DNA of 64,000 nucleotides from an uncultured Bacteroidales bacterium. GTDB lineage: Bacteria > Bacteroidota > Bacteroidia > Bacteroidales > UBA932. A program made the translations under genes and the position numbers. The notes below the pieces were generated by a model that was not told the DNA's origin, did not search any database, and worked only from the letters and a program-made list of their open reading frames with translations. The stretch spans positions 186,001 through 250,000 of the forward strand of contig CALUPB010000004.1 in NCBI GenBank assembly GCA_944322585.1. Reading direction: 5' to 3'. This document shows positions 1-64,000 of this stretch, piece by piece (within the stretch, counting starts at the first letter, position 1; every line of letters begins with the position of its first letter).

Positions 1-281
1 CTTCCGAATACGGAGAATACAACATCCAGTGCAACGGTATAGGACCGGGATATATAGCCACTCCTCAGACAGCTCCTCTGCGCGAGCGTCAGGCAGACGG
101 GTCCCGCCATCCTTTCGACGCTTTCATCGTAGCCAAGACTCCTGCCGCACGCTGGGGTACCGCGGAAGACCTCCAGGGACCGGCCGTTTTCCTTGCCTCA
201 TCGGCATCTGACTTCGTCAACGGCCATATTCTCTATGTAGACGGAGGTATCCTTGCATACATCGGCAAGCAGCCTCAGTAA
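1..281 (+). CDS. kduD: KduD-type short-chain dehydrogenase, 3' end only
   Basis: Only the last 92 codons are in the window (reading frame begins at base 3, stop TAA at 279-281). The C-terminal part of a Rossmann-fold short-chain dehydrogenase is clear: the N-G-I-G-P-G-Y-I-A-T-P segment after the catalytic helix, the W-G-T-A-E-D-L loop, and the closing V-D-G-G-I-L-A-Y-I-G-K-Q-P. That tail is typical of Bacteroidota gluconate 5-dehydrogenase/KduD proteins, which interconvert 2,5-diketo-3-deoxygluconate and 2-keto-3-deoxygluconate in uronate catabolism in the cytoplasm. The DUF4861 lipoprotein gene follows on the same strand with about 20 bases between them, which fits a pectin or other uronic-acid locus lying to the left. 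The active-site Tyr-x-x-x-Lys is outside the window, so substrate is inferred from the tail and context. Confidence 0.8.
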   Translation, partial: SEYGEYNIQCNGIGPGYIATPQTAPLRERQADGSRHPFDAFIVAKTPAARWGTAEDLQGPAVFLASSASDFVNGHILYVDGGILAYIGKQPQ

Positions 282-300
282 ACCATATGGAATACCGGAT

Positions 301-1431
301 ATGTCTATGAAAAACATCATATCAGTGGTAGCAGCCGTATCGGCTGCTACCTTTTTGGCCTCCTGTTCAAGCCACAGGATAACAGTGACAAACGATACGG
401 ATCTTGCCCGTTCATACGAGACCGTGGAAATAGATGCGGAGGCTCTCGGAGACATCGATCCGAATACAGTCATGCTGCTCGACAAGTCAGGGACGGCAGT
501 TCCAGTACAGGTATATACGGACAGCGAGGGGAAAACGAAGCTCCTTTTCCAGGCTACCGTAGCCGCCAATTCGAAAGAAGTATATACCGTGGAGACTGCA
601 CAGGCGACTTACCCTACCCTTGCATACAGCCGTTATGTCCCTGAACGCCTTGATGACTATGCATATGAGAACAATGTCATAGCCGGACGCATATACGGGC
701 CTTCCCTTGAGTTCCCTCGTACATTCGGTTCCGACATATGGGTAAAATGCACGGACAGGCTCGTAATAGACGACTGGTTCGCCAAGGCCGACTACCACCA
801 CAACTATGGTGAAGGCATGGACTGCTACAAGGTAGATGCAACCCTTGGAGGAGGGGCGCTCGTACCGTATGCAGGACCGGAAAAATTCTTTGTAGGAGAC
901 AACTACACATCACAGAGACACATCTGCGACGGTCCAGTACGTACTGAAGCGGTGTTTGAATACGGTCCGTTCGACGTGGACGGGAAGCAGGTCACTGCAA
1001 CACGCGTACTTTCATTGGATGCCAACAGTCATTTCGTGAAATGGACTACGACATTCGACTGCGAGGGGGCTGACTCCATTGCTGTAGTCCTCGGCGCCGT
1101 CATGCATGACGTCGTAGGCAAGAATGCAGAACTCAACTGGATAGCATTCACTGAAAAGGCTTCGGATTCCGCAGACCCGGAAAGGGACGGCAACATCTCT
1201 GTCGCAGTCATCTACGACAAGGCTGAACTGGATGACAATCCATACTACACGTCAGGTCAGGAGGCCGGACATGCAGTGATAATCACAGAAGAGAAAACCG
1301 GCAAGCCTGTCGTCACATGGACCGGTTCCGGATGGAGCCAGGGAGGCGTCGCATCCCAGGAAGCATGGGCAAAGACAGTCAGGGAGTTCTCCTATGCACA
1401 GCAGCATCCGCTGAAAGTATCCGTAAGATAA
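301..1431 (+). CDS. DUF4861 family lipoprotein
   Basis: A 376-residue secreted protein that I assign to the DUF4861 family, a Bacteroidota family of unknown exact activity that often sits beside uronate genes such as kduD/kduI. I chose the start at 301 (M-S-M-K-N-I-I-S); 307 is an equally good ATG, while an upstream in-frame ATG at 253 lies inside the preceding gene. The N-terminus is a lipoprotein signal: Lys, a hydrophobic stretch, then L-A-S-C. The body is rich in beta-strand and aromatic residues (for example the W-F-A-K-A-D-Y-H-H-N-Y region near residue 165), as expected for a carbohydrate-active beta-sandwich, but I see no catalytic signature I can name. It ends five bases before the convergent ettA stop. 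Function beyond uronate-related periplasmic or surface role is not known. Confidence 0.75.
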   Translation: MSMKNIISVVAAVSAATFLASCSSHRITVTNDTDLARSYETVEIDAEALGDIDPNTVMLLDKSGTAVPVQVYTDSEGKTKLLFQATVAANSKEVYTVETAQATYPTLAYSRYVPERLDDYAYENNVIAGRIYGPSLEFPRTFGSDIWVKCTDRLVIDDWFAKADYHHNYGEGMDCYKVDATLGGGALVPYAGPEKFFVGDNYTSQRHICDGPVRTEAVFEYGPFDVDGKQVTATRVLSLDANSHFVKWTTTFDCEGADSIAVVLGAVMHDVVGKNAELNWIAFTEKASDSADPERDGNISVAVIYDKAELDDNPYYTSGQEAGHAVIITEEKTGKPVVTWTGSGWSQGGVASQEAWAKTVREFSYAQQHPLKVSVR

Positions 1432-1436
1432 ACGGA

Positions 1437-3113
1437 TTACTCCATGAGCTTTTTATATCTGAAACGCTTCGGCTCCTCATTGCCGAGGCGTTTTTTCCTG
1501 TTTTCCTCATACTCGGAATAGGTCCCTTCAAAGAAATACACCTGGGAATCCCCTTCAAAGGCAAGGATATGGGTCGCTATCCTGTCAAGGAACCATCTGT
1601 CATGCGAAATGACCACCGCACATCCGGCAAAATTCTCCAGGCCTTCCTCCAAAGCCCTGATAGTGTTGACATCCACATCATTTGTCGGCTCATCGAGAAG
1701 CAGGACATTTCCTTCTTCCTTGAGAGTAAGGGCAAGATGCAGTCTGTTCCTTTCTCCTCCTGAAAGCACACCGCACAGCTTTTCCTGATCAGCCCCCGAA
1801 AAATTGAACCTCGAAACATAAGACCTCGCATTCACTTCCCTGTTTCCGAGCTTCACGAAATCAGAATCCTGGGCTATGGTCTGATACACCGTCCTGTCAG
1901 GGTCTATGCTCCTGTGCTGCTGGTCGACATATGCAAGCCTGACCGTATCACCGATGGTAATAGTACCCGTATCAGGCTTTTCGATGCCCATTATAAGGCG
2001 GAAGAGCGTAGTCTTTCCTGCACCGTTCGGTCCGATGACACCCACAATCCCGGCCGGGGGAAGCACAAATGACAGATGTTCGAAAAGCAGCCTGTCCCCG
2101 TATGCCTTGGAGACGTCATTGAACTCGATTACCTTGTTCCCGAGTCTCGGGCCGTTCGGGATATAAATCTCCAGATTCGCCTCTTTCTCCTTTGCGTTTT
2201 CTCCGGCAAGCTTCTCATATGCTCCCAGACGGGCCTTGGACTTGGCCTGTCTGGCTTTAGGAGCCATCCTTACCCATTCGAGTTCCCGTTCGAGGGTCTT
2301 GCGCCGTTTACTCTCCTGCTTCTCCTCCTGTGCAAGTCTCGCTGATTTCTGTTCCAGCCATGAAGAATAGTTCCCTTTCCACGGAATACCCTCTCCCCTG
2401 TCAAGTTCCAGAATCCATCCGGCTACATTGTCGAGAAAATATCTGTCATGCGTAACGGCAATCACTGTCCCCTGATACTGATGAAGGTGTGCCTCAAGCC
2501 ACTGTATACTCTCCGTATCAAGGTGATTGGTCGGTTCATCCAATAGAAGGACGTCCGGCTGGCGGAGCAGGAGGCGGCACAGTGCGACCCTTCTGCGTTC
2601 ACCGCCGCTCAATGTAGCTATCCTGGCATCAGGAGGCGGGCAGTTCAGCGCATCCATAGCCCGCTCAAGCTTGGAGTCTATCTCCCAACCGTTACAGTGC
2701 TCTATCTTTTCCGTCAGCTCGCCCTGTCTCTCGATAAGGTTGTTCATCTCTTCATCCGACATCGGTTCCGCGAACTTCATGTTTACCTCCTCATATTCCC
2801 TGAGCAGTTCCATCACCTCGCTGACTCCCTCCTGAACGACTTCCATGACTGTCTTGTCCGGATCCATCTGCGGCTCCTGCTCGAGATATCCGACCGAATA
2901 GCCCGGTGCCCAGACGACTTCTCCCTGATAGGATTTCTCGACTCCGGCTATTATCTTCATCAGCGTAGACTTTCCGGATCCGTTCAGGCCTATGATCCCT
3001 ATCTTCGCACCGTAAAAGAAAGAAAGGTATATGTCCTTGAGTATTACTTTATTGTTGTGAGGAAGGATCTTTCCCACCCCATTCATCGAAAAAATGATCT
3101 TCTCGTCTGCCAT
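1437..3113 (-). CDS. ettA: Energy-dependent translational throttle EttA (ABC-F ATPase)
   Basis: A 558-residue ABC-F protein with two complete ATPase domains and no membrane segment. Domain 1 has Walker A G-L-N-G-S-G-K-S-T and signature L-S-G-G-E-R-R-R with Walker B L-L-L-D-E-P-T-N-H-L-D; domain 2 has G-P-N-G-A-G-K-T-T, L-S-G-G-E-R-N-R and L-L-L-D-E-P-T-N-D-V-D. Length and the charged linker between the domains match EttA, which binds the ribosomal E site and gates the first elongation step according to the ATP/ADP ratio. I use the ATG at 3113 because the product then starts M-A-D-E-K-I-I-F-S-M, like other EttA proteins; an upstream TTG adds six residues but falls next to the promoter. A well-formed Bacteroidota promoter lies directly upstream and the gene appears monocistronic. 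Confidence 0.92.
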   Translation of the reverse strand: MADEKIIFSMNGVGKILPHNNKVILKDIYLSFFYGAKIGIIGLNGSGKSTLMKIIAGVEKSYQGEVVWAPGYSVGYLEQEPQMDPDKTVMEVVQEGVSEVMELLREYEEVNMKFAEPMSDEEMNNLIERQGELTEKIEHCNGWEIDSKLERAMDALNCPPPDARIATLSGGERRRVALCRLLLRQPDVLLLDEPTNHLDTESIQWLEAHLHQYQGTVIAVTHDRYFLDNVAGWILELDRGEGIPWKGNYSSWLEQKSARLAQEEKQESKRRKTLERELEWVRMAPKARQAKSKARLGAYEKLAGENAKEKEANLEIYIPNGPRLGNKVIEFNDVSKAYGDRLLFEHLSFVLPPAGIVGVIGPNGAGKTTLFRLIMGIEKPDTGTITIGDTVRLAYVDQQHRSIDPDRTVYQTIAQDSDFVKLGNREVNARSYVSRFNFSGADQEKLCGVLSGGERNRLHLALTLKEEGNVLLLDEPTNDVDVNTIRALEEGLENFAGCAVVISHDRWFLDRIATHILAFEGDSQVYFFEGTYSEYEENRKKRLGNEEPKRFRYKKLME

Positions 3114-3128
3114 AATCACAAATTTGTA

Positions 3129-3160
3129 CAAATATAAGAGCAGCCCCCGTTTCCTGCAAA
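3129..3160 (-). promoter_or_regulatory. Bacteroidota-type promoter of ettA
   Basis: On the minus strand TTTG (3160-3157) is followed after 20 bases by TATATTTG (3136-3129), matching the Bacteroidota sigma-ABfr consensus TTTG / TAnnTTTG. Expected transcription start is about 8-10 bases upstream of the ettA ATG at 3113. The -33 element touches the araC stop codon, so ettA can be transcribed independently. Confidence 0.6.
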
Positions 3161-3161
3161 T

Positions 3162-4292
3162 TTATTTCCCTGAAGTTTTCTCCGGAACCGGTCTCACCTG
3201 CCTGTTTTTCTTGCACCATTCGCCCGGAGTATCATTCATATACAGCTTGAATGCCATGTTGAAGGAATTTACAGTCCTGAAACCTGAAAGCTCCGCCAGA
3301 TCTGCCACCTTCAGGTCAGGATGCGTACTGTACAGCCTGACGGCATAACGTATCCTGTGATAATTGACATACTGGCAGAAGTTCCGCCCCGTGTAGACAC
3401 TTATTGCCCGGGACAGATATGCCCTGTTGGTGAAAAGACTGCGGGCAACATCCGCAATGCTCAGCTCGGGAGCAAGGAAAGGCTTCTCCTCTTCGAAATA
3501 ATTCTTCAGTCTGGCAAAGATCACCATATACGCACCGTCCGCTACGCTCATATCCTTCGGCACGCCTATGGTATAGGCCCTCGCCGCTTCCATCATCTTT
3601 TCCTCCTTTTCACGCATGACAATGAAAAGCCTGTCCGAAATCATCCTCACAAACAGGGCCGCCGCAAGGGCAAGCATAAGGCACAGACAAAGGCATACGG
3701 CAATTACGGAACCTGTCCCATGCACTGTCCATAAATATGATGAAACAGACATAAGGAACAGATATGTCATGAAATAAAGGAAGTTAAGCCTTACTGTAAA
3801 GAACCTGGGTACGGACAGGGAACATATGAAACCGGTCATGTCCCTTATCGGATACAATATGGAGACGACCGATATTGCCGCCGCAGCTGCAATTGCACAC
3901 ACAGGCATAATCCACAGTCCTCCGGCACCGGCAAAGAACATTGCCTTTTCCTTCATGACGAACAGGACGGCAGCAGAAACAGTCACCGGCAATGATACGT
4001 ACATTGCCGCCTTTTCCGTGTCATAGGAAAGACTCGACACGAACATAGGCATGACAGCCAGACTGACTACGGACACAAGATGTCCCGAAACATATCCGTA
4101 CATGAATATGTCATATGCGACGAGTGAAACCGAATTGAACAATGACAGAAAAATGAGAACCGGGCTCTTCCACCTCCGGGGCATCTTCCTTCTCCATTCA
4201 TATGCCGCCATGACCGACATGGCTACGAAAAAGATTATCAAAAGAGCATATGCGGAATAGGCAAGGACCTCCGACAACTCCAAATTTTTCAT
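3162..4292 (-). CDS. Membrane-anchored AraC-family transcriptional regulator
   Basis: A 376-residue protein with two parts. Residues 1 to about 225 hold several hydrophobic segments (about six or seven predicted spans, by eye), and residues about 270-370 form an AraC-type DNA-binding domain with two helix-turn-helix units; the second contains L-A-E-L-S-G-F-R-T-V-N-S-F-N-M-A-F-K, the usual AraC second-helix pattern. Such membrane-AraC fusions are frequent in Bacteroidota and are thought to sense an envelope or extracellular signal and act on nearby or distant promoters. Nothing in the immediate neighbourhood is an obvious target: ettA has its own promoter downstream, and the leuS-yitT operon ends upstream at a probable terminator. 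The target and signal remain unknown. Confidence 0.85.
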   Translation of the reverse strand: MKNLELSEVLAYSAYALLIIFFVAMSVMAAYEWRRKMPRRWKSPVLIFLSLFNSVSLVAYDIFMYGYVSGHLVSVVSLAVMPMFVSSLSYDTEKAAMYVSLPVTVSAAVLFVMKEKAMFFAGAGGLWIMPVCAIAAAAAISVVSILYPIRDMTGFICSLSVPRFFTVRLNFLYFMTYLFLMSVSSYLWTVHGTGSVIAVCLCLCLMLALAAALFVRMISDRLFIVMREKEEKMMEAARAYTIGVPKDMSVADGAYMVIFARLKNYFEEEKPFLAPELSIADVARSLFTNRAYLSRAISVYTGRNFCQYVNYHRIRYAVRLYSTHPDLKVADLAELSGFRTVNSFNMAFKLYMNDTPGEWCKKNRQVRPVPEKTSGK

Positions 4293-4314
4293 AGATTTTG
4301 TATTTTAAGCAACA

Positions 4315-4322
4315 CAAAATTA
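4315..4322 (-). promoter_or_regulatory. Possible -7 element of the araC-type gene
   Basis: TAATTTTG on the minus strand matches TAnnTTTG and lies 22 bases upstream of the ATG at 4292. No convincing TTTG -33 element is found at the right distance (that position falls in the hairpin of the preceding terminator), so this is only a candidate. Confidence 0.35.
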
Positions 4323-4329
4323 ATGAAAA

Positions 4330-4358
4330 CCTCCTCCTGCGATACCGGCAGAAGGAGG
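4330..4358 (-). terminator. Probable rho-independent terminator after yitT
   Basis: An 11-base inverted repeat with one mismatch (4330-4340 against 4348-4358, seven-base loop) is followed on the minus strand by GTTTTCATTAATTTT, a T-rich tract. It lies about 45 bases past the yitT stop and would end the SPOR-M28-leuS-yitT transcript. Confidence 0.5.
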
Positions 4359-4403
4359 CTGCTATCATGATTTATATCTTTCTACATAAAATTTTTCTCT
4401 TTT

Positions 4404-5333
4404 TTAGCTTTTCGCGTCTGTAATTTCTGTTTTTGATATGTCTTTTTTACTTTTCCTGAGTTTGATACCTGTCCTTACTTCATCGAATCCTTCCCCGTAG
4501 ACCCCCGAAGCACTGGAAACCGAAATGAAAGCCTTCGGATCCACCATCTTCACCATACCTACGATATTGTTGTACTCATGCTTGCGGCACATCACAAGCA
4601 GGACCTTGCCTTCCTTTCCGGAATACCATCCGGTGGAATCGAGTGCCGTCACTCCCCTCTTCATGTCCCTTACTATAGTGTCGGCTATCTCCTGATATTT
4701 TGAAGATATTATGAAAATCTGTACCGTCGACTTGTTTCCGAGCAGTACCCAGTCTACTGTAAATGAGAAAGTGACCATGGTTACATAACCGTAGACCATA
4801 TCATTGACAGTCTTGTCAGGGATCAGCAGAACGGATGCTATAATGAAAAGGTCCGCAAAGAGATATACCTTTCCGGGAGACACCGGCCAGTACTTGTTCA
4901 CCACCATGGCCAGTATGTCCGTTCCTCCGGTACTTCCTCCACGGGTCAGGACAATCCCGATACCTATCGCCTCTACCATACCTCCTATGATGGCGGTAAA
5001 CAGCCTGTCCTGGAATGTCACCACGAGAAAATCGAACTTCGGCAGTACATCGAAAAGAACGGTAGACAGGATAATCACGTATATCGTCTTGAAGCCGAAT
5101 GCCTTGCCGAGAATAAGGAAACCTATTATCAGCAGGATCACATTGAGCACGAAGAACGAATACGCAACCGGAATACCTGTCGCAAAATATATTATCGTAC
5201 ACAGACCGGTCCCGCCCCCGCTTGCAATTCCACCCGGAATAAGGAATGATGTCCATCCCAGACAGTACAGCAATGTCCCGAACGTGACTATGGTATAGTC
5301 CCACAGGACCGACAGAAAACGGTTTTTACCCAT
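4404..5333 (-). CDS. YitT family membrane protein (DUF2179 C-terminal domain)
   Basis: A 309-residue inner-membrane protein. The first ~200 residues carry five or so hydrophobic spans with glycine-rich turns (G-G-I-A-S-G-G-G-T-G-L near residue 35 and T-R-G-G-S-T-G-G-T-D-I-L near 130), the hallmark of the YitT/DUF161 repeat. The last ~100 residues form the soluble DUF2179 domain (I-S-S-K-Y-Q-E-I-A through V-D-P-K-A-F-I-S-V-S). The family is conserved but its transport substrate, if any, is unknown. It follows leuS by six bases and closes that operon; the terminator hairpin lies just beyond. Confidence 0.88.
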   Translation of the reverse strand: MGKNRFLSVLWDYTIVTFGTLLYCLGWTSFLIPGGIASGGGTGLCTIIYFATGIPVAYSFFVLNVILLIIGFLILGKAFGFKTIYVIILSTVLFDVLPKFDFLVVTFQDRLFTAIIGGMVEAIGIGIVLTRGGSTGGTDILAMVVNKYWPVSPGKVYLFADLFIIASVLLIPDKTVNDMVYGYVTMVTFSFTVDWVLLGNKSTVQIFIISSKYQEIADTIVRDMKRGVTALDSTGWYSGKEGKVLLVMCRKHEYNNIVGMVKMVDPKAFISVSSASGVYGEGFDEVRTGIKLRKSKKDISKTEITDAKS

Positions 5334-5339
5334 ATACAG

Positions 5340-8105
5340 TTATTTTACGACTATGTTGACTATTTTTCCCGGGACGACGATAACTTTGATGATATTGCCT
5401 CCGGCCACATACTTCGATGTCTGCTCAAGAGAGCGCACATGGCTTTCCACATCGCACTGCGGCATGGTTTTGGGCAGATCCACCGTAAAGCGGGTCTTTC
5501 CGTTGAAAGAGACGGCATAGGTACAGCTGTCCTCTACGGTATATGCCTCCACATATTCGGGGAATGAAGCGAATGTGACGCTCTCGTTGTGGCCGAGCGC
5601 TTCCCAAAGCTCCTCCGAGATATGAGGGGCGAAAGGAGAAAGCAGGATTACGAGCGGCTCCAGGATTTCCCTTTTGCTGCACTTGTGCTCGTACAGTTCA
5701 TTCACGGCTATCATGAAGGCACTCACGGCAGTATTGAACGAGAACGACTCTATGTCGGTCTTCACCTTCAGGATCAGTCTGTGCAAGGTCTTCAGTTCTT
5801 CGGCAGAAGGTCTGTCATCGGTCACGATAAGGCCGTCCCTTCCGTAAAACATCCTCCACACTCTCTTAAGGAACCGGGACACTCCGTCTATTCCCTTGGT
5901 ATCCCATGGCTTGGACTGCTCCAGCGGGCCGAGGAACATCTCGTACAGTCTCAATGTGTCCGCTCCGTAGGTATCGCACACCATATCAGGATTGACTACA
6001 TTATACATGGACTTGCTCATCTTCTCTATAGCGTATCCGCAGACATACTCACCGTCCTCAAGGATGAATTCGGCATCAGCGAACTCCGGTCTCCACTTGC
6101 GGAATGCCTCGATGTCAAGCCTGTCATTATGCACGATATTGACATCGACATGTATCTCTGTCGTTTCGTATCCGTCTTTCAGGCCGTATGAAACGAACCT
6201 GTTCGTCCCGACTATACGGTACACGAAATTGGACCTTCCCTGTATCATGCCCTGGTTGATGAGTTTCTTGAAAGGTTCCTTCTCGCATACATATCCGAGG
6301 TCGTACAGGAACTTGTTCCAGAACCTCGAATATATCAGATGTCCCGTTGCATGTTCCGTCCCTCCGATATACAGATCCACATTCCTCCAGTAACTGTCCG
6401 CCTCCCTGCTCACCAATGCACTGCCGTTGTGAGGATCCATATAACGCAGATAATATGCACTGCTGCCGGCAAAACCAGGCATGGTACTCTTCTCGATCGG
6501 CCATCCGTCCACATCCCAGTCTTTCGCCCTTCCCAACGGAGGTTCGCCAGTCTCGGTAGGCTTGTATTCGTCAATTTCCGGAAGTTCGAGAGGCAGGCTT
6601 TCGAAAGGCATCGGAGTCGCTATCCCGTCCTTGAAATAGACAGGGAACGGCTCTCCCCAATATCTCTGACGGGAGAATATTGCATCCCTCAACCGATAGT
6701 TTACCTTTCTGCGTCCTATGCCGTGTTTCTCCACGTAGTCGATGGCGGCAGGTATGGCTTCCCTGACTGTCATTCCGTTCAGGAAACCCGAATTGCACAT
6801 TATCCCCTCCTTGGCATCGAAACTCGTCTCACTCACATCGCATCCTTCGATCAGAGGGACTATCGGGAGATTGAAATGCCTTGCAAAGGCATAGTCCCTG
6901 CTGTCATGCGCAGGAACAGCCATGATCGCACCTGTACCGTACCCGGCGAGGACATATTCCGATATCCATACCGGAACTTTCTCTCCCGTAAGCGGATTTA
7001 CCGCCCATGAACCGGAAAAGACTCCCGTCACCCTGTGTGTCTCCGATATCCTCTCGCGTTCGGTTTTCTTCTTCACCTCAGCGAGGTAGTCGTCCACAGC
7101 CTGTTTCTGCTCAGGGGAAGTGAGTCTGGCGACCCACTCGCTCTCAGGGGCAAGCACCATGAATGTCACACCGAACACTGTGTCGGCCCGGGTGGTGAAA
7201 ATGACCATGTCATATTCTCTGTCCCCGTTATATGCCTTGAAAATCATCTCCGCGCCATAGGAACGGCCGATCCAGTTGCGCTGCATGTCCTTGAGAGAGT
7301 CAGTCCATTCCAGGTCATCGAGGTCATCAAGCAGACGCCCGGCATACGCGGAGACCCTCAGCTGCCACTGCGTCATCTTCTTCTGCTCTACAGGGAAGCC
7401 GCCACGGACGGAATACCCTTCCTTGACCTCATCGTTGGCCAGGACTGTCCCGAGCTGCGGGCACCAGTTGACCGAAGTCTCGCCCTGATACGCTATGCGG
7501 TAATTCATCAGGACATCCGATTTCTCCTTGTCCGACATCGCATTCCACTGTGCGGCAGTAAAATGCTTTTCCTCTCCGCAGGCAGCATCGATGCCGTCCG
7601 TACCTGACTTCTCGAAAGATGCGATCAGTTCCTCTATCGGTCTTGCCGCCTGACGGGAATTGTCATAATAGCTCCCGAACATCTTCAGGAAGGCCCATTG
7701 CGTCCACTTGTAATATTCCGGATCGCAGGTGCGTATTTCCCTCGACCAGTCGTAAGAAAATCCTATCCTGTCAAGCTGTTCCCTGTATCTGGCAATGTTC
7801 TTCTCTGTAGTGACGGCCGGATGCTGGCCTGTCTGGATTGCATACTGCTCCGCAGGAAGCCCGAATGCATCATATCCCATCGGATGCAGGACATTGAAGC
7901 CGCACAGCCTCTTGTACCGGCTGTAGATGTCGCTTGCGATATAACCGAGAGGATGACCGACATGAAGCCCCGCTCCCGAAGGATACGGAAACATGTCGAG
8001 CACGTAGTATTTCGGACGCGACGGGGCTTCCGTAGCCTTGAAAGTCTGATGTTCAGCCCAGTATGACTGCCATTTCTTCTCTATTTCCCTGAAATTGTAA
8101 TCCAT
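5340..8105 (-). CDS. leuS: Leucyl-tRNA synthetase
   Basis: A 921-residue class I aminoacyl-tRNA synthetase that charges tRNA-Leu in the cytoplasm. The HIGH motif appears as H-V-G-H at residues 48-51 within [13 protein letters not shown], the K-M-S-K-S loop is near residue 696, and the CP1 editing domain lies in between ([11 protein letters not shown] region near 305 and the [12 protein letters not shown] motif near 400). W-C-P and [10 protein letters not shown] motifs are also typical of LeuS. Length agrees with Bacteroidota LeuS. It lies in a tight minus-strand operon, six bases after the M28/TonB fusion gene and six bases before yitT. No leader attenuation structure is visible because the upstream gene abuts it. 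Confidence 0.96.
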
Positions 8106-8111
8106 GTCTTC

Positions 8112-9485
8112 TTATCTCTTAATTCCGAACCTGTTTCTCTCTGATTTTCTTTCCAATACGAATTCTATAGGAATGGTCATCGACGTCCTCACCTTCTGTC
8201 CGTTCACACGTCCAGGCCGCCATTTAGGGGAGGCATTGACAACCCTGAGGGCCTCCTCGTCCAGACGGGGGTCCACGCTTCTGATCACCCTTGCTCCGGT
8301 TATCCGGCCGTCCTTCTCTATGATGAAATCCACCACTACCCTGCCCTGGACACCCTCTTCTACAGCAGACTGTGGATATCGCAGATACTGATATACCCAT
8401 CTCTGGAGGAACTGCGCAGGGTCATGGCTGTTCAGGAACATGGGACGCACGTCACAGTCATTGAAAGCCACCACGTCATCATACGAAGGATCCCTCGGCA
8501 CGATCTCAACCGGTCTGAACGACAGCGGTTTATCCGTATTGGCTACCGAAACCGTCAGATTGTAGGCATATTCCAGGGCCTTCTCCATCATCCCGTAGTC
8601 TATGATGGATCCCGTATCCCTGTCGGTATTGTGCTCCGGATACTTCCCTGACGTCAGCATCACTGAAGGTATCTCCATGGAATAGAATGCCCTGTGGTCG
8701 GACGGATATGGCTCCTCCGCCACTATGGACGGCAGCACCGGCTGGAGTTCTCTGCCAAGGGCCGTTATGAGTGCATTGAGATCGGCATTCGATGCGGTAT
8801 ACGCATACAGGCCGTTGTCCGCAGTCCCGAGCATATCGAGATTTATCATGGCATCGATTCTGCCGACATCTTCTGCAAAAGTCCTGTTCAGGAAATACCA
8901 TGCTCCGGAATAGGACATCGTTGAAGCCCCGAAAGCCACGAGAATCACGGAACGTCGCAGGAGTATGGAATTGGTTTCCAGCATCCTTGCCAGCTCCATC
9001 ATGACCGCCAGCCCGGAAGCATTCCCGTTCGCACCGTAATATATCTGATCCACTTTCCTCCCGTCCACCGTCATGGAATTCACGCCAAGATTGTCAAGCC
9101 TGGCTCCGACCACTATGTATCTGTTCTTGAGATTTATATCGTATCCGGGAACAATACTTGCGACATTGCGGGACGTCAGGGTATCCCCGTCCGGGAGAGC
9201 TATTCCGAAAGTATCCCCCGAAGAGGGACTGAGCATCTCGACCCCATATGAGGAAAGCCTGGAGTATACATATTCCGCCGCCGCCTTTTCGCCCTCCGAA
9301 CCCGGACTTCTCCCTTCAAGGGCAGCGGAAGAAATAAAGCCCACCTCGTCCTTGAAGGCGGTTACCGTCTCACTGTCATAAAGGGATGAATATGCCGCAT
9401 CATCGCGATACTGGGCATGGGAGACCGTACCGCCGACGACAGCAGCGACTGCCGCTGCCGATATATGAAGAGCCGTTCTGCGCAT
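8112..9485 (-). CDS. Degenerate M28-type peptidase fused to a TonB C-terminal domain
   Basis: A 457-residue secreted protein with an N-terminal signal peptide (cleavage probably after S-H-A near residue 24). Residues about 45-310 have the fold pattern of an M28 zinc aminopeptidase, but most active-site residues are replaced. The metal His is Arg129 (G-A-R-L-D instead of G-A-H-x-D), the bridging Asp is Gly154 (G-A-N-G-N-A-S-G instead of G-A-D-D-N-A-S-G), and the catalytic Glu-Glu pair is Ser188-Thr189. Asp217 (N-L-D-M) and His264 (S-D-H) remain. Residues about 365-445 are a clear TonB C-terminal domain (R-Y-P-Q-S-A-V-E-E-G-V-Q-G-R-V, L-D-E-E-A-L-R, W-R-P-G). Having no membrane helix besides the signal, it is likely a periplasmic binding or scaffold protein rather than a peptidase. 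It sits three bases after the SPOR lipoprotein gene and six before leuS. Confidence 0.85.
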   Translation of the reverse strand: MRRTALHISAAAVAAVVGGTVSHAQYRDDAAYSSLYDSETVTAFKDEVGFISSAALEGRSPGSEGEKAAAEYVYSRLSSYGVEMLSPSSGDTFGIALPDGDTLTSRNVASIVPGYDINLKNRYIVVGARLDNLGVNSMTVDGRKVDQIYYGANGNASGLAVMMELARMLETNSILLRRSVILVAFGASTMSYSGAWYFLNRTFAEDVGRIDAMINLDMLGTADNGLYAYTASNADLNALITALGRELQPVLPSIVAEEPYPSDHRAFYSMEIPSVMLTSGKYPEHNTDRDTGSIIDYGMMEKALEYAYNLTVSVANTDKPLSFRPVEIVPRDPSYDDVVAFNDCDVRPMFLNSHDPAQFLQRWVYQYLRYPQSAVEEGVQGRVVVDFIIEKDGRITGARVIRSVDPRLDEEALRVVNASPKWRPGRVNGQKVRTSMTIPIEFVLERKSERNRFGIKR

Positions 9486-9488
9486 AGA

Positions 9489-9986
9489 CTACCTGTTGAC
9501 CAGAATCCACACATCGTCAGGACAGAAACTTTCCCTTTTTACACTCTTGAGGGAAAGGAAGGCATCCTCTATTCTGTCCGCAGGACTCAACCCTACAGCA
9601 GTATAGCCGTTGAAACGCAGTTCTACAGGAATATAGCCTGCCTCCGATGCAGTCCGGAGCATCGACTCTGCATTGGAATATTTCCTGAACGACCCTACAA
9701 TGATATAATACCTGTGGTCAAGAGCGGTGGAATAGAGTTCCCCTATCTCGGAGAGAGTATGTACATCCGTCTCCAACTGCCTGATAGAGTCGACTATCGC
9801 CAAAGAATCCGCCTGCATCCGCTGCTTCTTCTTCAAGGCCTCTATCCTTGCATCGGCAGCGGCTATCTCCTGACGCTTCGCATCGATGTCAGCTGATGTA
9901 GGCCTGCCTGCTATCCGTCTGAACATGTCGCATCCGCTGGAGATGACAAGTACCGCCATCAGCGCAAAAACTACATTCGTCTTCAT
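9489..9986 (-). CDS. SPOR-domain lipoprotein
   Basis: A 165-residue lipoprotein. I start at the ATG at 9986 (M-K-T-N-V-V-F-A-L), giving a clean signal with lipobox I-S-S-G-C; an earlier in-frame start at 10007 would overlap the promoter. Residues about 40-90 are a charged alpha-helical, probably coiled-coil stretch (D-A-K-R-Q-E-I-A-A-A-D-A-R-I-E-A), and residues about 95-165 form a SPOR domain (Y-Y-I-I-V-G-S-F at the first strand, A-E-S-M-L-R-T-A helix). SPOR domains bind denuded glycan strands of septal peptidoglycan, so a cell-division or envelope role is likely. It is the first gene of the operon with the M28/TonB fusion, leuS and yitT. Confidence 0.82.
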   Translation of the reverse strand: MKTNVVFALMAVLVISSGCDMFRRIAGRPTSADIDAKRQEIAAADARIEALKKKQRMQADSLAIVDSIRQLETDVHTLSEIGELYSTALDHRYYIIVGSFRKYSNAESMLRTASEAGYIPVELRFNGYTAVGLSPADRIEDAFLSLKSVKRESFCPDDVWILVNR

Positions 9987-10008
9987 CTTTACATTATTTC
10001 GCAACATG

Positions 10009-10039
10009 CAAATTTAACCATTTCATGGACTGCTACAAA
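10009..10039 (-). promoter_or_regulatory. Promoter of the SPOR-M28/TonB-leuS-yitT operon
   Basis: On the minus strand TTTG (10039-10036), a 19-base spacer and TAAATTTG (10016-10009) match the Bacteroidota TTTG / TAnnTTTG promoter. The box ends 22 bases before the chosen ATG at 9986, which supports that start over the upstream one. Confidence 0.6.
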
Positions 10040-10049
10040 ATAAAAATGA

Positions 10050-10057
10050 TATATTTG
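10050..10057 (+). promoter_or_regulatory. Possible -7 element of capA
   Basis: TATATTTG fits TAnnTTTG and lies 19 bases before the capA ATG. No clear TTTG lies at the expected -33 distance. It would make the 90-base interval a divergent promoter region with the SPOR operon. Confidence 0.4.
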
Positions 10058-10076
10058 TATTCCATTAGGTAAAACT

Positions 10077-11333
10077 ATGAGAAAAACGGCACTGACAACC
10101 GCAATACTGCTGTCATGCATCTTTCTGTATGCACAGCCGGCATCCCGGACGCCCCGTCTCCCCGGCGGGACAGAATCGCCTGCTGACCGGGCCGGCACCC
10201 CAACGGATACACCGGACGGTATAGGGACAATCACATATGGCCGGAAGACATTCCTGAACCACCGGCATAAGCGGCCTTATCCGGCAGACACGGTGACAGT
10301 GGTCATAGCAGGAGACATAATGCTGCATTCGGCACAGATAGAGAACTGTCATGACAGATATGCCGCCTCCGACCCGGGAGCTGATCCTGATGAAAGTTCC
10401 GCATACGACTTCTCCCCCTGCCTTGCAGGCATAAGGGACATTCTGGAATCGGCCGACCTGTGCATCGCGAACATGGAATTCACACTTGCAGGGCCTCCTT
10501 ACAGCGGCTATCCTGCATTCTGCGCACCGGATTCGTTCGCCGGATATGTTGCAGACTGCGGGGTAGACATATTCCTGACAGCCAACAACCATATCCTTGA
10601 CAAGGGAGACAGGGGGGCAGCAAGGACTCTCGAAGTCTACAGGCGGATGCGTGAAAGAGGCATTCTGGATACCGGCTGTTTTGCAGACAGTCTCTCACTG
10701 GAGGCGGGATACCCTCTGATTGTGGATGTAAAGGGGCTGAAGATAGCACTTGTGAATTTCACCTACGGGACCAATGTGCCTCCGGGAAACGGTTTTCCGA
10801 AAGTCTGCCGTATGGACAGGGAGGAGATCGCCTCTGCAATGGAGAAGGCGCGTGAGACGGCAGATATCATCATCGCCCTTCCTCACTGGGGGATCGAATA
10901 CGACCTGAAACATTCCGATGAGCAGTACAGGATGGCAGAATTCCTTGTCAGAAGAGGAGCGGACGCCATTGTAGGCTCACATCCGCATGTCGTTCAGGAC
11001 ACCGGAAGGATGATGGCCCTTGACGGTGACCATGTGCCTGTCATCTACTCTCTCGGGAACCTGATTTCCAACATGAGCGCCGCCAACACGCAGACAGGAC
11101 TTGTGGTAACTCTTCCGATAGTCAGGCATCCGGACGGCCGGGCGACAGTCTGTCCCCCGGAATACACTTTCACATGGTGTTCCCTGCCCGGAAAACTGAC
11201 GGACGCACACGTCACGGTGCCCATAGAAAAATATGAAGACAGAAGGGATGAATGGAACGATCCCTCCGACTACGACAGGATGATAACGACTTTCAATAGG
11301 ATACTGAAAACATCAGGAGCTGTAAACAGATGA
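10077..11333 (+). CDS. CapA family (PGA_cap) metallophosphatase-like protein
   Basis: A 418-residue secreted protein with an N-terminal signal peptide ending near A-Q-P-A. The calcineurin-like CapA fold is well marked: V-V-I-A-G-D-I-M-L at the first metal site (near residue 80), N-M-E-F near 135, T-A-N-N-H-I-L-D-K-G near 170, L-P-H-W-G-I-E-Y near 265 and G-S-H-P-H-V-V-Q-D near 300. All expected metal-binding Asp, Asn and His residues are present. CapA proteins are linked to poly-gamma-glutamate capsule synthesis in Bacillus, but in Bacteroidota most members lack capBC partners and their substrate is unknown; no capB or capC is visible here. The gene overlaps phoH by four bases (ATGA), so the two are translationally coupled. 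Confidence 0.88.
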   Translation: MRKTALTTAILLSCIFLYAQPASRTPRLPGGTESPADRAGTPTDTPDGIGTITYGRKTFLNHRHKRPYPADTVTVVIAGDIMLHSAQIENCHDRYAASDPGADPDESSAYDFSPCLAGIRDILESADLCIANMEFTLAGPPYSGYPAFCAPDSFAGYVADCGVDIFLTANNHILDKGDRGAARTLEVYRRMRERGILDTGCFADSLSLEAGYPLIVDVKGLKIALVNFTYGTNVPPGNGFPKVCRMDREEIASAMEKARETADIIIALPHWGIEYDLKHSDEQYRMAEFLVRRGADAIVGSHPHVVQDTGRMMALDGDHVPVIYSLGNLISNMSAANTQTGLVVTLPIVRHPDGRATVCPPEYTFTWCSLPGKLTDAHVTVPIEKYEDRRDEWNDPSDYDRMITTFNRILKTSGAVNR

Positions 11334-12289
11334 AAAAGACCATAGTACTTGAAGCGATAGACCCGGTCGAAATATACGGGACCGGCAACAGGATTTTTGA
11401 AGCCCTGTGCAGTTATTTTCCGGAACTGAAAGCTGTCGCCAGAGGCAACGAAATCAGGCTTGAAGGTTCTCAGGAAGACATAGGGACATTTGAAAGCAAA
11501 ATAGAAGCGCTTGTCGGCAGGAGAAGGGAAAAGACGAATCTGACTCCGTATGACGTGGAGGAACTTTTCGACGGCGAAAGTCCGGCAGACCGTTACAGGA
11601 TGAGGGGAGACAGCGTAATCGTATACGGGACAGACGGGAAACCGATCCGGGCCAGAAACAGGACACAGGAATCCATGGTGGAAGCCTATTTCGGGAACGA
11701 CCTGATTTTCGCCGTAGGGCCTGCGGGGACAGGCAAGACATACATCGCCATAGCCCTCGCAGTCCGTGCCCTGAAGAACAGGGAGGTCAAACGCATCATA
11801 CTTACAAGACCTGCCGTCGAAGCGGGGGAAAGGCTCGGATTCCTGCCGGGAGACCTGAAGGACAAGCTCGACCCGTATCTACAGCCCCTGTATGACGCAC
11901 TCGGAGACATGATTCCCGCAAAGAAACTTCAGGGCTTCATGGAAGACGGTACAATCCAGATAGCACCTCTCGCCTACATGAGGGGCAGGACACTAGACAG
12001 GGCCTGCGTCATCCTCGATGAAGCGCAGAACACCAATCTCGGGCAGCTGAAGATGTTTCTCACAAGGATGGGGAGCGATGCCAAATTCATAGTGACCGGG
12101 GACGCATCACAGATAGATCTTCCGCACAAGGAAGATTCCGGTCTGCTGAAGGGCATAAGCCTCACAAAAGGAATAAAGGGCATCAGCACGATTGTCTTCC
12201 ATAGCGGAGACATCGTCCGACACCCTCTCGTAGTTAAAATAGTAAGGGCCTTCGACAATATGTCCCAGGCCCCTGAAAACTCCGACTAA
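11330..12289 (+). CDS. phoH: PhoH-like ATPase
   Basis: A 319-residue cytoplasmic P-loop ATPase. Walker A is G-P-A-G-T-G-K-T near residue 130 and Walker B is C-V-I-L-D-E-A-Q-N near 225; the segment L-T-R-P-A-V-E-A-G-E between them and V-T-G-D-A-S-Q-I-D-L after Walker B are typical of the PhoH family. The N-terminal ~100 residues match the short domain that precedes PhoH ATPase cores. PhoH proteins are implicated in RNA metabolism and phosphate stress, with the precise role still open. The start codon overlaps the capA stop (ATGA). The 3' end overlaps the convergent TPR gene by four bases. Confidence 0.93.
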   Translation: MKKTIVLEAIDPVEIYGTGNRIFEALCSYFPELKAVARGNEIRLEGSQEDIGTFESKIEALVGRRREKTNLTPYDVEELFDGESPADRYRMRGDSVIVYGTDGKPIRARNRTQESMVEAYFGNDLIFAVGPAGTGKTYIAIALAVRALKNREVKRIILTRPAVEAGERLGFLPGDLKDKLDPYLQPLYDALGDMIPAKKLQGFMEDGTIQIAPLAYMRGRTLDRACVILDEAQNTNLGQLKMFLTRMGSDAKFIVTGDASQIDLPHKEDSGLLKGISLTKGIKGISTIVFHSGDIVRHPLVVKIVRAFDNMSQAPENSD

Positions 12290-13608
12290 AGGGCAGCAGC
12301 CCCGTTCGTCACTATTGCGTCGTATTTCTGGTAGGACTCCATGTATTTAGGATCCTCCTCACGGAAACGGTAATATATATTCTTGAGGTATTCAGCTATA
12401 TTTACCTTGATATCCTTGTCCTTCGTGATAGCGAAAGCCCTCTCGAACGGATCAGCCGCATTCATAAGTGCAGTCTCGAACTCTTCCACAAGTTTCATGT
12501 ATTTGGCATCGTCCATCTCGCGGGCAGCCTTGTCCTGAATCTCGATAGCCTCGTTGTAATAGAGGATACCTATACCTATGTATCCGAATTCATATTCAGG
12601 ATTGATTTCTGAAGACTTCGCATATGCCTTGATTGCCTCGTCCTTATGTCCGAGCTTGTTATGGATGTCTCCCTCCACATAGTAGAGAGAAGCGTTGTTC
12701 GGCTCGTTCTCCTTGGCCTTGTCGAGCAAGGCGAACAGCTGGTCAGGGTTCTCTCCGCTCTGGATATAGTAGTTGATGAGACCGATAAGTATGCTCTGGC
12801 TTTCCGGATATTTCGTGAAACCTTCCTCAAGGACAGCCTTGGATGCAAGCGTATCCTTCATGTTGACATATGCATTCGCAAGCTTCGCATATGCCTCGCC
12901 TTCCTCTGTATAGGAGATTTCGATTGCTTTCTTGAAGAACTTGGCAGCCCTTTCATAGTCTCCGCACATCTCGGCGGTAAAGCCTGCATTGTATACGGCC
13001 ATGGAGTCAATCTTGCTGTACGGCGCCGTCTCGGATGCATTGGCCGCAGCCTCGAACTTCCGGCTGGCCAGCGCATTGTTCCCGAACATATACTGTGCAA
13101 TACCCTCTTCAAGGAACTTGCCCTCGATAAGCTGGATACCGGCTGCTATGTCCTTGGTCTTGCTGCCTTTGGCATCAACCGAATAGGCCTTTACATAAGC
13201 CTCGAGAGCCTTGTCAAGCGCATCTTCGTATACCGGCTTGGTTATCTCGATAATATCAAGCATCCCGTCCTGGGTGAAATAATAGTTTCTCGTGGCATAT
13301 ACATCCTTTGTATACGGAGTCCCGAGAAGAGTGACCTGCTCGGTAGACACCGGCTTATCGTTGCCGAGTATGAGCTGGAGCTCCTGCTTGTTGGCTCCTC
13401 TCCACCCTTGTCCGGCAGGGGAATTATAGGCATCCATATAGGCATTGGCAAGTTTGATCCATGTAGCCACCTTGGCAGCTTTCTTAGGATTGGCTGTTGC
13501 CTCTGCTGCAGATTCCACAGCCTTTCTGGCGTCTTCTGCAGACTTCACCTGTGCATCGGCAATCTGTACTGAAAGCAGTACAGCCATTGCAATCAAAATT
13601 CTTTTCAT
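12286..13608 (-). CDS. Secreted tetratricopeptide-repeat protein
   Basis: A 440-residue protein with a Sec signal peptide (M-K-R-I-L-I-A-M-A-V-L-L-S-V-Q-I-A-D-A, cleavage after Ala19). The rest is helical and contains TPR units from about residue 190 onward, for example Y-N-A-G-F-T-A-E-M-C-G-D-Y-E-R-A-A-K-F-F and Y-Y-V-E-G-D-I-H-N-K-L-G-H-K-D-E-A-I-K-A. It is probably periplasmic and mediates protein-protein contacts; no enzymatic motif is seen. It lies 22 bases after gyrA on the same strand and is likely co-transcribed with it, an arrangement I believe is common in Bacteroidales. The partner is unknown. Confidence 0.85.
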   Translation of the reverse strand: MKRILIAMAVLLSVQIADAQVKSAEDARKAVESAAEATANPKKAAKVATWIKLANAYMDAYNSPAGQGWRGANKQELQLILGNDKPVSTEQVTLLGTPYTKDVYATRNYYFTQDGMLDIIEITKPVYEDALDKALEAYVKAYSVDAKGSKTKDIAAGIQLIEGKFLEEGIAQYMFGNNALASRKFEAAANASETAPYSKIDSMAVYNAGFTAEMCGDYERAAKFFKKAIEISYTEEGEAYAKLANAYVNMKDTLASKAVLEEGFTKYPESQSILIGLINYYIQSGENPDQLFALLDKAKENEPNNASLYYVEGDIHNKLGHKDEAIKAYAKSSEINPEYEFGYIGIGILYYNEAIEIQDKAAREMDDAKYMKLVEEFETALMNAADPFERAFAITKDKDIKVNIAEYLKNIYYRFREEDPKYMESYQKYDAIVTNGAAAL

Positions 13609-13630
13609 TGCTCTGTCAGATTAATGTTAT

Positions 13631-16192
13631 TTATTCATTCGTATCATTTTCATTCCCTGAAGCGGCACCGGGATTCTCCGGTACGCTGTCCCCGTCGGAA
13701 GCCATTGCACCGGCAGCCGGCGTATCGTCCTCTCCTCTGCTCACAGCAGACACGGCGGCAATGGAGTCCCCTTCCTTTATGTTTATCAGGCGTACTCCCT
13801 GGGTAGCTCTTCCGGCTACCCTGATATCGGACACTGCCATCCTTATGGTCAGTCCGGAACGGTTGATGATCATAAGGTCATCTTCGTCCGTAACATTCTT
13901 GATAGCCACAAGATCACCGGTCTTGTCCGTGATGTTCAAAGTCTTGACACCCTTGCTTCCCCTGCTGGTAATCCTGTACTCCCCGATATCCGATCTCTTG
14001 CCGTATCCGTGTTCACTGACAACAAGAACCGTATGCGATGATGCATCCTCTGCAGACGGATCGAAGCAGACCATTCCGATCACCTCATCGTCATCCTCTA
14101 TATTTATTCCCCTGACTCCGGATGCAGTACGTCCGAGAGGCCTTGCGTCAGTCTCGTCGAACCGGCAGCACCGGCCCTTGCGTCCGGCGAGCATGATCTG
14201 GCAATGTCCGTTGGTCATTGCCGCCTCGAGCAGTTCGTCACCGTCACGGACTGTAATGGCATTCACGCCGTTTGCCCTCGGTCTTGAATATGCTTCAAGG
14301 GAAGTCTTCTTGATCACTCCCCTCTTGGTGGCAAGGACGATATAGTTGTTGTTGATATAGTCCCCGTCCTTGAGATTGCGCACATTGATATATGCCTTGA
14401 TCTTGTCGTCCGGCTCTATGTTCATCACATTCTGCAGCGCCCTGCCCTTGGATGCCCTCGAACCTTCCGGAATCTCGTAGACCTTGAGCCAGTAGCACCT
14501 TCCTTTCTGCGTAAAGAGCAACATGGTACTGTGCATATTGGCCACATAGATGTGCTCGATGAAATCGTCATCCCTCGTCGCACTGCCCTTCATCCCGACA
14601 CCTCCCCTGTTCTGGGTGCGGTATTCGGTCAGGGAAGTCCTCTTGATGTATCCGAAATGGGAAATGGTTATGACCACATCCTCGTCAGGATAGAAATCCT
14701 CAGGATTGAATTCCTCGGCCGAGAGAGCGATCTCCGTCCTCCTTTCGTCCCCGTATTTCTCCTTCATCTCCATCGTCTCGTTCTTGACTATCTCCATCTG
14801 CTTGTCATAGCTTCCGAGAACTTCCTGACAATAGGCGATGAACTTCATCAGGTCATCGTACTCCGCCTGAAGCTTTTCCCTCTCGAGTCCCGTCAGCTGG
14901 CGGAGCCTCATCTCGACAATGGCGGTCGCCTGGGGATCAGTGAACCCGAAAGTGGACATCAGCTCATTCTTGGCGTCTTCCACAGTCTTGGATGCCCTTA
15001 TGATGGCTATTATCTGATCGATGACATCCAGCGCCTTCAGGAGGCCTTCGAGAATATGGGCCCGTTTCTGCGCCTTGTCAAGGTCGAACTTAGTCCTCCT
15101 GACTATCACATCGTGCCTGTGTCTGACGAAATACTTAATCAGATCCTTAAGACTCAAAGTCTTCGGCCTGCCATCCACCAGAGCGACATTATTCACGGAA
15201 AAGCTCGACTGGAGAGGCGAATACTTGAAGAGATTGTTGAGCACGACATTGGAATTGGCTCCCATCTTCAGCTTGATCACGACCCTCACGCCCTGCATGT
15301 TGGACTCGTCATTGACATACGAGATACCTTCTATCTTCTTGCTTTCGACCAGATCGGCGATCTTCTCGATCATTTCCCTCTTGTTGACCATGTACGGGAT
15401 CTCCGACACCACTATCGTCTCCCTGCCGGAATCGCTGACTTCTATGTCTGTCTTCGACCGTATCACGATACGTCCGCGACCTGTCTCGAATGCATCCCTG
15501 ATACCCTGACGTCCCTGGATAATACCGCCTGTCGGGAAGTCCGGCCCCTTGATATAATGCATCAGTTCATCTGTCGTGATATCAGGATTGTCTATATATG
15601 CGCAGATAGCATCGCAGCACTCCGAAAGATTGTGCGGAGCCATATTGGTCGCCATACCCACGGCAATGCCGGAAGCTCCGTTAAGCAGAAGCAGCGGCAC
15701 TTTAGTAGGCAGTACCGTCGGCTCCTGGAGACTGTCGTCGAAATTGTTCTGAAAATCCACCGTATCCTTGTCGAGGTCGGCAAGGACTTCCTCCGCCATT
15801 TTCTCCAGCTTGGCCTCCGTATATCGCATCGCGGCGACAGGGTCGCCGTCCATCGAGCCGAAATTTCCCTGTCCCTTTACCAAAGGATACCTGAGGCTCC
15901 ACCACTGGGCCATCCTGGCCATCGCCTCATACACACTGAAGTCTCCGTGAGGATGGAATTTACCGAGCACCTCCCCCACTATCCTGGCTGATTTCTTGGT
16001 CTGGCCGGAGTAGCCGAGGCCGAGGCCGTCCATACCGAAAAGAACCCTTCTCTGCACAGGCTTCATACCGTCCCTCACATCCGGCAACGCCCTTGACACT
16101 ATCACCGACATCGAATAGTCGATGTATGCCGTCCTCATCTGCTGGTCGATATTAACCTGCTCAATCTTACCTGTTATTTCCTCATTCTCCAT
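13631..16192 (-). CDS. gyrA: DNA gyrase subunit A, Phe at the quinolone-resistance serine
   Basis: An 853-residue type II topoisomerase subunit that cuts and rejoins DNA in the gyrase tetramer with GyrB (encoded at 31729-33714). The catalytic tyrosine is Tyr124 in A-A-M-R-Y-T-E. The C-terminal part is the six-bladed beta-pinwheel, including a GyrA-box-like segment near 560 (Q-N-R-G-G-V-G) and repeated R-G-I/V-R units. The quinolone-resistance region reads [10 protein letters not shown]: residue 85, equivalent to E. coli Ser83 and B. fragilis Ser82, is Phe (codon TTC at 15940-15938). The extreme C-terminus is acidic and Asn/Ser-rich. Start ATG at 16192; a TATCTTTG promoter element lies 28 bases upstream. 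Confidence 0.97.
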
Positions 16193-16220
16193 AATAATAT
16201 TTTAATCCACACATAGTGTG

Positions 16221-16228
16221 CAAAGATA
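16221..16228 (-). promoter_or_regulatory. Likely -7 element of gyrA
   Basis: TATCTTTG on the minus strand is an exact TAnnTTTG match 28 bases before the gyrA ATG. The -33 region is weak. The 75-base interval also has to hold the divergent clpC promoter; TAATTTAG at 16241-16248 is a one-mismatch candidate for it. Confidence 0.5.
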
Positions 16229-16267
16229 GGAAAAAATTCGTAATTTAGCGCGGTATTTAATGGATTT

Positions 16268-18679
16268 ATGGAAATAAAAATTTCAGACGAACTTAACGCA
16301 ATCATCAACTACGCAAGGCAGGAGGCAATGCGTACAGGGAGCTACGGAATAGCTCCGGACCATTTTTTTCTGGCCATAATAAGGCACGGGAACAACACTG
16401 CCTGCGATGTGCTGAAAGCTCTCGAGACAGACATCGAAGAATTCAAGCAGTTCATCGACAGCAGGATCTTTACAAATGAAAGCATACCCTATGCGGAGGC
16501 AGACCATATAACATTTTCACGAGGAGCCCAGAACGTACTGAGCATCACGGTACTCGAAGCATCCCGCACGGGAAGCGGAACGGCATCTTCGCAGCATCTG
16601 CTGCTTGCCCTCGGCCGCAGCACCGGAGGATACGGCATCTCATACCTCAGGGACATAGGCATCGATTACGGAAGGATAGCCCGTTATCTGGAACGGAACG
16701 GGATGCTGGCATACGAAGAGCATGACATGCAGCGGCAGGAAGACAGCGACGGAAGCCCGGAAGATGCCGGGGAAACTGAAAGCGCCGGAACGTCCCGGGC
16801 CAGGCAGCAGTCCGCCCTGGAGCAGTTCGGATACGACATCACCAAGGCTGCTGAAGACGGGAAACTCGATCCGGTAGTCGGCAGGGAGACCGAAACGGAA
16901 AGGGTAATACAGATACTCGGCCGCAGGAAAAAGAACAACCCGATGCTCGTAGGGGATCCCGGAGTCGGGAAATCCGCCATCGTGGAAGGGATAGCCATCC
17001 GGATAGCATCAGGAGACATCCCCCCGACACTCAGGCACAAGCGGATAATATCCCTCGACATAGCCTCTGTCGTGGCCGGGACCAAATACCGCGGAGACTT
17101 CGAAAAAAGGCTGAAGGCCATAATCAGGGAAATATCAGGAAATCCGGACATAATACTGTTCATCGACGAGTTCCATACCCTCGTGGGGGCCGGAGGCGCC
17201 TCCGGAAGCCTTGATGCGGCCAATATGCTCAAACCGGCTCTTGCAAGAGGGGAAATCCAGTGCATAGGAGCCACCACGATGGACGAATTCTCGCGGATAG
17301 TGGAAAAGGACGGGGCCCTGAACCGCAGATTCCAGAAAATCACAGTCGAGCCGACAGACACCGGCCATACTGTCGCAATCCTGAAAAAGACACGTTCCAA
17401 CTACGAAGACTACCACGGCGTGACATACACCGATGAGGCCATAGAAGCCTGTGTCAGGCTTTCGGAAAGGTATATTACCGACAGGTGCCTTCCGGACAAG
17501 GCAATAGACGTGATGGATGAGGCAGGTTCCATGGTACACCTCAGGAACTCCAGAAGACGCGGAAAACCTGAAGTCACTGCCGAAGACATAGCCGCTGCCG
17601 TATCCGGGATTACAGGCGTACCCGTCGGGAAAGTCGCGGAATCGGAAAGCGACAGACTGATGAAAATGGAACAGAGGCTCAGGAGCAGGATCGTGGGACA
17701 GGACGATGCCATTGAAAAAGCGGTTCTGTCCATCCGCCGTAACCGCGCGGGGATAAAGGATCCCCGCAGACCGATAGGGAGCTTCCTGTTTTTCGGTCCG
17801 ACCGGCGTCGGCAAGACCCAGCTGGCAAAATCGATAGCCGAATATCTTTTCGGCAGTCAGGACAATATAATAAGGATAGACATGAGTGAATATATGGAAA
17901 AGTTCACCGTGTCCAGGCTTATAGGGGCTCCTCCGGGATATGTAGGATATGAAGAAGGGGGACAGCTCAGCGAACGGGTAAGAAGACAGCCGTACAGCGT
18001 AGTCCTGCTCGACGAAATAGAGAAGGCCCACCCGGACATATTCAATCTGCTTCTCCAGGTCCTGGACGAGGGCCGTCTCACGGACAGCAACGGAAGGACA
18101 GTCGACTTCCGCAACACAATCCTCATCATGACCTCGAACGTAGGCAGCAGGGAAATGGACGAATACGGCAACGGACTCGGTTACATTACATCAGGCAGGG
18201 ACATCGCGTCAAGCAGGAAATCCATCCTCGAAAAATCCATCAGGAAAGTGTTTCCGCCGGAATTCATCAACAGGATCGACGAACAGATACTCTTCAGGCC
18301 CCTGGACAGGGAAGACATAGAGAAAATCATCGACATCGAGCTGAAAGACCTGCGCAGGAGGACATCCGAAGCCGGATACAGGCTGAACATCTCGCCTTCT
18401 GCAAAAAAACTTGTAGCCGAAGCCGGATATGACCCCAAATTCGGGGCCAGGCCACTGAAGAGAGCCATCCGGAGACATATCGAAGACCCTGTGTCGGAAT
18501 ACATTATAGCCCACCGGAAAGACAATGCATCCGGGACGGGACAGAAGACTCTGAAAATAGGCACTTCTCCGGACAGGCGACACACGACTGTAACACCTGG
18601 AACGGGAAGTTCAGACAGTCCCGGCATCAATGACTTCAAGCTCAAGATCACCGATGATGCCGACAAGTGTACGGAATGA
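16268..18679 (+). CDS. clpC: Clp protease ATP-binding subunit, ClpC/ClpA class
   Basis: An 803-residue Hsp100 unfoldase that feeds proteins to ClpP. Residues 1-150 are the double Clp-N domain. Two AAA+ modules follow: the first has Walker A G-D-P-G-V-G-K-S and I-L-F-I-D-E-F-H; the second has G-P-T-G-V-G-K-T and V-L-L-D-E-I-E-K-A-H with the arginine-finger motif P-P-E-F-I-N-R-I-D. The inter-domain M segment is very short (about 45 residues after the first AAA+), which excludes ClpB. The presumed ClpP-docking loop after M-T-S-N-V-G-S-R reads G-L-G-Y rather than the usual G-F type. The C-terminal ~50 residues are Gly/Ser/Thr-rich and charged. It is transcribed away from gyrA. A minus-strand small ORF may overlap its last 69 bases. 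Confidence 0.93.
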   Translation: MEIKISDELNAIINYARQEAMRTGSYGIAPDHFFLAIIRHGNNTACDVLKALETDIEEFKQFIDSRIFTNESIPYAEADHITFSRGAQNVLSITVLEASRTGSGTASSQHLLLALGRSTGGYGISYLRDIGIDYGRIARYLERNGMLAYEEHDMQRQEDSDGSPEDAGETESAGTSRARQQSALEQFGYDITKAAEDGKLDPVVGRETETERVIQILGRRKKNNPMLVGDPGVGKSAIVEGIAIRIASGDIPPTLRHKRIISLDIASVVAGTKYRGDFEKRLKAIIREISGNPDIILFIDEFHTLVGAGGASGSLDAANMLKPALARGEIQCIGATTMDEFSRIVEKDGALNRRFQKITVEPTDTGHTVAILKKTRSNYEDYHGVTYTDEAIEACVRLSERYITDRCLPDKAIDVMDEAGSMVHLRNSRRRGKPEVTAEDIAAAVSGITGVPVGKVAESESDRLMKMEQRLRSRIVGQDDAIEKAVLSIRRNRAGIKDPRRPIGSFLFFGPTGVGKTQLAKSIAEYLFGSQDNIIRIDMSEYMEKFTVSRLIGAPPGYVGYEEGGQLSERVRRQPYSVVLLDEIEKAHPDIFNLLLQVLDEGRLTDSNGRTVDFRNTILIMTSNVGSREMDEYGNGLGYITSGRDIASSRKSILEKSIRKVFPPEFINRIDEQILFRPLDREDIEKIIDIELKDLRRRTSEAGYRLNISPSAKKLVAEAGYDPKFGARPLKRAIRRHIEDPVSEYIIAHRKDNASGTGQKTLKIGTSPDRRHTTVTPGTGSSDSPGINDFKLKITDDADKCTE

Positions 18680-18736
18680 TTCTTCCGATGAAATCATTGA
18701 GTTCAGAGACTCGAATGTGAAATCCGTGTTTTTCAT
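18611..18736 (-). CDS. Possible small protein, 41 residues
   Basis: A 41-codon reading frame on the minus strand starts M-K-N-T-D-F-T-F-E-S-L-N and ends I-D-A-G-T-V. It is acidic and may form an amphipathic helix. Support is positional: a perfect TACCTTTG promoter element lies 25 bases upstream (18769-18762) and an A/G-rich leader (AAAGAAAG) sits about 7 bases before the ATG, as seen at other genes of this genome. Nothing else on the minus strand needs that promoter. Against it: the last 69 bases are antisense to clpC in codon register, where open frames occur by chance, and I recognise no homologue. A second in-frame ATG at 18757 would give 48 residues but almost no leader. Confidence 0.3.
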   Translation of the reverse strand: MKNTDFTFESLNSMISSEESFRTLVGIIGDLELEVIDAGTV

Positions 18737-18761
18737 GGTATGCTTTCTTTTGTTCATGATG

Positions 18762-18769
18762 CAAAGGTA
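18762..18769 (-). promoter_or_regulatory. Orphan promoter-like element in the clpC-gph gap
   Basis: TACCTTTG on the minus strand matches TAnnTTTG exactly, the same sequence as at gyrB. It faces clpC, so it can only serve the small ORF below it or an antisense RNA over the clpC 3' end. Confidence 0.35.
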
Positions 18770-18818
18770 GAAAGCTGATGTACCAAACTACGGCACAAGC
18801 TAATTTTTTCGTAAAAAA

Positions 18819-19514
18819 ATGACAAGACTCGTAATATTCGACCTGGACGGGACGCTCCTGAACACCATCGAAGACCTCGCGGCGGCATGCAACCATGCAC
18901 TGCGTGGCTGCGGATGTCCCGAAAGGAAGCCGGAAGAATACAACATGATGGTGGGAAGGGGTATATACAACCTTTTCCGTGCGGCCCTTCCGGAAGGAAA
19001 GAAGACGGATGAAATGGTCAGGAAAATGTCGGAACTGTTCGTCCCGTACTACGACAGCCACAAATGCGACCTGACGAGACCATATCCAGGAATAGTCGGG
19101 ATGCTCGGAAAACTGTCCGCAGCGAAGGTAAAGATGGCTGTCGCCTCCAACAAATACCAGTCCGGTGCGGAAAGCATAGTAGCGTCCTATTTCGGCCAGT
19201 TCGGTTTCGTCCGGATACTCGGACAGAGGGACGGCAGACCGATAAAGCCTTCACCGGAAATAGTGGAGGAAATCATGTCGGAGGTAGAGGGTATCTCCAG
19301 GGATGAAGTGATCTATGTCGGGGATTCCGACGTGGACATGCTCACGGGAAAGAACGCGGGAGTACGCACCGTCGGTGTGACATGGGGCTTCCGGACCAGA
19401 GAGGAACTGCTTGCTCATGAACCGTGGAAACTGGCGGACACTCCGGAAGAACTGGCTTCCCTGATTCTGCACCGGACAGACACAGGCATGGACTCCGGGA
19501 ATCCTGACATGTAA
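18819..19514 (+). CDS. HAD-family phosphatase, phosphoglycolate phosphatase-like
   Basis: A 231-residue cytoplasmic HAD hydrolase of the Gph/PGMB subclass. Motif I is I-F-D-L-D-G-T-L-L (nucleophile Asp8, acid/base Asp10), followed by a helical cap; motif II is A-S-N near residue 109, motif III is Lys near 143 (R-P-I-K-P-S-P), and motif IV is Y-V-G-D-S-D-V-D near 167. All catalytic residues are present. Phosphoglycolate phosphatase removes 2-phosphoglycolate formed in DNA repair or oxygenase reactions, but HAD substrate assignment from sequence is unreliable and other sugar phosphates are possible. The leader is A/T-rich with AAAAAAA before the ATG. It ends 61 bases before the AI-2E transporter gene, which has its own promoter. 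Confidence 0.85.
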   Translation: MTRLVIFDLDGTLLNTIEDLAAACNHALRGCGCPERKPEEYNMMVGRGIYNLFRAALPEGKKTDEMVRKMSELFVPYYDSHKCDLTRPYPGIVGMLGKLSAAKVKMAVASNKYQSGAESIVASYFGQFGFVRILGQRDGRPIKPSPEIVEEIMSEVEGISRDEVIYVGDSDVDMLTGKNAGVRTVGVTWGFRTREELLAHEPWKLADTPEELASLILHRTDTGMDSGNPDM

Positions 19515-19518
19515 AATA

Positions 19519-19550
19519 TTTGCTATGCTTCCGCGTTTTTCCTAACTTTG
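19519..19550 (+). promoter_or_regulatory. Promoter of the AI-2E family transporter gene
   Basis: TTTG at 19519-19522, a 20-base spacer, and TAACTTTG at 19543-19550 form a well-spaced Bacteroidota promoter. It begins five bases after the gph stop and ends 25 bases before the ATG at 19576. Confidence 0.6.
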
Positions 19551-19575
19551 ACAGGATTCAGACAACTTTGAGGTT

Positions 19576-20781
19576 ATGGAAAAGGAATGCTGGAGGGATA
19601 CCCTCTCAAAATATATCATATACACGGCACTTGCCGTTGTCATCGGAGCCATCTGCTGGTATTTCAGGAGTATCATCGTATATATCCTCGTGGCCGGTGT
19701 CCTGTCGCTTATCGGCGGCCCCCTCGCAGAAGGGCTTAAGAAGATACATGTCAGGAAATGGCATTTCCCTGACTGGGCCGCATCCATCGTGACGATAGTC
19801 ATCATTCTCGGCCTGATTCTGTCGGTGCTGACCCTCATCGTCCCTATAATCACAAGCATAGTGAAAGATGTATCCATGGTCAACGTGGAAAACACGGTCA
19901 AGTCCATTTCAGTGCCGCTGCAGGATTTCAACGCATTCCTTGTCGAAAGGTTCCCTAACCTCGGCCCCGATTTCAGGATAGAGAAGACGGTAATGGAGCA
20001 GCTGCAGAACCTGCTGGATGTGTCGGTGTTCTCGTCCGTCCTGTCTTCAGTCACTTCATTCATAGCCAGTTTCGGAGTAGCCATATTCTCCATCGTCTTC
20101 ATCTCTTTCTTTTTCTTCAAGGAAAGCGGGATGTTCTCAAGGATCATAGCCGCCCTCGTCCCCGACCGGCATGAACTCAAGGCGAAAGAATCCCTGAAAG
20201 ACATAACCCATCTGCTCTCAAGGTATTTTCTCGGACTGATGATAGAGATATGCGGAGTTACAGTCATCAATTTCCTCGGGCTGCTCCTCGTGGCGAGGAT
20301 GGGCTTCAATGCATCCATAGGCATCGCCTTCCTCACCGGCCTGCTCAACATCATACCTTATGTGGGGCCGCTGACCGGAGGCGCAATCGGAACGGTGCTG
20401 GCCGTCATACTGAAATTCGTATGCGCGACACATCTCGGGATAGACGTGGATTTCTGGATGTTCGTAATAATCTGCATAGCCATTTTCTGCTTCACCCAGG
20501 TCATCGACAACTATCTCTTCCAGCCCGTAATCTACTCGAGCAGCATACGCGCCCATCCTCTCGAAATCTTCATAGTCCTGCTGATGGCCGGACAGATAGG
20601 AGGTATCCTCGGCATGCTCGTGGCCATTCCTTGCTATACGGTCATCAGGGTAATAGCCGGTAAATTCTTCAGGAACATCAAATTCATCCGTCAGCTCATA
20701 TCTGAGGAAGAACCGGTGCAGGAAAGAAAACTGTTCGGGAAAAGACGCGGTAAAAGGACCGGGACACAGAATCAGATATAA
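19576..20781 (+). CDS. AI-2E family transporter
   Basis: A 401-residue polytopic membrane protein of the AI-2E/PerM (UPF0118) family. There are two N-terminal spans (near residues 10-30 and 35-50), another near 65-85, a long periplasmic or cytoplasmic segment (about 95-155), and a C-terminal bundle with the family's typical G-L-L-N-I-I-P-Y-V-G-P region near residue 255 and N-Y-L-F-Q-P-V-I-Y near 315. The family includes exporters of autoinducer-2 and Na+/H+ antiporters; the substrate here is not predictable. The C-terminal tail is basic (G-K-R-R-G-K-R-T). The esterase gene follows after 13 bases and may be co-transcribed. Confidence 0.88.
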   Translation: MEKECWRDTLSKYIIYTALAVVIGAICWYFRSIIVYILVAGVLSLIGGPLAEGLKKIHVRKWHFPDWAASIVTIVIILGLILSVLTLIVPIITSIVKDVSMVNVENTVKSISVPLQDFNAFLVERFPNLGPDFRIEKTVMEQLQNLLDVSVFSSVLSSVTSFIASFGVAIFSIVFISFFFFKESGMFSRIIAALVPDRHELKAKESLKDITHLLSRYFLGLMIEICGVTVINFLGLLLVARMGFNASIGIAFLTGLLNIIPYVGPLTGGAIGTVLAVILKFVCATHLGIDVDFWMFVIICIAIFCFTQVIDNYLFQPVIYSSSIRAHPLEIFIVLLMAGQIGGILGMLVAIPCYTVIRVIAGKFFRNIKFIRQLISEEEPVQERKLFGKRRGKRTGTQNQI

Positions 20782-20794
20782 ACCAATCGGAAAT

Positions 20795-21766
20795 ATGATA
20801 TACACTACAATGAGACATTTTATCATGACTGCCCTGGGTGTCCTGTTTCTGGCAGCCGGTCCTGCCACCGGACAGACAAGGGAAACACTTGAACCTGACG
20901 GGACTTATATGTTTGCAGGAAGGGACACCTGCGAACTGTACATGGACATATATGAACCTGCTGCCGGCAGCGAAACGGTCTATATGGGCAAGGAAAAGCC
21001 ATCCGTCCTGTTTGTTTTCGGAGGAGGCTTCATTGCCGGCAGACGAGACGAACCGTTCCATCTGCCATGGTACAAAGCCCTGACGGAGAAAGGGTACAGG
21101 GTGATAGCGATAGACTACCGTCTCGGACTCAAAGGGGCGAAATCGGTAGGAATAGCCCAGGTAAATCTCCTCGACAAGGCCATACACATGGCTGTAGAAG
21201 ACCTTTTCAGCGCGACGTCCTTTATCATCGACAATGCCGAAGCACTCGATATAGACCCTTACAACATAGTCCTTTGCGGCTCGTCCGCCGGAGCCATTAC
21301 TATACTCCAGGCCGAATACGAACTCTGCAACAGGACGGAATATGCCGCCGCACTGCCCGAAGATTTCAGATATGCAGGCCTCATGTCCTATGCCGGAGGA
21401 ATACTGTCAAGAGAAGGGAAACTGAAATTCGATACTGAGACCTCCCCTGTTCTCCTGTTTCACGGCACGGATGACAAACTCGTAAACTACAGGCAGATAG
21501 CCTTTTTCAACATAGGATTCTACGGGTCGGACAGGATTGCGGAAAGACTGGAAAAATACGGATGCAACTACTGCATAATGAGATATCCCGGGCACGGACA
21601 TGAGATAGCCGGCATCATGGGACAGACCGTCAGGTACCAGGACGCTTTCATAAAAAGGAATATAATGGAAGGTAAACGGACAGTAATCGACGCCACCGTT
21701 ACGGATCCGGATGTCCCGGCAGGAACCGGAGCATCGCAATCGAGGAAAGAACTGTACGGCAACTGA
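20795..21766 (+). CDS. Secreted alpha/beta-hydrolase (carboxylesterase-like)
   Basis: A 323-residue hydrolase with a signal peptide ending at G-P-A-T-G. The nearest start is ATG 20795, but ATG 20810 (M-R-H-F-I-M-T-A-L) gives a more compact signal. The fold is marked by the oxyanion motif F-G-G-G-F near residue 75, the nucleophile elbow C-G-S-S-A-G near 167 (Ser), the acid in H-G-T-D-D-K near 230 and the His in G-H-G-H-E near 272, so the catalytic triad is complete. Fold and order resemble carboxylesterase type B or acetyl-xylan esterase-like proteins. The C-terminal ~30 residues form a Thr/Pro/Ser-rich tail. It is likely periplasmic; substrate unknown. A 149-base gap follows before the second hydrolase. 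Confidence 0.82.
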   Translation: MIYTTMRHFIMTALGVLFLAAGPATGQTRETLEPDGTYMFAGRDTCELYMDIYEPAAGSETVYMGKEKPSVLFVFGGGFIAGRRDEPFHLPWYKALTEKGYRVIAIDYRLGLKGAKSVGIAQVNLLDKAIHMAVEDLFSATSFIIDNAEALDIDPYNIVLCGSSAGAITILQAEYELCNRTEYAAALPEDFRYAGLMSYAGGILSREGKLKFDTETSPVLLFHGTDDKLVNYRQIAFFNIGFYGSDRIAERLEKYGCNYCIMRYPGHGHEIAGIMGQTVRYQDAFIKRNIMEGKRTVIDATVTDPDVPAGTGASQSRKELYGN

Positions 21767-21915
21767 AAATGTCTTCCCCAAAGCCGCAGGAATGCACGAA
21801 CCATTCGAATATCATGATACGGCAGACGGAAAAGCCGGACATAAAGGACTCCGACGAAAGACAGTCGATAAATCCGTTCATGTGAAACGACATACAGAAT
21901 AAACGAATACAGACA

Positions 21916-22755
21916 ATGAAATATCCAAGACTTTTTCCTCCGGGAAAAACGAAGGAAATAAGGCTTTCCGAAAAGCCGCAGACAATACTGACATGGCTGC
22001 CGGGCGCAGGAGGGATGCTGAGGGCAAAAGTATTTCTTCCGGCTCCCGGTCCGGACGGGAAATGCCCGATGGTCATCATAATGCACGGTATTATGACCAC
22101 AAAGGACGTATACCCCCAGCCTGCCATAGCCAAGGCCCTACAGGCCAAAGGCATAGCATCCGTCACATTCGACTTCAACGGTCACGGAGGCAGCTACGGG
22201 AAATTCAGGGGGATGACTGTGCTCAATGAAAAGGAGGACGCGCTCAAGGTAATCGGATATGCGGCTTCACTGCCGTTCGTCAGCCGTATCGGACTTGCAG
22301 GCCATTCCCAGGGAGGAGTCGTGGCCGCTCTCTGTGCAGGAGAAATCGCAAAAGGGCATTGTGAAATCGCCGACAGGCTCGCAGCTGTACTCCTGATGGC
22401 TCCGGCCGCAGTATGCAGGGACGATGCCTTGAACGGAAATATCATGGGTGCCACCTTTGACCCGTCTGAACCTCCGGACATACTGAAAGTCATGATGCAC
22501 GAATTGGGAGGCGACTACATCAGGGTAGCGCAACAGCTCGACATCTATGGGGAAGCGGCGGATTACCATGGGCCGATGTGTGTCATCCATGGGGAAAAAG
22601 ACGGAACGGTACCTGTACGGTACGGGAAAATGTTCAAGTCCGTATGCCCTCAATGCGACCTGCATATCCTGCCTCAGGAAGGACACCTCCTCAACGGGGA
22701 CAAAACCGGAGTCTGCAGTATGGCCACTGATTTTCTTGTGCGCAATCTCCTATAA
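21916..22755 (+). CDS. Alpha/beta-hydrolase of the serine aminopeptidase S33/feruloyl-esterase type
   Basis: A 279-residue protein without a convincing signal peptide. It has the H-G motif near residue 60 (I-M-H-G-I-M-T-T-K-D), the D-F-N-G-H-G strand near 85, the nucleophile elbow G-H-S-Q-G-G near 131, the acid at H-G-E-K-D-G near 225 and the His at E-G-H-L-L near 255, so the triad is complete. This pattern is shared by cinnamoyl/feruloyl esterases and monoacylglycerol lipase-like S33 hydrolases. Its paralogous neighbour upstream is secreted, this one appears cytoplasmic. Substrate cannot be told from the sequence. It ends in a 180-base convergent gap containing two hairpins. Confidence 0.82.
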   Translation: MKYPRLFPPGKTKEIRLSEKPQTILTWLPGAGGMLRAKVFLPAPGPDGKCPMVIIMHGIMTTKDVYPQPAIAKALQAKGIASVTFDFNGHGGSYGKFRGMTVLNEKEDALKVIGYAASLPFVSRIGLAGHSQGGVVAALCAGEIAKGHCEIADRLAAVLLMAPAAVCRDDALNGNIMGATFDPSEPPDILKVMMHELGGDYIRVAQQLDIYGEAADYHGPMCVIHGEKDGTVPVRYGKMFKSVCPQCDLHILPQEGHLLNGDKTGVCSMATDFLVRNLL

Positions 22756-22802
22756 TTCAACCGGCAAGAATTATTTCACTCCGACTGAATGAAAACGTAA
22801 AA

Positions 22803-22825
22803 GGCAGGGTGCACACTGCCCTGCC
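22803..22825 (+). terminator. GC-rich hairpin after the S33-type hydrolase gene
   Basis: A perfect 7-base stem (GGCAGGG at 22803-22809 with CCCTGCC at 22819-22825, nine-base loop) lies 48 bases past the stop. The following + strand sequence is only moderately T-rich, so it is a probable but not textbook terminator. Confidence 0.4.
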
Positions 22826-22860
22826 CGTGATTGATACTTTATTGTCTAACTTGCTTTTTT

Positions 22861-22920
22861 AGAAGCTGCTTTGATTTTTATCATTAAAAAGGATTTTTGA
22901 AAAAATTCAAAACAGCTTCT
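22861..22920. repeat. Imperfect 14-base inverted repeat, shared with 42135-42148
   Basis: AGAAGCTGCTTTGA (22861-22874) faces TCAAAACAGCTTCT (22907-22920); the arms differ at one base that still allows a G-U pair. The right arm, read on the minus strand, recurs exactly at 42135-42148 on the plus strand. It may act as the terminator of the minus-strand PCMD-like gene ending at 22936, or belong to a dispersed repeat family. Confidence 0.5.
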
Positions 22921-22935
22921 TATTCCTGCCGCCTA

Positions 22936-24105
22936 TCAATAGACGAACTCGAAGTCATCTACCCACAGCTTGTTGGTAGCGCATCCGGTGAGATAATCGC
23001 CACGGTAGCTGGTCGCACATGAAATCACTATCGAATAATTGTCCGCAGCCGGTTTGGTCTCGGTGTCGTACCACACGAAAGGAATTTCGATAGTGACGAA
23101 ATCATCACCCTCGGTGGACTCGTCTATCATCTGTGAGGCATATCCGAGAATGGCACCTTCTTCCACACTTGTCTGTGTCGCAGGATCCCATGGATTTATC
23201 TCTTCCAATATCACTCCTAAACCTGATGTCACCCCGTGACGCTCTTCCCAATCAGTAACTACAGCATATATACGAGCCTTGTCAATAGACTCATCCTTTA
23301 CAAGATTGTCTTTTTCCGGATCTACAGTGCCAATAGTTGTCATAGCCCCTATTTCCGCCTTATACTTCACTCTCAACGCCTTCGGTCTTGCAGCCCATTC
23401 AAACTGCTGTCCAAAAGATGCTGTACCTTTTAAACCTGTCTGAACAAAAGCTCCAGTAAAGATATTACCGCACGCGAATATAGTTCCCAAACCCAGAGGC
23501 TGCAACTTGGCCGATCCGTTATCATCAGTACATAAGCCAGTAGTAAACGCATTGTTTCCACTTGTCCAGAAATCCGATCCTTCAGCATTCGGATAAGGGA
23601 TATTGGCATTGTCACCGATCATAGACCATCCTGACATGTCGGCATTAGGGATAACATCCCCGCCTTCCGCCGTGAATTCTTCAGTCGCTATGGCCGTATT
23701 GTCTTCAGAAGGGTCGCCGTCGAAGACCTCCACTACATAAGTCCTGCCGGCGAATACACCCGTACCTTCCACCGGAGTGGATATGTTGAGCTTCGCCTCA
23801 TTCTGTGAAGCGGTATAACCTGCAGTGATAATATAGTCTCCGTTTCCGTCAGGCTCGATCTCATGACTCGCCTGACTTCCCTTTTCTCCATAATAGACTT
23901 TAAGATCGCTGACATTCTCCGCTGTCACAGTGACTTTTGCGGTATTGGCCCAAAGGTCGATATCCGAAACCGAAACGGTTGCCGAAGGTTCATCCGCCCC
24001 CCCTGAAGTATTGTCCGGAGCAGCCGGATCATCCGTACATGACTGTACGGAAAGAAATGCGGTGACAGCAACAGCCGCCACGGCATAGGTAAGAATCTTT
24101 TTCAT
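22936..24105 (-). CDS. Lipoprotein with PCMD-like carbohydrate-metabolism domain
   Basis: A 389-residue lipoprotein: signal M-K-K-I-L-T-Y-A-V-A-A-V-A-V-T-A-F-L with lipobox V-Q-S-C, then an Asp/Pro/Ser-rich linker. Residues about 45-150 look like an immunoglobulin-like or DUF4493-type strand-rich module (T-V-S-V-S-D-I-D-L-W-A-N-T-A-K-V-T-V). Residues about 165-389 resemble the PCMD domain (putative carbohydrate metabolism domain), with F-V-Q-T-G-L-K-G-T-A-S-F-G, the K-A-L-R-V-K-Y-K strand and the closing S-Y-R-G-D-Y-L-T-G then L-W-V-D-D-F-E-F-V-Y. PCMD proteins are surface or periplasmic proteins of unknown activity, often in glycan loci. Here it stands alone downstream of clpX behind a terminator hairpin. 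Confidence 0.7.
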   Translation of the reverse strand: MKKILTYAVAAVAVTAFLSVQSCTDDPAAPDNTSGGADEPSATVSVSDIDLWANTAKVTVTAENVSDLKVYYGEKGSQASHEIEPDGNGDYIITAGYTASQNEAKLNISTPVEGTGVFAGRTYVVEVFDGDPSEDNTAIATEEFTAEGGDVIPNADMSGWSMIGDNANIPYPNAEGSDFWTSGNNAFTTGLCTDDNGSAKLQPLGLGTIFACGNIFTGAFVQTGLKGTASFGQQFEWAARPKALRVKYKAEIGAMTTIGTVDPEKDNLVKDESIDKARIYAVVTDWEERHGVTSGLGVILEEINPWDPATQTSVEEGAILGYASQMIDESTEGDDFVTIEIPFVWYDTETKPAADNYSIVISCATSYRGDYLTGCATNKLWVDDFEFVY

Positions 24106-24123
24106 AACTCTTTGTAAATTTTA

Positions 24124-24151
24124 TAAAATCCGGCCTGTGTGCAACGGCCGG
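24124..24151 (-). terminator. Rho-independent terminator of clpP-clpX
   Basis: CCGGCC (24130-24135) pairs with GGCCGG (24146-24151), and the minus strand continues ATTTTATAAAATTT. It begins eight bases past the clpX stop. The same stretch is the upstream region of the PCMD-like gene. Confidence 0.55.
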
Positions 24152-24158
24152 AACAATA

Positions 24159-25415
24159 TCAAACTTTACTTTGGTCCGCGTCATCCGCGGCTTTTTCCCC
24201 GTCTTCGGAAAGTCTGGACTTGGCGTATGACAGGGTAAGATTGAAGGTCTTCGAGCCTGACGACGGAGCATCATACATCGCATCCGTCATGAGCCTCTCG
24301 CATATGGAACGCAGGCCACGGGCACCGAGCCTGTTCTTTATCGCAGTATCAACAATCAGCTCAAGAACACCCTTGCCTATGTTCAGCTTTATGCCGTCTA
24401 TTTCGAACAGCTTGCGATACTGTCTGATAATGGCATTCTTCGGCTCTGTAAGTATCCTCAGCAGCGCATCCCTGTCCAGCTGGTCAAGATAGGTGATGAC
24501 AGGAAGCCTGCCGATAATCTCAGGAATAAGGCCGTACGCCCTCAGGTCCTGGGCGGAAACGTAGCGGAGAAGATTTTCCTTGTCGATTTTCTTCCTGTTG
24601 ACAGCCTCATACCCGATTACCTGGGTATTGAGTCTCAAGGCAATCCTTCTCTCGATACCCTCGAAGGCACCTCCGCAGATAAACAGGATATTCTGGGTAT
24701 TCACCTTGATGAATTCCTGCTCCGGATGCTTCCTGCCGCCTTTCGGAGGCACATTGACTACACTGCCCTCCAGCAGCTTCAGCAATGCCTGCTGTACGCC
24801 TTCTCCGGATACGTCCCTCGTAATGGAAGGGTTATCGCTCTTGCGGGCTATCTTGTCGATCTCGTCTATGAAGACGATTCCCCTTTCTGCCAGTTCCACA
24901 TCGTAATCCGCTTCCTGAAGAAGTCTTGACAGTATGCTCTCGACATCCTCGCCGACATATCCCGCTTCCGTGAGCACCGTCGCATCGACAATTGTGAACG
25001 GGACATCGAGCAGTTTCGCTATAGTCTTGGCCATCAAAGTCTTTCCCGTACCCGTAGGACCTACCATCAGGATATTCGACTTCTCGATGTCAATCCCGTC
25101 ATCCTTGGATTCAAGATTGTGGTTGATTCTCTTGTAATGGTTGTACACCGCTACGGAAAGCAGCTTCTTGGCCCTCTCCTGACCTATGACATACTGATCG
25201 AGATAGTCATGTATCTCCTTAGGCTTCAACAACTTCTCTATCCTGCCATGTTTGGGGGCCTGAGCCAGCCCCGCTTCCTTTATGTACTCATTGCACCTCT
25301 GCACGCAGTCTATGCAGATACAGGCATCTATCCCGCGCAGAAGCGGGACCTCAGTCTCGCCCCTGCCGCAGAACATGCAGTATTCCTCATCATGATTGTC
25401 TTTCCTGCCGGCCAT
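24159..25415 (-). CDS. clpX: ATP-dependent Clp protease ATP-binding subunit ClpX
   Basis: A 418-residue AAA+ unfoldase that recognises substrates and feeds ClpP. The N-terminal zinc-binding domain has Cys-x2-Cys (C-M-F-C) and Cys-x2-Cys (C-I-D-C) about 19 residues apart; Walker A is G-P-T-G-T-G-K-T, Walker B is V-F-I-D-E-I-D-K, pore loop G-Y-V-G, and the sensor region G-A-R-G-L-R. The loop that in E. coli reads Ile-Gly-Phe is V-I-G-Y here. I start at ATG 25415 (M-A-G-R-K-D-N-H): it shares one base with the clpP stop (TGATG), showing translational coupling. Longer upstream starts would run into clpP without family support. A GC hairpin with a T-rich tail follows the stop. Confidence 0.96.
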
Positions 25416-26089
25416 CACTTCTTCCTTTTGCTCAGTATCTCGTCTATGATACCATATTCCTTCGCTTCGGAGGATGTCATCCAATGGTCACGGTCAGCGT
25501 CATACGCGATCTGATCCATCGGTTTCCCCGTATGTTCCGAAATGATGGAATAAAGCTCTTCCTTGGTCTTGAGAATCTCCCTGGCCGCTATTTCGATATC
25601 GGACGCCTGCCCCCTCGCCCCTCCGAGCGGCTGGTGGATCATCACCCGTGAATGCTTCAGTGCCGATCTTTTTCCTTTTGCGCCCGCACAAAGCAGTATG
25701 GCCCCCATGGAAGCAGCCATGCCGGTACATACCGTAGAGACGTCAGGTTCGACTATCTGCATCGTGTCATAGATACCGAGCCCCGATGAGACAGAACCAC
25801 CCGGAGTATTGAGATACAACAGGATATCCAGAGAACTGTCCTGGGAAGCCAGAAACAGGAGCTGGGCCTGGACAATGTTCGCTACATCATCATCGATCGG
25901 CACTCCGAGGAATATGATCCTGTCCATCATCAGACGGCTGAACACATCCATCGATGCCACGTTCAGTCTTCTCTCCTCGATTATGGTCGGATTGATATAG
26001 GCATCATACACTGATGAATACCTGTGTACCGTCATCGGACTCACCCCGAACTCCGACCTTGCGTATCTTTCGAACTCCTTGTCAACCAT
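25415..26089 (-). CDS. clpP: ATP-dependent Clp protease proteolytic subunit
   Basis: A 224-residue serine peptidase forming the ClpP tetradecamer. The catalytic Ser is near residue 125 (C-T-G-M-A-A-S-M-G), His near 150 (V-M-I-H-Q-P-L-G-G) and Asp near 199 (D-R-D-H-W-M). The start is ATG 26089, giving [11 protein letters not shown], which has the length of Bacteroides ClpP N-termini; a TTG three codons upstream is possible but lies inside the promoter element. It overlaps clpX by one base. TATATTTG ends only six bases before the ATG, so the message may be leaderless. It sits between tig and clpX, the common tig-clpP-clpX order. Confidence 0.95.
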
Positions 26090-26095
26090 ATCGTT

Positions 26096-26103
26096 CAAAT
26101 ATA
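26096..26103 (-). promoter_or_regulatory. Candidate -7 element immediately before clpP
   Basis: TATATTTG on the minus strand matches TAnnTTTG. Its last base is seven bases from the A of the clpP ATG, so initiation at the usual distance would fall at or next to the start codon. Confidence 0.35.
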
Positions 26104-26138
26104 ATTAATCCGCGCAGGCAGACCGGCCGCGGAAGACA

Positions 26139-27455
26139 CTATTTCAGTTCGCGGAACTTCTCCACGGAAATCTTCTTGTTCTTGAGAGTCACATCGGCAC
26201 GGACGGCATTGAGCACCTTCTGCTCCTCGACCTGCTCGTAGATACGGCCCCTTTCCTTGTCCTGTGCAAGCACAGACCTGGCGTATGACTCCAACTGCTG
26301 GTCCGGAACATTGGACAGGCCATACATGGCGAACTGGTACGCTGCAAACGACTTTGCAGCCGAGAACATGTCGTCCTCCTCCACCTTGACGCCGTACTTC
26401 CCTGCAAGATAGCCCCTGACCATCTGCCAGCGGAAATCCTCAAGGAAAGCCGGGAATTCCCTTTCTATATCCTCCGGGGTGAATTTTCCTTCATTGGTGA
26501 CGCTTATCCATCTCTTGAGGAACTTCTCCGGAAGAGCGACATCCGCCTTTCTGACAAGATATTCCCTGGCATCCTTGGAAAAGCGGAACTCGGACTCCTG
26601 GGCATACTCGGCAGAAAGCCTTTCTGCTATCTTCCTGTCGAACTCCTCCGCATCCGTTACGACACCTTCACCGAATATCCTGTCGAACGTATCCTGATTG
26701 AGTTCAGCCGGCTTGAATGTCTTTACAGTCTTCACCGTCATCCTGAAGACCGGCTGCAGACCGGCAAGCTCCTCCTTCTTCACTTTCAGCATCGATGCCC
26801 TGTCTGTCTCATTGGTAAACGCAGCATTCACATCCACGTCAAGGCTGTCTCCTGGCTTCAGTCCGATGAATGAAGGCCTGACTTTCTCATCTACATTCCT
26901 GAGAGCCACATATGTGCCTTCGACCTTTGTGTCACCCTGCTCGAAATCCGCAATTATGAAATCATCCGCCTTGGCCGCATCACCGTCCTCGAGAGAACCA
27001 TACTGCTTCAGGAGATTCTCTTTCATCTCCTTCTTTGCCGCTTCCGTGACATTGATGTTATAATAAAGTATCTCGTCCTGTTTCGACAATTCGAACGAAA
27101 CTTCAGGCGTAAGGGCGATATCGAAGACGAAACTGAAATCATTGCCGTCCACCCACTCTACAGAAGGCTGGTCTTCAGCGGGAAGCGGCTCTCCCATCAC
27201 ATGGAGACCGTTCTCTTCGATATATCTGTTGAGGGATTCGGAAATCACATCATTGACGGAATCCACAAGTGCGGACTGGCCGTATATCCTTTCGACCAAA
27301 GACATCGGTACCATACCCTTGCGGAATCCCTTGATTTCAGCCTTCCTCCTGTATTCATTAAGCCTTTTTTTCTTCTTGTCCGAATAATCGTCTTTCACGA
27401 TGGACAGGGTAAGCTCTATATTGAGATTATCCGTCCTGTTCTCTTTTATTTCCAT
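26139..27455 (-). CDS. tig: Trigger factor
   Basis: A 438-residue ribosome-associated chaperone. The ribosome-binding signature appears as K-G-F-R-K-G-M-V-P near residue 45 (family G-F-R-x-G-x-x-P), followed by a divergent FKBP-like region (about 150-250) and a long helical C-terminal chaperone domain. The divergent PPIase region is usual for Bacteroidota trigger factors and may lack isomerase activity. The start at ATG 27455 yields M-E-I-K-E-N-R-T-D-N-L. A very well-spaced promoter lies upstream at 27508-27538, and clpP-clpX follow 50 bases downstream, so proteostasis genes are clustered. Confidence 0.94.
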   Translation of the reverse strand: MEIKENRTDNLNIELTLSIVKDDYSDKKKKRLNEYRRKAEIKGFRKGMVPMSLVERIYGQSALVDSVNDVISESLNRYIEENGLHVMGEPLPAEDQPSVEWVDGNDFSFVFDIALTPEVSFELSKQDEILYYNINVTEAAKKEMKENLLKQYGSLEDGDAAKADDFIIADFEQGDTKVEGTYVALRNVDEKVRPSFIGLKPGDSLDVDVNAAFTNETDRASMLKVKKEELAGLQPVFRMTVKTVKTFKPAELNQDTFDRIFGEGVVTDAEEFDRKIAERLSAEYAQESEFRFSKDAREYLVRKADVALPEKFLKRWISVTNEGKFTPEDIEREFPAFLEDFRWQMVRGYLAGKYGVKVEEDDMFSAAKSFAAYQFAMYGLSNVPDQQLESYARSVLAQDKERGRIYEQVEEQKVLNAVRADVTLKNKKISVEKFRELK

Positions 27456-27507
27456 ATATCAGTATTTTAATTTCCAATCACCGGCCTCCCGCAACGGGAA
27501 AAGCCTG

Positions 27508-27538
27508 CAAATTTAATCATATTGACATAAAATCCAAA
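27508..27538 (-). promoter_or_regulatory. Promoter of tig
   Basis: TTTG (27538-27535), 19 bases, TAAATTTG (27515-27508) on the minus strand. This is one of the best consensus matches in the window. The leader would be about 45 bases. The -33 element abuts the end of the upstream HD-domain gene. Confidence 0.62.
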
Positions 27539-27539
27539 A

Positions 27540-29573
27540 TCAGTGTGTCTTTCGCGGAGCCCGTTTAGGATATACCACCCTCGCATGATGCGACTGTCTG
27601 AGATATTCTTTCAGGACATTCTTGAGTATATGCAGCTCTTTCATGGATATATCCGCCTCCTCGAACTGTCCGTCACGTATCTTGGCATTGAATATCCTGT
27701 CCACGAAATCGGATATGCTCTGCCGGGAAAAATCCTTCAGCGACCGCGAAGCCGCCTCTATCGTATCGCACAGCATGATAATGCTCTGTTCCTTTGTGGA
27801 CGGTTTCCTGCCCTTGTAATAGAAATCATCCGCATCGGCCGGATCGCCGCCTTCCTCAAGATACTTGTTGTAAAAATAGGCGGTGCAGGTCGTACCATGG
27901 TGAGTGACGATGAAATCCCTTACCACATCGGGCAGACCGGCCTTCTCCGCCAGAGAAAGTCCGTCGGACACATGCTTGATAATTTCCCTAGCACTCTCTC
28001 GCGGTGTCAGCCCCTCGTGGTAATTGGTCCCCGGCGGTTCGTTTTCGATGAAACACAATGGATTGAGCGTCTTTCCTATATCATGGTAAAGCGCTCCGCA
28101 CCTGGCAAGCTGCACATTGGCATCAATCGCCCTTGCCGCCGCATCCGCCATATTCATCACCTGAAGGCAATGCTGGAAAGTACCAGGAGCCTTGTGGGCA
28201 AGGTCGCGCAGCAGCCTGTTGTTCGTATCGCTCAATTCTATCAGGCGGGAATTGGAAACCAGCATGAAAATCCTCTCGAAAAGGTATATGAGAGGATAAC
28301 CTGCGACACAGAACAGTGCCCCGAGCCCCATGTACAGTATCGACCTGTATCCGCTGAAATCCCTCATCCCGTCTATCAGGTGGAATGTCACGTATATCAC
28401 CGTCATGGAAATGAAGATGAAGAACGCCGTAACGAACTGCTGCCATCCCTTGTTGAAATACCCGAACGAAAATATGGTCACGACGCCTGCAAAAAGATAC
28501 ATCGTGAACATCTCCACACCGCTGTGCGCGAATATAAGCAGCGGAAGGAGTGAAATCACATAGACAGGATACACTATCTTGGTCTTGAAGAAGGCCAGAA
28601 GGTACAGGGCTATGAGAGGGAACGGTACGAGATACATGTTCTCATGACCGGCCTTCTCCACGGCAAACGTAGTGAAAGCGGCCAGGGAGAATATCACAAG
28701 CAGGTAAAGATACCTGTTGAAATCGGAGAACACCCCTGCATTGGTATAGAATATCGTGAAAAAGACAATGACCACCAGGGCGAGTGCAAGGAGGGCATTG
28801 CCTCCCCAGAGCAGGAAGACAGGTCCGCCGTAGCCTATACTGTTTTCATATTCAGCCTTGTACGAATCCAGAAGCTGTTCTATCTCAGCCGTTATGATCT
28901 CCCCATGAGAGACAATCAGCTGTCCCGCATTGACTATTCCTGATGTAGGCGAAATGTAATCCACCGCCTCATCATGGACAAGATCGGTAGTCTGCTGGTC
29001 GAAAAGCAGGTTAGGGACGAGCATGGCATATATTCCGCCGTAACGGCACAGGGAATCGAAATTGCATGTAATCCCGCTGTGTTTCAGCCCGGCAAGAAGT
29101 TCATCCCTTGCATCGGAAACCCTGTATATTTCCGATATGGGGTACTTGGATGCACGCTTGTCCCTCTGTATATAGATGACGGACGTATTGCCCGCTCCTT
29201 CGTCAAGGTCCGAAATGACACCTCTGGAATATATCGAAGAAAATATTTCCTGTATCCGGGTCCTCAGGGTATCATACTGTCCGAGTTCCGCCTCTTCGAC
29301 CGCCTTGAGACTTTCCGCAGTGACCTCATCGGAATACTTGTAATAAGGTATGATCCCCGACCCTGCCGTTTCCCTTTCCTCCTGCATCTCGGCCTCTGTC
29401 TTCAGAACAGGGAAATCGAACTGCGCTATCAGAGTCTCGTACATCCACGGGGAACCCTTCTTGTAGTCATAGTTAAAATTGCCGGTGCGGGGCATCAGCA
29501 TGAGCAGGAACACAAACAGGATAATCAGCGGGAGATATATCTTGAACTCCCTCGGAAACTTTACCTTATGCAT
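27540..29573 (-). CDS. 7TM HD-domain phosphohydrolase (PgpH-type, probable c-di-AMP phosphodiesterase)
   Basis: A 677-residue inner-membrane protein. There is one N-terminal span (residues about 10-30), an extracytoplasmic 7TMR-HDED-type domain (about 35-250), a block of seven hydrophobic spans (about 255-445), and a cytoplasmic HD domain. The metal-binding H-D of L-Y-H-D-I-G-K-T lies near residue 497, with further family motifs H-H-G-T-T near 564 and L-C-D-T-I-E-A-A near 616. This architecture matches PgpH of Firmicutes, which hydrolyses cyclic di-AMP; for Bacteroidota the assignment is by architecture. It is the last gene of a minus-strand series with gyrB, the palmitoyltransferase and the reductase. 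Confidence 0.88.
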   Translation of the reverse strand: MHKVKFPREFKIYLPLIILFVFLLMLMPRTGNFNYDYKKGSPWMYETLIAQFDFPVLKTEAEMQEERETAGSGIIPYYKYSDEVTAESLKAVEEAELGQYDTLRTRIQEIFSSIYSRGVISDLDEGAGNTSVIYIQRDKRASKYPISEIYRVSDARDELLAGLKHSGITCNFDSLCRYGGIYAMLVPNLLFDQQTTDLVHDEAVDYISPTSGIVNAGQLIVSHGEIITAEIEQLLDSYKAEYENSIGYGGPVFLLWGGNALLALALVVIVFFTIFYTNAGVFSDFNRYLYLLVIFSLAAFTTFAVEKAGHENMYLVPFPLIALYLLAFFKTKIVYPVYVISLLPLLIFAHSGVEMFTMYLFAGVVTIFSFGYFNKGWQQFVTAFFIFISMTVIYVTFHLIDGMRDFSGYRSILYMGLGALFCVAGYPLIYLFERIFMLVSNSRLIELSDTNNRLLRDLAHKAPGTFQHCLQVMNMADAAARAIDANVQLARCGALYHDIGKTLNPLCFIENEPPGTNYHEGLTPRESAREIIKHVSDGLSLAEKAGLPDVVRDFIVTHHGTTCTAYFYNKYLEEGGDPADADDFYYKGRKPSTKEQSIIMLCDTIEAASRSLKDFSRQSISDFVDRIFNAKIRDGQFEEADISMKELHILKNVLKEYLRQSHHARVVYPKRAPRKTH

Positions 29574-29605
29574 ATCGTATTCTTTTGTCCCCTGTCAGGA
29601 GAGCA

Positions 29606-30430
29606 TCATTTTCGGTGGAACGGACTGTCCGGCTCCTTCGCCATGTAACTGAACTCAAGCCTGTCCGTCAGACGCGGCAGGATATTGTGCATCAACACAG
29701 TCAGCTTTCCGATAGGAGTCAGTATCATCTCCGACCTCTTTCCGGCCAGTCCGCGGGCAAGATATTCCGCACACTTTTCCGCCGTCATCATCCTGCCTTC
29801 GTCACGGGGTGTCTTTCCCTGGGCGGAGCCGTCGGCAGTCAGAGCGGCATTCCTGACATTGGAGGCGGTGAATCCAGGAGCGAACACCATGACATGCAGT
29901 CCGTCATAGAGATGCTCTATCCTCAACGTGTCCAGAAAACCTCTTATGGCATATTTCGAAGAAGAATAACCGGTCCTGCCTGGAAGTCCGGCAAATCCCG
30001 CAATAGAGATTACTCCCACGACAGAGCCTTTGCTCTCAAGCAGATAAGGCAACGCATACTTGGTACAGTATACTGTTCCCCAGAAATTCACATCCATCAG
30101 GGTCTTTATGACACTCAGGTCAAGATCCCGGAACATCGCCCTCATGGACACACCGGCATTGTTGACCAGTATGTCAATGCGTCCGAATTTCTCCACAGTC
30201 CTTTCTATAAGGTTCCTGCAGTCCGCTTCGACCGACACGTCCGTCCTGACGCAAAGAATATCGGAAGCAGACGACATTTTCTCCGCTTCAGCCTGGAGCC
30301 TGTCGATGGATCTGGCAGCCAGACTCAGACGTGCACCGAAGGATGCGAATAATCTGGCAGAAGCCAACCCAATACCTGAGCTGGCTCCTGTTATCACGAT
30401 AACCTTGCCTTCAAAGAAATCCCGTTTCAT
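29606..30430 (-). CDS. Short-chain dehydrogenase, candidate 3-ketosphinganine reductase
   Basis: A 274-residue NAD(P)-dependent classical SDR. The cofactor motif T-G-A-S-S-G-I-G is near residue 14, N-N-A-G near 91, the catalytic Ser in V-I-S-I-A-G near 145 and the Tyr-x3-Lys in G-Y-S-S-S-K near 160; all are intact. R-S after the second strand (A-A-R-S-I-D-R) suggests NADPH preference. The C-terminal ~45 residues extend past the Rossmann fold and are hydrophobic enough for membrane association, as in eukaryotic 3-ketodihydrosphingosine reductases. It begins ten bases after the serine palmitoyltransferase gene, whose product it could reduce. The dehydrogenase is certain, the substrate is inferred from position. 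Confidence 0.8.
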   Translation of the reverse strand: MKRDFFEGKVIVITGASSGIGLASARLFASFGARLSLAARSIDRLQAEAEKMSSASDILCVRTDVSVEADCRNLIERTVEKFGRIDILVNNAGVSMRAMFRDLDLSVIKTLMDVNFWGTVYCTKYALPYLLESKGSVVGVISIAGFAGLPGRTGYSSSKYAIRGFLDTLRIEHLYDGLHVMVFAPGFTASNVRNAALTADGSAQGKTPRDEGRMMTAEKCAEYLARGLAGKRSEMILTPIGKLTVLMHNILPRLTDRLEFSYMAKEPDSPFHRK

Positions 30431-30440
30431 GGCAAAGTAT

Positions 30441-31703
30441 TTATTCCATCATACCGCGGTCGACAATCTCGTCTCCGTCATACTCTCCCCTGTCCAGTTT
30501 CGCACGTACCTCGGCAAAAGTCCTGAGAGTATACTCCACATCTTCCATGGAGTGTGCTGCTGTAGGGATTATCCTGAAAATGATCATTCCCTTCGGGATG
30601 ACAGGGTAGACAACGATCGAGCAGAATATTCCGTAGTTCTCACGCAGGTCGACAGCCATCTTGGTAGCCTGGGCCACCCCGCCCTTGATGGCTACAGGAG
30701 TGACGCATGCTTCCGCAGGTCCTATATCGAACCCGAGTTCGCGGAAACCGTTCTGAAGGGCACGCGTAACGGTGAAGAGTTTCTTGCGGAGTTCGTCTCC
30801 CTCGGCGCTTCTGATGATTTCCAACCTCTTGAGGCCGCCTTCGACAAACGCCATAGGAAGGGACTTGGCATATATCTGGGAACGGAGATTGTAACGGAGA
30901 TAGTCGATAATCACCTTAGGACCGGCTACAAAACCTCCTATGGATGCCATGGACTTGGCATACGCTCCGATATAAAGGTCGATGTCATCCATAACGCCGA
31001 AATGCTCGGATGTTCCGCGCCCCGTAGGTCCCATGCAGCCGAAACCGTGGGCATCGTCGATAAGGATTCTGAACTTGTATTTCTTCTTGAGCTCCACAAT
31101 CTTGTCAAGGAATCCGAGTGCGCCGGTCATACCGTAGACACCCTCGGTGATAAGCAGAATTCCTCCGCCCGTCTCCTCGCAGAGCTTGGTTGCACGCTTG
31201 AGCGTGGTCTCGCAGCTCTCATAGTCATTGTGACGGTAGGCCATTCTCTTGCCCATATGCAGACGTGCACCGTCTATCAGGCAGGCATGAGCCTCGGAAT
31301 CATACACTATCACATCATGACGGTCCATCAGGGCGTCTATGGTGGATACTATACCCTGGTATCCGAAATTGAAAAGGAACGCATCCTCCTTCCTTTCGAA
31401 ATCAGCCAGTTCGCGCTCGAATTTCTCATGAAGGGACGTGTGACCGGACATCATGCGGCTTCCCATCGGATACGCAAGTCCCCACTTTGCGGCAGCCTCC
31501 GCATCCGCTTTCCTTACTTCAGGATGATTCGCCAGTCCGAGATAATTGTTCAGACTCCAGCAGAGCACATCCTTTCCGTTGAACTTCATATGGGGACCGA
31601 GTTCTCCCTCGAGCTTAGGGAACATATAATATCCGAAAGCCTTCTTTCTGTACTGTCCGAGCGGCCCGCCGGAATCCTTGGCAATTCTATCAAAAATATC
31701 CAT
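30441..31703 (-). CDS. spt: Serine palmitoyltransferase
   Basis: A 420-residue PLP enzyme of the alpha-oxoamine synthase family, assigned to Bacteroidota serine palmitoyltransferase, which condenses L-serine with an acyl-CoA to 3-ketosphinganine, the first step of sphingolipid synthesis. The PLP lysine is Lys250 in G-A-Y-A-K-S-M-A-S-I-G-G, the aldimine-stabilising D-D-A-H-G-F-G is at residues 216-222 and the ring-stacking His is His139 in D-S-E-A-H-A. N-Y-L-G-L near 53 and S-R-M-M-S-G near 83 are typical. Related enzymes (KBL, BioF, HemA) are the main alternative; no biotin, heme or threonine-degradation genes are nearby. gyrB lies 25 bases upstream and the reductase ten downstream. Confidence 0.87.
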   Translation of the reverse strand: MDIFDRIAKDSGGPLGQYRKKAFGYYMFPKLEGELGPHMKFNGKDVLCWSLNNYLGLANHPEVRKADAEAAAKWGLAYPMGSRMMSGHTSLHEKFERELADFERKEDAFLFNFGYQGIVSTIDALMDRHDVIVYDSEAHACLIDGARLHMGKRMAYRHNDYESCETTLKRATKLCEETGGGILLITEGVYGMTGALGFLDKIVELKKKYKFRILIDDAHGFGCMGPTGRGTSEHFGVMDDIDLYIGAYAKSMASIGGFVAGPKVIIDYLRYNLRSQIYAKSLPMAFVEGGLKRLEIIRSAEGDELRKKLFTVTRALQNGFRELGFDIGPAEACVTPVAIKGGVAQATKMAVDLRENYGIFCSIVVYPVIPKGMIIFRIIPTAAHSMEDVEYTLRTFAEVRAKLDRGEYDGDEIVDRGMME

Positions 31704-31728
31704 AACTGAATTATTTAAATTTTAGTAC

Positions 31729-33762
<2,034 letters not shown>

Positions 33763-33890
33763 TTATGAAAATTTTTCTACCATACGTTCCGGCAAATCCC
33801 GTCGGCAGGGCTATGCATGCCAACCCCGGAGCACAAGACGCCGTTTTGAATTTTCAGACAGGAATTCCAGGGTCAGACCGGTGCCGGAAG

Positions 33891-35915
33891 CTACAGGGTA
33901 AAGGTGAAACCTGCAGTAAACCAGATGCCGCTCCCTGCATAGAGAGGAGTACGCTGGATAGTCATATTCAGGAGGTTGCCGCCATAGAGCCAGAACGACA
34001 TGCGGCGGTTGAACCTGTATTCGGCAGAAAGCCCGAGGTCGACATAGCCGGGAAGCCTGACCGCAACCTGCCCTCCTGACGCGACCGTCGAGGATGTCCC
34101 GGCAGAACCTTCCGGACCGGAAAGACCGCTTCCGGAGCCGGATGCACCGCCGCCTGCCTCGCCCGGAACAGTCCCGGAGAGGATCATGGCATAACCATCC
34201 CTCGCAAGGGCCGCATCGCAGTGCAGACCGATATAAATCCTTTTCTTCCAGTTGTAGACTATATCCGCCTCCGCCGAGAACGGAGCCGGAGCGAAACCGC
34301 ACACCTGATTTTTCACGAGATCGGTACCGGCATACGAGAACGACGCATCAGCCGTAACATCCTGCGAATGCCAGCCTATGTCGAAATTCGCGAAATAATA
34401 ATTGCAGTCTCCGTATGCCACCGCCGAATAAACCGAGGCATCGGCAATGACAGCGTCAAGAAGAAGATTTTTATATCTTGCATACCCGCCGTACAGGTCA
34501 TACATGAATCTCGAACCTATGTTCCCTTTGAAGCCGAGACGGGCGTCTATTCTCTCTACAGTATTGTCCATCAACGGCATACCGAGAATACTGTGGGCAT
34601 AGTCAAGTCCGAAATACCTGTTATTGCCGAGCTGGTCGGAATACCGGTTTATCCTGTCACCGCCGTCAGCCCTGAGATAAATGTCAAGATAATTCCTTAT
34701 GGCCTCGAAACCTATCTCCATATCCGGATACACATACTGTCCACGTGAAGAATGCATGCCTTTCACGCCTATGCCGGAGACTGCGGAAGAGACTGCCGAA
34801 AGTCCCGGAAGGCCAGGCCCGTAGGGCTGTCCGTAGGAAGTCCGGTCATTGCCGATAAGGACCGATATTTCGGCTCCGAGATTGAGAAACCACCGTCCCT
34901 TGTCCAGCACATAGCGGGGAGTAAGACTGAAACGGCCCGAATACGCGGAAAAATACGAGCCGTAGTCCGAGACCTCGAGAGCGACGTCGACCAATGCCCG
35001 CGACGAACGGGAAAATACCGGTCCGAGCGTAGCATAGATACTGAAATCATGTTCCACAAGATAATATGGAGCCGTACCGGCGTATGTCTTGTCCTCTCCA
35101 TAAAGGTAGGAAATGTCCACATTATAATAGAAATACCTCCCCTCACTGCGGTTGGAGGCGACCTTGAAGTCAGCCGTAAATGCATCGTAACCTCTTTGAC
35201 GGGACGTATTCTTCCCTGCGTATCCCGAATATCCGAGGTCAAAGGCAATATACCCGGTCTTCCACGATGCCGAACCGTTGACACCGGCCCTGGTGTACGT
35301 GTCATATCCCGAATAACGGTCCTTTACGGCTCTGTCCCAACCTATCGTGTACGGACCGGATTGTCCCGGAGAAAGAATTCCGGAAAATTCTCCGGCCTGT
35401 ACGTCAGACTGCACACCGGAAGAAGTGCCGGCCCCACCTGTCTGTACAGCACCTGATACCGGAGAGACAGCCCCGGGCATCATGGACATCGATCTGTACC
35501 GCCCGAAATAGGAACGGTGGGTTCCGTAAACATTCATCGAGAACACTGAAGAACGTATCCCCGGCGTATACACGAAATCCACTGTCGGATGCAGTGAATA
35601 GCCCGCCCCGAGACGGATAAAAAGATTCCGGGCATCGGATTCCACAGCTTCCGGACGGATATCAAGTGAATACGGACGGAATTCATATGATCCCCTGTAC
35701 GGGTTGGAACCGACGGTATAGTCGACATCTATGTCGAACTTCAGCACGGAATCAGGTACCGCCATCTGTATAACGGGCTTGTCTACAGAGATATGTCTTG
35801 CCCTGTATTCACGCGAGACCTCCACCGTAGGATCCAGGTTCTGGGAATAGGACGGAATGGAGAGACCTGCAAGGCAGGACACGGAAACTGCAACCAGTAA
35901 AGATCTGTATGTCAT
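33891..35915 (-). CDS. Outer-membrane beta-barrel protein, TonB-receptor-like without plug
   Basis: A 674-residue outer-membrane protein with a Sec signal ending near S-Y-S-Q. From about residue 95 the chain alternates aromatic and polar residues in amphipathic strands (for example R-L-G-A-G-Y-S-L-H-P-T-V-D-F-V-Y), and it ends W-F-T-A-G-F-T-F-T-L, close to the aromatic-terminated last strand of barrels. There is no plug domain and no TonB box that I can see. Two Gly/Ser-rich low-complexity insertions sit in predicted surface loops, near residues 155-185 and 580-620. It follows a 1023-residue TPR protein by 56 bases; the pair may form an envelope complex. I cannot name a substrate. Confidence 0.75.
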   Translation of the reverse strand: MTYRSLLVAVSVSCLAGLSIPSYSQNLDPTVEVSREYRARHISVDKPVIQMAVPDSVLKFDIDVDYTVGSNPYRGSYEFRPYSLDIRPEAVESDARNLFIRLGAGYSLHPTVDFVYTPGIRSSVFSMNVYGTHRSYFGRYRSMSMMPGAVSPVSGAVQTGGAGTSSGVQSDVQAGEFSGILSPGQSGPYTIGWDRAVKDRYSGYDTYTRAGVNGSASWKTGYIAFDLGYSGYAGKNTSRQRGYDAFTADFKVASNRSEGRYFYYNVDISYLYGEDKTYAGTAPYYLVEHDFSIYATLGPVFSRSSRALVDVALEVSDYGSYFSAYSGRFSLTPRYVLDKGRWFLNLGAEISVLIGNDRTSYGQPYGPGLPGLSAVSSAVSGIGVKGMHSSRGQYVYPDMEIGFEAIRNYLDIYLRADGGDRINRYSDQLGNNRYFGLDYAHSILGMPLMDNTVERIDARLGFKGNIGSRFMYDLYGGYARYKNLLLDAVIADASVYSAVAYGDCNYYFANFDIGWHSQDVTADASFSYAGTDLVKNQVCGFAPAPFSAEADIVYNWKKRIYIGLHCDAALARDGYAMILSGTVPGEAGGGASGSGSGLSGPEGSAGTSSTVASGGQVAVRLPGYVDLGLSAEYRFNRRMSFWLYGGNLLNMTIQRTPLYAGSGIWFTAGFTFTL

Positions 35916-35971
35916 AATATATCAATTGTCATGTTATTACCCAAAGCAATCAGCACAGGATACCGGACATG

Positions 35972-38900
35972 TCATTCTGCCGGAGATAAGGAATCCGCCG
36001 CCTCACCCGATGGAGTCTGCCCGGAAATCAGTTCCTCCAGTTTGCGGATTCTGAAGTCGAGACCGTCCTTCACATCATCCGGAGTCTCAGGATTGTATCC
36101 GTCCCTCACGCTCTCGAATGTAGCTTTTGCCTGTTCATAGTCTCCCGTCTCCGCAAACGCGTCTCCAAGCACTACAAATGACCTGGCGAGCCAGTACTGG
36201 ACCGGATTCTCCGATTCGGAAAATGCATAGACGCGTGTCTCGACATCGCTGAAATCACCTCTGTCATAACTGTCCTGGATGAGCAGATACGAAGCCTCTG
36301 CACCATAGTCGGTATCCGGTCTTGAAGAAAGTTCCGAAAGGACAGGCAAAGCGAGATCTCTCTGGCTCATGGCCATATATGACTTGGCCCTGACATAGTC
36401 GGCCTCAGTCCTCAGTCCTGCATCGCATCTGCTGTCGGCAATTACCGTATCGGCATTGTCTACAGCCTCACGGAACATCTTTCCCGCATAGGCTGACCGC
36501 ATCATACCCACCTTGGCCGCGAAGACATTATCCTCTATGGCGGCTGTATTTTTCAGAAACGAATATCCGCTGAATGCATCCGCATACCTCTGGAGGCCGT
36601 AAGAAAGATCCGAATAACGGAGGGCCGCCATCTCCGCAAAAGATCCGCTTCCTGTCTTCATCACATCGGCATAACAGTCGCAGGCCTGTTCCTTGCGCCC
36701 GAGTTCCCTGTAGGATTCCCCGAGATAGAATCTGGCCTCAGGAACACGTGCTCCGCCCGGATATCCCGAAAGGTAATCCTGCAGCGACACGATGGCTTTT
36801 TCATAGTTTCCGGACAGGAATATCTGCTCGGCGGCATTGTAAATCATCGCCTCTTTCTCACTGTCTGTCTTTATCGACGACATCCCTATGGAATCGATAT
36901 AGGCAAGATATGCCTGAGGATTGTTCCGGGACTGGTATATGGCCTCTATTGCAGCAAGGGCGTCATCTGTAGAGCCCGATCCCGGCATCTTTTCCACGAC
37001 CTGCCGGTAATACCCGAGGGCAGCATCCTCTTTTCCTTCATTTCTTGCCAGTGTCCCGAGCTCCACGAGAGACATGGCAAGGTAAGTACTGTCCTTCACC
37101 TTGTCCAGCACACGTTCAAAACATGCTTCGGCTTCACGCGCATTCCCTTCGGCCGCATATGCCCTGCCGAGTTCAAGAGTGGCATCGGGGTAATAAAGGG
37201 ACGAAGGGGCGGCATCCCGGACATGCGTCAGGAACCTTATTTTTCCCGCATTGTCCCCCATAAGACCGCTCGACATGGCAGCATAATAATAAGGGTAAAT
37301 GTCATCGGCATCATAGAATTCATCCACGACCTGTCCGTAAGCCTTCCTTGCCGACGGATAGTCCCTCTGCAGGAAATGACAGTCTCCCTTGCGGAGAAGC
37401 GCCTCCTTGCGGAAAGTCTTCGAACCTGTACCGAGATACTCCGTGAACCATCTGTCAGCTTCGGAGAAATCCTCCTGCTGGAAATAGCAATATGCCATAT
37501 TATAAGGAATGAGCCGGGACTCTTCCATACCGTACAGGGCTGAAGTATTGTAAAGTTCCCGCAGGACAGTCAGGGACTTGTCGTACTGCCCGTCCCTGTA
37601 GTAGGCCTCGGCGAGCCAGAATCTCGACATCTGATTGAACATCTCCCTCCTGTCGGAATAGTATGCAGCCGCCCTCAGGCAAGGGACCGCCGCCCTCCAC
37701 GAGCCGTCGCGGACAAGTTCGTTCGCCCTCAGGTAATTGGCTTTCATATAATTGGTCTTCATTACCGGATCGAGTTCCTCGACCTTGTCGTATGCCTCCA
37801 CTGCCGAGGCATAGTCCCTGTTACGCAATGCGCCGACCGCAATATAGGAATATACCCTGTCTCCCCTTTTGAGATCCGAATATTTCGCGAGATAGCCGTC
37901 GAAGCCGGAAATGTCGTTGTTGAGGTCGAACGCGAGTTTCGCATAGTTATAGTACGCATCCTCCGCTATCACCGGATCGTATTGCGGTACCGAAGCCTCC
38001 CTGAAAGCCTCCATTGCCGCCACCTTGTTCTTCAACTGGATATAGCTGAACGCCATCTGATAGCTGGCTATCTGTCCGAGAGAATCCGTCCTGTCGGTCA
38101 TTCTGGAAAAATTGTCGGCCGCCCCTGCCCAGTCCTTTACGGCATAAAGCACCGAACCGGCATAGAAATAGTCCGTCCTGGTCTTTTTCTCCTCCGGTAT
38201 CACATCCATATCGAAATATTCCCGTGCCTGCACCGCATCCCCCTGTACAAGGAAAGATTCCGAAATGAGCCGGGCAAGCTGGGGTCTGCGCCCTTCGGGA
38301 ACCGACGGCATCATCTCCGGCCCATGGGCAGTGACATATGCGTAATCCTTGTCCATGAAACGGCATTCGAGTATATAGTAATTGGAAATCTCCGCGAACC
38401 TCGGATCCCGGGCAGACAGGACGAAACGGTCCGCAGCCTCGGTGAAACGTTCCTTCTGATAAAGGATATATCCGGAAAAATACTGCGACGGTGCGGTATA
38501 GTCAGACACCGGACGGGCAAGAACCCCGTCAAATCGCTGCAGGGCCCGGTCATAAAGACCGTTCTCAAGATCGCAGTAGGCCTTCCTGAAAAGGAATTCC
38601 GGCACCTGACGCCGGTAAAGCTGCCTGCGGGACAGCTGTTCCAGTTCCGCTGAAGCTCCGGCATAGTCCTCCGCATCGAAAAGATTGAGAGCGTGACGGA
38701 AACGCATCTGAGGAATGAGCCCTGAATACGGATAACGTTCTATATAGTTCTCCATCATCGCATGATAGCCCTCCCGCCCGAGACATACGGAACACAGCAC
38801 GCGGTATCCTTCGGATTCTTCGGTCCGGCACTCTTCCGGCAAACCGTCCAGTATACTTTCCGCCTGTGCGTAAAGTCCTCTGCCGTACAGTTCTACTGCA

Positions 38901-39043
38901 TGTTTCAAATCTCTGTCGCAGACAGTTCTGCCCGTATTCTCCACGGATGCCGCATGTATGTCTGCAGGAGAAGCCGCAAGCCCGTCGCCTGCCGAGAGCA
39001 ATAATGCCGACAGAGCCGCCGTCACGCAATTCAGTCCTATCAT
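35972..39043 (-). CDS. Large secreted tetratricopeptide-repeat protein
   Basis: A 1023-residue protein with a signal peptide (hydrophobic residues 5-22, cleavage near G-L-A-A) followed by almost continuous TPR helices, for example A-V-E-L-Y-G-R-G-L-Y-A-Q-A-E-S-I-L-D, D-A-T-L-E-L-G-R-A-Y-A-A-E-G-N-A-R-E-A-E and R-F-Y-L-G-E-S-Y-R-E-L-G-R-K-E-Q. It is expected in the periplasm as a scaffold. The outer-membrane barrel gene follows directly, so an envelope assembly role is plausible but unproven. The C-terminal ~25 residues are Ser/Glu/Pro-rich. A TATTTTTG element upstream forms a divergent promoter pair with ftsE. Confidence 0.85.
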   Translation of the reverse strand: MIGLNCVTAALSALLLSAGDGLAASPADIHAASVENTGRTVCDRDLKHAVELYGRGLYAQAESILDGLPEECRTEESEGYRVLCSVCLGREGYHAMMENYIERYPYSGLIPQMRFRHALNLFDAEDYAGASAELEQLSRRQLYRRQVPEFLFRKAYCDLENGLYDRALQRFDGVLARPVSDYTAPSQYFSGYILYQKERFTEAADRFVLSARDPRFAEISNYYILECRFMDKDYAYVTAHGPEMMPSVPEGRRPQLARLISESFLVQGDAVQAREYFDMDVIPEEKKTRTDYFYAGSVLYAVKDWAGAADNFSRMTDRTDSLGQIASYQMAFSYIQLKNKVAAMEAFREASVPQYDPVIAEDAYYNYAKLAFDLNNDISGFDGYLAKYSDLKRGDRVYSYIAVGALRNRDYASAVEAYDKVEELDPVMKTNYMKANYLRANELVRDGSWRAAVPCLRAAAYYSDRREMFNQMSRFWLAEAYYRDGQYDKSLTVLRELYNTSALYGMEESRLIPYNMAYCYFQQEDFSEADRWFTEYLGTGSKTFRKEALLRKGDCHFLQRDYPSARKAYGQVVDEFYDADDIYPYYYAAMSSGLMGDNAGKIRFLTHVRDAAPSSLYYPDATLELGRAYAAEGNAREAEACFERVLDKVKDSTYLAMSLVELGTLARNEGKEDAALGYYRQVVEKMPGSGSTDDALAAIEAIYQSRNNPQAYLAYIDSIGMSSIKTDSEKEAMIYNAAEQIFLSGNYEKAIVSLQDYLSGYPGGARVPEARFYLGESYRELGRKEQACDCYADVMKTGSGSFAEMAALRYSDLSYGLQRYADAFSGYSFLKNTAAIEDNVFAAKVGMMRSAYAGKMFREAVDNADTVIADSRCDAGLRTEADYVRAKSYMAMSQRDLALPVLSELSSRPDTDYGAEASYLLIQDSYDRGDFSDVETRVYAFSESENPVQYWLARSFVVLGDAFAETGDYEQAKATFESVRDGYNPETPDDVKDGLDFRIRKLEELISGQTPSGEAADSLSPAE

Positions 39044-39067
39044 TATCCTGAAACGTTAAAATTTCCA

Positions 39068-39096
39068 CAAAAATAGAAGAATTTTCCGTATATTTG
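39068..39096. promoter_or_regulatory. Divergent promoter elements for the TPR gene and ftsE
   Basis: TATTTTTG on the minus strand (39075-39068) faces the TPR gene and TATATTTG on the plus strand (39089-39096) faces ftsE; both match TAnnTTTG and lie 25 bases from their start codons. Neither has an obvious TTTG -33 element. A GTTCGATTTGTTCGAAC stretch just downstream of the second box could bind a regulator. Confidence 0.45.
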
Positions 39097-39121
39097 TTCG
39101 ATTTGTTCGAACATCAGGAAA

Positions 39122-39850
39122 ATGGAAGAAAGGACACCTGTCATAGCATTCAGGAATGCCGACATACTGAACGGCGAAAACTGCGTGATATACGGACTGG
39201 ACATGGAAGTCCTGCCGGGGGATTTCATGTATATCGTAGGAAAGGTAGGAACAGGCAAGACCTCCATAATCAGGACAATGATAGCCGAAAACCCTCTTCT
39301 GACAGGAGAAGGTACGGTATGCGGCTATGACCTGCGGCGCATAAAGGCCGATGAAATACCATATCTGAGAAGACGGCTCGGAGTGGTATTCCAGGATTTC
39401 CAGCTGCTGATGGACAGAAACGTGGAAGACAACCTTGCCTTTGTACTGAAAGCCACCGGATGGAAGGAAGGAGCCGGATTTGACAGAAGGATAGGCGATG
39501 TGCTCGAAGCCGTGGGGATGTCGCATAAGGCGCACAAGATGCCGCACCAGCTGTCCGGAGGCGAGCAGCAGAGAATTGCCATTGCCCGTTCCTTGCTGAA
39601 CAGCCCGGAAGTCATCATAGCCGACGAGCCGACCGGGAACCTCGACCCCGAGACTGCCGACGGTATCATGCAGCTTCTCCGCAGCATCAACGGAGAAAAG
39701 GGTACGGCCGTAGTAATGGTCACCCATAATATGAACATATGCAAGAAATACAGAGGGAGACTTATGGTGTGCAAGGACGAAGCATGTACCGAGTGGACAG
39801 ACGATGAAGTGATAGACCTTTCGGTAGGAGAACTTGACATAGATATCTGA
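39122..39850 (+). CDS. ftsE: FtsE-type ABC transporter ATP-binding protein
   Basis: A 242-residue ABC ATPase. Walker A is G-K-V-G-T-G-K-T, the Q-loop is V-V-F-Q-D-F-Q-L-L, signature L-S-G-G-E-Q-Q-R and Walker B I-I-A-D-E-P-T-G-N-L-D. The F-Q-D-F-Q-L-L wording and the length point to FtsE, which with the membrane protein FtsX activates peptidoglycan hydrolases at the division site. No ftsX is adjacent, which is usual in Bacteroidota where ftsX lies elsewhere. A LolD/MacB-like ATPase is the alternative, but those pair with permease genes. nth follows 63 bases later. Confidence 0.82.
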   Translation: MEERTPVIAFRNADILNGENCVIYGLDMEVLPGDFMYIVGKVGTGKTSIIRTMIAENPLLTGEGTVCGYDLRRIKADEIPYLRRRLGVVFQDFQLLMDRNVEDNLAFVLKATGWKEGAGFDRRIGDVLEAVGMSHKAHKMPHQLSGGEQQRIAIARSLLNSPEVIIADEPTGNLDPETADGIMQLLRSINGEKGTAVVMVTHNMNICKKYRGRLMVCKDEACTEWTDDEVIDLSVGELDIDI

Positions 39851-39913
39851 CAGCAGTACGGCAGCAATGGGACTGCGGAGCCGGACAGAAAGCCTGAATA
39901 AAATAACGTAAAC

Positions 39914-40561
39914 ATGACAAGAGACGAAAGATATGCCGGAATTACAGGATGGTTCGGGAGGAACATGCCTGAAGTGGAAACCGAACTGCAATATGACTCC
40001 CCTTTCCATCTGCTGATAGCCGTCATACTGTCCGCACAGTGCACCGACCGGCGTGTAAACATGCATACGCCGGAGATATTCGCCAGATTTCCGGATCCGG
40101 AATCATTGGCTTCAGCCACATTCGAAGAAGTCTTCGGACTGATAAAGTCCATAACATTCCCCAACAACAAGGCCAGGCATCTTATAGGGATGGCGCGGAC
40201 CCTGCTGGACGATTTCGGAGGGGAAGTGCCTTCCGATCCGGACGAACTCGTGAGACTTCCGGGAGTCGGGCGCAAGACGGCCAATGTGATTGCTTCGGTA
40301 GTATATGACAAGCCTGTCATAGCAGTGGACACCCATGTATTCCGGGTATCCCGGAGGATAGGGCTTTCCGACGGAGAAACGGTGGAGAGAGTCGAAAAAG
40401 ACCTGACCGCCGCCATTCCGGCAGCCCTCCGGCCGAGAGCGCATCACTGGCTGATCCTGCACGGAAGATACGTCTGTACGGCAAGGAAGCCCAAATGCGA
40501 CGAGTGCGGTATCAAAGAGTGGTGCCGACATTATGAAGAGGAGCATATCTCGCTTCAGTAA
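39914..40561 (+). CDS. nth: Endonuclease III
   Basis: A 215-residue base-excision repair DNA glycosylase/AP lyase for oxidised pyrimidines. The helix-hairpin-helix L-P-G-V-G-R-K-T-A-N-V near residue 115 supplies the catalytic Lys, and the catalytic Asp lies in V-D-T-H-V-F-R near 138. Four Cys in the spacing C-x6-C-x2-C-x5-C at the C-terminus (about 188-204) bind the [4Fe-4S] cluster. Length is normal. The gene starts at ATG 39914 after a purine-rich leader and ends 107 bases before the antiporter gene; that gap contains a GC-rich inverted stretch near 40611-40630 that could be a terminator but lacks a T-run. Confidence 0.95.
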   Translation: MTRDERYAGITGWFGRNMPEVETELQYDSPFHLLIAVILSAQCTDRRVNMHTPEIFARFPDPESLASATFEEVFGLIKSITFPNNKARHLIGMARTLLDDFGGEVPSDPDELVRLPGVGRKTANVIASVVYDKPVIAVDTHVFRVSRRIGLSDGETVERVEKDLTAAIPAALRPRAHHWLILHGRYVCTARKPKCDECGIKEWCRHYEEEHISLQ

Positions 40562-40668
40562 CGTATAATTCCTGACATATAGGGCGGTCGAAGCTTCTCT
40601 CGGGAAATATCCGGTCCGGCGGCCCGTCCGGTTGAAAGGTCCGCGATCACATCACAGATACATTTATC

Positions 40669-42135
40669 ATGATATATTTTACTTCAGAGAACCTCCTCTT
40701 TTTAGGGTCCATACTCATTTTCGTCAGCATACTTTTGAGCAAGGCGGGATACAGGTTCGGACTTCCGGCCCTCCTGCTTTTCCTGCTGGCCGGAATGCTG
40801 TTCGGAAGCGACGGATTGGGACTCGAATTCCACAATGTGAGGCAGGCCCAGTTCGTGGGCATGGCAGCCCTGTGCGTAATCCTTTTTACAGGAGGTCTGG
40901 AAACAAGGATCAGTGAAATACGTCCGGTTCTCGGACCGGGACTCGTGTTGTCCACTGTCGGGGTCGTTCTTACCACGGCTCTTACCGGTGCATTCATCTA
41001 TATGCTCTCCTGCTGGGACCAGGTACCGTTCGCGCTTCCTCTCGTGACCTGTTTCCTGCTCGCGGCCACAATGTCCTCTACCGACTCAGCAGTAGTATTC
41101 AACCTGCTGCGGGGCAAGAACATACATCTTAAATACAACCTGAAGCCTACCCTGGAGTTAGAGAGCGGAAGCAATGACCCGATGGCCTATATCCTCACGA
41201 TAATGCTTATCCAGATTGCAGGGGAAGTCACGGCTCCGGGAGCTGAAATCAGCGCCGGACACATCGTTCTGGAAGCCCTTTGGATACTCGTCCAGCAGTT
41301 CGGTATCGGAGCTGCCGTAGGAGTGCTGACGGGTTTCGCGTCAGTGTGGATAATCAACAAGATAAACCTCAGGAACACCCCCCTGTATGCCATCATGCTC
41401 CTGAGCATAGTGTTCTTCACATTCTCCGTCACAGGCTTCCTCAACGGGAACGGATACCTCGCCGTCTATATTGCAGGGATAATCATCGGCAACCATAAAA
41501 TAGCCTACAGGTCACAGATATCATCGTTTCTCGACGGACTCACATGGCTGATGCAGATTGGGATGTTCCTTACACTGGGACTTTTAGTCAATCCGGGGGA
41601 CATGATGAAACTCGCCCCGATGGCCCTGCTGATAGGAGTGTTCATGATGTTTGTCGCGAGACCGGCAAGCGTATTCCTGTCGCTGCTTCCGTTCAGAAAA
41701 CTCAACAGGAAAGCCAAGATATTCATTTCCTGGGTAGGCCTCAGAGGGGCAGTACCTATCATATTCGCGACTTATCCGGTCGTGGAAAATATCCCCGGCT
41801 CGGACCAGATATTCAACATCGTCTTTTTCATCACCCTGTTGTCCCTGATAATCCAGGGTACGTCAATCCCGAGCGTGGCCTCATGGCTCAGGCTCAATGA
41901 ACCTGCCCCGGTCGAGGACGACAAATTCGGGGTCGAGATTCCTGAAGAAGCCGGGAAACTGGTCGAAATCACCCTTACGGAGGATTCGCTCCTTCAGGGA
42001 GACACTCTCAAGGAACTGAAACTTCCTGACGGAATGTTGGTCATGATGATCAAACGGGATGACAGGTTCATTGTCCCCAACGGGCGTGTCAAGCTCAAGG
42101 CAGGAGACAGGCTTCTGATAATTTCGGACAATTAA
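40669..42135 (+). CDS. Potassium/proton antiporter, CvrA/NhaP2 type
   Basis: A 488-residue cation/proton antiporter (CPA1/CPA2-like) with about twelve hydrophobic spans in residues 1-395 and a soluble C-terminal TrkA_C/RCK_C-type domain (about 410-488: V-E-I-P-E-E-A-G-K-L-V-E-I-T-L, then L-K-E-L-K-L-P-D-G-M-L-V-M-M-I-K-R). The transport core has T-D-S-A-V-V-F-N near residue 143 and G-S-N-D-P-M near 168, where Asp residues bind cation and proton. Members exchange K+ or Na+ for H+. The TrkA_C domain in some relatives binds cyclic di-AMP, and a probable c-di-AMP phosphodiesterase is encoded at 27540-29573; a link is speculative. The stop overlaps a 14-base repeat. Confidence 0.88.
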   Translation: MIYFTSENLLFLGSILIFVSILLSKAGYRFGLPALLLFLLAGMLFGSDGLGLEFHNVRQAQFVGMAALCVILFTGGLETRISEIRPVLGPGLVLSTVGVVLTTALTGAFIYMLSCWDQVPFALPLVTCFLLAATMSSTDSAVVFNLLRGKNIHLKYNLKPTLELESGSNDPMAYILTIMLIQIAGEVTAPGAEISAGHIVLEALWILVQQFGIGAAVGVLTGFASVWIINKINLRNTPLYAIMLLSIVFFTFSVTGFLNGNGYLAVYIAGIIIGNHKIAYRSQISSFLDGLTWLMQIGMFLTLGLLVNPGDMMKLAPMALLIGVFMMFVARPASVFLSLLPFRKLNRKAKIFISWVGLRGAVPIIFATYPVVENIPGSDQIFNIVFFITLLSLIIQGTSIPSVASWLRLNEPAPVEDDKFGVEIPEEAGKLVEITLTEDSLLQGDTLKELKLPDGMLVMMIKRDDRFIVPNGRVKLKAGDRLLIISDN

Positions 42136-42148
42136 GAAGCTGTTTTGA
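42135..42148 (+). repeat. Single copy of the AGAAGCTGTTTTGA motif
   Basis: Exactly repeats, in opposite orientation, the right arm of the inverted repeat at 22907-22920. It starts at the last base of the antiporter stop codon and lies within the 22-base gap to the pseudouridine synthase gene. No second arm is seen nearby. Confidence 0.45.
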
Positions 42149-42157
42149 AATTTTAAG

Positions 42158-43885
42158 ATGACATTTGGAAAATTCACCTATCCGTTCCGATACTCCCCTG
42201 TTCCTGAAGTGAAAGAGGCGGCATCCCGGGTGATGGCACATATAGATGCCTCGCCCCGCCTGAGGGAAATCTTCAGTGAAGGCAAGATGCTCGGAGTGCT
42301 CACGGTAGCTGTAGATGATACAGTTTCCGGCAAGGTACCTGCGTTCCGCCAGTCTGACAACTCCAATGACACCTGGCCGGACGGGAACCTGATGCACCGG
42401 CTGACTGCCGAAGGAGAGTCTCATAGACTTCCGGATGCAGGGCTGCTGCACAGGCTTCCGGACGGGACTGCTTACCTTGTGGCATTTTCCGGCAACGTCG
42501 GAGGCGCCAATCTGATAGACGGATTCGTCCCTCCAATATTCGACCTTCTGGATCCAGAAGGCCATTTCAAGGCCGAAGAAAAACGGATAACAGACATAAA
42601 CCGGGAAATCTCCCTTCTGTCGGAAGGAAGGATTTCACCCGACGCATATCATGGAAACGGCCCAGAGGACAGGATACGCCGGCTGAAAGAGGAAAGGAAA
42701 CGGATGTCCGACAACCTGCAGAAATGGATATTCAGCAGGTATGTCGTCCGCAACGGGAAAGGAGAGGAACGGAACATACTGGACATCTTTGCCGACCACG
42801 GTCTCGTTCCGCCAGGTGGTACCGGAGACTGTGCCGCACCGAAACTTCTCCAATACGCCTTCATCCACGGCCTACGCCCTCTCGCAATGGGTGAATTCTG
42901 GTATCCTGGCGGAGAATTCCGCCCGTCATGCAGCAGCAAATGCGGCCCGCTGCTGAGATGGATGCTCAAAGGCGTAGACGTGGACAATCCGTACGAATTC
43001 GACAATGACACTGTCCCGGAAATCCTCTGGGAGGACGACTCCCTTATGGTAGTCAACAAACCTGCGGGAATGCTCTGTACTCCCGGAAAAGACGGGCAGA
43101 CATCATTGATCGAACGGCTTCCGCAGCCGGCATACTCCGTTCACAGGCTTGACATGGACACTTCAGGAGTGCTCATTGTCGCCAGGACACTGCGGGCTCA
43201 GGCTACTCTGCAAAAGCAGTTCGAGGACCGGAAAGTCAGGAAGACATATGTCGCCCTCGTGGAAAACAGGACAGGACTGCATCCCGGCGACACCGGCACG
43301 GTATCGCTGCCTCTCAGGCCCGACATCGATGACCGGCCGAGACAGATCGTTGATTTCGAGCACGGACGGGAGGCGGTAACGGACTATACCGTACTGGATA
43401 TCCTGACTCCGGACGGAAAGCCCGATAACGTGCCTGTCGGAAATGCCGGGGATCCTTCCCGTTTCACGGGCCCCTTCCCTTTTCGGGAGCCAATGTCCCC
43501 GGCATCTCCGACAGGCACGGATACAGATGCTTCCGGCTACGGGATATCTGGCGAAATGGACAGCAGGACAGAACTTGACAGCGGAGAACGACCTGACTGC
43601 AGTGAAAGACCTGACTGTACGGCAGCTGGCAGCAAGGCAAAACCTGACAACGGCACAGGATCCGACAGCGGACCGGAACTGGCATTGGTGGAATTCAGGC
43701 CGTTTACAGGACGTACGCATCAGATCAGGGTTCATGCGGCCGCCGGCCTCGGATGCCCGATTTTCGGAGACCTCCTCTATGGTGGAGGATGGCACAGAAG
43801 AATGTGCCTCCATGCCGCACGCATCAGCTTCGACCATCCACTGACAGGAGAACGCCTGACCTTCACCGTCCCGCCCGGCTTCTGA
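42158..43885 (+). CDS. RluA family RNA pseudouridine synthase with two insertions
   Basis: A 575-residue protein of the long Bacteroidota RluA type. The N-terminal ~285 residues form the extension found in these long members (V-P-P-I-F-D-L-L-D-P near 125, G-T-G-D-C-A-A-P-K-L near 221). The catalytic domain follows, with Asp332 in H-R-L-D-M-D-T-S-G and the late motif F-T-G-R-T-H-Q-I-R-V-H near 516. It isomerises uridine in rRNA or tRNA; the target is unknown. Two polar insertions are unusual: about residues 64-102 and about 418-507, the latter rich in Asp, Gly, Ser and Thr with short repeats. The second splits the catalytic fold between conserved strands. It lies 22 bases after the antiporter gene. 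Confidence 0.85.
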   Translation: MTFGKFTYPFRYSPVPEVKEAASRVMAHIDASPRLREIFSEGKMLGVLTVAVDDTVSGKVPAFRQSDNSNDTWPDGNLMHRLTAEGESHRLPDAGLLHRLPDGTAYLVAFSGNVGGANLIDGFVPPIFDLLDPEGHFKAEEKRITDINREISLLSEGRISPDAYHGNGPEDRIRRLKEERKRMSDNLQKWIFSRYVVRNGKGEERNILDIFADHGLVPPGGTGDCAAPKLLQYAFIHGLRPLAMGEFWYPGGEFRPSCSSKCGPLLRWMLKGVDVDNPYEFDNDTVPEILWEDDSLMVVNKPAGMLCTPGKDGQTSLIERLPQPAYSVHRLDMDTSGVLIVARTLRAQATLQKQFEDRKVRKTYVALVENRTGLHPGDTGTVSLPLRPDIDDRPRQIVDFEHGREAVTDYTVLDILTPDGKPDNVPVGNAGDPSRFTGPFPFREPMSPASPTGTDTDASGYGISGEMDSRTELDSGERPDCSERPDCTAAGSKAKPDNGTGSDSGPELALVEFRPFTGRTHQIRVHAAAGLGCPIFGDLLYGGGWHRRMCLHAARISFDHPLTGERLTFTVPPGF

Positions 43886-43931
43886 AGCAATACAAAACCG
43901 ATAAAACCAGAAGCGCACACCGACGGTCAGG

Positions 43932-44018
43932 TGCACATATCATGGCGGTCGGGCGGGGGATATGTGCAGCGGGGATGCCACAGGGGAGCGTGCATTGGGT
44001 GGTGGCTGCACATATCCC
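43932..44018. repeat. Three-copy inverted repeat, REP-like
   Basis: TGCACATATC occurs at 43932-43941 (+), as GATATGTGCA at 43959-43968 (inverted), and again within 44007-44016 (+). The second and third form a perfect 14-base inverted repeat (GGGATATGTGCAGC at 43957-43970, its reverse complement at 44005-44018) enclosing 34 GC-rich bases. The form resembles repetitive extragenic palindromes; membership in a family cannot be tested from one window. Confidence 0.6.
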
Positions 44019-44233
44019 TCATCCAGATCCCCGCATCCGGAATTACACGGCATACCAATTATGCACCGACTATCAGGTTAGATGATTGTGCCTGTGCCCG
44101 CACCAAAAGATAAACAAATCACACTTCCTGTCTGTAAAGGACAGTAAAAGCAATGAAGGTATTCTTGCGGATAATCATTCTAAATACACATTCCGCCATC
44201 ATAGAGCCTAGCATCTGACTTGTATTTTATCCA

Positions 44234-44245
44234 TGATACGTATCA
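44234..44245. promoter_or_regulatory. Perfect 12-base palindrome TGATACGTATCA
   Basis: Located 18 bases past the GH3 stop. It may be part of a transcript end or a protein-binding site; nothing else supports either role. Confidence 0.3.
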
Positions 44246-44263
44246 GCCGTATTCTTCGAAAAA

Positions 44264-46531
44264 TCACCTCATATCAAATGTTCCCGTCAGCCGTATATCG
44301 GAACTTGATGCCCCCAACATAACCTTGAACAATCCGGGTTCCACGACTCTTTCCATATTTACATTCCATAGGGACATTACATCCTCGGAAACAGGAATTT
44401 TTATCCTTTTCGTTTCTCCTGGATCCAGAGGAACACGCAGAAATCCTGCCAGTTTCATTGAAGGTGTAACAACACTGCTGACCTCGTCACATATATAACA
44501 CTGCACAACCTCTTCTCCGTACCGGTTCCCTACATTTTCGATATCAAGAGCCACTGTCACTTCTCGTCCGTCCTGCAATATCTCCATATCGGAATACTCG
44601 AAATCAGTATAACTGAGTCCGTGTCCGAAAGCATAGAGAGGTGTGTTATTTTCATCGACATAATTATGCCAGGATGTTTTCATATGGTTATAGTAAATCG
44701 GAATCTGGCCCATTGAACGTGGAAATGTCATAACAGTCTTACCGGAAGGATTCACTCTGCCCAGTAAAATGTCCGCCACAGCATATCCTGTCATCTCCCC
44801 CGGGAACCATGCCTCCACTATGGCAGATGCCCTCTCATCTATATCATTAAGTATCAACGGTCTCCCGTTGAGCAGAACGACAACGAGAGGGATGTCAAGT
44901 TTTGTCAATGCATCCAGAAGTTCTATCTGGCACTTTTCTACTGAAACATCAGCCAGATCCTTGCCTTCTCCGACCCTTGATCCGTCCTCTCCAAGTACAA
45001 GTATAATTATATCAGACTCACCGGCAGTCTTTACAGCTTGTTTGAGCAAATCCGGCTGTCCTGTAGAATTACATTTATATCCCTGTGCATAATCGACATC
45101 CACTCTACCGTCAGTTCTTGATAATATACCGTCCAGGACTGATATTCCTTTCCCCGGACGATATCCGTTAAGCGGAGTCGATGTAGAGTATCCTCCAAGA
45201 TATGTACTTTTCGCCAATTCTCCTATCACTGCGATGCGCTTGCCTGAAATATTTTCCAACGGCAATACATCTTGCGAGTTTTTCAACAGGCAAATGCTCT
45301 TTCTGGCCAACTCCAAGGCAATATCCCTATGCTTTTTACAATTTCCCACCTTTGCATACAATGTAGTATCGACATATGGGTTCTCAAAAAGTCCGAGACG
45401 GAACTTCACCCTGAGAAAATCATCCAAAGCATTGTCAAGATCCTTTTCAGACAATCTACCTTGTCGCAAAGCTTCCTTGATTGCACGACGATACGGTTCC
45501 AGTTCAAATTCCCTTAACGGCATATTCATACCTGCAAGAAATGTCTTGCTGAGGACATCCACTGTATCCTCTGCAACACGATGATCTGACATAGCTATCC
45601 TGATTGCCGTCAAATCAGACATAACATAACCGTCAAATCCCCATTCATCCCGGAGCAGATCTGACAAAAGCCATTTGTTGACAACACAAGGGATACCGTC
45701 TATTTCGTTATATGCAGCCATTACACATTGAGGATCAGCTTCTTTTATCACTTTTTCAAAAACGGACAGATATGTCGTTCTTGCCTCTCGTTCTCCGATA
45801 TTGACGTGAGACCAGTTGCTTCCTGCCTCAGGGATTCCGTGAACAGCAAAATGTTTCAATTCACACGCAACAGCATCATTTCTGGCAAGATCATCCGTCT
45901 GCATTCCTTTTACCATCAAAGAACCTATTGTTGAAGAAAGGAATGGATCCTCACCATAAGTCTCCCCTATACGTCCCCACCTCGGATCATTGGAAAGGCA
46001 CAATACCGGAGACAGTGCCATATGGACTCCGAACGCCCGGCATTCCGTACCGATGACTCTGGCCATTTTACTTACCAATGTTGTATCCCAGGCAGACGCA
46101 ATACCCAACGGTATAGGGAAAACAGTACCACCTTCTCCCTGATAACCGTGCAGGGCTTCTTCCTGAAAAAGAAGAGGAATGCCCAACCTTGTCTTTTCCA
46201 CAGCATACTTTTGTATCTCATTGACCATCGTCACATTATTTATCGGGTAAAGATCATAGATTATTCCTCCCCCAATATCTCCCAATGTCTGTCTTGTCTT
46301 TAGAGAATCGAACCCTACTGCACCTTCCGGGATGAGACTGGCGACTTCTTTGCCCCAAAACACAAACAGTTGATTAATCTTTTCGTCAATTGTCATCCGG
46401 TCTACAAGATCCTTAACCCTCGCATCCAAAGGAGCCGACGGATCTTTATACACACACCTGTCGGAACAGGCCACCAGCAATAGTTGGACAAAGCAAACTA
46501 TAGCAATCAATTTTACGGAAAGGTTTTTCAT
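44264..46531 (-). CDS. GH3 beta-glucosidase, lipoprotein
   Basis: A 755-residue glycoside hydrolase family 3 enzyme of BglX size. The signal peptide ends in a lipobox (L-L-L-V-A-C). The N-terminal TIM barrel has the nucleophile Asp near residue 302 in G-Y-V-M-S-D-L-T-A-I, K-H-F-A-like substrate motif as L-K-H-F-A-V-H-G near 228, and the second alpha/beta domain near 400-620 carries L-V-L-G-E-D-G and P-L-V-V-V-L-L-N-G-R-P. A fibronectin-III-like domain closes the protein (D-P-G-E-T-K-R-I). GH3 enzymes release terminal beta-linked glucose or xylose. It is the last gene of the locus, eight bases after GH78, and probably trims oligosaccharides in the periplasm. Confidence 0.92.
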   Translation of the reverse strand: MKNLSVKLIAIVCFVQLLLVACSDRCVYKDPSAPLDARVKDLVDRMTIDEKINQLFVFWGKEVASLIPEGAVGFDSLKTRQTLGDIGGGIIYDLYPINNVTMVNEIQKYAVEKTRLGIPLLFQEEALHGYQGEGGTVFPIPLGIASAWDTTLVSKMARVIGTECRAFGVHMALSPVLCLSNDPRWGRIGETYGEDPFLSSTIGSLMVKGMQTDDLARNDAVACELKHFAVHGIPEAGSNWSHVNIGEREARTTYLSVFEKVIKEADPQCVMAAYNEIDGIPCVVNKWLLSDLLRDEWGFDGYVMSDLTAIRIAMSDHRVAEDTVDVLSKTFLAGMNMPLREFELEPYRRAIKEALRQGRLSEKDLDNALDDFLRVKFRLGLFENPYVDTTLYAKVGNCKKHRDIALELARKSICLLKNSQDVLPLENISGKRIAVIGELAKSTYLGGYSTSTPLNGYRPGKGISVLDGILSRTDGRVDVDYAQGYKCNSTGQPDLLKQAVKTAGESDIIILVLGEDGSRVGEGKDLADVSVEKCQIELLDALTKLDIPLVVVLLNGRPLILNDIDERASAIVEAWFPGEMTGYAVADILLGRVNPSGKTVMTFPRSMGQIPIYYNHMKTSWHNYVDENNTPLYAFGHGLSYTDFEYSDMEILQDGREVTVALDIENVGNRYGEEVVQCYICDEVSSVVTPSMKLAGFLRVPLDPGETKRIKIPVSEDVMSLWNVNMERVVEPGLFKVMLGASSSDIRLTGTFDMR

Positions 46532-46539
46532 ATCTGAGA

Positions 46540-49293
46540 TTATTTAATTACAAATTCATATTCCCCGGAACCGACGCTCACATTTACCTTCCCTTTGCAA
46601 ATTCCGGAAACCGTCATGTCCTTTCTGTCTTTTATCGGCCTCCCCGATTCTCTGACAGCATCAACACTATCCACGGGCAGGAAAATTTCAGCAACAGCAT
46701 TTACAGGAATCAAGACCTTCATAAATATCGTTCCGTCGTCACGTCTCTCCCATCTTGAATATATTTCTCCGTAATTGCTGTATATACTTCCTTCAGCATA
46801 TGTGAGATATTCCGACACAAGAGGAGACACTATGATTTTTTTATAACCAGGCTCCGCTTCACGGATTCCGGCTACATACCGGTAAAGCCAGTCCCCCACA
46901 GCACCATAAGCATAATGGTTGAAAGAGTTCATATCTGGGTTGTACAATGTACCGTCGGGTTTTATGCCATCCCATCTTTCCCATATCGTTGTAGCGCCGC
47001 ATTTGACTGGATATAGCCATGAAGGACAAGAATCCTGAAGAAGTAATCTGTATGCAAGATCTTCATACCCGTATTCAGTAAGAACCTCACATATGAGAGG
47101 AGTTCCCAGAAAACCTGTTGAAAGATGACAGTCTGTTTTCCTTATCAATGCAGCCAGCCGTTCCGCCATCGCATGTTTAAGAGAATCATCCACCATATCG
47201 AACTTCAAAACCAGCAAATATGCTGTCTGTGTTTCACATGACATTCTTCCATTGGGGGTAACATATTCGTCATTGAATGCCTTTTTCACCTTGTCGGACA
47301 ACTCTTTGAAATATAACTTTTCTGCATCCAAGCCCAACAGCCCGGCACATTCAGCCACTATGGAAGCCGAATATGCGAAATAACATTGGGCAATGAATTT
47401 TTTGTCCGTAAAAGTCGGAATTTCACTGAAAAAGGGATAACCTCCTATTGAAAGATGATCTCCGAAATGATATTCCTGCGTGCACAAGTAGTCTTTGCTA
47501 TTCTTCATATAATATTCCAGCCATTTTTTCATTGCCGGATAACAATATCTTATAATTTCCCGATCATCATATATCCGGAACATTATCCAAGGAACAATCG
47601 TGATCACATCCCCCCAACCTGCCGAACCGCCATCAGTGTATCTGCCCACATGAGGAATTACATTGGGTATCATCCCGTCATCACGTTGATCCCCCACCAC
47701 ATCCATCAACCATTTTCGGAAGAAACTGACCACCTTCATATTGAACGATGCAGTCCGCGCGAAAACCATCGCATCACCTGTCCATCCCAATCGTTCATCC
47801 CGTTGAGGACAATCCGTAGGGATATCCAGGAAATTATCTCTCTGGCTCCAGACAATATTGTGTTGAAGCCGGTTAACCAGTTCATTGGAACATTTGAATT
47901 TACCTGTCTGCTTCAAATTTGAAGAAACCACATACACTGGAAAATCGCGTGGAGACAAATCATATTTCACCCCTTCAATTTTGATATATCTAAAACCATA
48001 GAAAGTGAATTTCGGTTCAAATGTCTCTCTTCCGTCACCTCCGAGAATATATGTACTGGTCGCTTTGGCTGCCCGCAGATTTTCTGTATAGAAATTACCT
48101 TTTTCATCCAGGACTTCGGCGTGCAGCAGCCTTATCGTATCTCCAGCCGCACCAGATAGAGTTGCTCTCTCCCAACCGACCAAATTTTGTCCGTAATCCA
48201 GAATTCTTTCCCCATCCGGAGATGTAAATATTGTCGGATACACCACTGACAGTTTTTCCGGATTTTCTGACAATGTACTTACAAGAGTCCCTTTGTCAAA
48301 CCGTCTTAAAGTATAGCCGTTATCCTGTTTTTTCATCGTTGAGGTATCAGGAAGGAAAACCGGATCCCAATCAGAATCGTCATACAAAGGCAAACACCAG
48401 GGACCGTTGTCTATTCTCCCGTCAACAGTTTCTCCGTTATAAATCTCCGAGTACACTACATTCCCAGGTGATGTTTTCCAGGAAGCATCTGTTCCGACAA
48501 TCTCTTCTGAACCGTCATCATAGGATATGTGCAACTGGGCAAGAAGCCCCAGAACATCACCATAAAAATTACCGATTGTTCCACCCCAGGCAATATGGCT
48601 TCGGTACCATCCGCCCCCCACTTCAGCTCCGATAACATTTATCCCTTTGACAATCATATCTGTAACATCGTACTGCCTATATTCCAGCCTGTTGTTGTAC
48701 GATGTCCATCCAGGAGCAAGATAATCCTGCCCTACTCTCTCCCCGTTAATATAAGCATGGAATATACCATGTGCAGTAATGCACAATGTGGCACGGCGTA
48801 CAGTTTCAGATGCTGTAAAAGCCTTCCTGAAAAGATGGCTGGAGTAACCCGATCTATATTTTGACGGCTCTATCCAGTCCGAAAGCCACATGCTTTCGTC
48901 CATAATGCCCATCTGCCACATACCCGTACCGCTCCATCGGGACACCCTGCCATCCTTTCCCCAGACACGAACCCGCCAATAGTATCTTTCTAGAGACTTG
49001 AGAGACTGTCCTTCATAAACTACATTGATGGACCGGCCGGAAATGACTTTGCCGGTATTCCATATAAGTTTATCAGCAGCAAACGATTTCGGGTCATTAG
49101 ACACCTCTATCTGATATGCAGTCTGAAAATCTCCGCGCACAGATGACACCAATATCCAGCTGAATCTGGGAGACACTGTCGTTACACCTGCAGGATTGTC
49201 ACGGTATTCCACGGTAAGACCACCAATATCCATAGAATGTACAACAATATGTGACATCAGAAAAAGCAATACACAAATCCGTCTGGCCCTCAT
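46540..49293 (-). CDS. GH78 alpha-L-rhamnosidase
   Basis: A 917-residue secreted enzyme removing terminal alpha-L-rhamnose. The signal peptide is short (residues about 4-20). In order: an N-terminal beta-sandwich (near 30-130), the Bac_rhamnosid_N domain (Y-I-N-G-E-R-V-G near 190), a concanavalin-like domain (near 330-440), the (alpha/alpha)6 barrel, and a C-terminal beta domain. The catalytic region C-P-Q-R-D-E-R-L-G-W-T-G-D is near residue 495 and contains the family's acidic residues; W-E-R-W-D-G near 770 and S-F-N-H-Y-A-Y-G near 790 are also diagnostic. It is placed between the small ORF and GH3, eight bases before GH3. Its presence says the target glycan carries rhamnose. Confidence 0.93.
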   Translation of the reverse strand: MRARRICVLLFLMSHIVVHSMDIGGLTVEYRDNPAGVTTVSPRFSWILVSSVRGDFQTAYQIEVSNDPKSFAADKLIWNTGKVISGRSINVVYEGQSLKSLERYYWRVRVWGKDGRVSRWSGTGMWQMGIMDESMWLSDWIEPSKYRSGYSSHLFRKAFTASETVRRATLCITAHGIFHAYINGERVGQDYLAPGWTSYNNRLEYRQYDVTDMIVKGINVIGAEVGGGWYRSHIAWGGTIGNFYGDVLGLLAQLHISYDDGSEEIVGTDASWKTSPGNVVYSEIYNGETVDGRIDNGPWCLPLYDDSDWDPVFLPDTSTMKKQDNGYTLRRFDKGTLVSTLSENPEKLSVVYPTIFTSPDGERILDYGQNLVGWERATLSGAAGDTIRLLHAEVLDEKGNFYTENLRAAKATSTYILGGDGRETFEPKFTFYGFRYIKIEGVKYDLSPRDFPVYVVSSNLKQTGKFKCSNELVNRLQHNIVWSQRDNFLDIPTDCPQRDERLGWTGDAMVFARTASFNMKVVSFFRKWLMDVVGDQRDDGMIPNVIPHVGRYTDGGSAGWGDVITIVPWIMFRIYDDREIIRYCYPAMKKWLEYYMKNSKDYLCTQEYHFGDHLSIGGYPFFSEIPTFTDKKFIAQCYFAYSASIVAECAGLLGLDAEKLYFKELSDKVKKAFNDEYVTPNGRMSCETQTAYLLVLKFDMVDDSLKHAMAERLAALIRKTDCHLSTGFLGTPLICEVLTEYGYEDLAYRLLLQDSCPSWLYPVKCGATTIWERWDGIKPDGTLYNPDMNSFNHYAYGAVGDWLYRYVAGIREAEPGYKKIIVSPLVSEYLTYAEGSIYSNYGEIYSRWERRDDGTIFMKVLIPVNAVAEIFLPVDSVDAVRESGRPIKDRKDMTVSGICKGKVNVSVGSGEYEFVIK

Positions 49294-49304
49294 ATTCCCA
49301 TATT

Positions 49305-49529
49305 TTATTTATTCATTTCAGGTATTTCTTCCGTCTTGACCTGTTTTTCCGATAATGGGAAAACAACGACTTCAAATTTGTTCATCTCTGAAACAAGAGA
49401 ATTTGTCATGTCCGGTCCAACTCTGGATATATCTTTTAATCCTGATAACGCGCAGAACTGAATTATGGTCACTTTCATACATTGTATGATAGCAAAAATC
49501 AGTTTTATTATGGACAGATTATTTGTCAT
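49305..49529 (-). pseudogene. Small ORF or gene remnant with TolB-N/FlgO-like pattern
   Basis: A 74-codon frame fills the only large gap (225 bases) in the operon. It starts at an ATG overlapping the end of the DUF5107-TPR gene by 11 bases and stops 11 bases before the GH78 start, so spacing fits a gene. From the internal Met18 onward the text I-I-Q-F-C-A-L-S-G-L then G-P-D-M-T-N-S-L-V-S-E-M and F-E-V-V-V-F resembles the first strand-helix-strand unit of TolB-N/FlgO/CsgG-like domains (V-L-P-F-x-N-L-S-G ... L-x-x-x-L ... F-x-V-V). That domain is normally over 100 residues, so a truncated remnant is my preferred reading. It could also be a real small protein or chance. Confidence 0.3.
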
Positions 49530-52500
49530 TATTCAGGAATGCCTTCGCCCATACTGAATCGGAATCCATAGCGACTGCCTTTTCAAAGCATTCATTTGCC
49601 CTTTCCGTATCTGACTCGATCAAATATGCAAGCCCCCTGTAATAATAGGCTTTAGCCCGGTTTTCATTTACATTTCCTTCATTACCGAACTTTGAATACT
49701 GATCTACTGAGAAATCTTCCTCGTCAATCCGGCCTATTCTTTCCTGCATTCTACGTATTGCCATATCCGCCTCACTTTTTTCTCCAAGAGCGAGGCAAGC
49801 CATAATCTTATAATAGCACAATTCAAAATCACTCTCATCAATGGCACTGACTTTGGAATAATGGTATTTCGCTTTCCTCCTGTCACCCAATTTGTCATAT
49901 GCCATCCCAATATAATAGTGTACTTTAGGATTATAATATCCCGTATAATATTGTCCTACTTCGAGATTGTCTGGGAATGCGTCAGCCGAGACAAAATCCT
50001 TCAGAGCAGTCTTGACATTGCCTGCCTTATACTGCTCTATACCTCTGAGAAGATGTGCGTCTACATACATATTATGATTTCCTCCTCCTTCCCATACATG
50101 AAAATGATAATTGTCGAGTATATCAATAGCCTCATCATATTTACCGGTCTGTATATAAAGGGATACTAGTCTCAAAACTGCATCACCGTGTTTAAATGCA
50201 GTATTTATATTGCCAGAAAACAGTTTCAGCCTGACTTCCGGAAGATCCCCTGCCTGCTCTCTTATGTTGTCTGCCTCAACAAGCAGCCTCGGATCACCGT
50301 TGTCTATTTCAATTGCTTTTCCATAGTACTCTAAGGCAATATCAAATTGCGACTTCCTGCCATATGCGAACCCCAAATTCCTGAATACGGTCTTGAAATC
50401 TGCACCAAGATCCACCGCTTTCTTCCAACATGCAATGCCGTTGTCGTACTGATCAAGATAATAATAAAGATTACCTAAGTAATAGTACATTTTTTCATCT
50501 TCAGGATTCATTTTCAAAATATCCTGAAACATCTCGATTTCTTCGATTCGGAATGGGAAACAATAATCTGTCGGCTGGCTGTGCCCGAGATCAATATACT
50601 CGTATGCCTTCATAATTGATTTGACTTTCATACAACAATATCCGGCATAGTAATACACAAGCGGGAAACTGTCATAAGGCGCCCCGCATCCGACAGCAGC
50701 CTCAAGTACAGCCAAAGCATCATCATAGGCACCCAACTGCATATATTTGCGCACAGTCTCAATCAGATCCTGCTTCTCGATGAAGCTGTCGCCCTTGAAC
50801 AATACATTGCCAAGGTCTGCTGACGTCATACTCCCCTTGTTGCAGAAAACCCGTTCTATATCAGCCCATCTGTCCAATGGACTGATCTCTACTACTTTAT
50901 CGAGAAGAGAAAGTGCTTCGCCTACTCTACCTGTTTTACGCAAAAAACATGCACCCATTATATAGGCTTCAGGATTTCTGCCCCCTGTATACACTGCATT
51001 CTCAATATGTTCCAATGCCTTCCCGTAATCTTCCTCAATAGCGGCAATACGTGCGAGCGCAAGATACGCAGGATGCTGGTACGCGGTAGACCATGTAACT
51101 TTCCAATAAAGATCCTCCGCTTCCTTCAATCTCCCTTGCAGTTCATTGCACAAGGCCAGATAATATAGAGGTTCAATTTCTTTCGGGGTGGTATAATCTC
51201 GTGTCAGTTTATCCACCGCCCTTTGCAAATATTTGCCAGCCAGATCGAAGCTTCCTTTTTTCAGATATCTTATCCCCATAGCAGTGTTAACTCTTGCATC
51301 TGTGGAATCTCTAGCAAGGGCTTCAAGATAATACGGTTCCGGCAATACCCGGGCATTATGAAATTGTTCCAGTCTAAGTCCTGTAAGATATAGATCCTCA
51401 ATTGTTGTGTATTCGGAAGGTGATTTTACATCAGACACTACTTCCGGCATTGGAGCTTCCGTTATTCTGACAGGTGTATAGGAAATCAGATCCTGTCCTT
51501 CCTGGCTGAAAAGGGATACCGTGAAAAGTGTTTGTGCCGGAAATTTCTTGACATCTATGATATTAGTATACGGAGTATTGGGATCAAGAGTCACAACTTC
51601 TTCAAATATCGTCTCATCTCCATAGAATACCTTAACCCGGGCGTCTTTTCTGAGAGTCGTTGTGTTGAATCCTATGAACATCTTACCGTTTTTATCAAAT
51701 TCTACATTTACTGCACCTTCGGCTGTCGCATTCTTCACTCCCCTGATGCCTTTTATCGGATACCAGATATGACTGAACTCTCTTACTGTTCCCGGATAAA
51801 TCCAGCTATAATCAGGCTGATTGTCAGAATATGCCCCAACCATCAGTTCCAGATACTGTCCGTCATTGTCCGATAACATTTTGTCCCATACTTTTGCAGA
51901 CGGATTATTTCCCCATAGAAAAAATTTCTTTCCGTTTACCTGATGGTGATTTGCCACGTGAACAATCCCTGCATCCCTACCATGATCATATCCGGCCAGA
52001 AAATCATCTTCAAAATTCCAAGCAAATATTGATCTGGAGTTGTAAACATAATTTTTCCAAAGTGACAGGTCTTCAATCTGGCCGCTGCCCGGGACAATCT
52101 CTCCCATTTTCCATTTTGTAAAACTAACTTTTGAATGATCTGTCCCGAATTGGGTACGCGGAGGAAATATCACTTCGTAATTTTCATCACAGTGAACAGA
52201 AACGTTTGCCCAATAAAGCATGGAATGGGTAAACGGAGTACCATTGGCAATACGTACTTTTGCCTCTACCCACGAGCGTCCCGGATAAAGTGTGACACCG
52301 ACGGCCCAATCCATCCGATGGCGCAGTTCCGTTTCTCCTACCCATATTGTTTTGCTGCCATCCTCATTGTCCTGTTCTTTCCAGTCTATAGCCATATAAC
52401 TGCTTGGACGATGATGATGTGGGAAATTCCATTCGACACCCCCGGAAAGCCAGGCACCCAGCATTCCTATCAATGCCGGTTTAATCCCAGTCTGTCTATA

Positions 52501-52842
52501 GAAAAAATCATACCCATTGTCCTTGTCAGTCCCCGAGAATATACGTCCTCCAAGTTCCGGCAGTACCGATACATTGACATAATCGTTTTCCAAGACAAGT
52601 TCCGTATAATCTTTAATGACTTTATTGTCTGTCAGGACATCATACATCGGATATGGGTAAACGTGTCCCTGAGCTCCCTGATACACTCGTCCAGTATAAA
52701 AGACCGGACTTGTTTCCGGCTTTCCGATTTCATATACAGGAAGGGACTTGATCCCTTCCTTGTAGTCCACTTCTCCTGATTGAGCTACAGCTAAAACCGG
52801 AAACAAGATAACAATCAGTAAAACTATAATTCTAGATTTCAT
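49519..52842 (-). CDS. DUF5107 domain protein with C-terminal TPR array
   Basis: A 1107-residue secreted protein with a Sec signal (cleavage near V-A-Q). Residues about 30-330 are the DUF5107 domain, with Y-P-Y-P-M-Y-D near 65, L-P-E-L-G-G-R-I-F near 97 and the W-N-F-P-H-H-H-R-P near 138; the fold pattern recalls galactose mutarotase-like beta-sandwiches that bind sugars. A middle strand-rich linker follows (about 370-450) and then TPR units to the end (Y-Y-L-G-N-L-Y-Y-Y-L-D-Q-Y-D-N-G, A-L-E-Y-Y-G-K-A-I-E-I). DUF5107-TPR proteins recur in Bacteroidota glycan loci; I know of no established activity. Here it lies 16 bases after GH16 within the operon. Confidence 0.85.
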   Translation of the reverse strand: MKSRIIVLLIVILFPVLAVAQSGEVDYKEGIKSLPVYEIGKPETSPVFYTGRVYQGAQGHVYPYPMYDVLTDNKVIKDYTELVLENDYVNVSVLPELGGRIFSGTDKDNGYDFFYRQTGIKPALIGMLGAWLSGGVEWNFPHHHRPSSYMAIDWKEQDNEDGSKTIWVGETELRHRMDWAVGVTLYPGRSWVEAKVRIANGTPFTHSMLYWANVSVHCDENYEVIFPPRTQFGTDHSKVSFTKWKMGEIVPGSGQIEDLSLWKNYVYNSRSIFAWNFEDDFLAGYDHGRDAGIVHVANHHQVNGKKFFLWGNNPSAKVWDKMLSDNDGQYLELMVGAYSDNQPDYSWIYPGTVREFSHIWYPIKGIRGVKNATAEGAVNVEFDKNGKMFIGFNTTTLRKDARVKVFYGDETIFEEVVTLDPNTPYTNIIDVKKFPAQTLFTVSLFSQEGQDLISYTPVRITEAPMPEVVSDVKSPSEYTTIEDLYLTGLRLEQFHNARVLPEPYYLEALARDSTDARVNTAMGIRYLKKGSFDLAGKYLQRAVDKLTRDYTTPKEIEPLYYLALCNELQGRLKEAEDLYWKVTWSTAYQHPAYLALARIAAIEEDYGKALEHIENAVYTGGRNPEAYIMGACFLRKTGRVGEALSLLDKVVEISPLDRWADIERVFCNKGSMTSADLGNVLFKGDSFIEKQDLIETVRKYMQLGAYDDALAVLEAAVGCGAPYDSFPLVYYYAGYCCMKVKSIMKAYEYIDLGHSQPTDYCFPFRIEEIEMFQDILKMNPEDEKMYYYLGNLYYYLDQYDNGIACWKKAVDLGADFKTVFRNLGFAYGRKSQFDIALEYYGKAIEIDNGDPRLLVEADNIREQAGDLPEVRLKLFSGNINTAFKHGDAVLRLVSLYIQTGKYDEAIDILDNYHFHVWEGGGNHNMYVDAHLLRGIEQYKAGNVKTALKDFVSADAFPDNLEVGQYYTGYYNPKVHYYIGMAYDKLGDRRKAKYHYSKVSAIDESDFELCYYKIMACLALGEKSEADMAIRRMQERIGRIDEEDFSVDQYSKFGNEGNVNENRAKAYYYRGLAYLIESDTERANECFEKAVAMDSDSVWAKAFLNNDK

Positions 52843-52858
52843 TTTTCAAAGTGAATAA

Positions 52859-53668
52859 TTATTTATAATATCTTACCCAGTCTACGTAATATTTCGCCGG
52901 GAAAATGCTGTCATCTATTCCGTGGACACCGCCCCATGCTCCGCCTACAGCAAGATTTATCAATAAAAAATGAGGTTTGTCGAATCTCCAGTACGAATCC
53001 GGATAGTCAGATTTTCTGTAGGAATATGTTCTTTTGCCATCAATGAAAAAATCAAGAGATTCATCAGTCCATTCCATGGCATACACGTGAAAATCCGAAT
53101 AAGGTTCATTGATCTTTGTTTGCACGTGAACATATGTAGGGCCATTATCAGGATCAAGTTTACGCTGTATTTCAAATCCAGGGGTATGCACAGTAGAATA
53201 AATTGTATTAGGGAAATATCCCACATATTCCATAATGTCAATTTCCCCGCAGTCTGGCCAGTTCACATCTGGATAATCAGAGCCCATCATCCAGATTGCA
53301 GGCCATATGCCCCTGCCTTTCGGCAATTTAGCCCTGACTTCTATACGGCCCCTGAAAAAATCAACCTTACCTAAGGTATTAATGCTGGCTGATGTATAAT
53401 CTATCGTATCATTATGCTCTTGCCGTGCCTCAATGACAAGACAGCCTTTTTCAACTCTGGCATTTGCCTCGTCCTTGCAGGTGTAGTACTGAGCTTCATT
53501 TCCCCTGATATAGCCGACTTCATAGTTCCAGATTCGGTCATCAGGAAGTCCCTTGTAATCAAATTCTTCTGACCAAGCCAAACGACCGTTTACACTGTAC
53601 TGGCCATACATTGAGAGTCCTGACGCCAGCAATATGACTATTGTAGACATCGCTATTTTCAATTCCAT
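52859..53668 (-). CDS. GH16 beta-glucanase (laminarinase-like)
   Basis: A 269-residue secreted endo-hydrolase with a signal peptide (residues about 6-22). The GH16 signature is G-E-I-D-I-M-E: nucleophile Glu142, assisting Asp144 and acid/base Glu147. The extra Met between Ile and Glu gives the beta-bulge form typical of laminarinases, agarases, carrageenases and porphyranases, as opposed to lichenases. N-Y-E-V-G-Y-I-R-G-N-E-A-Q near 47-60 and the closing N-L-A-V-G-G-A-W-G-G are typical of the endo-beta-1,3-glucanase group (GH16_3), so laminarin-like cleavage is most likely. It is preceded by the InlB/BspA-type gene (12-base gap) and is the only clear backbone-cleaving endo-enzyme in the part of the locus visible here. 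Confidence 0.9.
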   Translation of the reverse strand: MELKIAMSTIVILLASGLSMYGQYSVNGRLAWSEEFDYKGLPDDRIWNYEVGYIRGNEAQYYTCKDEANARVEKGCLVIEARQEHNDTIDYTSASINTLGKVDFFRGRIEVRAKLPKGRGIWPAIWMMGSDYPDVNWPDCGEIDIMEYVGYFPNTIYSTVHTPGFEIQRKLDPDNGPTYVHVQTKINEPYSDFHVYAMEWTDESLDFFIDGKRTYSYRKSDYPDSYWRFDKPHFLLINLAVGGAWGGVHGIDDSIFPAKYYVDWVRYYK

Positions 53669-53680
53669 ATTAACCCGCCT

Positions 53681-55348
53681 TTATTGTTTTGCCTGTATAA
53701 CTGAAGAATATTCCGGCATACTTTCCTTGTAAGCATCCGTTGCTCCAGCCGGAACGTATATGGCCGTAACTTTCGGAAGGGCCTTGCCATCGTCCGTTTT
53801 CAATCCGCATCCTTCGATCACAGGAGGTGTCATTGATGAGAATTCTATAGTTTCCAGAACATTGCAATTGGTAAATGCCCAGGCCTTAATCTCTACAGGC
53901 GCGTCCCCTGCAAATCTCAAAGTTTTCAAAGCCTGCTGATTAACAAATGCTCCCACATTGAATAGAATATCTCCCCCTTCAAATGTCAAAGACTGAATAG
54001 TTGCATTGTTTGAGAAAGCATCTGCAGAGAAAGCAGTGATAGCCTTCCCATCAATTGATGACGCTATTACAAGATCTGTCTGGTTCATTCCATTAGGAGT
54101 GAAACCTGTAACCGTTCCGTCTTTGACAAATACGGGCTGCTCCAATGCCGTTTCGGAAGGATTGATTCTTTCCGAGAACTTTGACCAGTTGGGATCAGCA
54201 AGATAATCAGCTTCCTCCTCCTCAGGCACTGTAATTACGACAGGTGCTCCCACAAACGGCATCTGATTGTTGTCGGTGGAAAGAAAAGGCACTTTGTCTT
54301 CTCTTGTAGTTTTAGGTTCCATAACCAATGACACAAGATTCACACAATCAAAGAAAGCACCCTTAGACCATCCGTTGATGGCAATAAGAGACCCCGGCAA
54401 AGATATCTCGGCTAGACTACGGCACTCTGCAAATGCACCTATTCCTATGATTTCCAAAGTACTGCCTTCATCAAAAATTATTTCGCTCAAATTATTGGCT
54501 CCCCTGAACGCCCTGAACCATATTTGCTTGACATTTTTACCTACTGTCACTTTCCTGATATACTGGTTATATTCAAAGGCGCCTTTCGCCATAGCGTCAT
54601 AATCGGGTATTTCAGCCGTCTGTCCTTCTGCCGAGCATATTGCAAAAACCGGCTTGCCGTCTATGATGTCAGGTATATGTATTTCGGCCGCATCCGGCAG
54701 GAACTTTTCCTTTATACCGGTAACAAGTACACCTCCGGCAAAATCGCCAGTCCCGTCAACATACGTAAAAATATTTTCCTCCCATTTTGCATACAGAGTG
54801 ATGTCGGAAACTACTTCTGTTCCATTCTCCCCGAACACGAATGGGATTCTGCATTCTTGATCAGTATACCACCCTATGAAAATATAATCAGGCACGACAG
54901 GCACTTTTGGCTCATTCTCTACTGTACTTCCTTCCGTCACTTTTATCGGATCCGGTGCCGTCCCTTCAAAACCGTTCAAATCAAAGACAACTGTATATTC
55001 GACTGCAATTTCTGTCCATTTTGCATATAATGTCATATCTTTATTCACCTGGGTTCCATCAGGTCCGAATATGAATTCATTGGTACAAGATTTTTCAGTG
55101 AACCAGCCACCGAATTCATACCCGTCCCTAAAAGGATCCTCGGGAGCCTCCAGAACAGTACAACCGGCCTCCACCATTACTTTTTCAGGTACAGATCCAA
55201 TCGCTCCGTTAAGGTCAAATATTACCGTATACTCAATCTTTTCATCATCGCCATTATTCTCATTCACTTTATCACACGAACACAATGATATGCCAAGCAT
55301 TGCCAATCCTGCGGCAATCAAACTTTTAGACAATATTAACGATCTCAT
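53681..55348 (-). CDS. Surface lipoprotein with InlB B-repeats and BspA-type leucine-rich repeats
   Basis: A 555-residue lipoprotein (lipobox L-C-S-C, then acidic residues D-K-V-N-E-N-N-G-D-D-E, suggestive of surface export). Two Listeria-Bacteroides (InlB B) repeats of about 75 residues follow, each running Y-T-V-I/V-F-D-L-N-G to T-L-Y-A-K-W, at about 40-112 and 114-190. The rest (about 195-555) consists of BspA-type LRR_5 units, for example F-E-Y-N-Q-Y-I-R-K-V-T-V-G and A-F-A-E-C-R-S-L-A-E-I-S-L-P. Such proteins bind protein or glycan ligands; none has enzyme motifs. In this locus it may serve as an extra surface glycan-binding protein. It lies 50 bases after the third paralog gene. Confidence 0.82.
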   Translation of the reverse strand: MRSLILSKSLIAAGLAMLGISLCSCDKVNENNGDDEKIEYTVIFDLNGAIGSVPEKVMVEAGCTVLEAPEDPFRDGYEFGGWFTEKSCTNEFIFGPDGTQVNKDMTLYAKWTEIAVEYTVVFDLNGFEGTAPDPIKVTEGSTVENEPKVPVVPDYIFIGWYTDQECRIPFVFGENGTEVVSDITLYAKWEENIFTYVDGTGDFAGGVLVTGIKEKFLPDAAEIHIPDIIDGKPVFAICSAEGQTAEIPDYDAMAKGAFEYNQYIRKVTVGKNVKQIWFRAFRGANNLSEIIFDEGSTLEIIGIGAFAECRSLAEISLPGSLIAINGWSKGAFFDCVNLVSLVMEPKTTREDKVPFLSTDNNQMPFVGAPVVITVPEEEEADYLADPNWSKFSERINPSETALEQPVFVKDGTVTGFTPNGMNQTDLVIASSIDGKAITAFSADAFSNNATIQSLTFEGGDILFNVGAFVNQQALKTLRFAGDAPVEIKAWAFTNCNVLETIEFSSMTPPVIEGCGLKTDDGKALPKVTAIYVPAGATDAYKESMPEYSSVIQAKQ

Positions 55349-55398
55349 AATCAGTAAATTAATTGGTTATTATAAATTTTGGTGTTATTACATTCCTT

Positions 55399-56646
55399 TT
55401 ATTTCCTGTCCAGCATTATATACTTCACAGCATCCTCCACATCCATTCCCGCAGGACAGGCCTCCGATTTTGTATTGGCCCTGAATCTTGTAGGTTTATG
55501 CGGGTCACCGGTCACCAGAACACGTGATACCGGCAACTGCAAATATATATCTGTAGTATTGGTTTTTATCCAATTGTCTGCATACCACAGCCACCGGTTG
55601 ATTGCATCCGGGCTTCCCTGAAGGTAAAGCCAGGATATCTCATCATATCCCCATACATAGTAATCTTCTTCAGCGATTCCAGGATGCCGGCTTATTCCAT
55701 AATTATCAAATTCAACAAGATAAGGCAATGCCTTGACGTAATGTCCTGACGGTGTCCGGCATTCCCTGGTTCTGCCATATACAGCATCCAGATAGCCTTT
55801 TTCCAACACACACGTGCGAGGTCTCTCTCCAATAAGATTTTTGATTCTCAACGGATATGATTTGAAATCAAGAAGGCTTTTCTCTCCAACCATCATATCA
55901 TCCGGCCCACAATGGCTGTCAAGCAGAATCCACTTCCTACGGGCATTTTCAAACGCGTATTTTCTGACACATGACAGAAAAGAATCCCATACAGAATTGT
56001 CAGCATCGGCAACTCCTGTGAGATTTGTCTGTCCCAAATGTATTGCTTCGCAACCGATATTTATATACGAACCAATAAGAAACATAAACCATAATCTTGT
56101 TTCCGTTTTTGTGATATCAGGTACAAGCCCCGCAGTGCCCCACAATCCAAAATAAGGGTTGGACGGATCTGACATATCATCATATCGGAAAGTTCTGTTT
56201 TCCACAGGCATATCGAGAGCCTCGAATGTCCACTCCGGGATCCGTATCGTTTCCACTTCCTTGGAAACATATTCAAATACACATCCTTGAAAGATGATAT
56301 CGGAATCATAATCGTGTAATTCTCTGATTATTTTTTCAGCACTTGCAAGATAATCCGGATCATTGAATGCCGATTCCGTTCCCCATCGATATATCGCCCG
56401 CCCGATAAATTTGGGAGCGATATTTTTTATCATTCTGATGTCATCTTCTCTGTATGGATATGGCCCGTCCGCAGTATATGGCTCAGGAGACAGGAAATCT
56501 GCCATAGTCACCGCTCTTTCCATATAGTTCCGCAGTACGTTGTCTGTTATTACGGCATTAAAACTGTAATCCCGCACTTCCTGGTTTCTTGAACAGGCGG
56601 CCGAAATAATACAGATTGCAAAGAGAACTCTATTAAACCCTTTCAT
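55399..56646 (-). CDS. Lipoprotein of unrecognised family, copy 3 (most divergent)
   Basis: A 415-residue lipoprotein starting M-K-G-F-N-R-V-L-F with lipobox I-S-A-A-C; the ATG at 56646 is two bases after the stop of copy 2 and preceded by GGGGGAAC, better than a longer start inside copy 2. It aligns along its whole length with the two neighbours but at clearly lower identity. Shared blocks are K-F-I-G-R, F-E-Y-V-S, I-H-L-G-Q, D-S-H, L-D-F-K-S-Y-P, L-V-E-F-D-N, G-I-S-x-H-P, G-Y-D and the C-terminal A-N-T-K-S-E-x-C-P-x-G-M. The Glu that follows I-H-F-G-Q-A in the other copies is Asn here. Strand-helix alternation suggests a TIM-barrel hydrolase, which is inference. I recognise no named family. 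Confidence 0.7.
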   Translation of the reverse strand: MKGFNRVLFAICIISAACSRNQEVRDYSFNAVITDNVLRNYMERAVTMADFLSPEPYTADGPYPYREDDIRMIKNIAPKFIGRAIYRWGTESAFNDPDYLASAEKIIRELHDYDSDIIFQGCVFEYVSKEVETIRIPEWTFEALDMPVENRTFRYDDMSDPSNPYFGLWGTAGLVPDITKTETRLWFMFLIGSYINIGCEAIHLGQTNLTGVADADNSVWDSFLSCVRKYAFENARRKWILLDSHCGPDDMMVGEKSLLDFKSYPLRIKNLIGERPRTCVLEKGYLDAVYGRTRECRTPSGHYVKALPYLVEFDNYGISRHPGIAEEDYYVWGYDEISWLYLQGSPDAINRWLWYADNWIKTNTTDIYLQLPVSRVLVTGDPHKPTRFRANTKSEACPAGMDVEDAVKYIMLDRK

Positions 56647-56648
56647 AC

Positions 56649-57947
56649 TCAGTTCCCCCACATTTTTTTAATTGTCTCCTCCTGCCCCATACCTTCAGGA
56701 CAGTTTTCCGATTTAGTATTAGCATAATAATATGTTCCCCAATATGAACTGGGTATAGTCACACCTCTTCTTGACAAAGGTTGCAAAAATCCGTTGGGAT
56801 CATGCTTCCCAAGCCATTCATATGAATATACAAGTATCTCGTTCCTATACCATTCCGGCTGCATATAAAACCAGGAGACACAATCATACCCATATAGCAT
56901 CCAATCATCCAACAGTCCGACATTAGGATGATCGCTTATTCCGCCATTGTCGTACTCTACCATATACGGACACACTTCACAGCTCCAACCGCTAGGCGTT
57001 ATACCGCCCTTACACTTGTTCCATATACCGTTGCTGTATCCTGGCTGTATTCTTACCCTCTGAGGTTCGACCAGATCCCCGGCCTTTTGCGGATTCGAAG
57101 GATATGCAGGAGGATCAAGTACCGGCATATAAATTATCGGGAACGAAACAAAATCAAAAACGAGATGGTCTCCAACCTTCATTCCGAAACTTGGAAGATG
57201 CGCATCGCAAATCAGAGTATGTCTTCTAGCTCTGGTCTTTGCCGCTTTCTTAATCATCATGATAAGTTTCTGCCATGTAATGTTGTGGGACGTATCTCTG
57301 TCCGAAATCATTTCTGCCTGTCCGAAATGAATTGCCTCTATGCCTGCATCCATATACAGGCAGGCCACATAATATATATACATCTGGCACATCAGATTCC
57401 CTATATACGGGACACCATCGGTGACACCTCCTCCAAGTTCACGGTTGTTTCCTGCAATTCCCTTCCAGGAAAAGAAAGTCTGTTCATCAGGAACAGGCAG
57501 TCCAAAATCCCTATAGACAAAATCCGGAATCGGAGTTCCATCCACATCCTGTGAAATGTATTCGAATATTGCACCCTGCAAAATAATTTCAGGATCTATC
57601 CTGTGAATGCTGTCTATCTTTTCCTTCACTTCTTTCAGCCAGTCAGGATTCCTCAAACGGCTCTCCCCTCCCCACATAAAAAGTGACCTTCCTATAAACT
57701 TCGCTCCCATATTCAACACACAACGGTCATCATCCTCAATATGAGAACTGTTGTTGGACATATTGTCTGCAAACTCAAAATGCGTCACCGCCCTTGACAA
57801 ATAGTTTTTCAAGACCTCTTCCGGAATTGTTCCGTCTCCCGGAAGCATATAGTTTCCTGTATTTTCCCAGGCTCCGTCCCTATGCCGGGAACATCCCGTC
57901 AACAAGACAACAATAACGGCAAATGGTATTAATTTCAATATTTTCAT
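56649..57947 (-). CDS. Lipoprotein of unrecognised family, copy 2
   Basis: A 432-residue lipoprotein (lipobox L-L-T-G-C). It is closely similar to copy 1 throughout, including long near-identical stretches such as N-T-G-N-Y-x-L-P-G-D-G-T-I-P-E-E-V-L and W-S-C-E-x-x-P-Y-M-V-E-Y-D-N-G-G-I-S-D-H-P. Conserved acidic residues lie at the ends of predicted strands: Glu in A-I-F-E-Y-I-S, Glu in G-I-E-A-I-H-F-G-Q-A-E, Asp in C-D-A-H, Asp in F-D-F-V-S and Glu-x-Asp-Asn in V-E-Y-D-N. These could provide catalysis if it is a glycoside hydrolase. It is 15 bases after copy 1 and 2 before copy 3. DNA-level similarity to copy 1 shows a tandem duplication. Confidence 0.7.
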   Translation of the reverse strand: MKILKLIPFAVIVVLLTGCSRHRDGAWENTGNYMLPGDGTIPEEVLKNYLSRAVTHFEFADNMSNNSSHIEDDDRCVLNMGAKFIGRSLFMWGGESRLRNPDWLKEVKEKIDSIHRIDPEIILQGAIFEYISQDVDGTPIPDFVYRDFGLPVPDEQTFFSWKGIAGNNRELGGGVTDGVPYIGNLMCQMYIYYVACLYMDAGIEAIHFGQAEMISDRDTSHNITWQKLIMMIKKAAKTRARRHTLICDAHLPSFGMKVGDHLVFDFVSFPIIYMPVLDPPAYPSNPQKAGDLVEPQRVRIQPGYSNGIWNKCKGGITPSGWSCEVCPYMVEYDNGGISDHPNVGLLDDWMLYGYDCVSWFYMQPEWYRNEILVYSYEWLGKHDPNGFLQPLSRRGVTIPSSYWGTYYYANTKSENCPEGMGQEETIKKMWGN

Positions 57948-57962
57948 ATCGCAAACCTTAAA

Positions 57963-59285
57963 TTATCTGCTCCACAATGCTTTTATGGTTTCCTCCTGTC
58001 CCATACCGTCAGGACAAGCATCTGACTTTGTGTTCGCATAGTAGTAAGTATTTCCGGAAACGAGTGTAGAGGCACGCCTTGACAAAGGCTGGAAAAAACC
58101 TATCGGATCATACTTCATATGCCATTCCGTGGCGTAAACTATAAATTCATTCTGATACCATTCCGGCTGCATATGAAACCAGGACACATCATCATATCCC
58201 CATAGCATCCAATCATTGACCCTGGCCTCATTAGGATGATCGCTTATTCCGCCGTTATCAAGTTCGACAAGGTACGGCACACGTTCACAGCTCCAGCCGC
58301 TAGGAGTAATACCTCCTTTCGACAGGAATTCCATGCCGTTTGAATAATACGGTTTTATGATGGCTTTCTGTGGCTTAATCAATTCTCTGGGCTTTGTAGG
58401 GAACTCCGGATACGGTTCCTCATCCATCACTGGCATAAGAATAAGAGGAAACGAAGTAAAATCAAATAACAATCTGTCTTCCACCTTCATTCCGCCAGAC
58501 GGCATATGTGCATCCGTGAGCAAAGTGTGCCTCCGCGCCCTGGTCTTGGCTGCATTTTTTATTTTCTTGAGTACATCTTCCCAATAAGGCCAGTAATCTT
58601 TGTTTCTTTGTGCAATCATTTCAGCCTGTCCAAAGTGAATAGCCTCAATCCCTGCATCCATATAAAGGCACGCAACATAATACAAATACATTCTGAACTC
58701 AAGTTTCGATATATCAGGGACAAATTCATCCACTCCATTTCCAAGTTCCGTATTGCTTCCAGACATTCTCTTCGCATTGAAGAATGTCTGATAATTAGGA
58801 ATCTTCTCACCGAAATCAGAATATACAAAATCAGGAATAGGAACAGTGTTCACTTCATCAGTAATAAATTCAAAAATCGCTGCCTGGAAAATGATTTCAG
58901 GGTAATCCTGATGTATCCGGTCTATCTTTTCCTTCACTTTCTCCAGCCATTCCGGATTATTCAGGCGACTTTCCCCTCCCCACATATACAACGACCTGCC
59001 AATAAATTTGGCCCCCATATTAAGTACAGCTCTCTCGTCATCCTCCTTATGAGGGCTGTTGTTAGAAAGATCGTCTGCAAATTCGAAATGGGTAATGGCT
59101 CTTGACATATAATTTTTCAGTACTTCCTCCGGAATTGTTCCGTCTCCAGGCAATTCATAATTGCCGGTGTTGACAAACGGTATTCTGTCCACTTCATGTT
59201 GACTGTCGAGATCAATACGTTCACAGGCATTCAATAAAATGACACTCACGAAAATTCCGATTATACATTCGATATGTCTTTTCAT
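57963..59285 (-). CDS. Lipoprotein of unrecognised family, copy 1
   Basis: A 440-residue lipoprotein (lipobox L-L-N-A-C21, then E-R-I-D-L-D, acidic enough for surface display). Blocks conserved in all three copies, with positions here: K-F-I-G-R 93-97, Glu139 in I-F-E-F, Glu214 and His217-x-Gly219-Gln220 in I-E-A-I-H-F-G-Q, Asp258 and His260 in T-D-A-H, Asp275 in F-D-F, Glu341-x-Asp343-Asn344 in V-E-L-D-N, G-I-S-D-H-P 346-351, G-Y-D 363-365 and A-N-T-K-S 417-421. Glu222 is shared only with copy 2. Many Trp and Tyr residues near 325-385 could line a sugar site. The position between surface-binding genes and GH16 suggests glycan processing; no function is established. Confidence 0.7.
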   Translation of the reverse strand: MKRHIECIIGIFVSVILLNACERIDLDSQHEVDRIPFVNTGNYELPGDGTIPEEVLKNYMSRAITHFEFADDLSNNSPHKEDDERAVLNMGAKFIGRSLYMWGGESRLNNPEWLEKVKEKIDRIHQDYPEIIFQAAIFEFITDEVNTVPIPDFVYSDFGEKIPNYQTFFNAKRMSGSNTELGNGVDEFVPDISKLEFRMYLYYVACLYMDAGIEAIHFGQAEMIAQRNKDYWPYWEDVLKKIKNAAKTRARRHTLLTDAHMPSGGMKVEDRLLFDFTSFPLILMPVMDEEPYPEFPTKPRELIKPQKAIIKPYYSNGMEFLSKGGITPSGWSCERVPYLVELDNGGISDHPNEARVNDWMLWGYDDVSWFHMQPEWYQNEFIVYATEWHMKYDPIGFFQPLSRRASTLVSGNTYYYANTKSDACPDGMGQEETIKALWSR

Positions 59286-59310
59286 AATGATACTGTTTTT
59301 ATATTTTTAT

Positions 59311-60714
59311 TCAGTTGCCTGGTGCACAGGCAGTCAATATTTCCGGATCAATAACAGATCCACCGGCATCACCGAGAGTTACAGCGGCGTCGGGACTGAT
59401 TATTCCGGCATCCATATAGTACCTTATGCGGCAGAACCCCGGGTTTCCTGCAGCACCACCGCTGTTTGTGCCTTCCAATGCTATATCGGTATTGTGTGAT
59501 ATCGTGACATTGCCGCCTATTCGGGTCAACTTGTCAAATCCCCATAATCCGTGAATATCACAATTCATTATAGTAAGGTTACCTCCTATCTCCCGTAACT
59601 TTGTCATTTCGTTGAATGTCCAGGCGTCAGTCAGTCCTACATATGTGAAATTGCCTCCGACTTTTTCTAATTTATTGAACACAAAGCCTCCCCACGACAA
59701 CTTGATACCCTTGACAGAAAAATCGCCCTTGATTTCCACAATGGCTCCTGCGTCAACCTGAGTATTCATCTGGCATCCTTCTTCAATGACAAAATTTCCT
59801 CCGATTACAGTTCCAGACTTGAATTTAGGGAACGTACATTTGGCAGCGGACGTAAATGTGACATCACCGTTGAAATCGACATTTCCAAAGAACTTGTCTG
59901 CGTTCGTTACTCCTCCGGCATCAAAAATGAGCGTATCCACGACTTTCATTTTGCTGGCCAAGGTAGTTATCCCCCTGTCAGTCAAAGTGCCTTTGAGATG
60001 AAGATATGGAACAATATCCATACTCTTAAAAGAATTCGCCGCACCGTCGGAAGCTATTATGTATCGTCTTGATCCTCCAGGAGTCACACCTATGTCATCA
60101 ATGTCAGTAGCAGCGGCCGGATGATTGTTAGAAAGTTTGACTTCACCTTTAAGTATATCATTGTCGAGAAGATATCTTATCACATTGAATCCAAAGGAAT
60201 CCTCTTCTCCGACCTTGTTTTCTCCAAGGGATTTGTTGCCGGATATCTCAAGGTTCCCGTTATAAACCTTCAGCGTCATCAATGCGCTTATATCGGTAAG
60301 TTTCGGATTATTGTCAATCCTGATTGTCCCGAGCATAAACTTGAATATATCCCAGTCTGCAATCGTTTCCAGTTCATTGTTACCTTCAATATTCAAGGCG
60401 ATCTGTACGGCGCTAAGTTTCTTGATTGCCAGTTTCTTGATTCCTGTATTCCGTATATTTATGATTTTCGCTGATTTAATGTCAAGATCAGTCAGATCGG
60501 TCACATCAGGGCCTTCAATTGTAAGAGTATGTATATCCTTCCCTTCCGAGGTAAAGGATTCGACATCATTCTGGTTTGTTATTACAAAATTGTCTCCTCT
60601 CTCCAACTCTCCGGTTTTCTCGACACAGCCAAGCAGTCCGAGGCAACAGAACACAGCCAAGAAAGAGCGCGATACCAATATACTGTCAAAATATTTTCTC
60701 ATTGTCGAAGTCAT
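59311..60714 (-). CDS. Surface glycan-binding-protein candidate with beta-solenoid repeats
   Basis: A 467-residue lipoprotein encoded directly after SusD with a four-base ATGA overlap, the classic position of a surface glycan-binding protein. The lipobox is L-G-L-L-G-C, followed by the acidic V-E-K-T-G-E-L-E-R-G-D. I keep the ATG at 60714; M-R-K-Y-F at 60702 is the alternative. The body is repetitive, with strand units such as L-T-I-E-G-P-D-V-T-D-L-T-D-L, G-N-L-E-I-S-G-N, G-G-N-F-T-Y-V-G, G-G-N-L-T-I-M-N and G-G-N-V-T-I-S-H-N, resembling receptor-L-domain or leucine-rich beta-solenoids rather than the Ig-domain SusE/SusF type. The ligand would be the locus's glycan. Confidence 0.75.
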   Translation of the reverse strand: MTSTMRKYFDSILVSRSFLAVFCCLGLLGCVEKTGELERGDNFVITNQNDVESFTSEGKDIHTLTIEGPDVTDLTDLDIKSAKIINIRNTGIKKLAIKKLSAVQIALNIEGNNELETIADWDIFKFMLGTIRIDNNPKLTDISALMTLKVYNGNLEISGNKSLGENKVGEEDSFGFNVIRYLLDNDILKGEVKLSNNHPAAATDIDDIGVTPGGSRRYIIASDGAANSFKSMDIVPYLHLKGTLTDRGITTLASKMKVVDTLIFDAGGVTNADKFFGNVDFNGDVTFTSAAKCTFPKFKSGTVIGGNFVIEEGCQMNTQVDAGAIVEIKGDFSVKGIKLSWGGFVFNKLEKVGGNFTYVGLTDAWTFNEMTKLREIGGNLTIMNCDIHGLWGFDKLTRIGGNVTISHNTDIALEGTNSGGAAGNPGFCRIRYYMDAGIISPDAAVTLGDAGGSVIDPEILTACAPGN

Positions 60715-62342
60715 TTAATGTTCAGGTCAATTTCAGTCTGAGGAATAGGATAAAAATACCTGTATGGAGATTCCATTACATCCGGCTTATTTGTTATATA
60801 GTTGTTGTCCACTCTGTTAGTTCTTCTCAAATCATATAAGCCGTGACCTTCGAATGCCAATTCCCACGTTCTCTCCCTATATACGGAATCTCTGAATTCG
60901 TTTACGCCGAGATTTTCTGTCAACGGATCCAATTTGGCCCTGGCTCTCACTTTATTGATCCATTTGTAACCTTCATCTGTAGGTCCTTCCGCTTCCGCAT
61001 AGATCAACGCCACTTCAGCAAATCTGATATAATACAGATTTGAACTGCAGTGTTCTTCTATTGAAATAGGATCAGTATATTTTCTACAAGCCGGATAACA
61101 GAGATTTCCCTGAGGGCTTTTGTCCCCGTCATATGGGATATTTGAAGGGGAGAATGCAGCCTGAGCTATTCCGTCTTTATTATAATACACATTTATCATC
61201 AAGCGTTTACGAAGATCTTTGTCTGAATATGTATCATAGAACCTGTAATCCGGCCTGAGAGTTGCCCAATTGTCTTTTGAATTTACATAACGCATCACTT
61301 TGTCTGCGCTCAAAGGTTTCATATCCCCAATTTCCACAGTTTCTATGTCCCTGACAATATACAGATCTTCATTCAGCATACCCAATCCGAAAAATTGAGG
61401 CAATTTGGAATATGTCCCTTCAACGCTGCCCTGTGCGTTCCTGCTCATTCCGCTTATAAAAATATGTTCCGGACAAGTCGCCTGCTTCTCTGTATCATAG
61501 ACGTCTCCGAGTTTTTGTGCCAGAGAATATATATCCTGGTCATACAGCACTTTTTTTGCATAATATGATGCTTTCCCGTACATTTCATCAGCATCCTTCA
61601 CCCAGCCATATCCTGGAGCGCCAGTCGCCTTTGAAGATGCGAGTGTCAGATATACTTTCGAAAGAAGAGCCCAGACACCGACAATATCCACCCTACCCTG
61701 AATTTTCTGTATAGTTGTCAAACTCTCTGCTGTTTCCAGTTGAGAAATAATGTATCCATAAACTTTCTCGATTGTGGAATACGGTTCATAATTTGATGAC
61801 GCGTCTTCAACAGCTGATGTTCTGAGAGGAACACTCGAAGAACCGTCAACACTGCCATAAGTACGGACAAGCATAAAATAGTTATAGGCAAGAAGAAAAT
61901 GCGCCTCTCCCAAAATCTGCTTTCTGGCATCTTCTGAGATATTCGTCATTTTCTCGACATTGCTGATTACCGTATGAGCCCTGCATATACTTGCATAAGC
62001 AGCTCTATAGAAAGTCGTTAGTTCTTTGGTTGTGGATGCGCTGATTCTGTTTCCCCAGTAAAAGAAATCATAATTTTCGGCTCCTCCCGAATTCTTTCCG
62101 CCCAATTCAGAGTACAGTATGAACTGATTAGTAGGGACATCACTCATAAGGAATAGAGCCCTTTGGGAATAGTCAATGAAATTTATCGGCAAATATGCAT
62201 ACAGCAACGCAGACAGAGCATCCTCTTCTGTCTGGAAAAATGTCTTGTTTGAATAGATACCGTAAGGCTCTTCCTCCAGAAGAGAAGAACATGAGACCAA
62301 CGTAAACAATAGCAGGATGATAGTATATAAATGTCTTTTCAT
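60711..62342 (-). CDS. susD: SusD/RagB family outer-membrane lipoprotein
   Basis: A 543-residue SusD-like protein, the lid of the SusCD glycan importer at the cell surface. The lipobox is L-V-S-C followed by S-S-L-L-E-E-E-P, an acidic start suited to surface export. The helical TPR-like core is visible (A-Q-I-L-G-E-A-H-F-L-L-A-Y-N-Y-F-M-L-V-R type near 150, and Y-Y-I-R-F-A-E-V-A-L-I-Y-A-E-A near 435), and the C-terminal block R-E-R-T-W-E-L-A-F-E-G-H-G-L-Y-D-L-R-R is diagnostic. It ends with Y-F-Y-P-I-P-Q-T-E-I. It starts 11 bases after susC and overlaps the next gene by four. Confidence 0.95.
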   Translation of the reverse strand: MKRHLYTIILLLFTLVSCSSLLEEEPYGIYSNKTFFQTEEDALSALLYAYLPINFIDYSQRALFLMSDVPTNQFILYSELGGKNSGGAENYDFFYWGNRISASTTKELTTFYRAAYASICRAHTVISNVEKMTNISEDARKQILGEAHFLLAYNYFMLVRTYGSVDGSSSVPLRTSAVEDASSNYEPYSTIEKVYGYIISQLETAESLTTIQKIQGRVDIVGVWALLSKVYLTLASSKATGAPGYGWVKDADEMYGKASYYAKKVLYDQDIYSLAQKLGDVYDTEKQATCPEHIFISGMSRNAQGSVEGTYSKLPQFFGLGMLNEDLYIVRDIETVEIGDMKPLSADKVMRYVNSKDNWATLRPDYRFYDTYSDKDLRKRLMINVYYNKDGIAQAAFSPSNIPYDGDKSPQGNLCYPACRKYTDPISIEEHCSSNLYYIRFAEVALIYAEAEGPTDEGYKWINKVRARAKLDPLTENLGVNEFRDSVYRERTWELAFEGHGLYDLRRTNRVDNNYITNKPDVMESPYRYFYPIPQTEIDLNIK

Positions 62343-62353
62343 ATCAGGAGAAA

Positions 62354-64000
62354 TTAAAATTTAAATTCAACACCCAATGTCGCAGTACATACTCTAGGAT
62401 ATGAAGCAGCTCCGTCAAGTCCGTTTTCTCCGAATTCCGGGTCATATTCATAATGTTTAAGTTTAGAAAAAGTAAACGGATTGCTTACATTCAAATAGAT
62501 CCTTAAATTGCCATTGTCCGTCCATAATAATTTTTCTGGCAATGTATAACCTAAAGTTATATTCTGGATTCTCAGGAATGAACCGTCTTCCACAAACCAA
62601 GATGAAGGGACGAGCCTGTTGCTCCTATCGTTCGAAAGTTTCGGGAATATTGTACTTGGATGTTCAGGAGTCCATCTGTATTGTTTCAACTGCACTCTAT
62701 TGTATTTTCCCATTGTAAATACGTCATTGCCATACACTGCATACATATATACAGACAGATCAAAACCTGTCTTATGATTCACGGTGATATTGAAACTCGT
62801 GGTGAAATCCGGATTCGGATCCCCGATCACAGTTCTTTTGTCAGGATCCAGAAGTCCGGTATACGGATCCATCCCGACATAATTGAATTCTCCTGGACGG
62901 GCATTGACACCTATATAGTTCCGATAGTCCGAATCAGGAAGATCCTCAGGAAGAGATTGTATGATACCATCCACTTCATATCCGAAAAATACATTCATAG
63001 GATATCCGATAGCCAAGACATTAAGAATATTGGTGCCGAATATGTAATTCCCGTAATCCTGATATCTGATACCGTTCACTTCATTGAAGCCCACAGCGTC
63101 CTTTGAAGACCCGATATTTAACACTTTGTTCCGGTTCAAGTTGAAAATCCATCCAAGATCAAAGCCGAAATCCCCTACATCGAACCTTCCCCGGACACTC
63201 AATTCAAATCCCTGGTTCAGGATATCCCCGTCATTGACCCATACTTTCGTATATCCGGTACTCGGGGCCATATATTTTTCTCTAAGGAGATCACTGGTCC
63301 TTTTATAATAATAATCCATCGTAAAATCCAACCGGTTGTCAAAAAACGACATATCCACACCGACATCGAATTGATGTGTTTTTTCCCAACTCAAATCAGC
63401 ATTCCCCATACCTGTAAATTCGGCATACCAGTATGTGTTCTGATTGGATGTTCTTATCCCTGGCCCTCTAATGACAAAACGCTGGCCGTTATAATAATAA
63501 TCTTCGGATCCGTATCTTTCTATGGATTGATACGGAGAAATGCCCTGATTACCTGAAAGTCCATAGGAAGCCCTCAGTTTCAGAAGGCTGACAACATCGA
63601 CATTTTCCATAAAGCCTTCTTCGGAAATTTTCCAGCCAATTGCTCCGGAAGGGAAAAATCCCCACTTGTTGTTTCTTCCAAATTTAGAAGAACCATCAGC
63701 TCTGGCAGTGAAAGTCAGAAAATACCTATTGTCATAATTGTAATTAAGACGAGTGAAGCCTGACAATGATTCATATGCCGTCATTGTATTGTTTATCAAC
63801 TGGACTGAAGCTCCAGACAGAGCTTCCTCTTTTAATACATGACTGGTAAATCCCCTTCCTTCCAGCGATTTGGTAGTTCCTGCAAATGTTTCGTAATTGC
63901 CGCCCACCATCATGCTCAGACCGTGTTTCCCAAAAGTTTTGTCAAATGTGAGGTATAAATCGAATATCATTTTATGCTCCTCATACACACTCTGATATCC
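62354..64000 (-). CDS. susC: SusC/RagA family TonB-linked outer-membrane transporter, 5' end outside window
   Basis: The C-terminal 548 residues of a SusC-like TonB-dependent transporter; the N-terminal carboxypeptidase-like domain, TonB box and plug lie beyond base 64000. The visible part is beta-barrel with characteristic SusC features: L-K-L-R-A-S-Y-G-L-S-G-N-Q-G near the first quarter, R-T-S-D-L-L-R, G-D-P-N-P-D-F-T-T-S-F, S-F-L-R-I-Q-N-I-T-L-G-Y-T-L-P and the last strand A-T-L-G-V-E-F-K-F. It pairs with the SusD protein to import oligosaccharides. The reading frame is open to the window edge. The promoter and any regulator must be to the right. Confidence 0.93.
   Translation of the reverse strand, partial: GYQSVYEEHKMIFDLYLTFDKTFGKHGLSMMVGGNYETFAGTTKSLEGRGFTSHVLKEEALSGASVQLINNTMTAYESLSGFTRLNYNYDNRYFLTFTARADGSSKFGRNNKWGFFPSGAIGWKISEEGFMENVDVVSLLKLRASYGLSGNQGISPYQSIERYGSEDYYYNGQRFVIRGPGIRTSNQNTYWYAEFTGMGNADLSWEKTHQFDVGVDMSFFDNRLDFTMDYYYKRTSDLLREKYMAPSTGYTKVWVNDGDILNQGFELSVRGRFDVGDFGFDLGWIFNLNRNKVLNIGSSKDAVGFNEVNGIRYQDYGNYIFGTNILNVLAIGYPMNVFFGYEVDGIIQSLPEDLPDSDYRNYIGVNARPGEFNYVGMDPYTGLLDPDKRTVIGDPNPDFTTSFNITVNHKTGFDLSVYMYAVYGNDVFTMGKYNRVQLKQYRWTPEHPSTIFPKLSNDRSNRLVPSSWFVEDGSFLRIQNITLGYTLPEKLLWTDNGNLRIYLNVSNPFTFSKLKHYEYDPEFGENGLDGAASYPRVCTATLGVEFKF

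Follow-up and report, generated by a model that had tools for sequence, protein, structure and literature searches.

What do three adjacent lipoprotein genes contribute to a glycan-utilization operon when none of their products carries a recognizable family signature? The first-pass annotation of the window (the whole stretch of DNA analyzed, 64,000 nucleotides) had proposed that the products, here termed P1, P2, and P3, are full-length paralogs with a diverged third copy and form a carbohydrate-active family matching no named one. The genes concerned are the following, with Pfam matches in parentheses:

44264..46531, minus strand, GH3 protein (PF00933, 5.8e-63)
46540..49293, minus strand, GH78-type alpha-L-rhamnosidase (PF17389, 1.9e-120)
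49519..52842, minus strand, DUF5107 and TPR protein (PF17128, 6.4e-49)
52859..53668, minus strand, GH16 protein (PF00722, 6.3e-22)
53681..55348, minus strand, lipoprotein with List-Bact repeats and BspA-type LRR
55399..56646, minus strand, P3, family member probably of subfamily B, lipoprotein, 415 aa from ATG
56649..57947, minus strand, P2, family member of subfamily A and sister of P1, lipoprotein, 432 aa
57963..59285, minus strand, P1, family member of subfamily A, lipoprotein, 440 aa
59311..60714, minus strand, LRR/Receptor L domain protein, third gene of a conserved cassette (PF01030, 1.9e-06)
60711..62342, minus strand, SusD-like protein (PF07980, PF14322)
62354..64000, minus strand, SusC-like TonB-dependent transporter, 1118 aa, running past the window end (L101:354-3710:-)

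The Pfam matches within the operon confirm the GH16, GH78, and GH3 genes that the annotation had placed nearby, and SusC adjoins SusD together with carbohydrate enzymes, the arrangement of a polysaccharide utilization locus. The LRR protein (59311..60714) is a probable surface glycan-binding protein, and the lipoprotein at 53681..55348 is probably a second surface protein. P1, P2, and P3 align over their full length (MAFFT), with P2 65% and P3 36% identical to P1, in agreement with the description of three adjacent lipoproteins of which the third has diverged, and their N-terminal ends, judged by eye, contain the lipobox-like motifs LNAC, LTGC, and SAAC. Searching their own genome with P1 as query recovered P2 (E = 6.3e-189) and P3 (E = 1.3e-61) and no fourth copy; a P3 query likewise found three places. 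The complete P3 ORF spans 55399-56661 and encodes 420 aa from a GTG, and an alternative ATG at 56646, separated from the P2 stop by 2 bp, gives the 415-aa form.

A genome scan confirmed 341 relatives of the P1–P3 family, the best 80 of which (79 distinct loci) provide the phylum list and the neighborhood counts. An 84-row alignment was built from P1, P2, P3, and 81 of 91 extracted relatives, omitting four fused ORFs (L055, L069, L048, and L070), five close kin of retained rows (the second copy of L024, L050, L058, L060, and L067), and one fragment (L063:2-463); a hydrophobic N-terminal stretch is present in 75 of the 84 rows. Neither P1–P3 nor the 84 members received a family name from Pfam or NCBIfam (June 2026), and PDB sequences searched with P1 alone or with the 84-row profile returned chance-level matches only (GRC3 kinase, GTP-binding proteins), which supports, for these libraries, the claimed lack of a match to a named family. 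PHROGs gave nothing convincing with P1 and P3 queries, a plasmid collection gave no match with P3, and literature keyword searches, which are weak evidence and not exhaustive, found no description of the family. By these sequence comparisons, the P1–P3 family is widespread and without a name in Pfam or NCBIfam.

The annotation had treated the three genes as paralogs diverged from each other. Phylogenetic analysis places P1 and P2 as sisters and groups P3 with a second subfamily; P3 probably belongs to this older subfamily, B, and the three genes probably did not arise in a single local radiation. An AU test did not reject P1, P2, and P3 as a single clade (p-AU 0.069, above 0.05), which weakens the split between subfamilies A and B, whereas the 49% identity of P3 to the second Pedobacter copy, against 36% to P1, favors it. 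The A–B pair is not universal: in Prolixibacteraceae the second tandem gene forms a separate branch, and at locus L021 both tandem genes belong to group A. Clean separation of A from B is seen at only four positions, too few to argue that the copies act on different linkages, as had been suggested.

Structure prediction and fold comparison bore out the proposed TIM-barrel fold. AlphaFold predicts TIM barrels for P1 and for a distant family member (mean pLDDT 91.9 and 95.9, respectively), the second model having been built with 64 of the 84 alignment rows. Glycoside hydrolases make up almost all of the top structural matches (Foldseek, VIA) of both models. Of the 50 VIA rows listed per model, nearly all are glycosidases or amylase-fold proteins; a family's absence from these lists does not exclude it. 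The first Foldseek match of both models is GH113, with TM-scores to GH113 rows of only 0.38-0.56. A viral structure library gave generic barrels, some named glycosyl hydrolase (best E = 2.9e-05).

The annotation had also singled out six invariant acids at strand ends. Their invariance holds, with E139, E214, D275, E341, and D343 kept in 84/84 rows and D258 in 83/84. Their position holds in part: in both predicted models E139, E341, and D343 lie at or just past strand C-termini, whereas E214 and D275 immediately precede a strand and D258 lies within one. D365, H217, Q220, and H260, absent from the earlier list, are likewise conserved in 84/84, and a metal site would also be compatible with the two invariant His. 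Strand 4 (215-220) carries the invariants H217, G219, and Q220 and ends in Q220 in all 84 rows; strand 5 carries D258 and H260. In many retaining glycosidases with a TIM barrel, strand 4 bears a catalytic Asp or Glu. The nearest conserved acid past this strand in the P1–P3 family is at position 228, Asp in 77/84 and Asn in P1. E341 closes the strand 338-341 in all 84 rows, strand numbering beyond residue 260 being unsure. P1 and P2 depart from 88 nearly invariant columns at 16 and 15 positions, respectively.

Kinship to named families was assessed with hhalign, with comparison rows chosen by taking, at each locus, the longest ORF that spans its midpoint; of these rows only L106 was checked individually. 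A within-family control gave 100% and GH5 versus GH113 gave 74%, so the test is able to see some clan-level kinship, yet it saw none for the P1–P3 family. The GH113 beta-1,4-mannanases (7dvj, 5yli, 3civ) resemble the family in their TIM barrel and in having a late barrel strand that ends in Glu, but in the family strand 4 does not end in an invariant acid, and identity to them is 9-12%; membership in GH113 was rejected by the hhalign values of 0.2-0.4% against the PF22612 set (six GH113 rows) and by the lack of a GH113 Pfam match among the 84 members. Clan GH-A enzymes carry two catalytic Glu, one within an Asn-Glu that closes strand 4 and the other closing strand 7. The P1–P3 family shares the TIM barrel of this clan but lacks the strand-4 Asn-Glu and its catalytic Glu, and the partial hhalign match to GH5 (10%, 86 columns, E = 0.003) falls short of the catalytic half of the GH5 exo-mannosidases (1uuq, 4lyr), the first of which we take to belong to GH5 of clan GH-A. 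GH13, whose triad is Asp (strand 4), Glu (strand 5), and Asp (strand 7), and to which 5h06 and 1jib presumably belong as amylase-type enzymes, was rejected: the invariant columns include neither an Asp at strand 4 nor a Glu at strand 5, and there is no Pfam match. GH168 endo-1,3-fucanase and GH158 endo-laminarinase rank high in Foldseek for the second model but gave no match in the profile search of PDB sequences. Also rejected were GH99/WbsX (hhalign 0.6% against a 12-gene GH99-like neighbor cluster; no Pfam GH99 or WbsX match in the 84 members) and AP_endonuc_2/xylose-isomerase-like proteins (0.1% against PF01261).

The genomic setting of the relatives is one of carbohydrate use, like that of the window, where the annotation had recognized a glycan-utilization operon. 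The SusC-SusD-LRR-family cassette of the window is common to 9 of the 79 loci, in which the SusD is orthologous to that at 60711..62342 (43-50% identity), the LRR partners are 29-37% identical to the window's protein, and the cassette SusC proteins are 45-52% identical to the C-terminal 544 aa of the window's SusC. GH92 occurs in six of the nine loci with the orthologous importer; cassette relatives often have GH92 rather than the window's GH16, GH78, and GH3. The Pfam tally of neighbors covers 57 of 72 listed immediate neighbors. Carbohydrate-enzyme domains were found in 9 of 13 long fused proteins scanned; GH95, rhamnogalacturonase-type, and GH99-like domains are recurrent fusion partners.

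The predicted fold, residue invariance, operon, conserved cassette, and fusions, all computed, point to P1, P2, and P3 being exported lipoproteins of a glycoside hydrolase family unnamed in the libraries checked, to which we assign a probability of roughly three in four. Counting against a glycoside hydrolase are the lack of full hhalign kinship to the GH113, GH5, and GH99-like sets, the invariant Gln220 in place of an acid at the end of strand 4, the commonness of TIM barrels among nonglycosidases, the modest TM-scores to GH113, and the departures of P1 and P2 from nearly invariant columns. The same strand 4, the two invariant His, and the many invariant acids would fit a TIM-barrel sugar enzyme other than a hydrolase, namely an isomerase, epimerase, aldolase, or lyase dependent on a metal held by His217, His260, Asp258, Glu139, Glu341, and Asp343; a weak UxuA match in 1/84 members (E = 0.091), two aldolases (3n9s, 5c5y) that Foldseek listed for P1 (E about 5e-04), and one member in frame with Gfo/Idh/MocA point the same way. 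Such an enzyme is improbable, however, given the hhalign value for AP_endonuc_2, the near uniformity of the VIA rows, and the export of the proteins, their place in importer cassettes, and their fusion to carbohydrate enzymes.

Genes after SusC/SusD often encode binding proteins, and the position of the family genes after SusC, SusD, and LRR, with lipoprotein-like N-termini in the window, would suit a noncatalytic TIM-barrel glycan-binding protein of the cell surface. We consider this highly improbable, because the polar residues are invariant even in free-standing copies and in phyla without SusC/SusD, and the fusions involve varied carbohydrate enzymes. That the proteins are glycoside hydrolases of a family already numbered in CAZy or described in a paper is somewhat unlikely: 341 relatives in one genome scan are enough for earlier notice and new GH families are founded often (GH192-194, GH195), but Pfam, NCBIfam, and PDB sequences hold no name for it, nor, on weaker evidence, did the keyword searches reveal one.

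As members of an unnamed glycoside hydrolase family, P1, P2, and P3 would each form a single TIM barrel whose open end binds a glycan chain offered by the SusD-like and LRR proteins, presumably at the cell surface. Catalysis would fall to a pair of invariant carboxylates, the likeliest being E139, which follows strand 3, together with E341 or D343, where strand 338-341 ends. The chain would be cut by hydrolysis, and the resulting fragments would enter through SusC, with the GH16, GH78, and GH3 enzymes continuing the breakdown. Tentatively, this may be a founding GH family of unusual layout, in which an invariant His-x-Gly-Gln, not an acid, closes strand 4 and catalysis relies on Glu139 (strand 3) and Glu341 or Asp343 (strand 7), perhaps with assistance from His217 and His260, and which spans many bacterial phyla and perhaps Asgard archaea. 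If so, the standard libraries lack a name for an enzyme family that is known from hundreds of loci, has an importer cassette dedicated to it, and is repeatedly fused to other domains. Identifying the substrate would then account for several polysaccharide utilization loci together, and the unusual active-site signature would serve as a test of the ways in which catalytic acids can be arranged in a TIM barrel.

The substrate probably contains mannose in several relatives. GH195 is described as GH99-related and endo-acting on sulfated alpha-1,3-mannan (PMC13063451). The P1–P3 family differs in showing no profile kinship to its own GH99-like neighbors (0.6%) and is similar in that GH99-like genes, GH92, and sulfatases also adjoin its members.

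P1, P2 and P3, the three tandem paralogous genes, each encode a lipoprotein-like N terminus:

57963-59285, minus strand: P1
56649-57947, minus strand: P2
55399-56661, minus strand: P3; an ATG at 56646 gives 415 aa

The proteins align end to end, P1 sharing 65% identity with P2 and 36% with P3, which bears out the first-pass annotation of three adjacent lipoproteins, alike over their full length, the third diverged. No fourth copy was found in the genome. That they belong to no recognisable named family also held: none of the three had a convincing match in Pfam or NCBIfam (the best, 0.091, was a lipoprotein signal), and neither did P1 alone or a profile of the 84-row alignment (81 relatives plus P1-P3) among PDB sequences. 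Singly, the 84 rows gave only scattered weak Pfam matches, the commonest family occurring in three rows (E 0.02); two rows touched the GH95 C-terminal domain, most likely because they (L051, L053) were excised from GH95 fusions. Literature searches, which were not exhaustive, found no description of the family, which is set apart here by Pfam, NCBIfam and PDB sequences only and may already be numbered in CAZy. PMC12102758 has GH192-194 as its subject.

The operon containing these genes is a polysaccharide utilisation locus. Its order on one strand, taking in 3.7 kb of contig past the window end, is ECF-type sigma factor, FecR protein, SusC, SusD, LRR/Receptor-L protein, P1, P2, P3, List-Bact/LRR lipoprotein, GH16, DUF5107-TPR protein, GH78 and GH3; the contig ends shortly past the sigma factor gene. 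Intergenic gaps from SusC to GH3 are -4 to 50 bp; the one exception, at 225 bp, separates the DUF5107 gene from the GH78 gene. We know of no enzyme role for the DUF5107-TPR member (49519-52842; 1107 aa).

The acids singled out in the first-pass annotation as invariant proved so in 84/84 rows, except D258 (83/84; P1 numbering), as are D365, H217, Q220, H260, K93, R97, W102, Y59, W369 and Y384. Top-ranking structural neighbours of the predicted TIM barrel are nearly all glycoside hydrolases. With fold, residue invariance and genomic context computed, we infer that two invariant carboxylates (most likely E139 plus either E341 or D343, in putative roles) hydrolyse glycosides at the mouth of the barrel, acting on a substrate likewise inferred. 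The main rival is a chemistry other than glycoside hydrolysis. Well-known retaining TIM-barrel families carry an acid at strand 4, whereas the P1-P3 family has no invariant acid there, a difference that marks either an unusual glycosidase or another chemistry.

A scan of one genome per species (84,980 species), requiring a prior peptide pattern match, confirmed 341 relatives, the best 80 of which represent 79 distinct loci. The distribution is patchy: with a three-row profile, members turned up in three of the 199 genomes from the window's taxonomic family, and with the 84-row profile in 3 of 395 of its phylum, its own genome included in both. Record titles of the loci kept give the tree eleven phylum labels (Bacteroidota, Planctomycetota, Verrucomicrobiota, Armatimonadota, Acidobacteriota, Lentisphaerota, Ignavibacteriota, Chloroflexota, Poribacteria, Pseudomonadota and Sigynarchaeota), some of which, each resting on a single bin, may be wrong. 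The Pseudomonadota member (Algicola) is accompanied by SusC/SusD, which casts doubt on that label. The Chloroflexota member (L031) is near-identical to a planctomycete row (L032, labelled Planctomycetota); probably one label is wrong, or the gene moved recently. Members also occur in two bins titled Sigynarchaeota, Asgard archaea (L077:1285-2589, L079:6059-7372), on contigs that both carry a sulfatase-cluster gene; their short lengths, 4.1 and 7.5 kb, leave room for mis-binning. A hydrophobic stretch precedes the family domain in 75/84 rows, the other nine being mostly fusions or our late start choices; a simple lipobox-like pattern occurs in 23/84, and lipoprotein nature is thus not a family-wide trait.

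A quick maximum-likelihood tree, with support by SH-aLRT only, joins P1 and P2 as a sister pair (100) within a 17-row group A (97) and places P3 in a separate 13-row group B (98). One gene from each group, ordered as in the window, occurs in Pedobacter, Cryptobacteroides and a Bacteroidales bin. An old A-B pair was likely followed by a later doubling of A. A single clade of P1, P2 and P3, contrary to that split, is left standing by the AU test (p 0.069); also counting against the A-B history are the long branches of the window proteins and second genes outside group B in Prolixibacteraceae and in L021.

The SusC-SusD-LRR-family gene cassette was orthologous in 9 of the 79 loci (L015, L016, L017, L021, L022, L024, L027, L030, L082), with 43-50% identity to the window SusD and 45-52% to the C-terminal 544 residues of its SusC, against which the other SusC proteins of the compared set reached at most 35%. 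GH92 lies downstream in six of the nine, three of them (L022, L024, L027) close relatives and not independent. GH92 matches number 2 to 16 per genome in these six, whose sizes are 2.2-5.8 Mb, and we estimate the chance expectation in such a flank at roughly 1-6%; the window's genome has three, all on other contigs. Besides GH92, the opposite strand of the Sunxiuqinia locus carries a GlcNAc-2-epimerase-type gene, GH130 and a sodium-solute symporter, and the locus also has an AraC regulator; Maribellus has, by eye, the same genes. Pedobacter has DeoC aldolase, a Gfo/Idh/MocA protein, D-lyxose isomerase and PfkB kinase; Cryptobacteroides has an AraC regulator, with no further sugar gene seen by eye. 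These neighbours suggest that the glycan handled by some relatives contains mannose. The glycan of the window operon may differ, because GH16, GH78 and GH3 replace GH92-type neighbours.

A GH99-like cluster lies near the family gene in nine of the loci kept from the best 80 (L025, L026, L028, L039, L047, L052, L054, L055, L088); of three members scanned, one passed the GH99 threshold in Pfam. The cluster may be related to GH195, which PMC13063451 links to diatom alpha-mannan.

Pfam was run on 13 long fused ORFs, a set that does not take in every long frame (L052, L054 and L062 are among those outside it), and in 10 of the 13 another domain exceeded its cut-off. Nine partners are of carbohydrate-enzyme type: GH95 (L051, L053), DUF5696 with sub-threshold GH101 similarity (L057, L060, L067), a rhamnogalacturonase-type helix (L055, L069), WbsX (L070) and GH43_C2 (L032). 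L035 had one other domain, below cut-off, and L044 and L059 none in the Pfam scan. GH95 also adjoins the family gene in five loci among the best 80 and, together with its fusions, gives good evidence for a shared pathway. The tenth partner is a Gfo/Idh/MocA oxidoreductase, in a single open frame with the family domain (L048:7890-10172), an arrangement that may be genuine or an artefact of sequencing. In the DUF5696 fusions (L057:5958-9119, L060:5943-9119, L067:5964-9119), from bins labelled Planctomycetota, DUF5696 lies ahead of the family domain.
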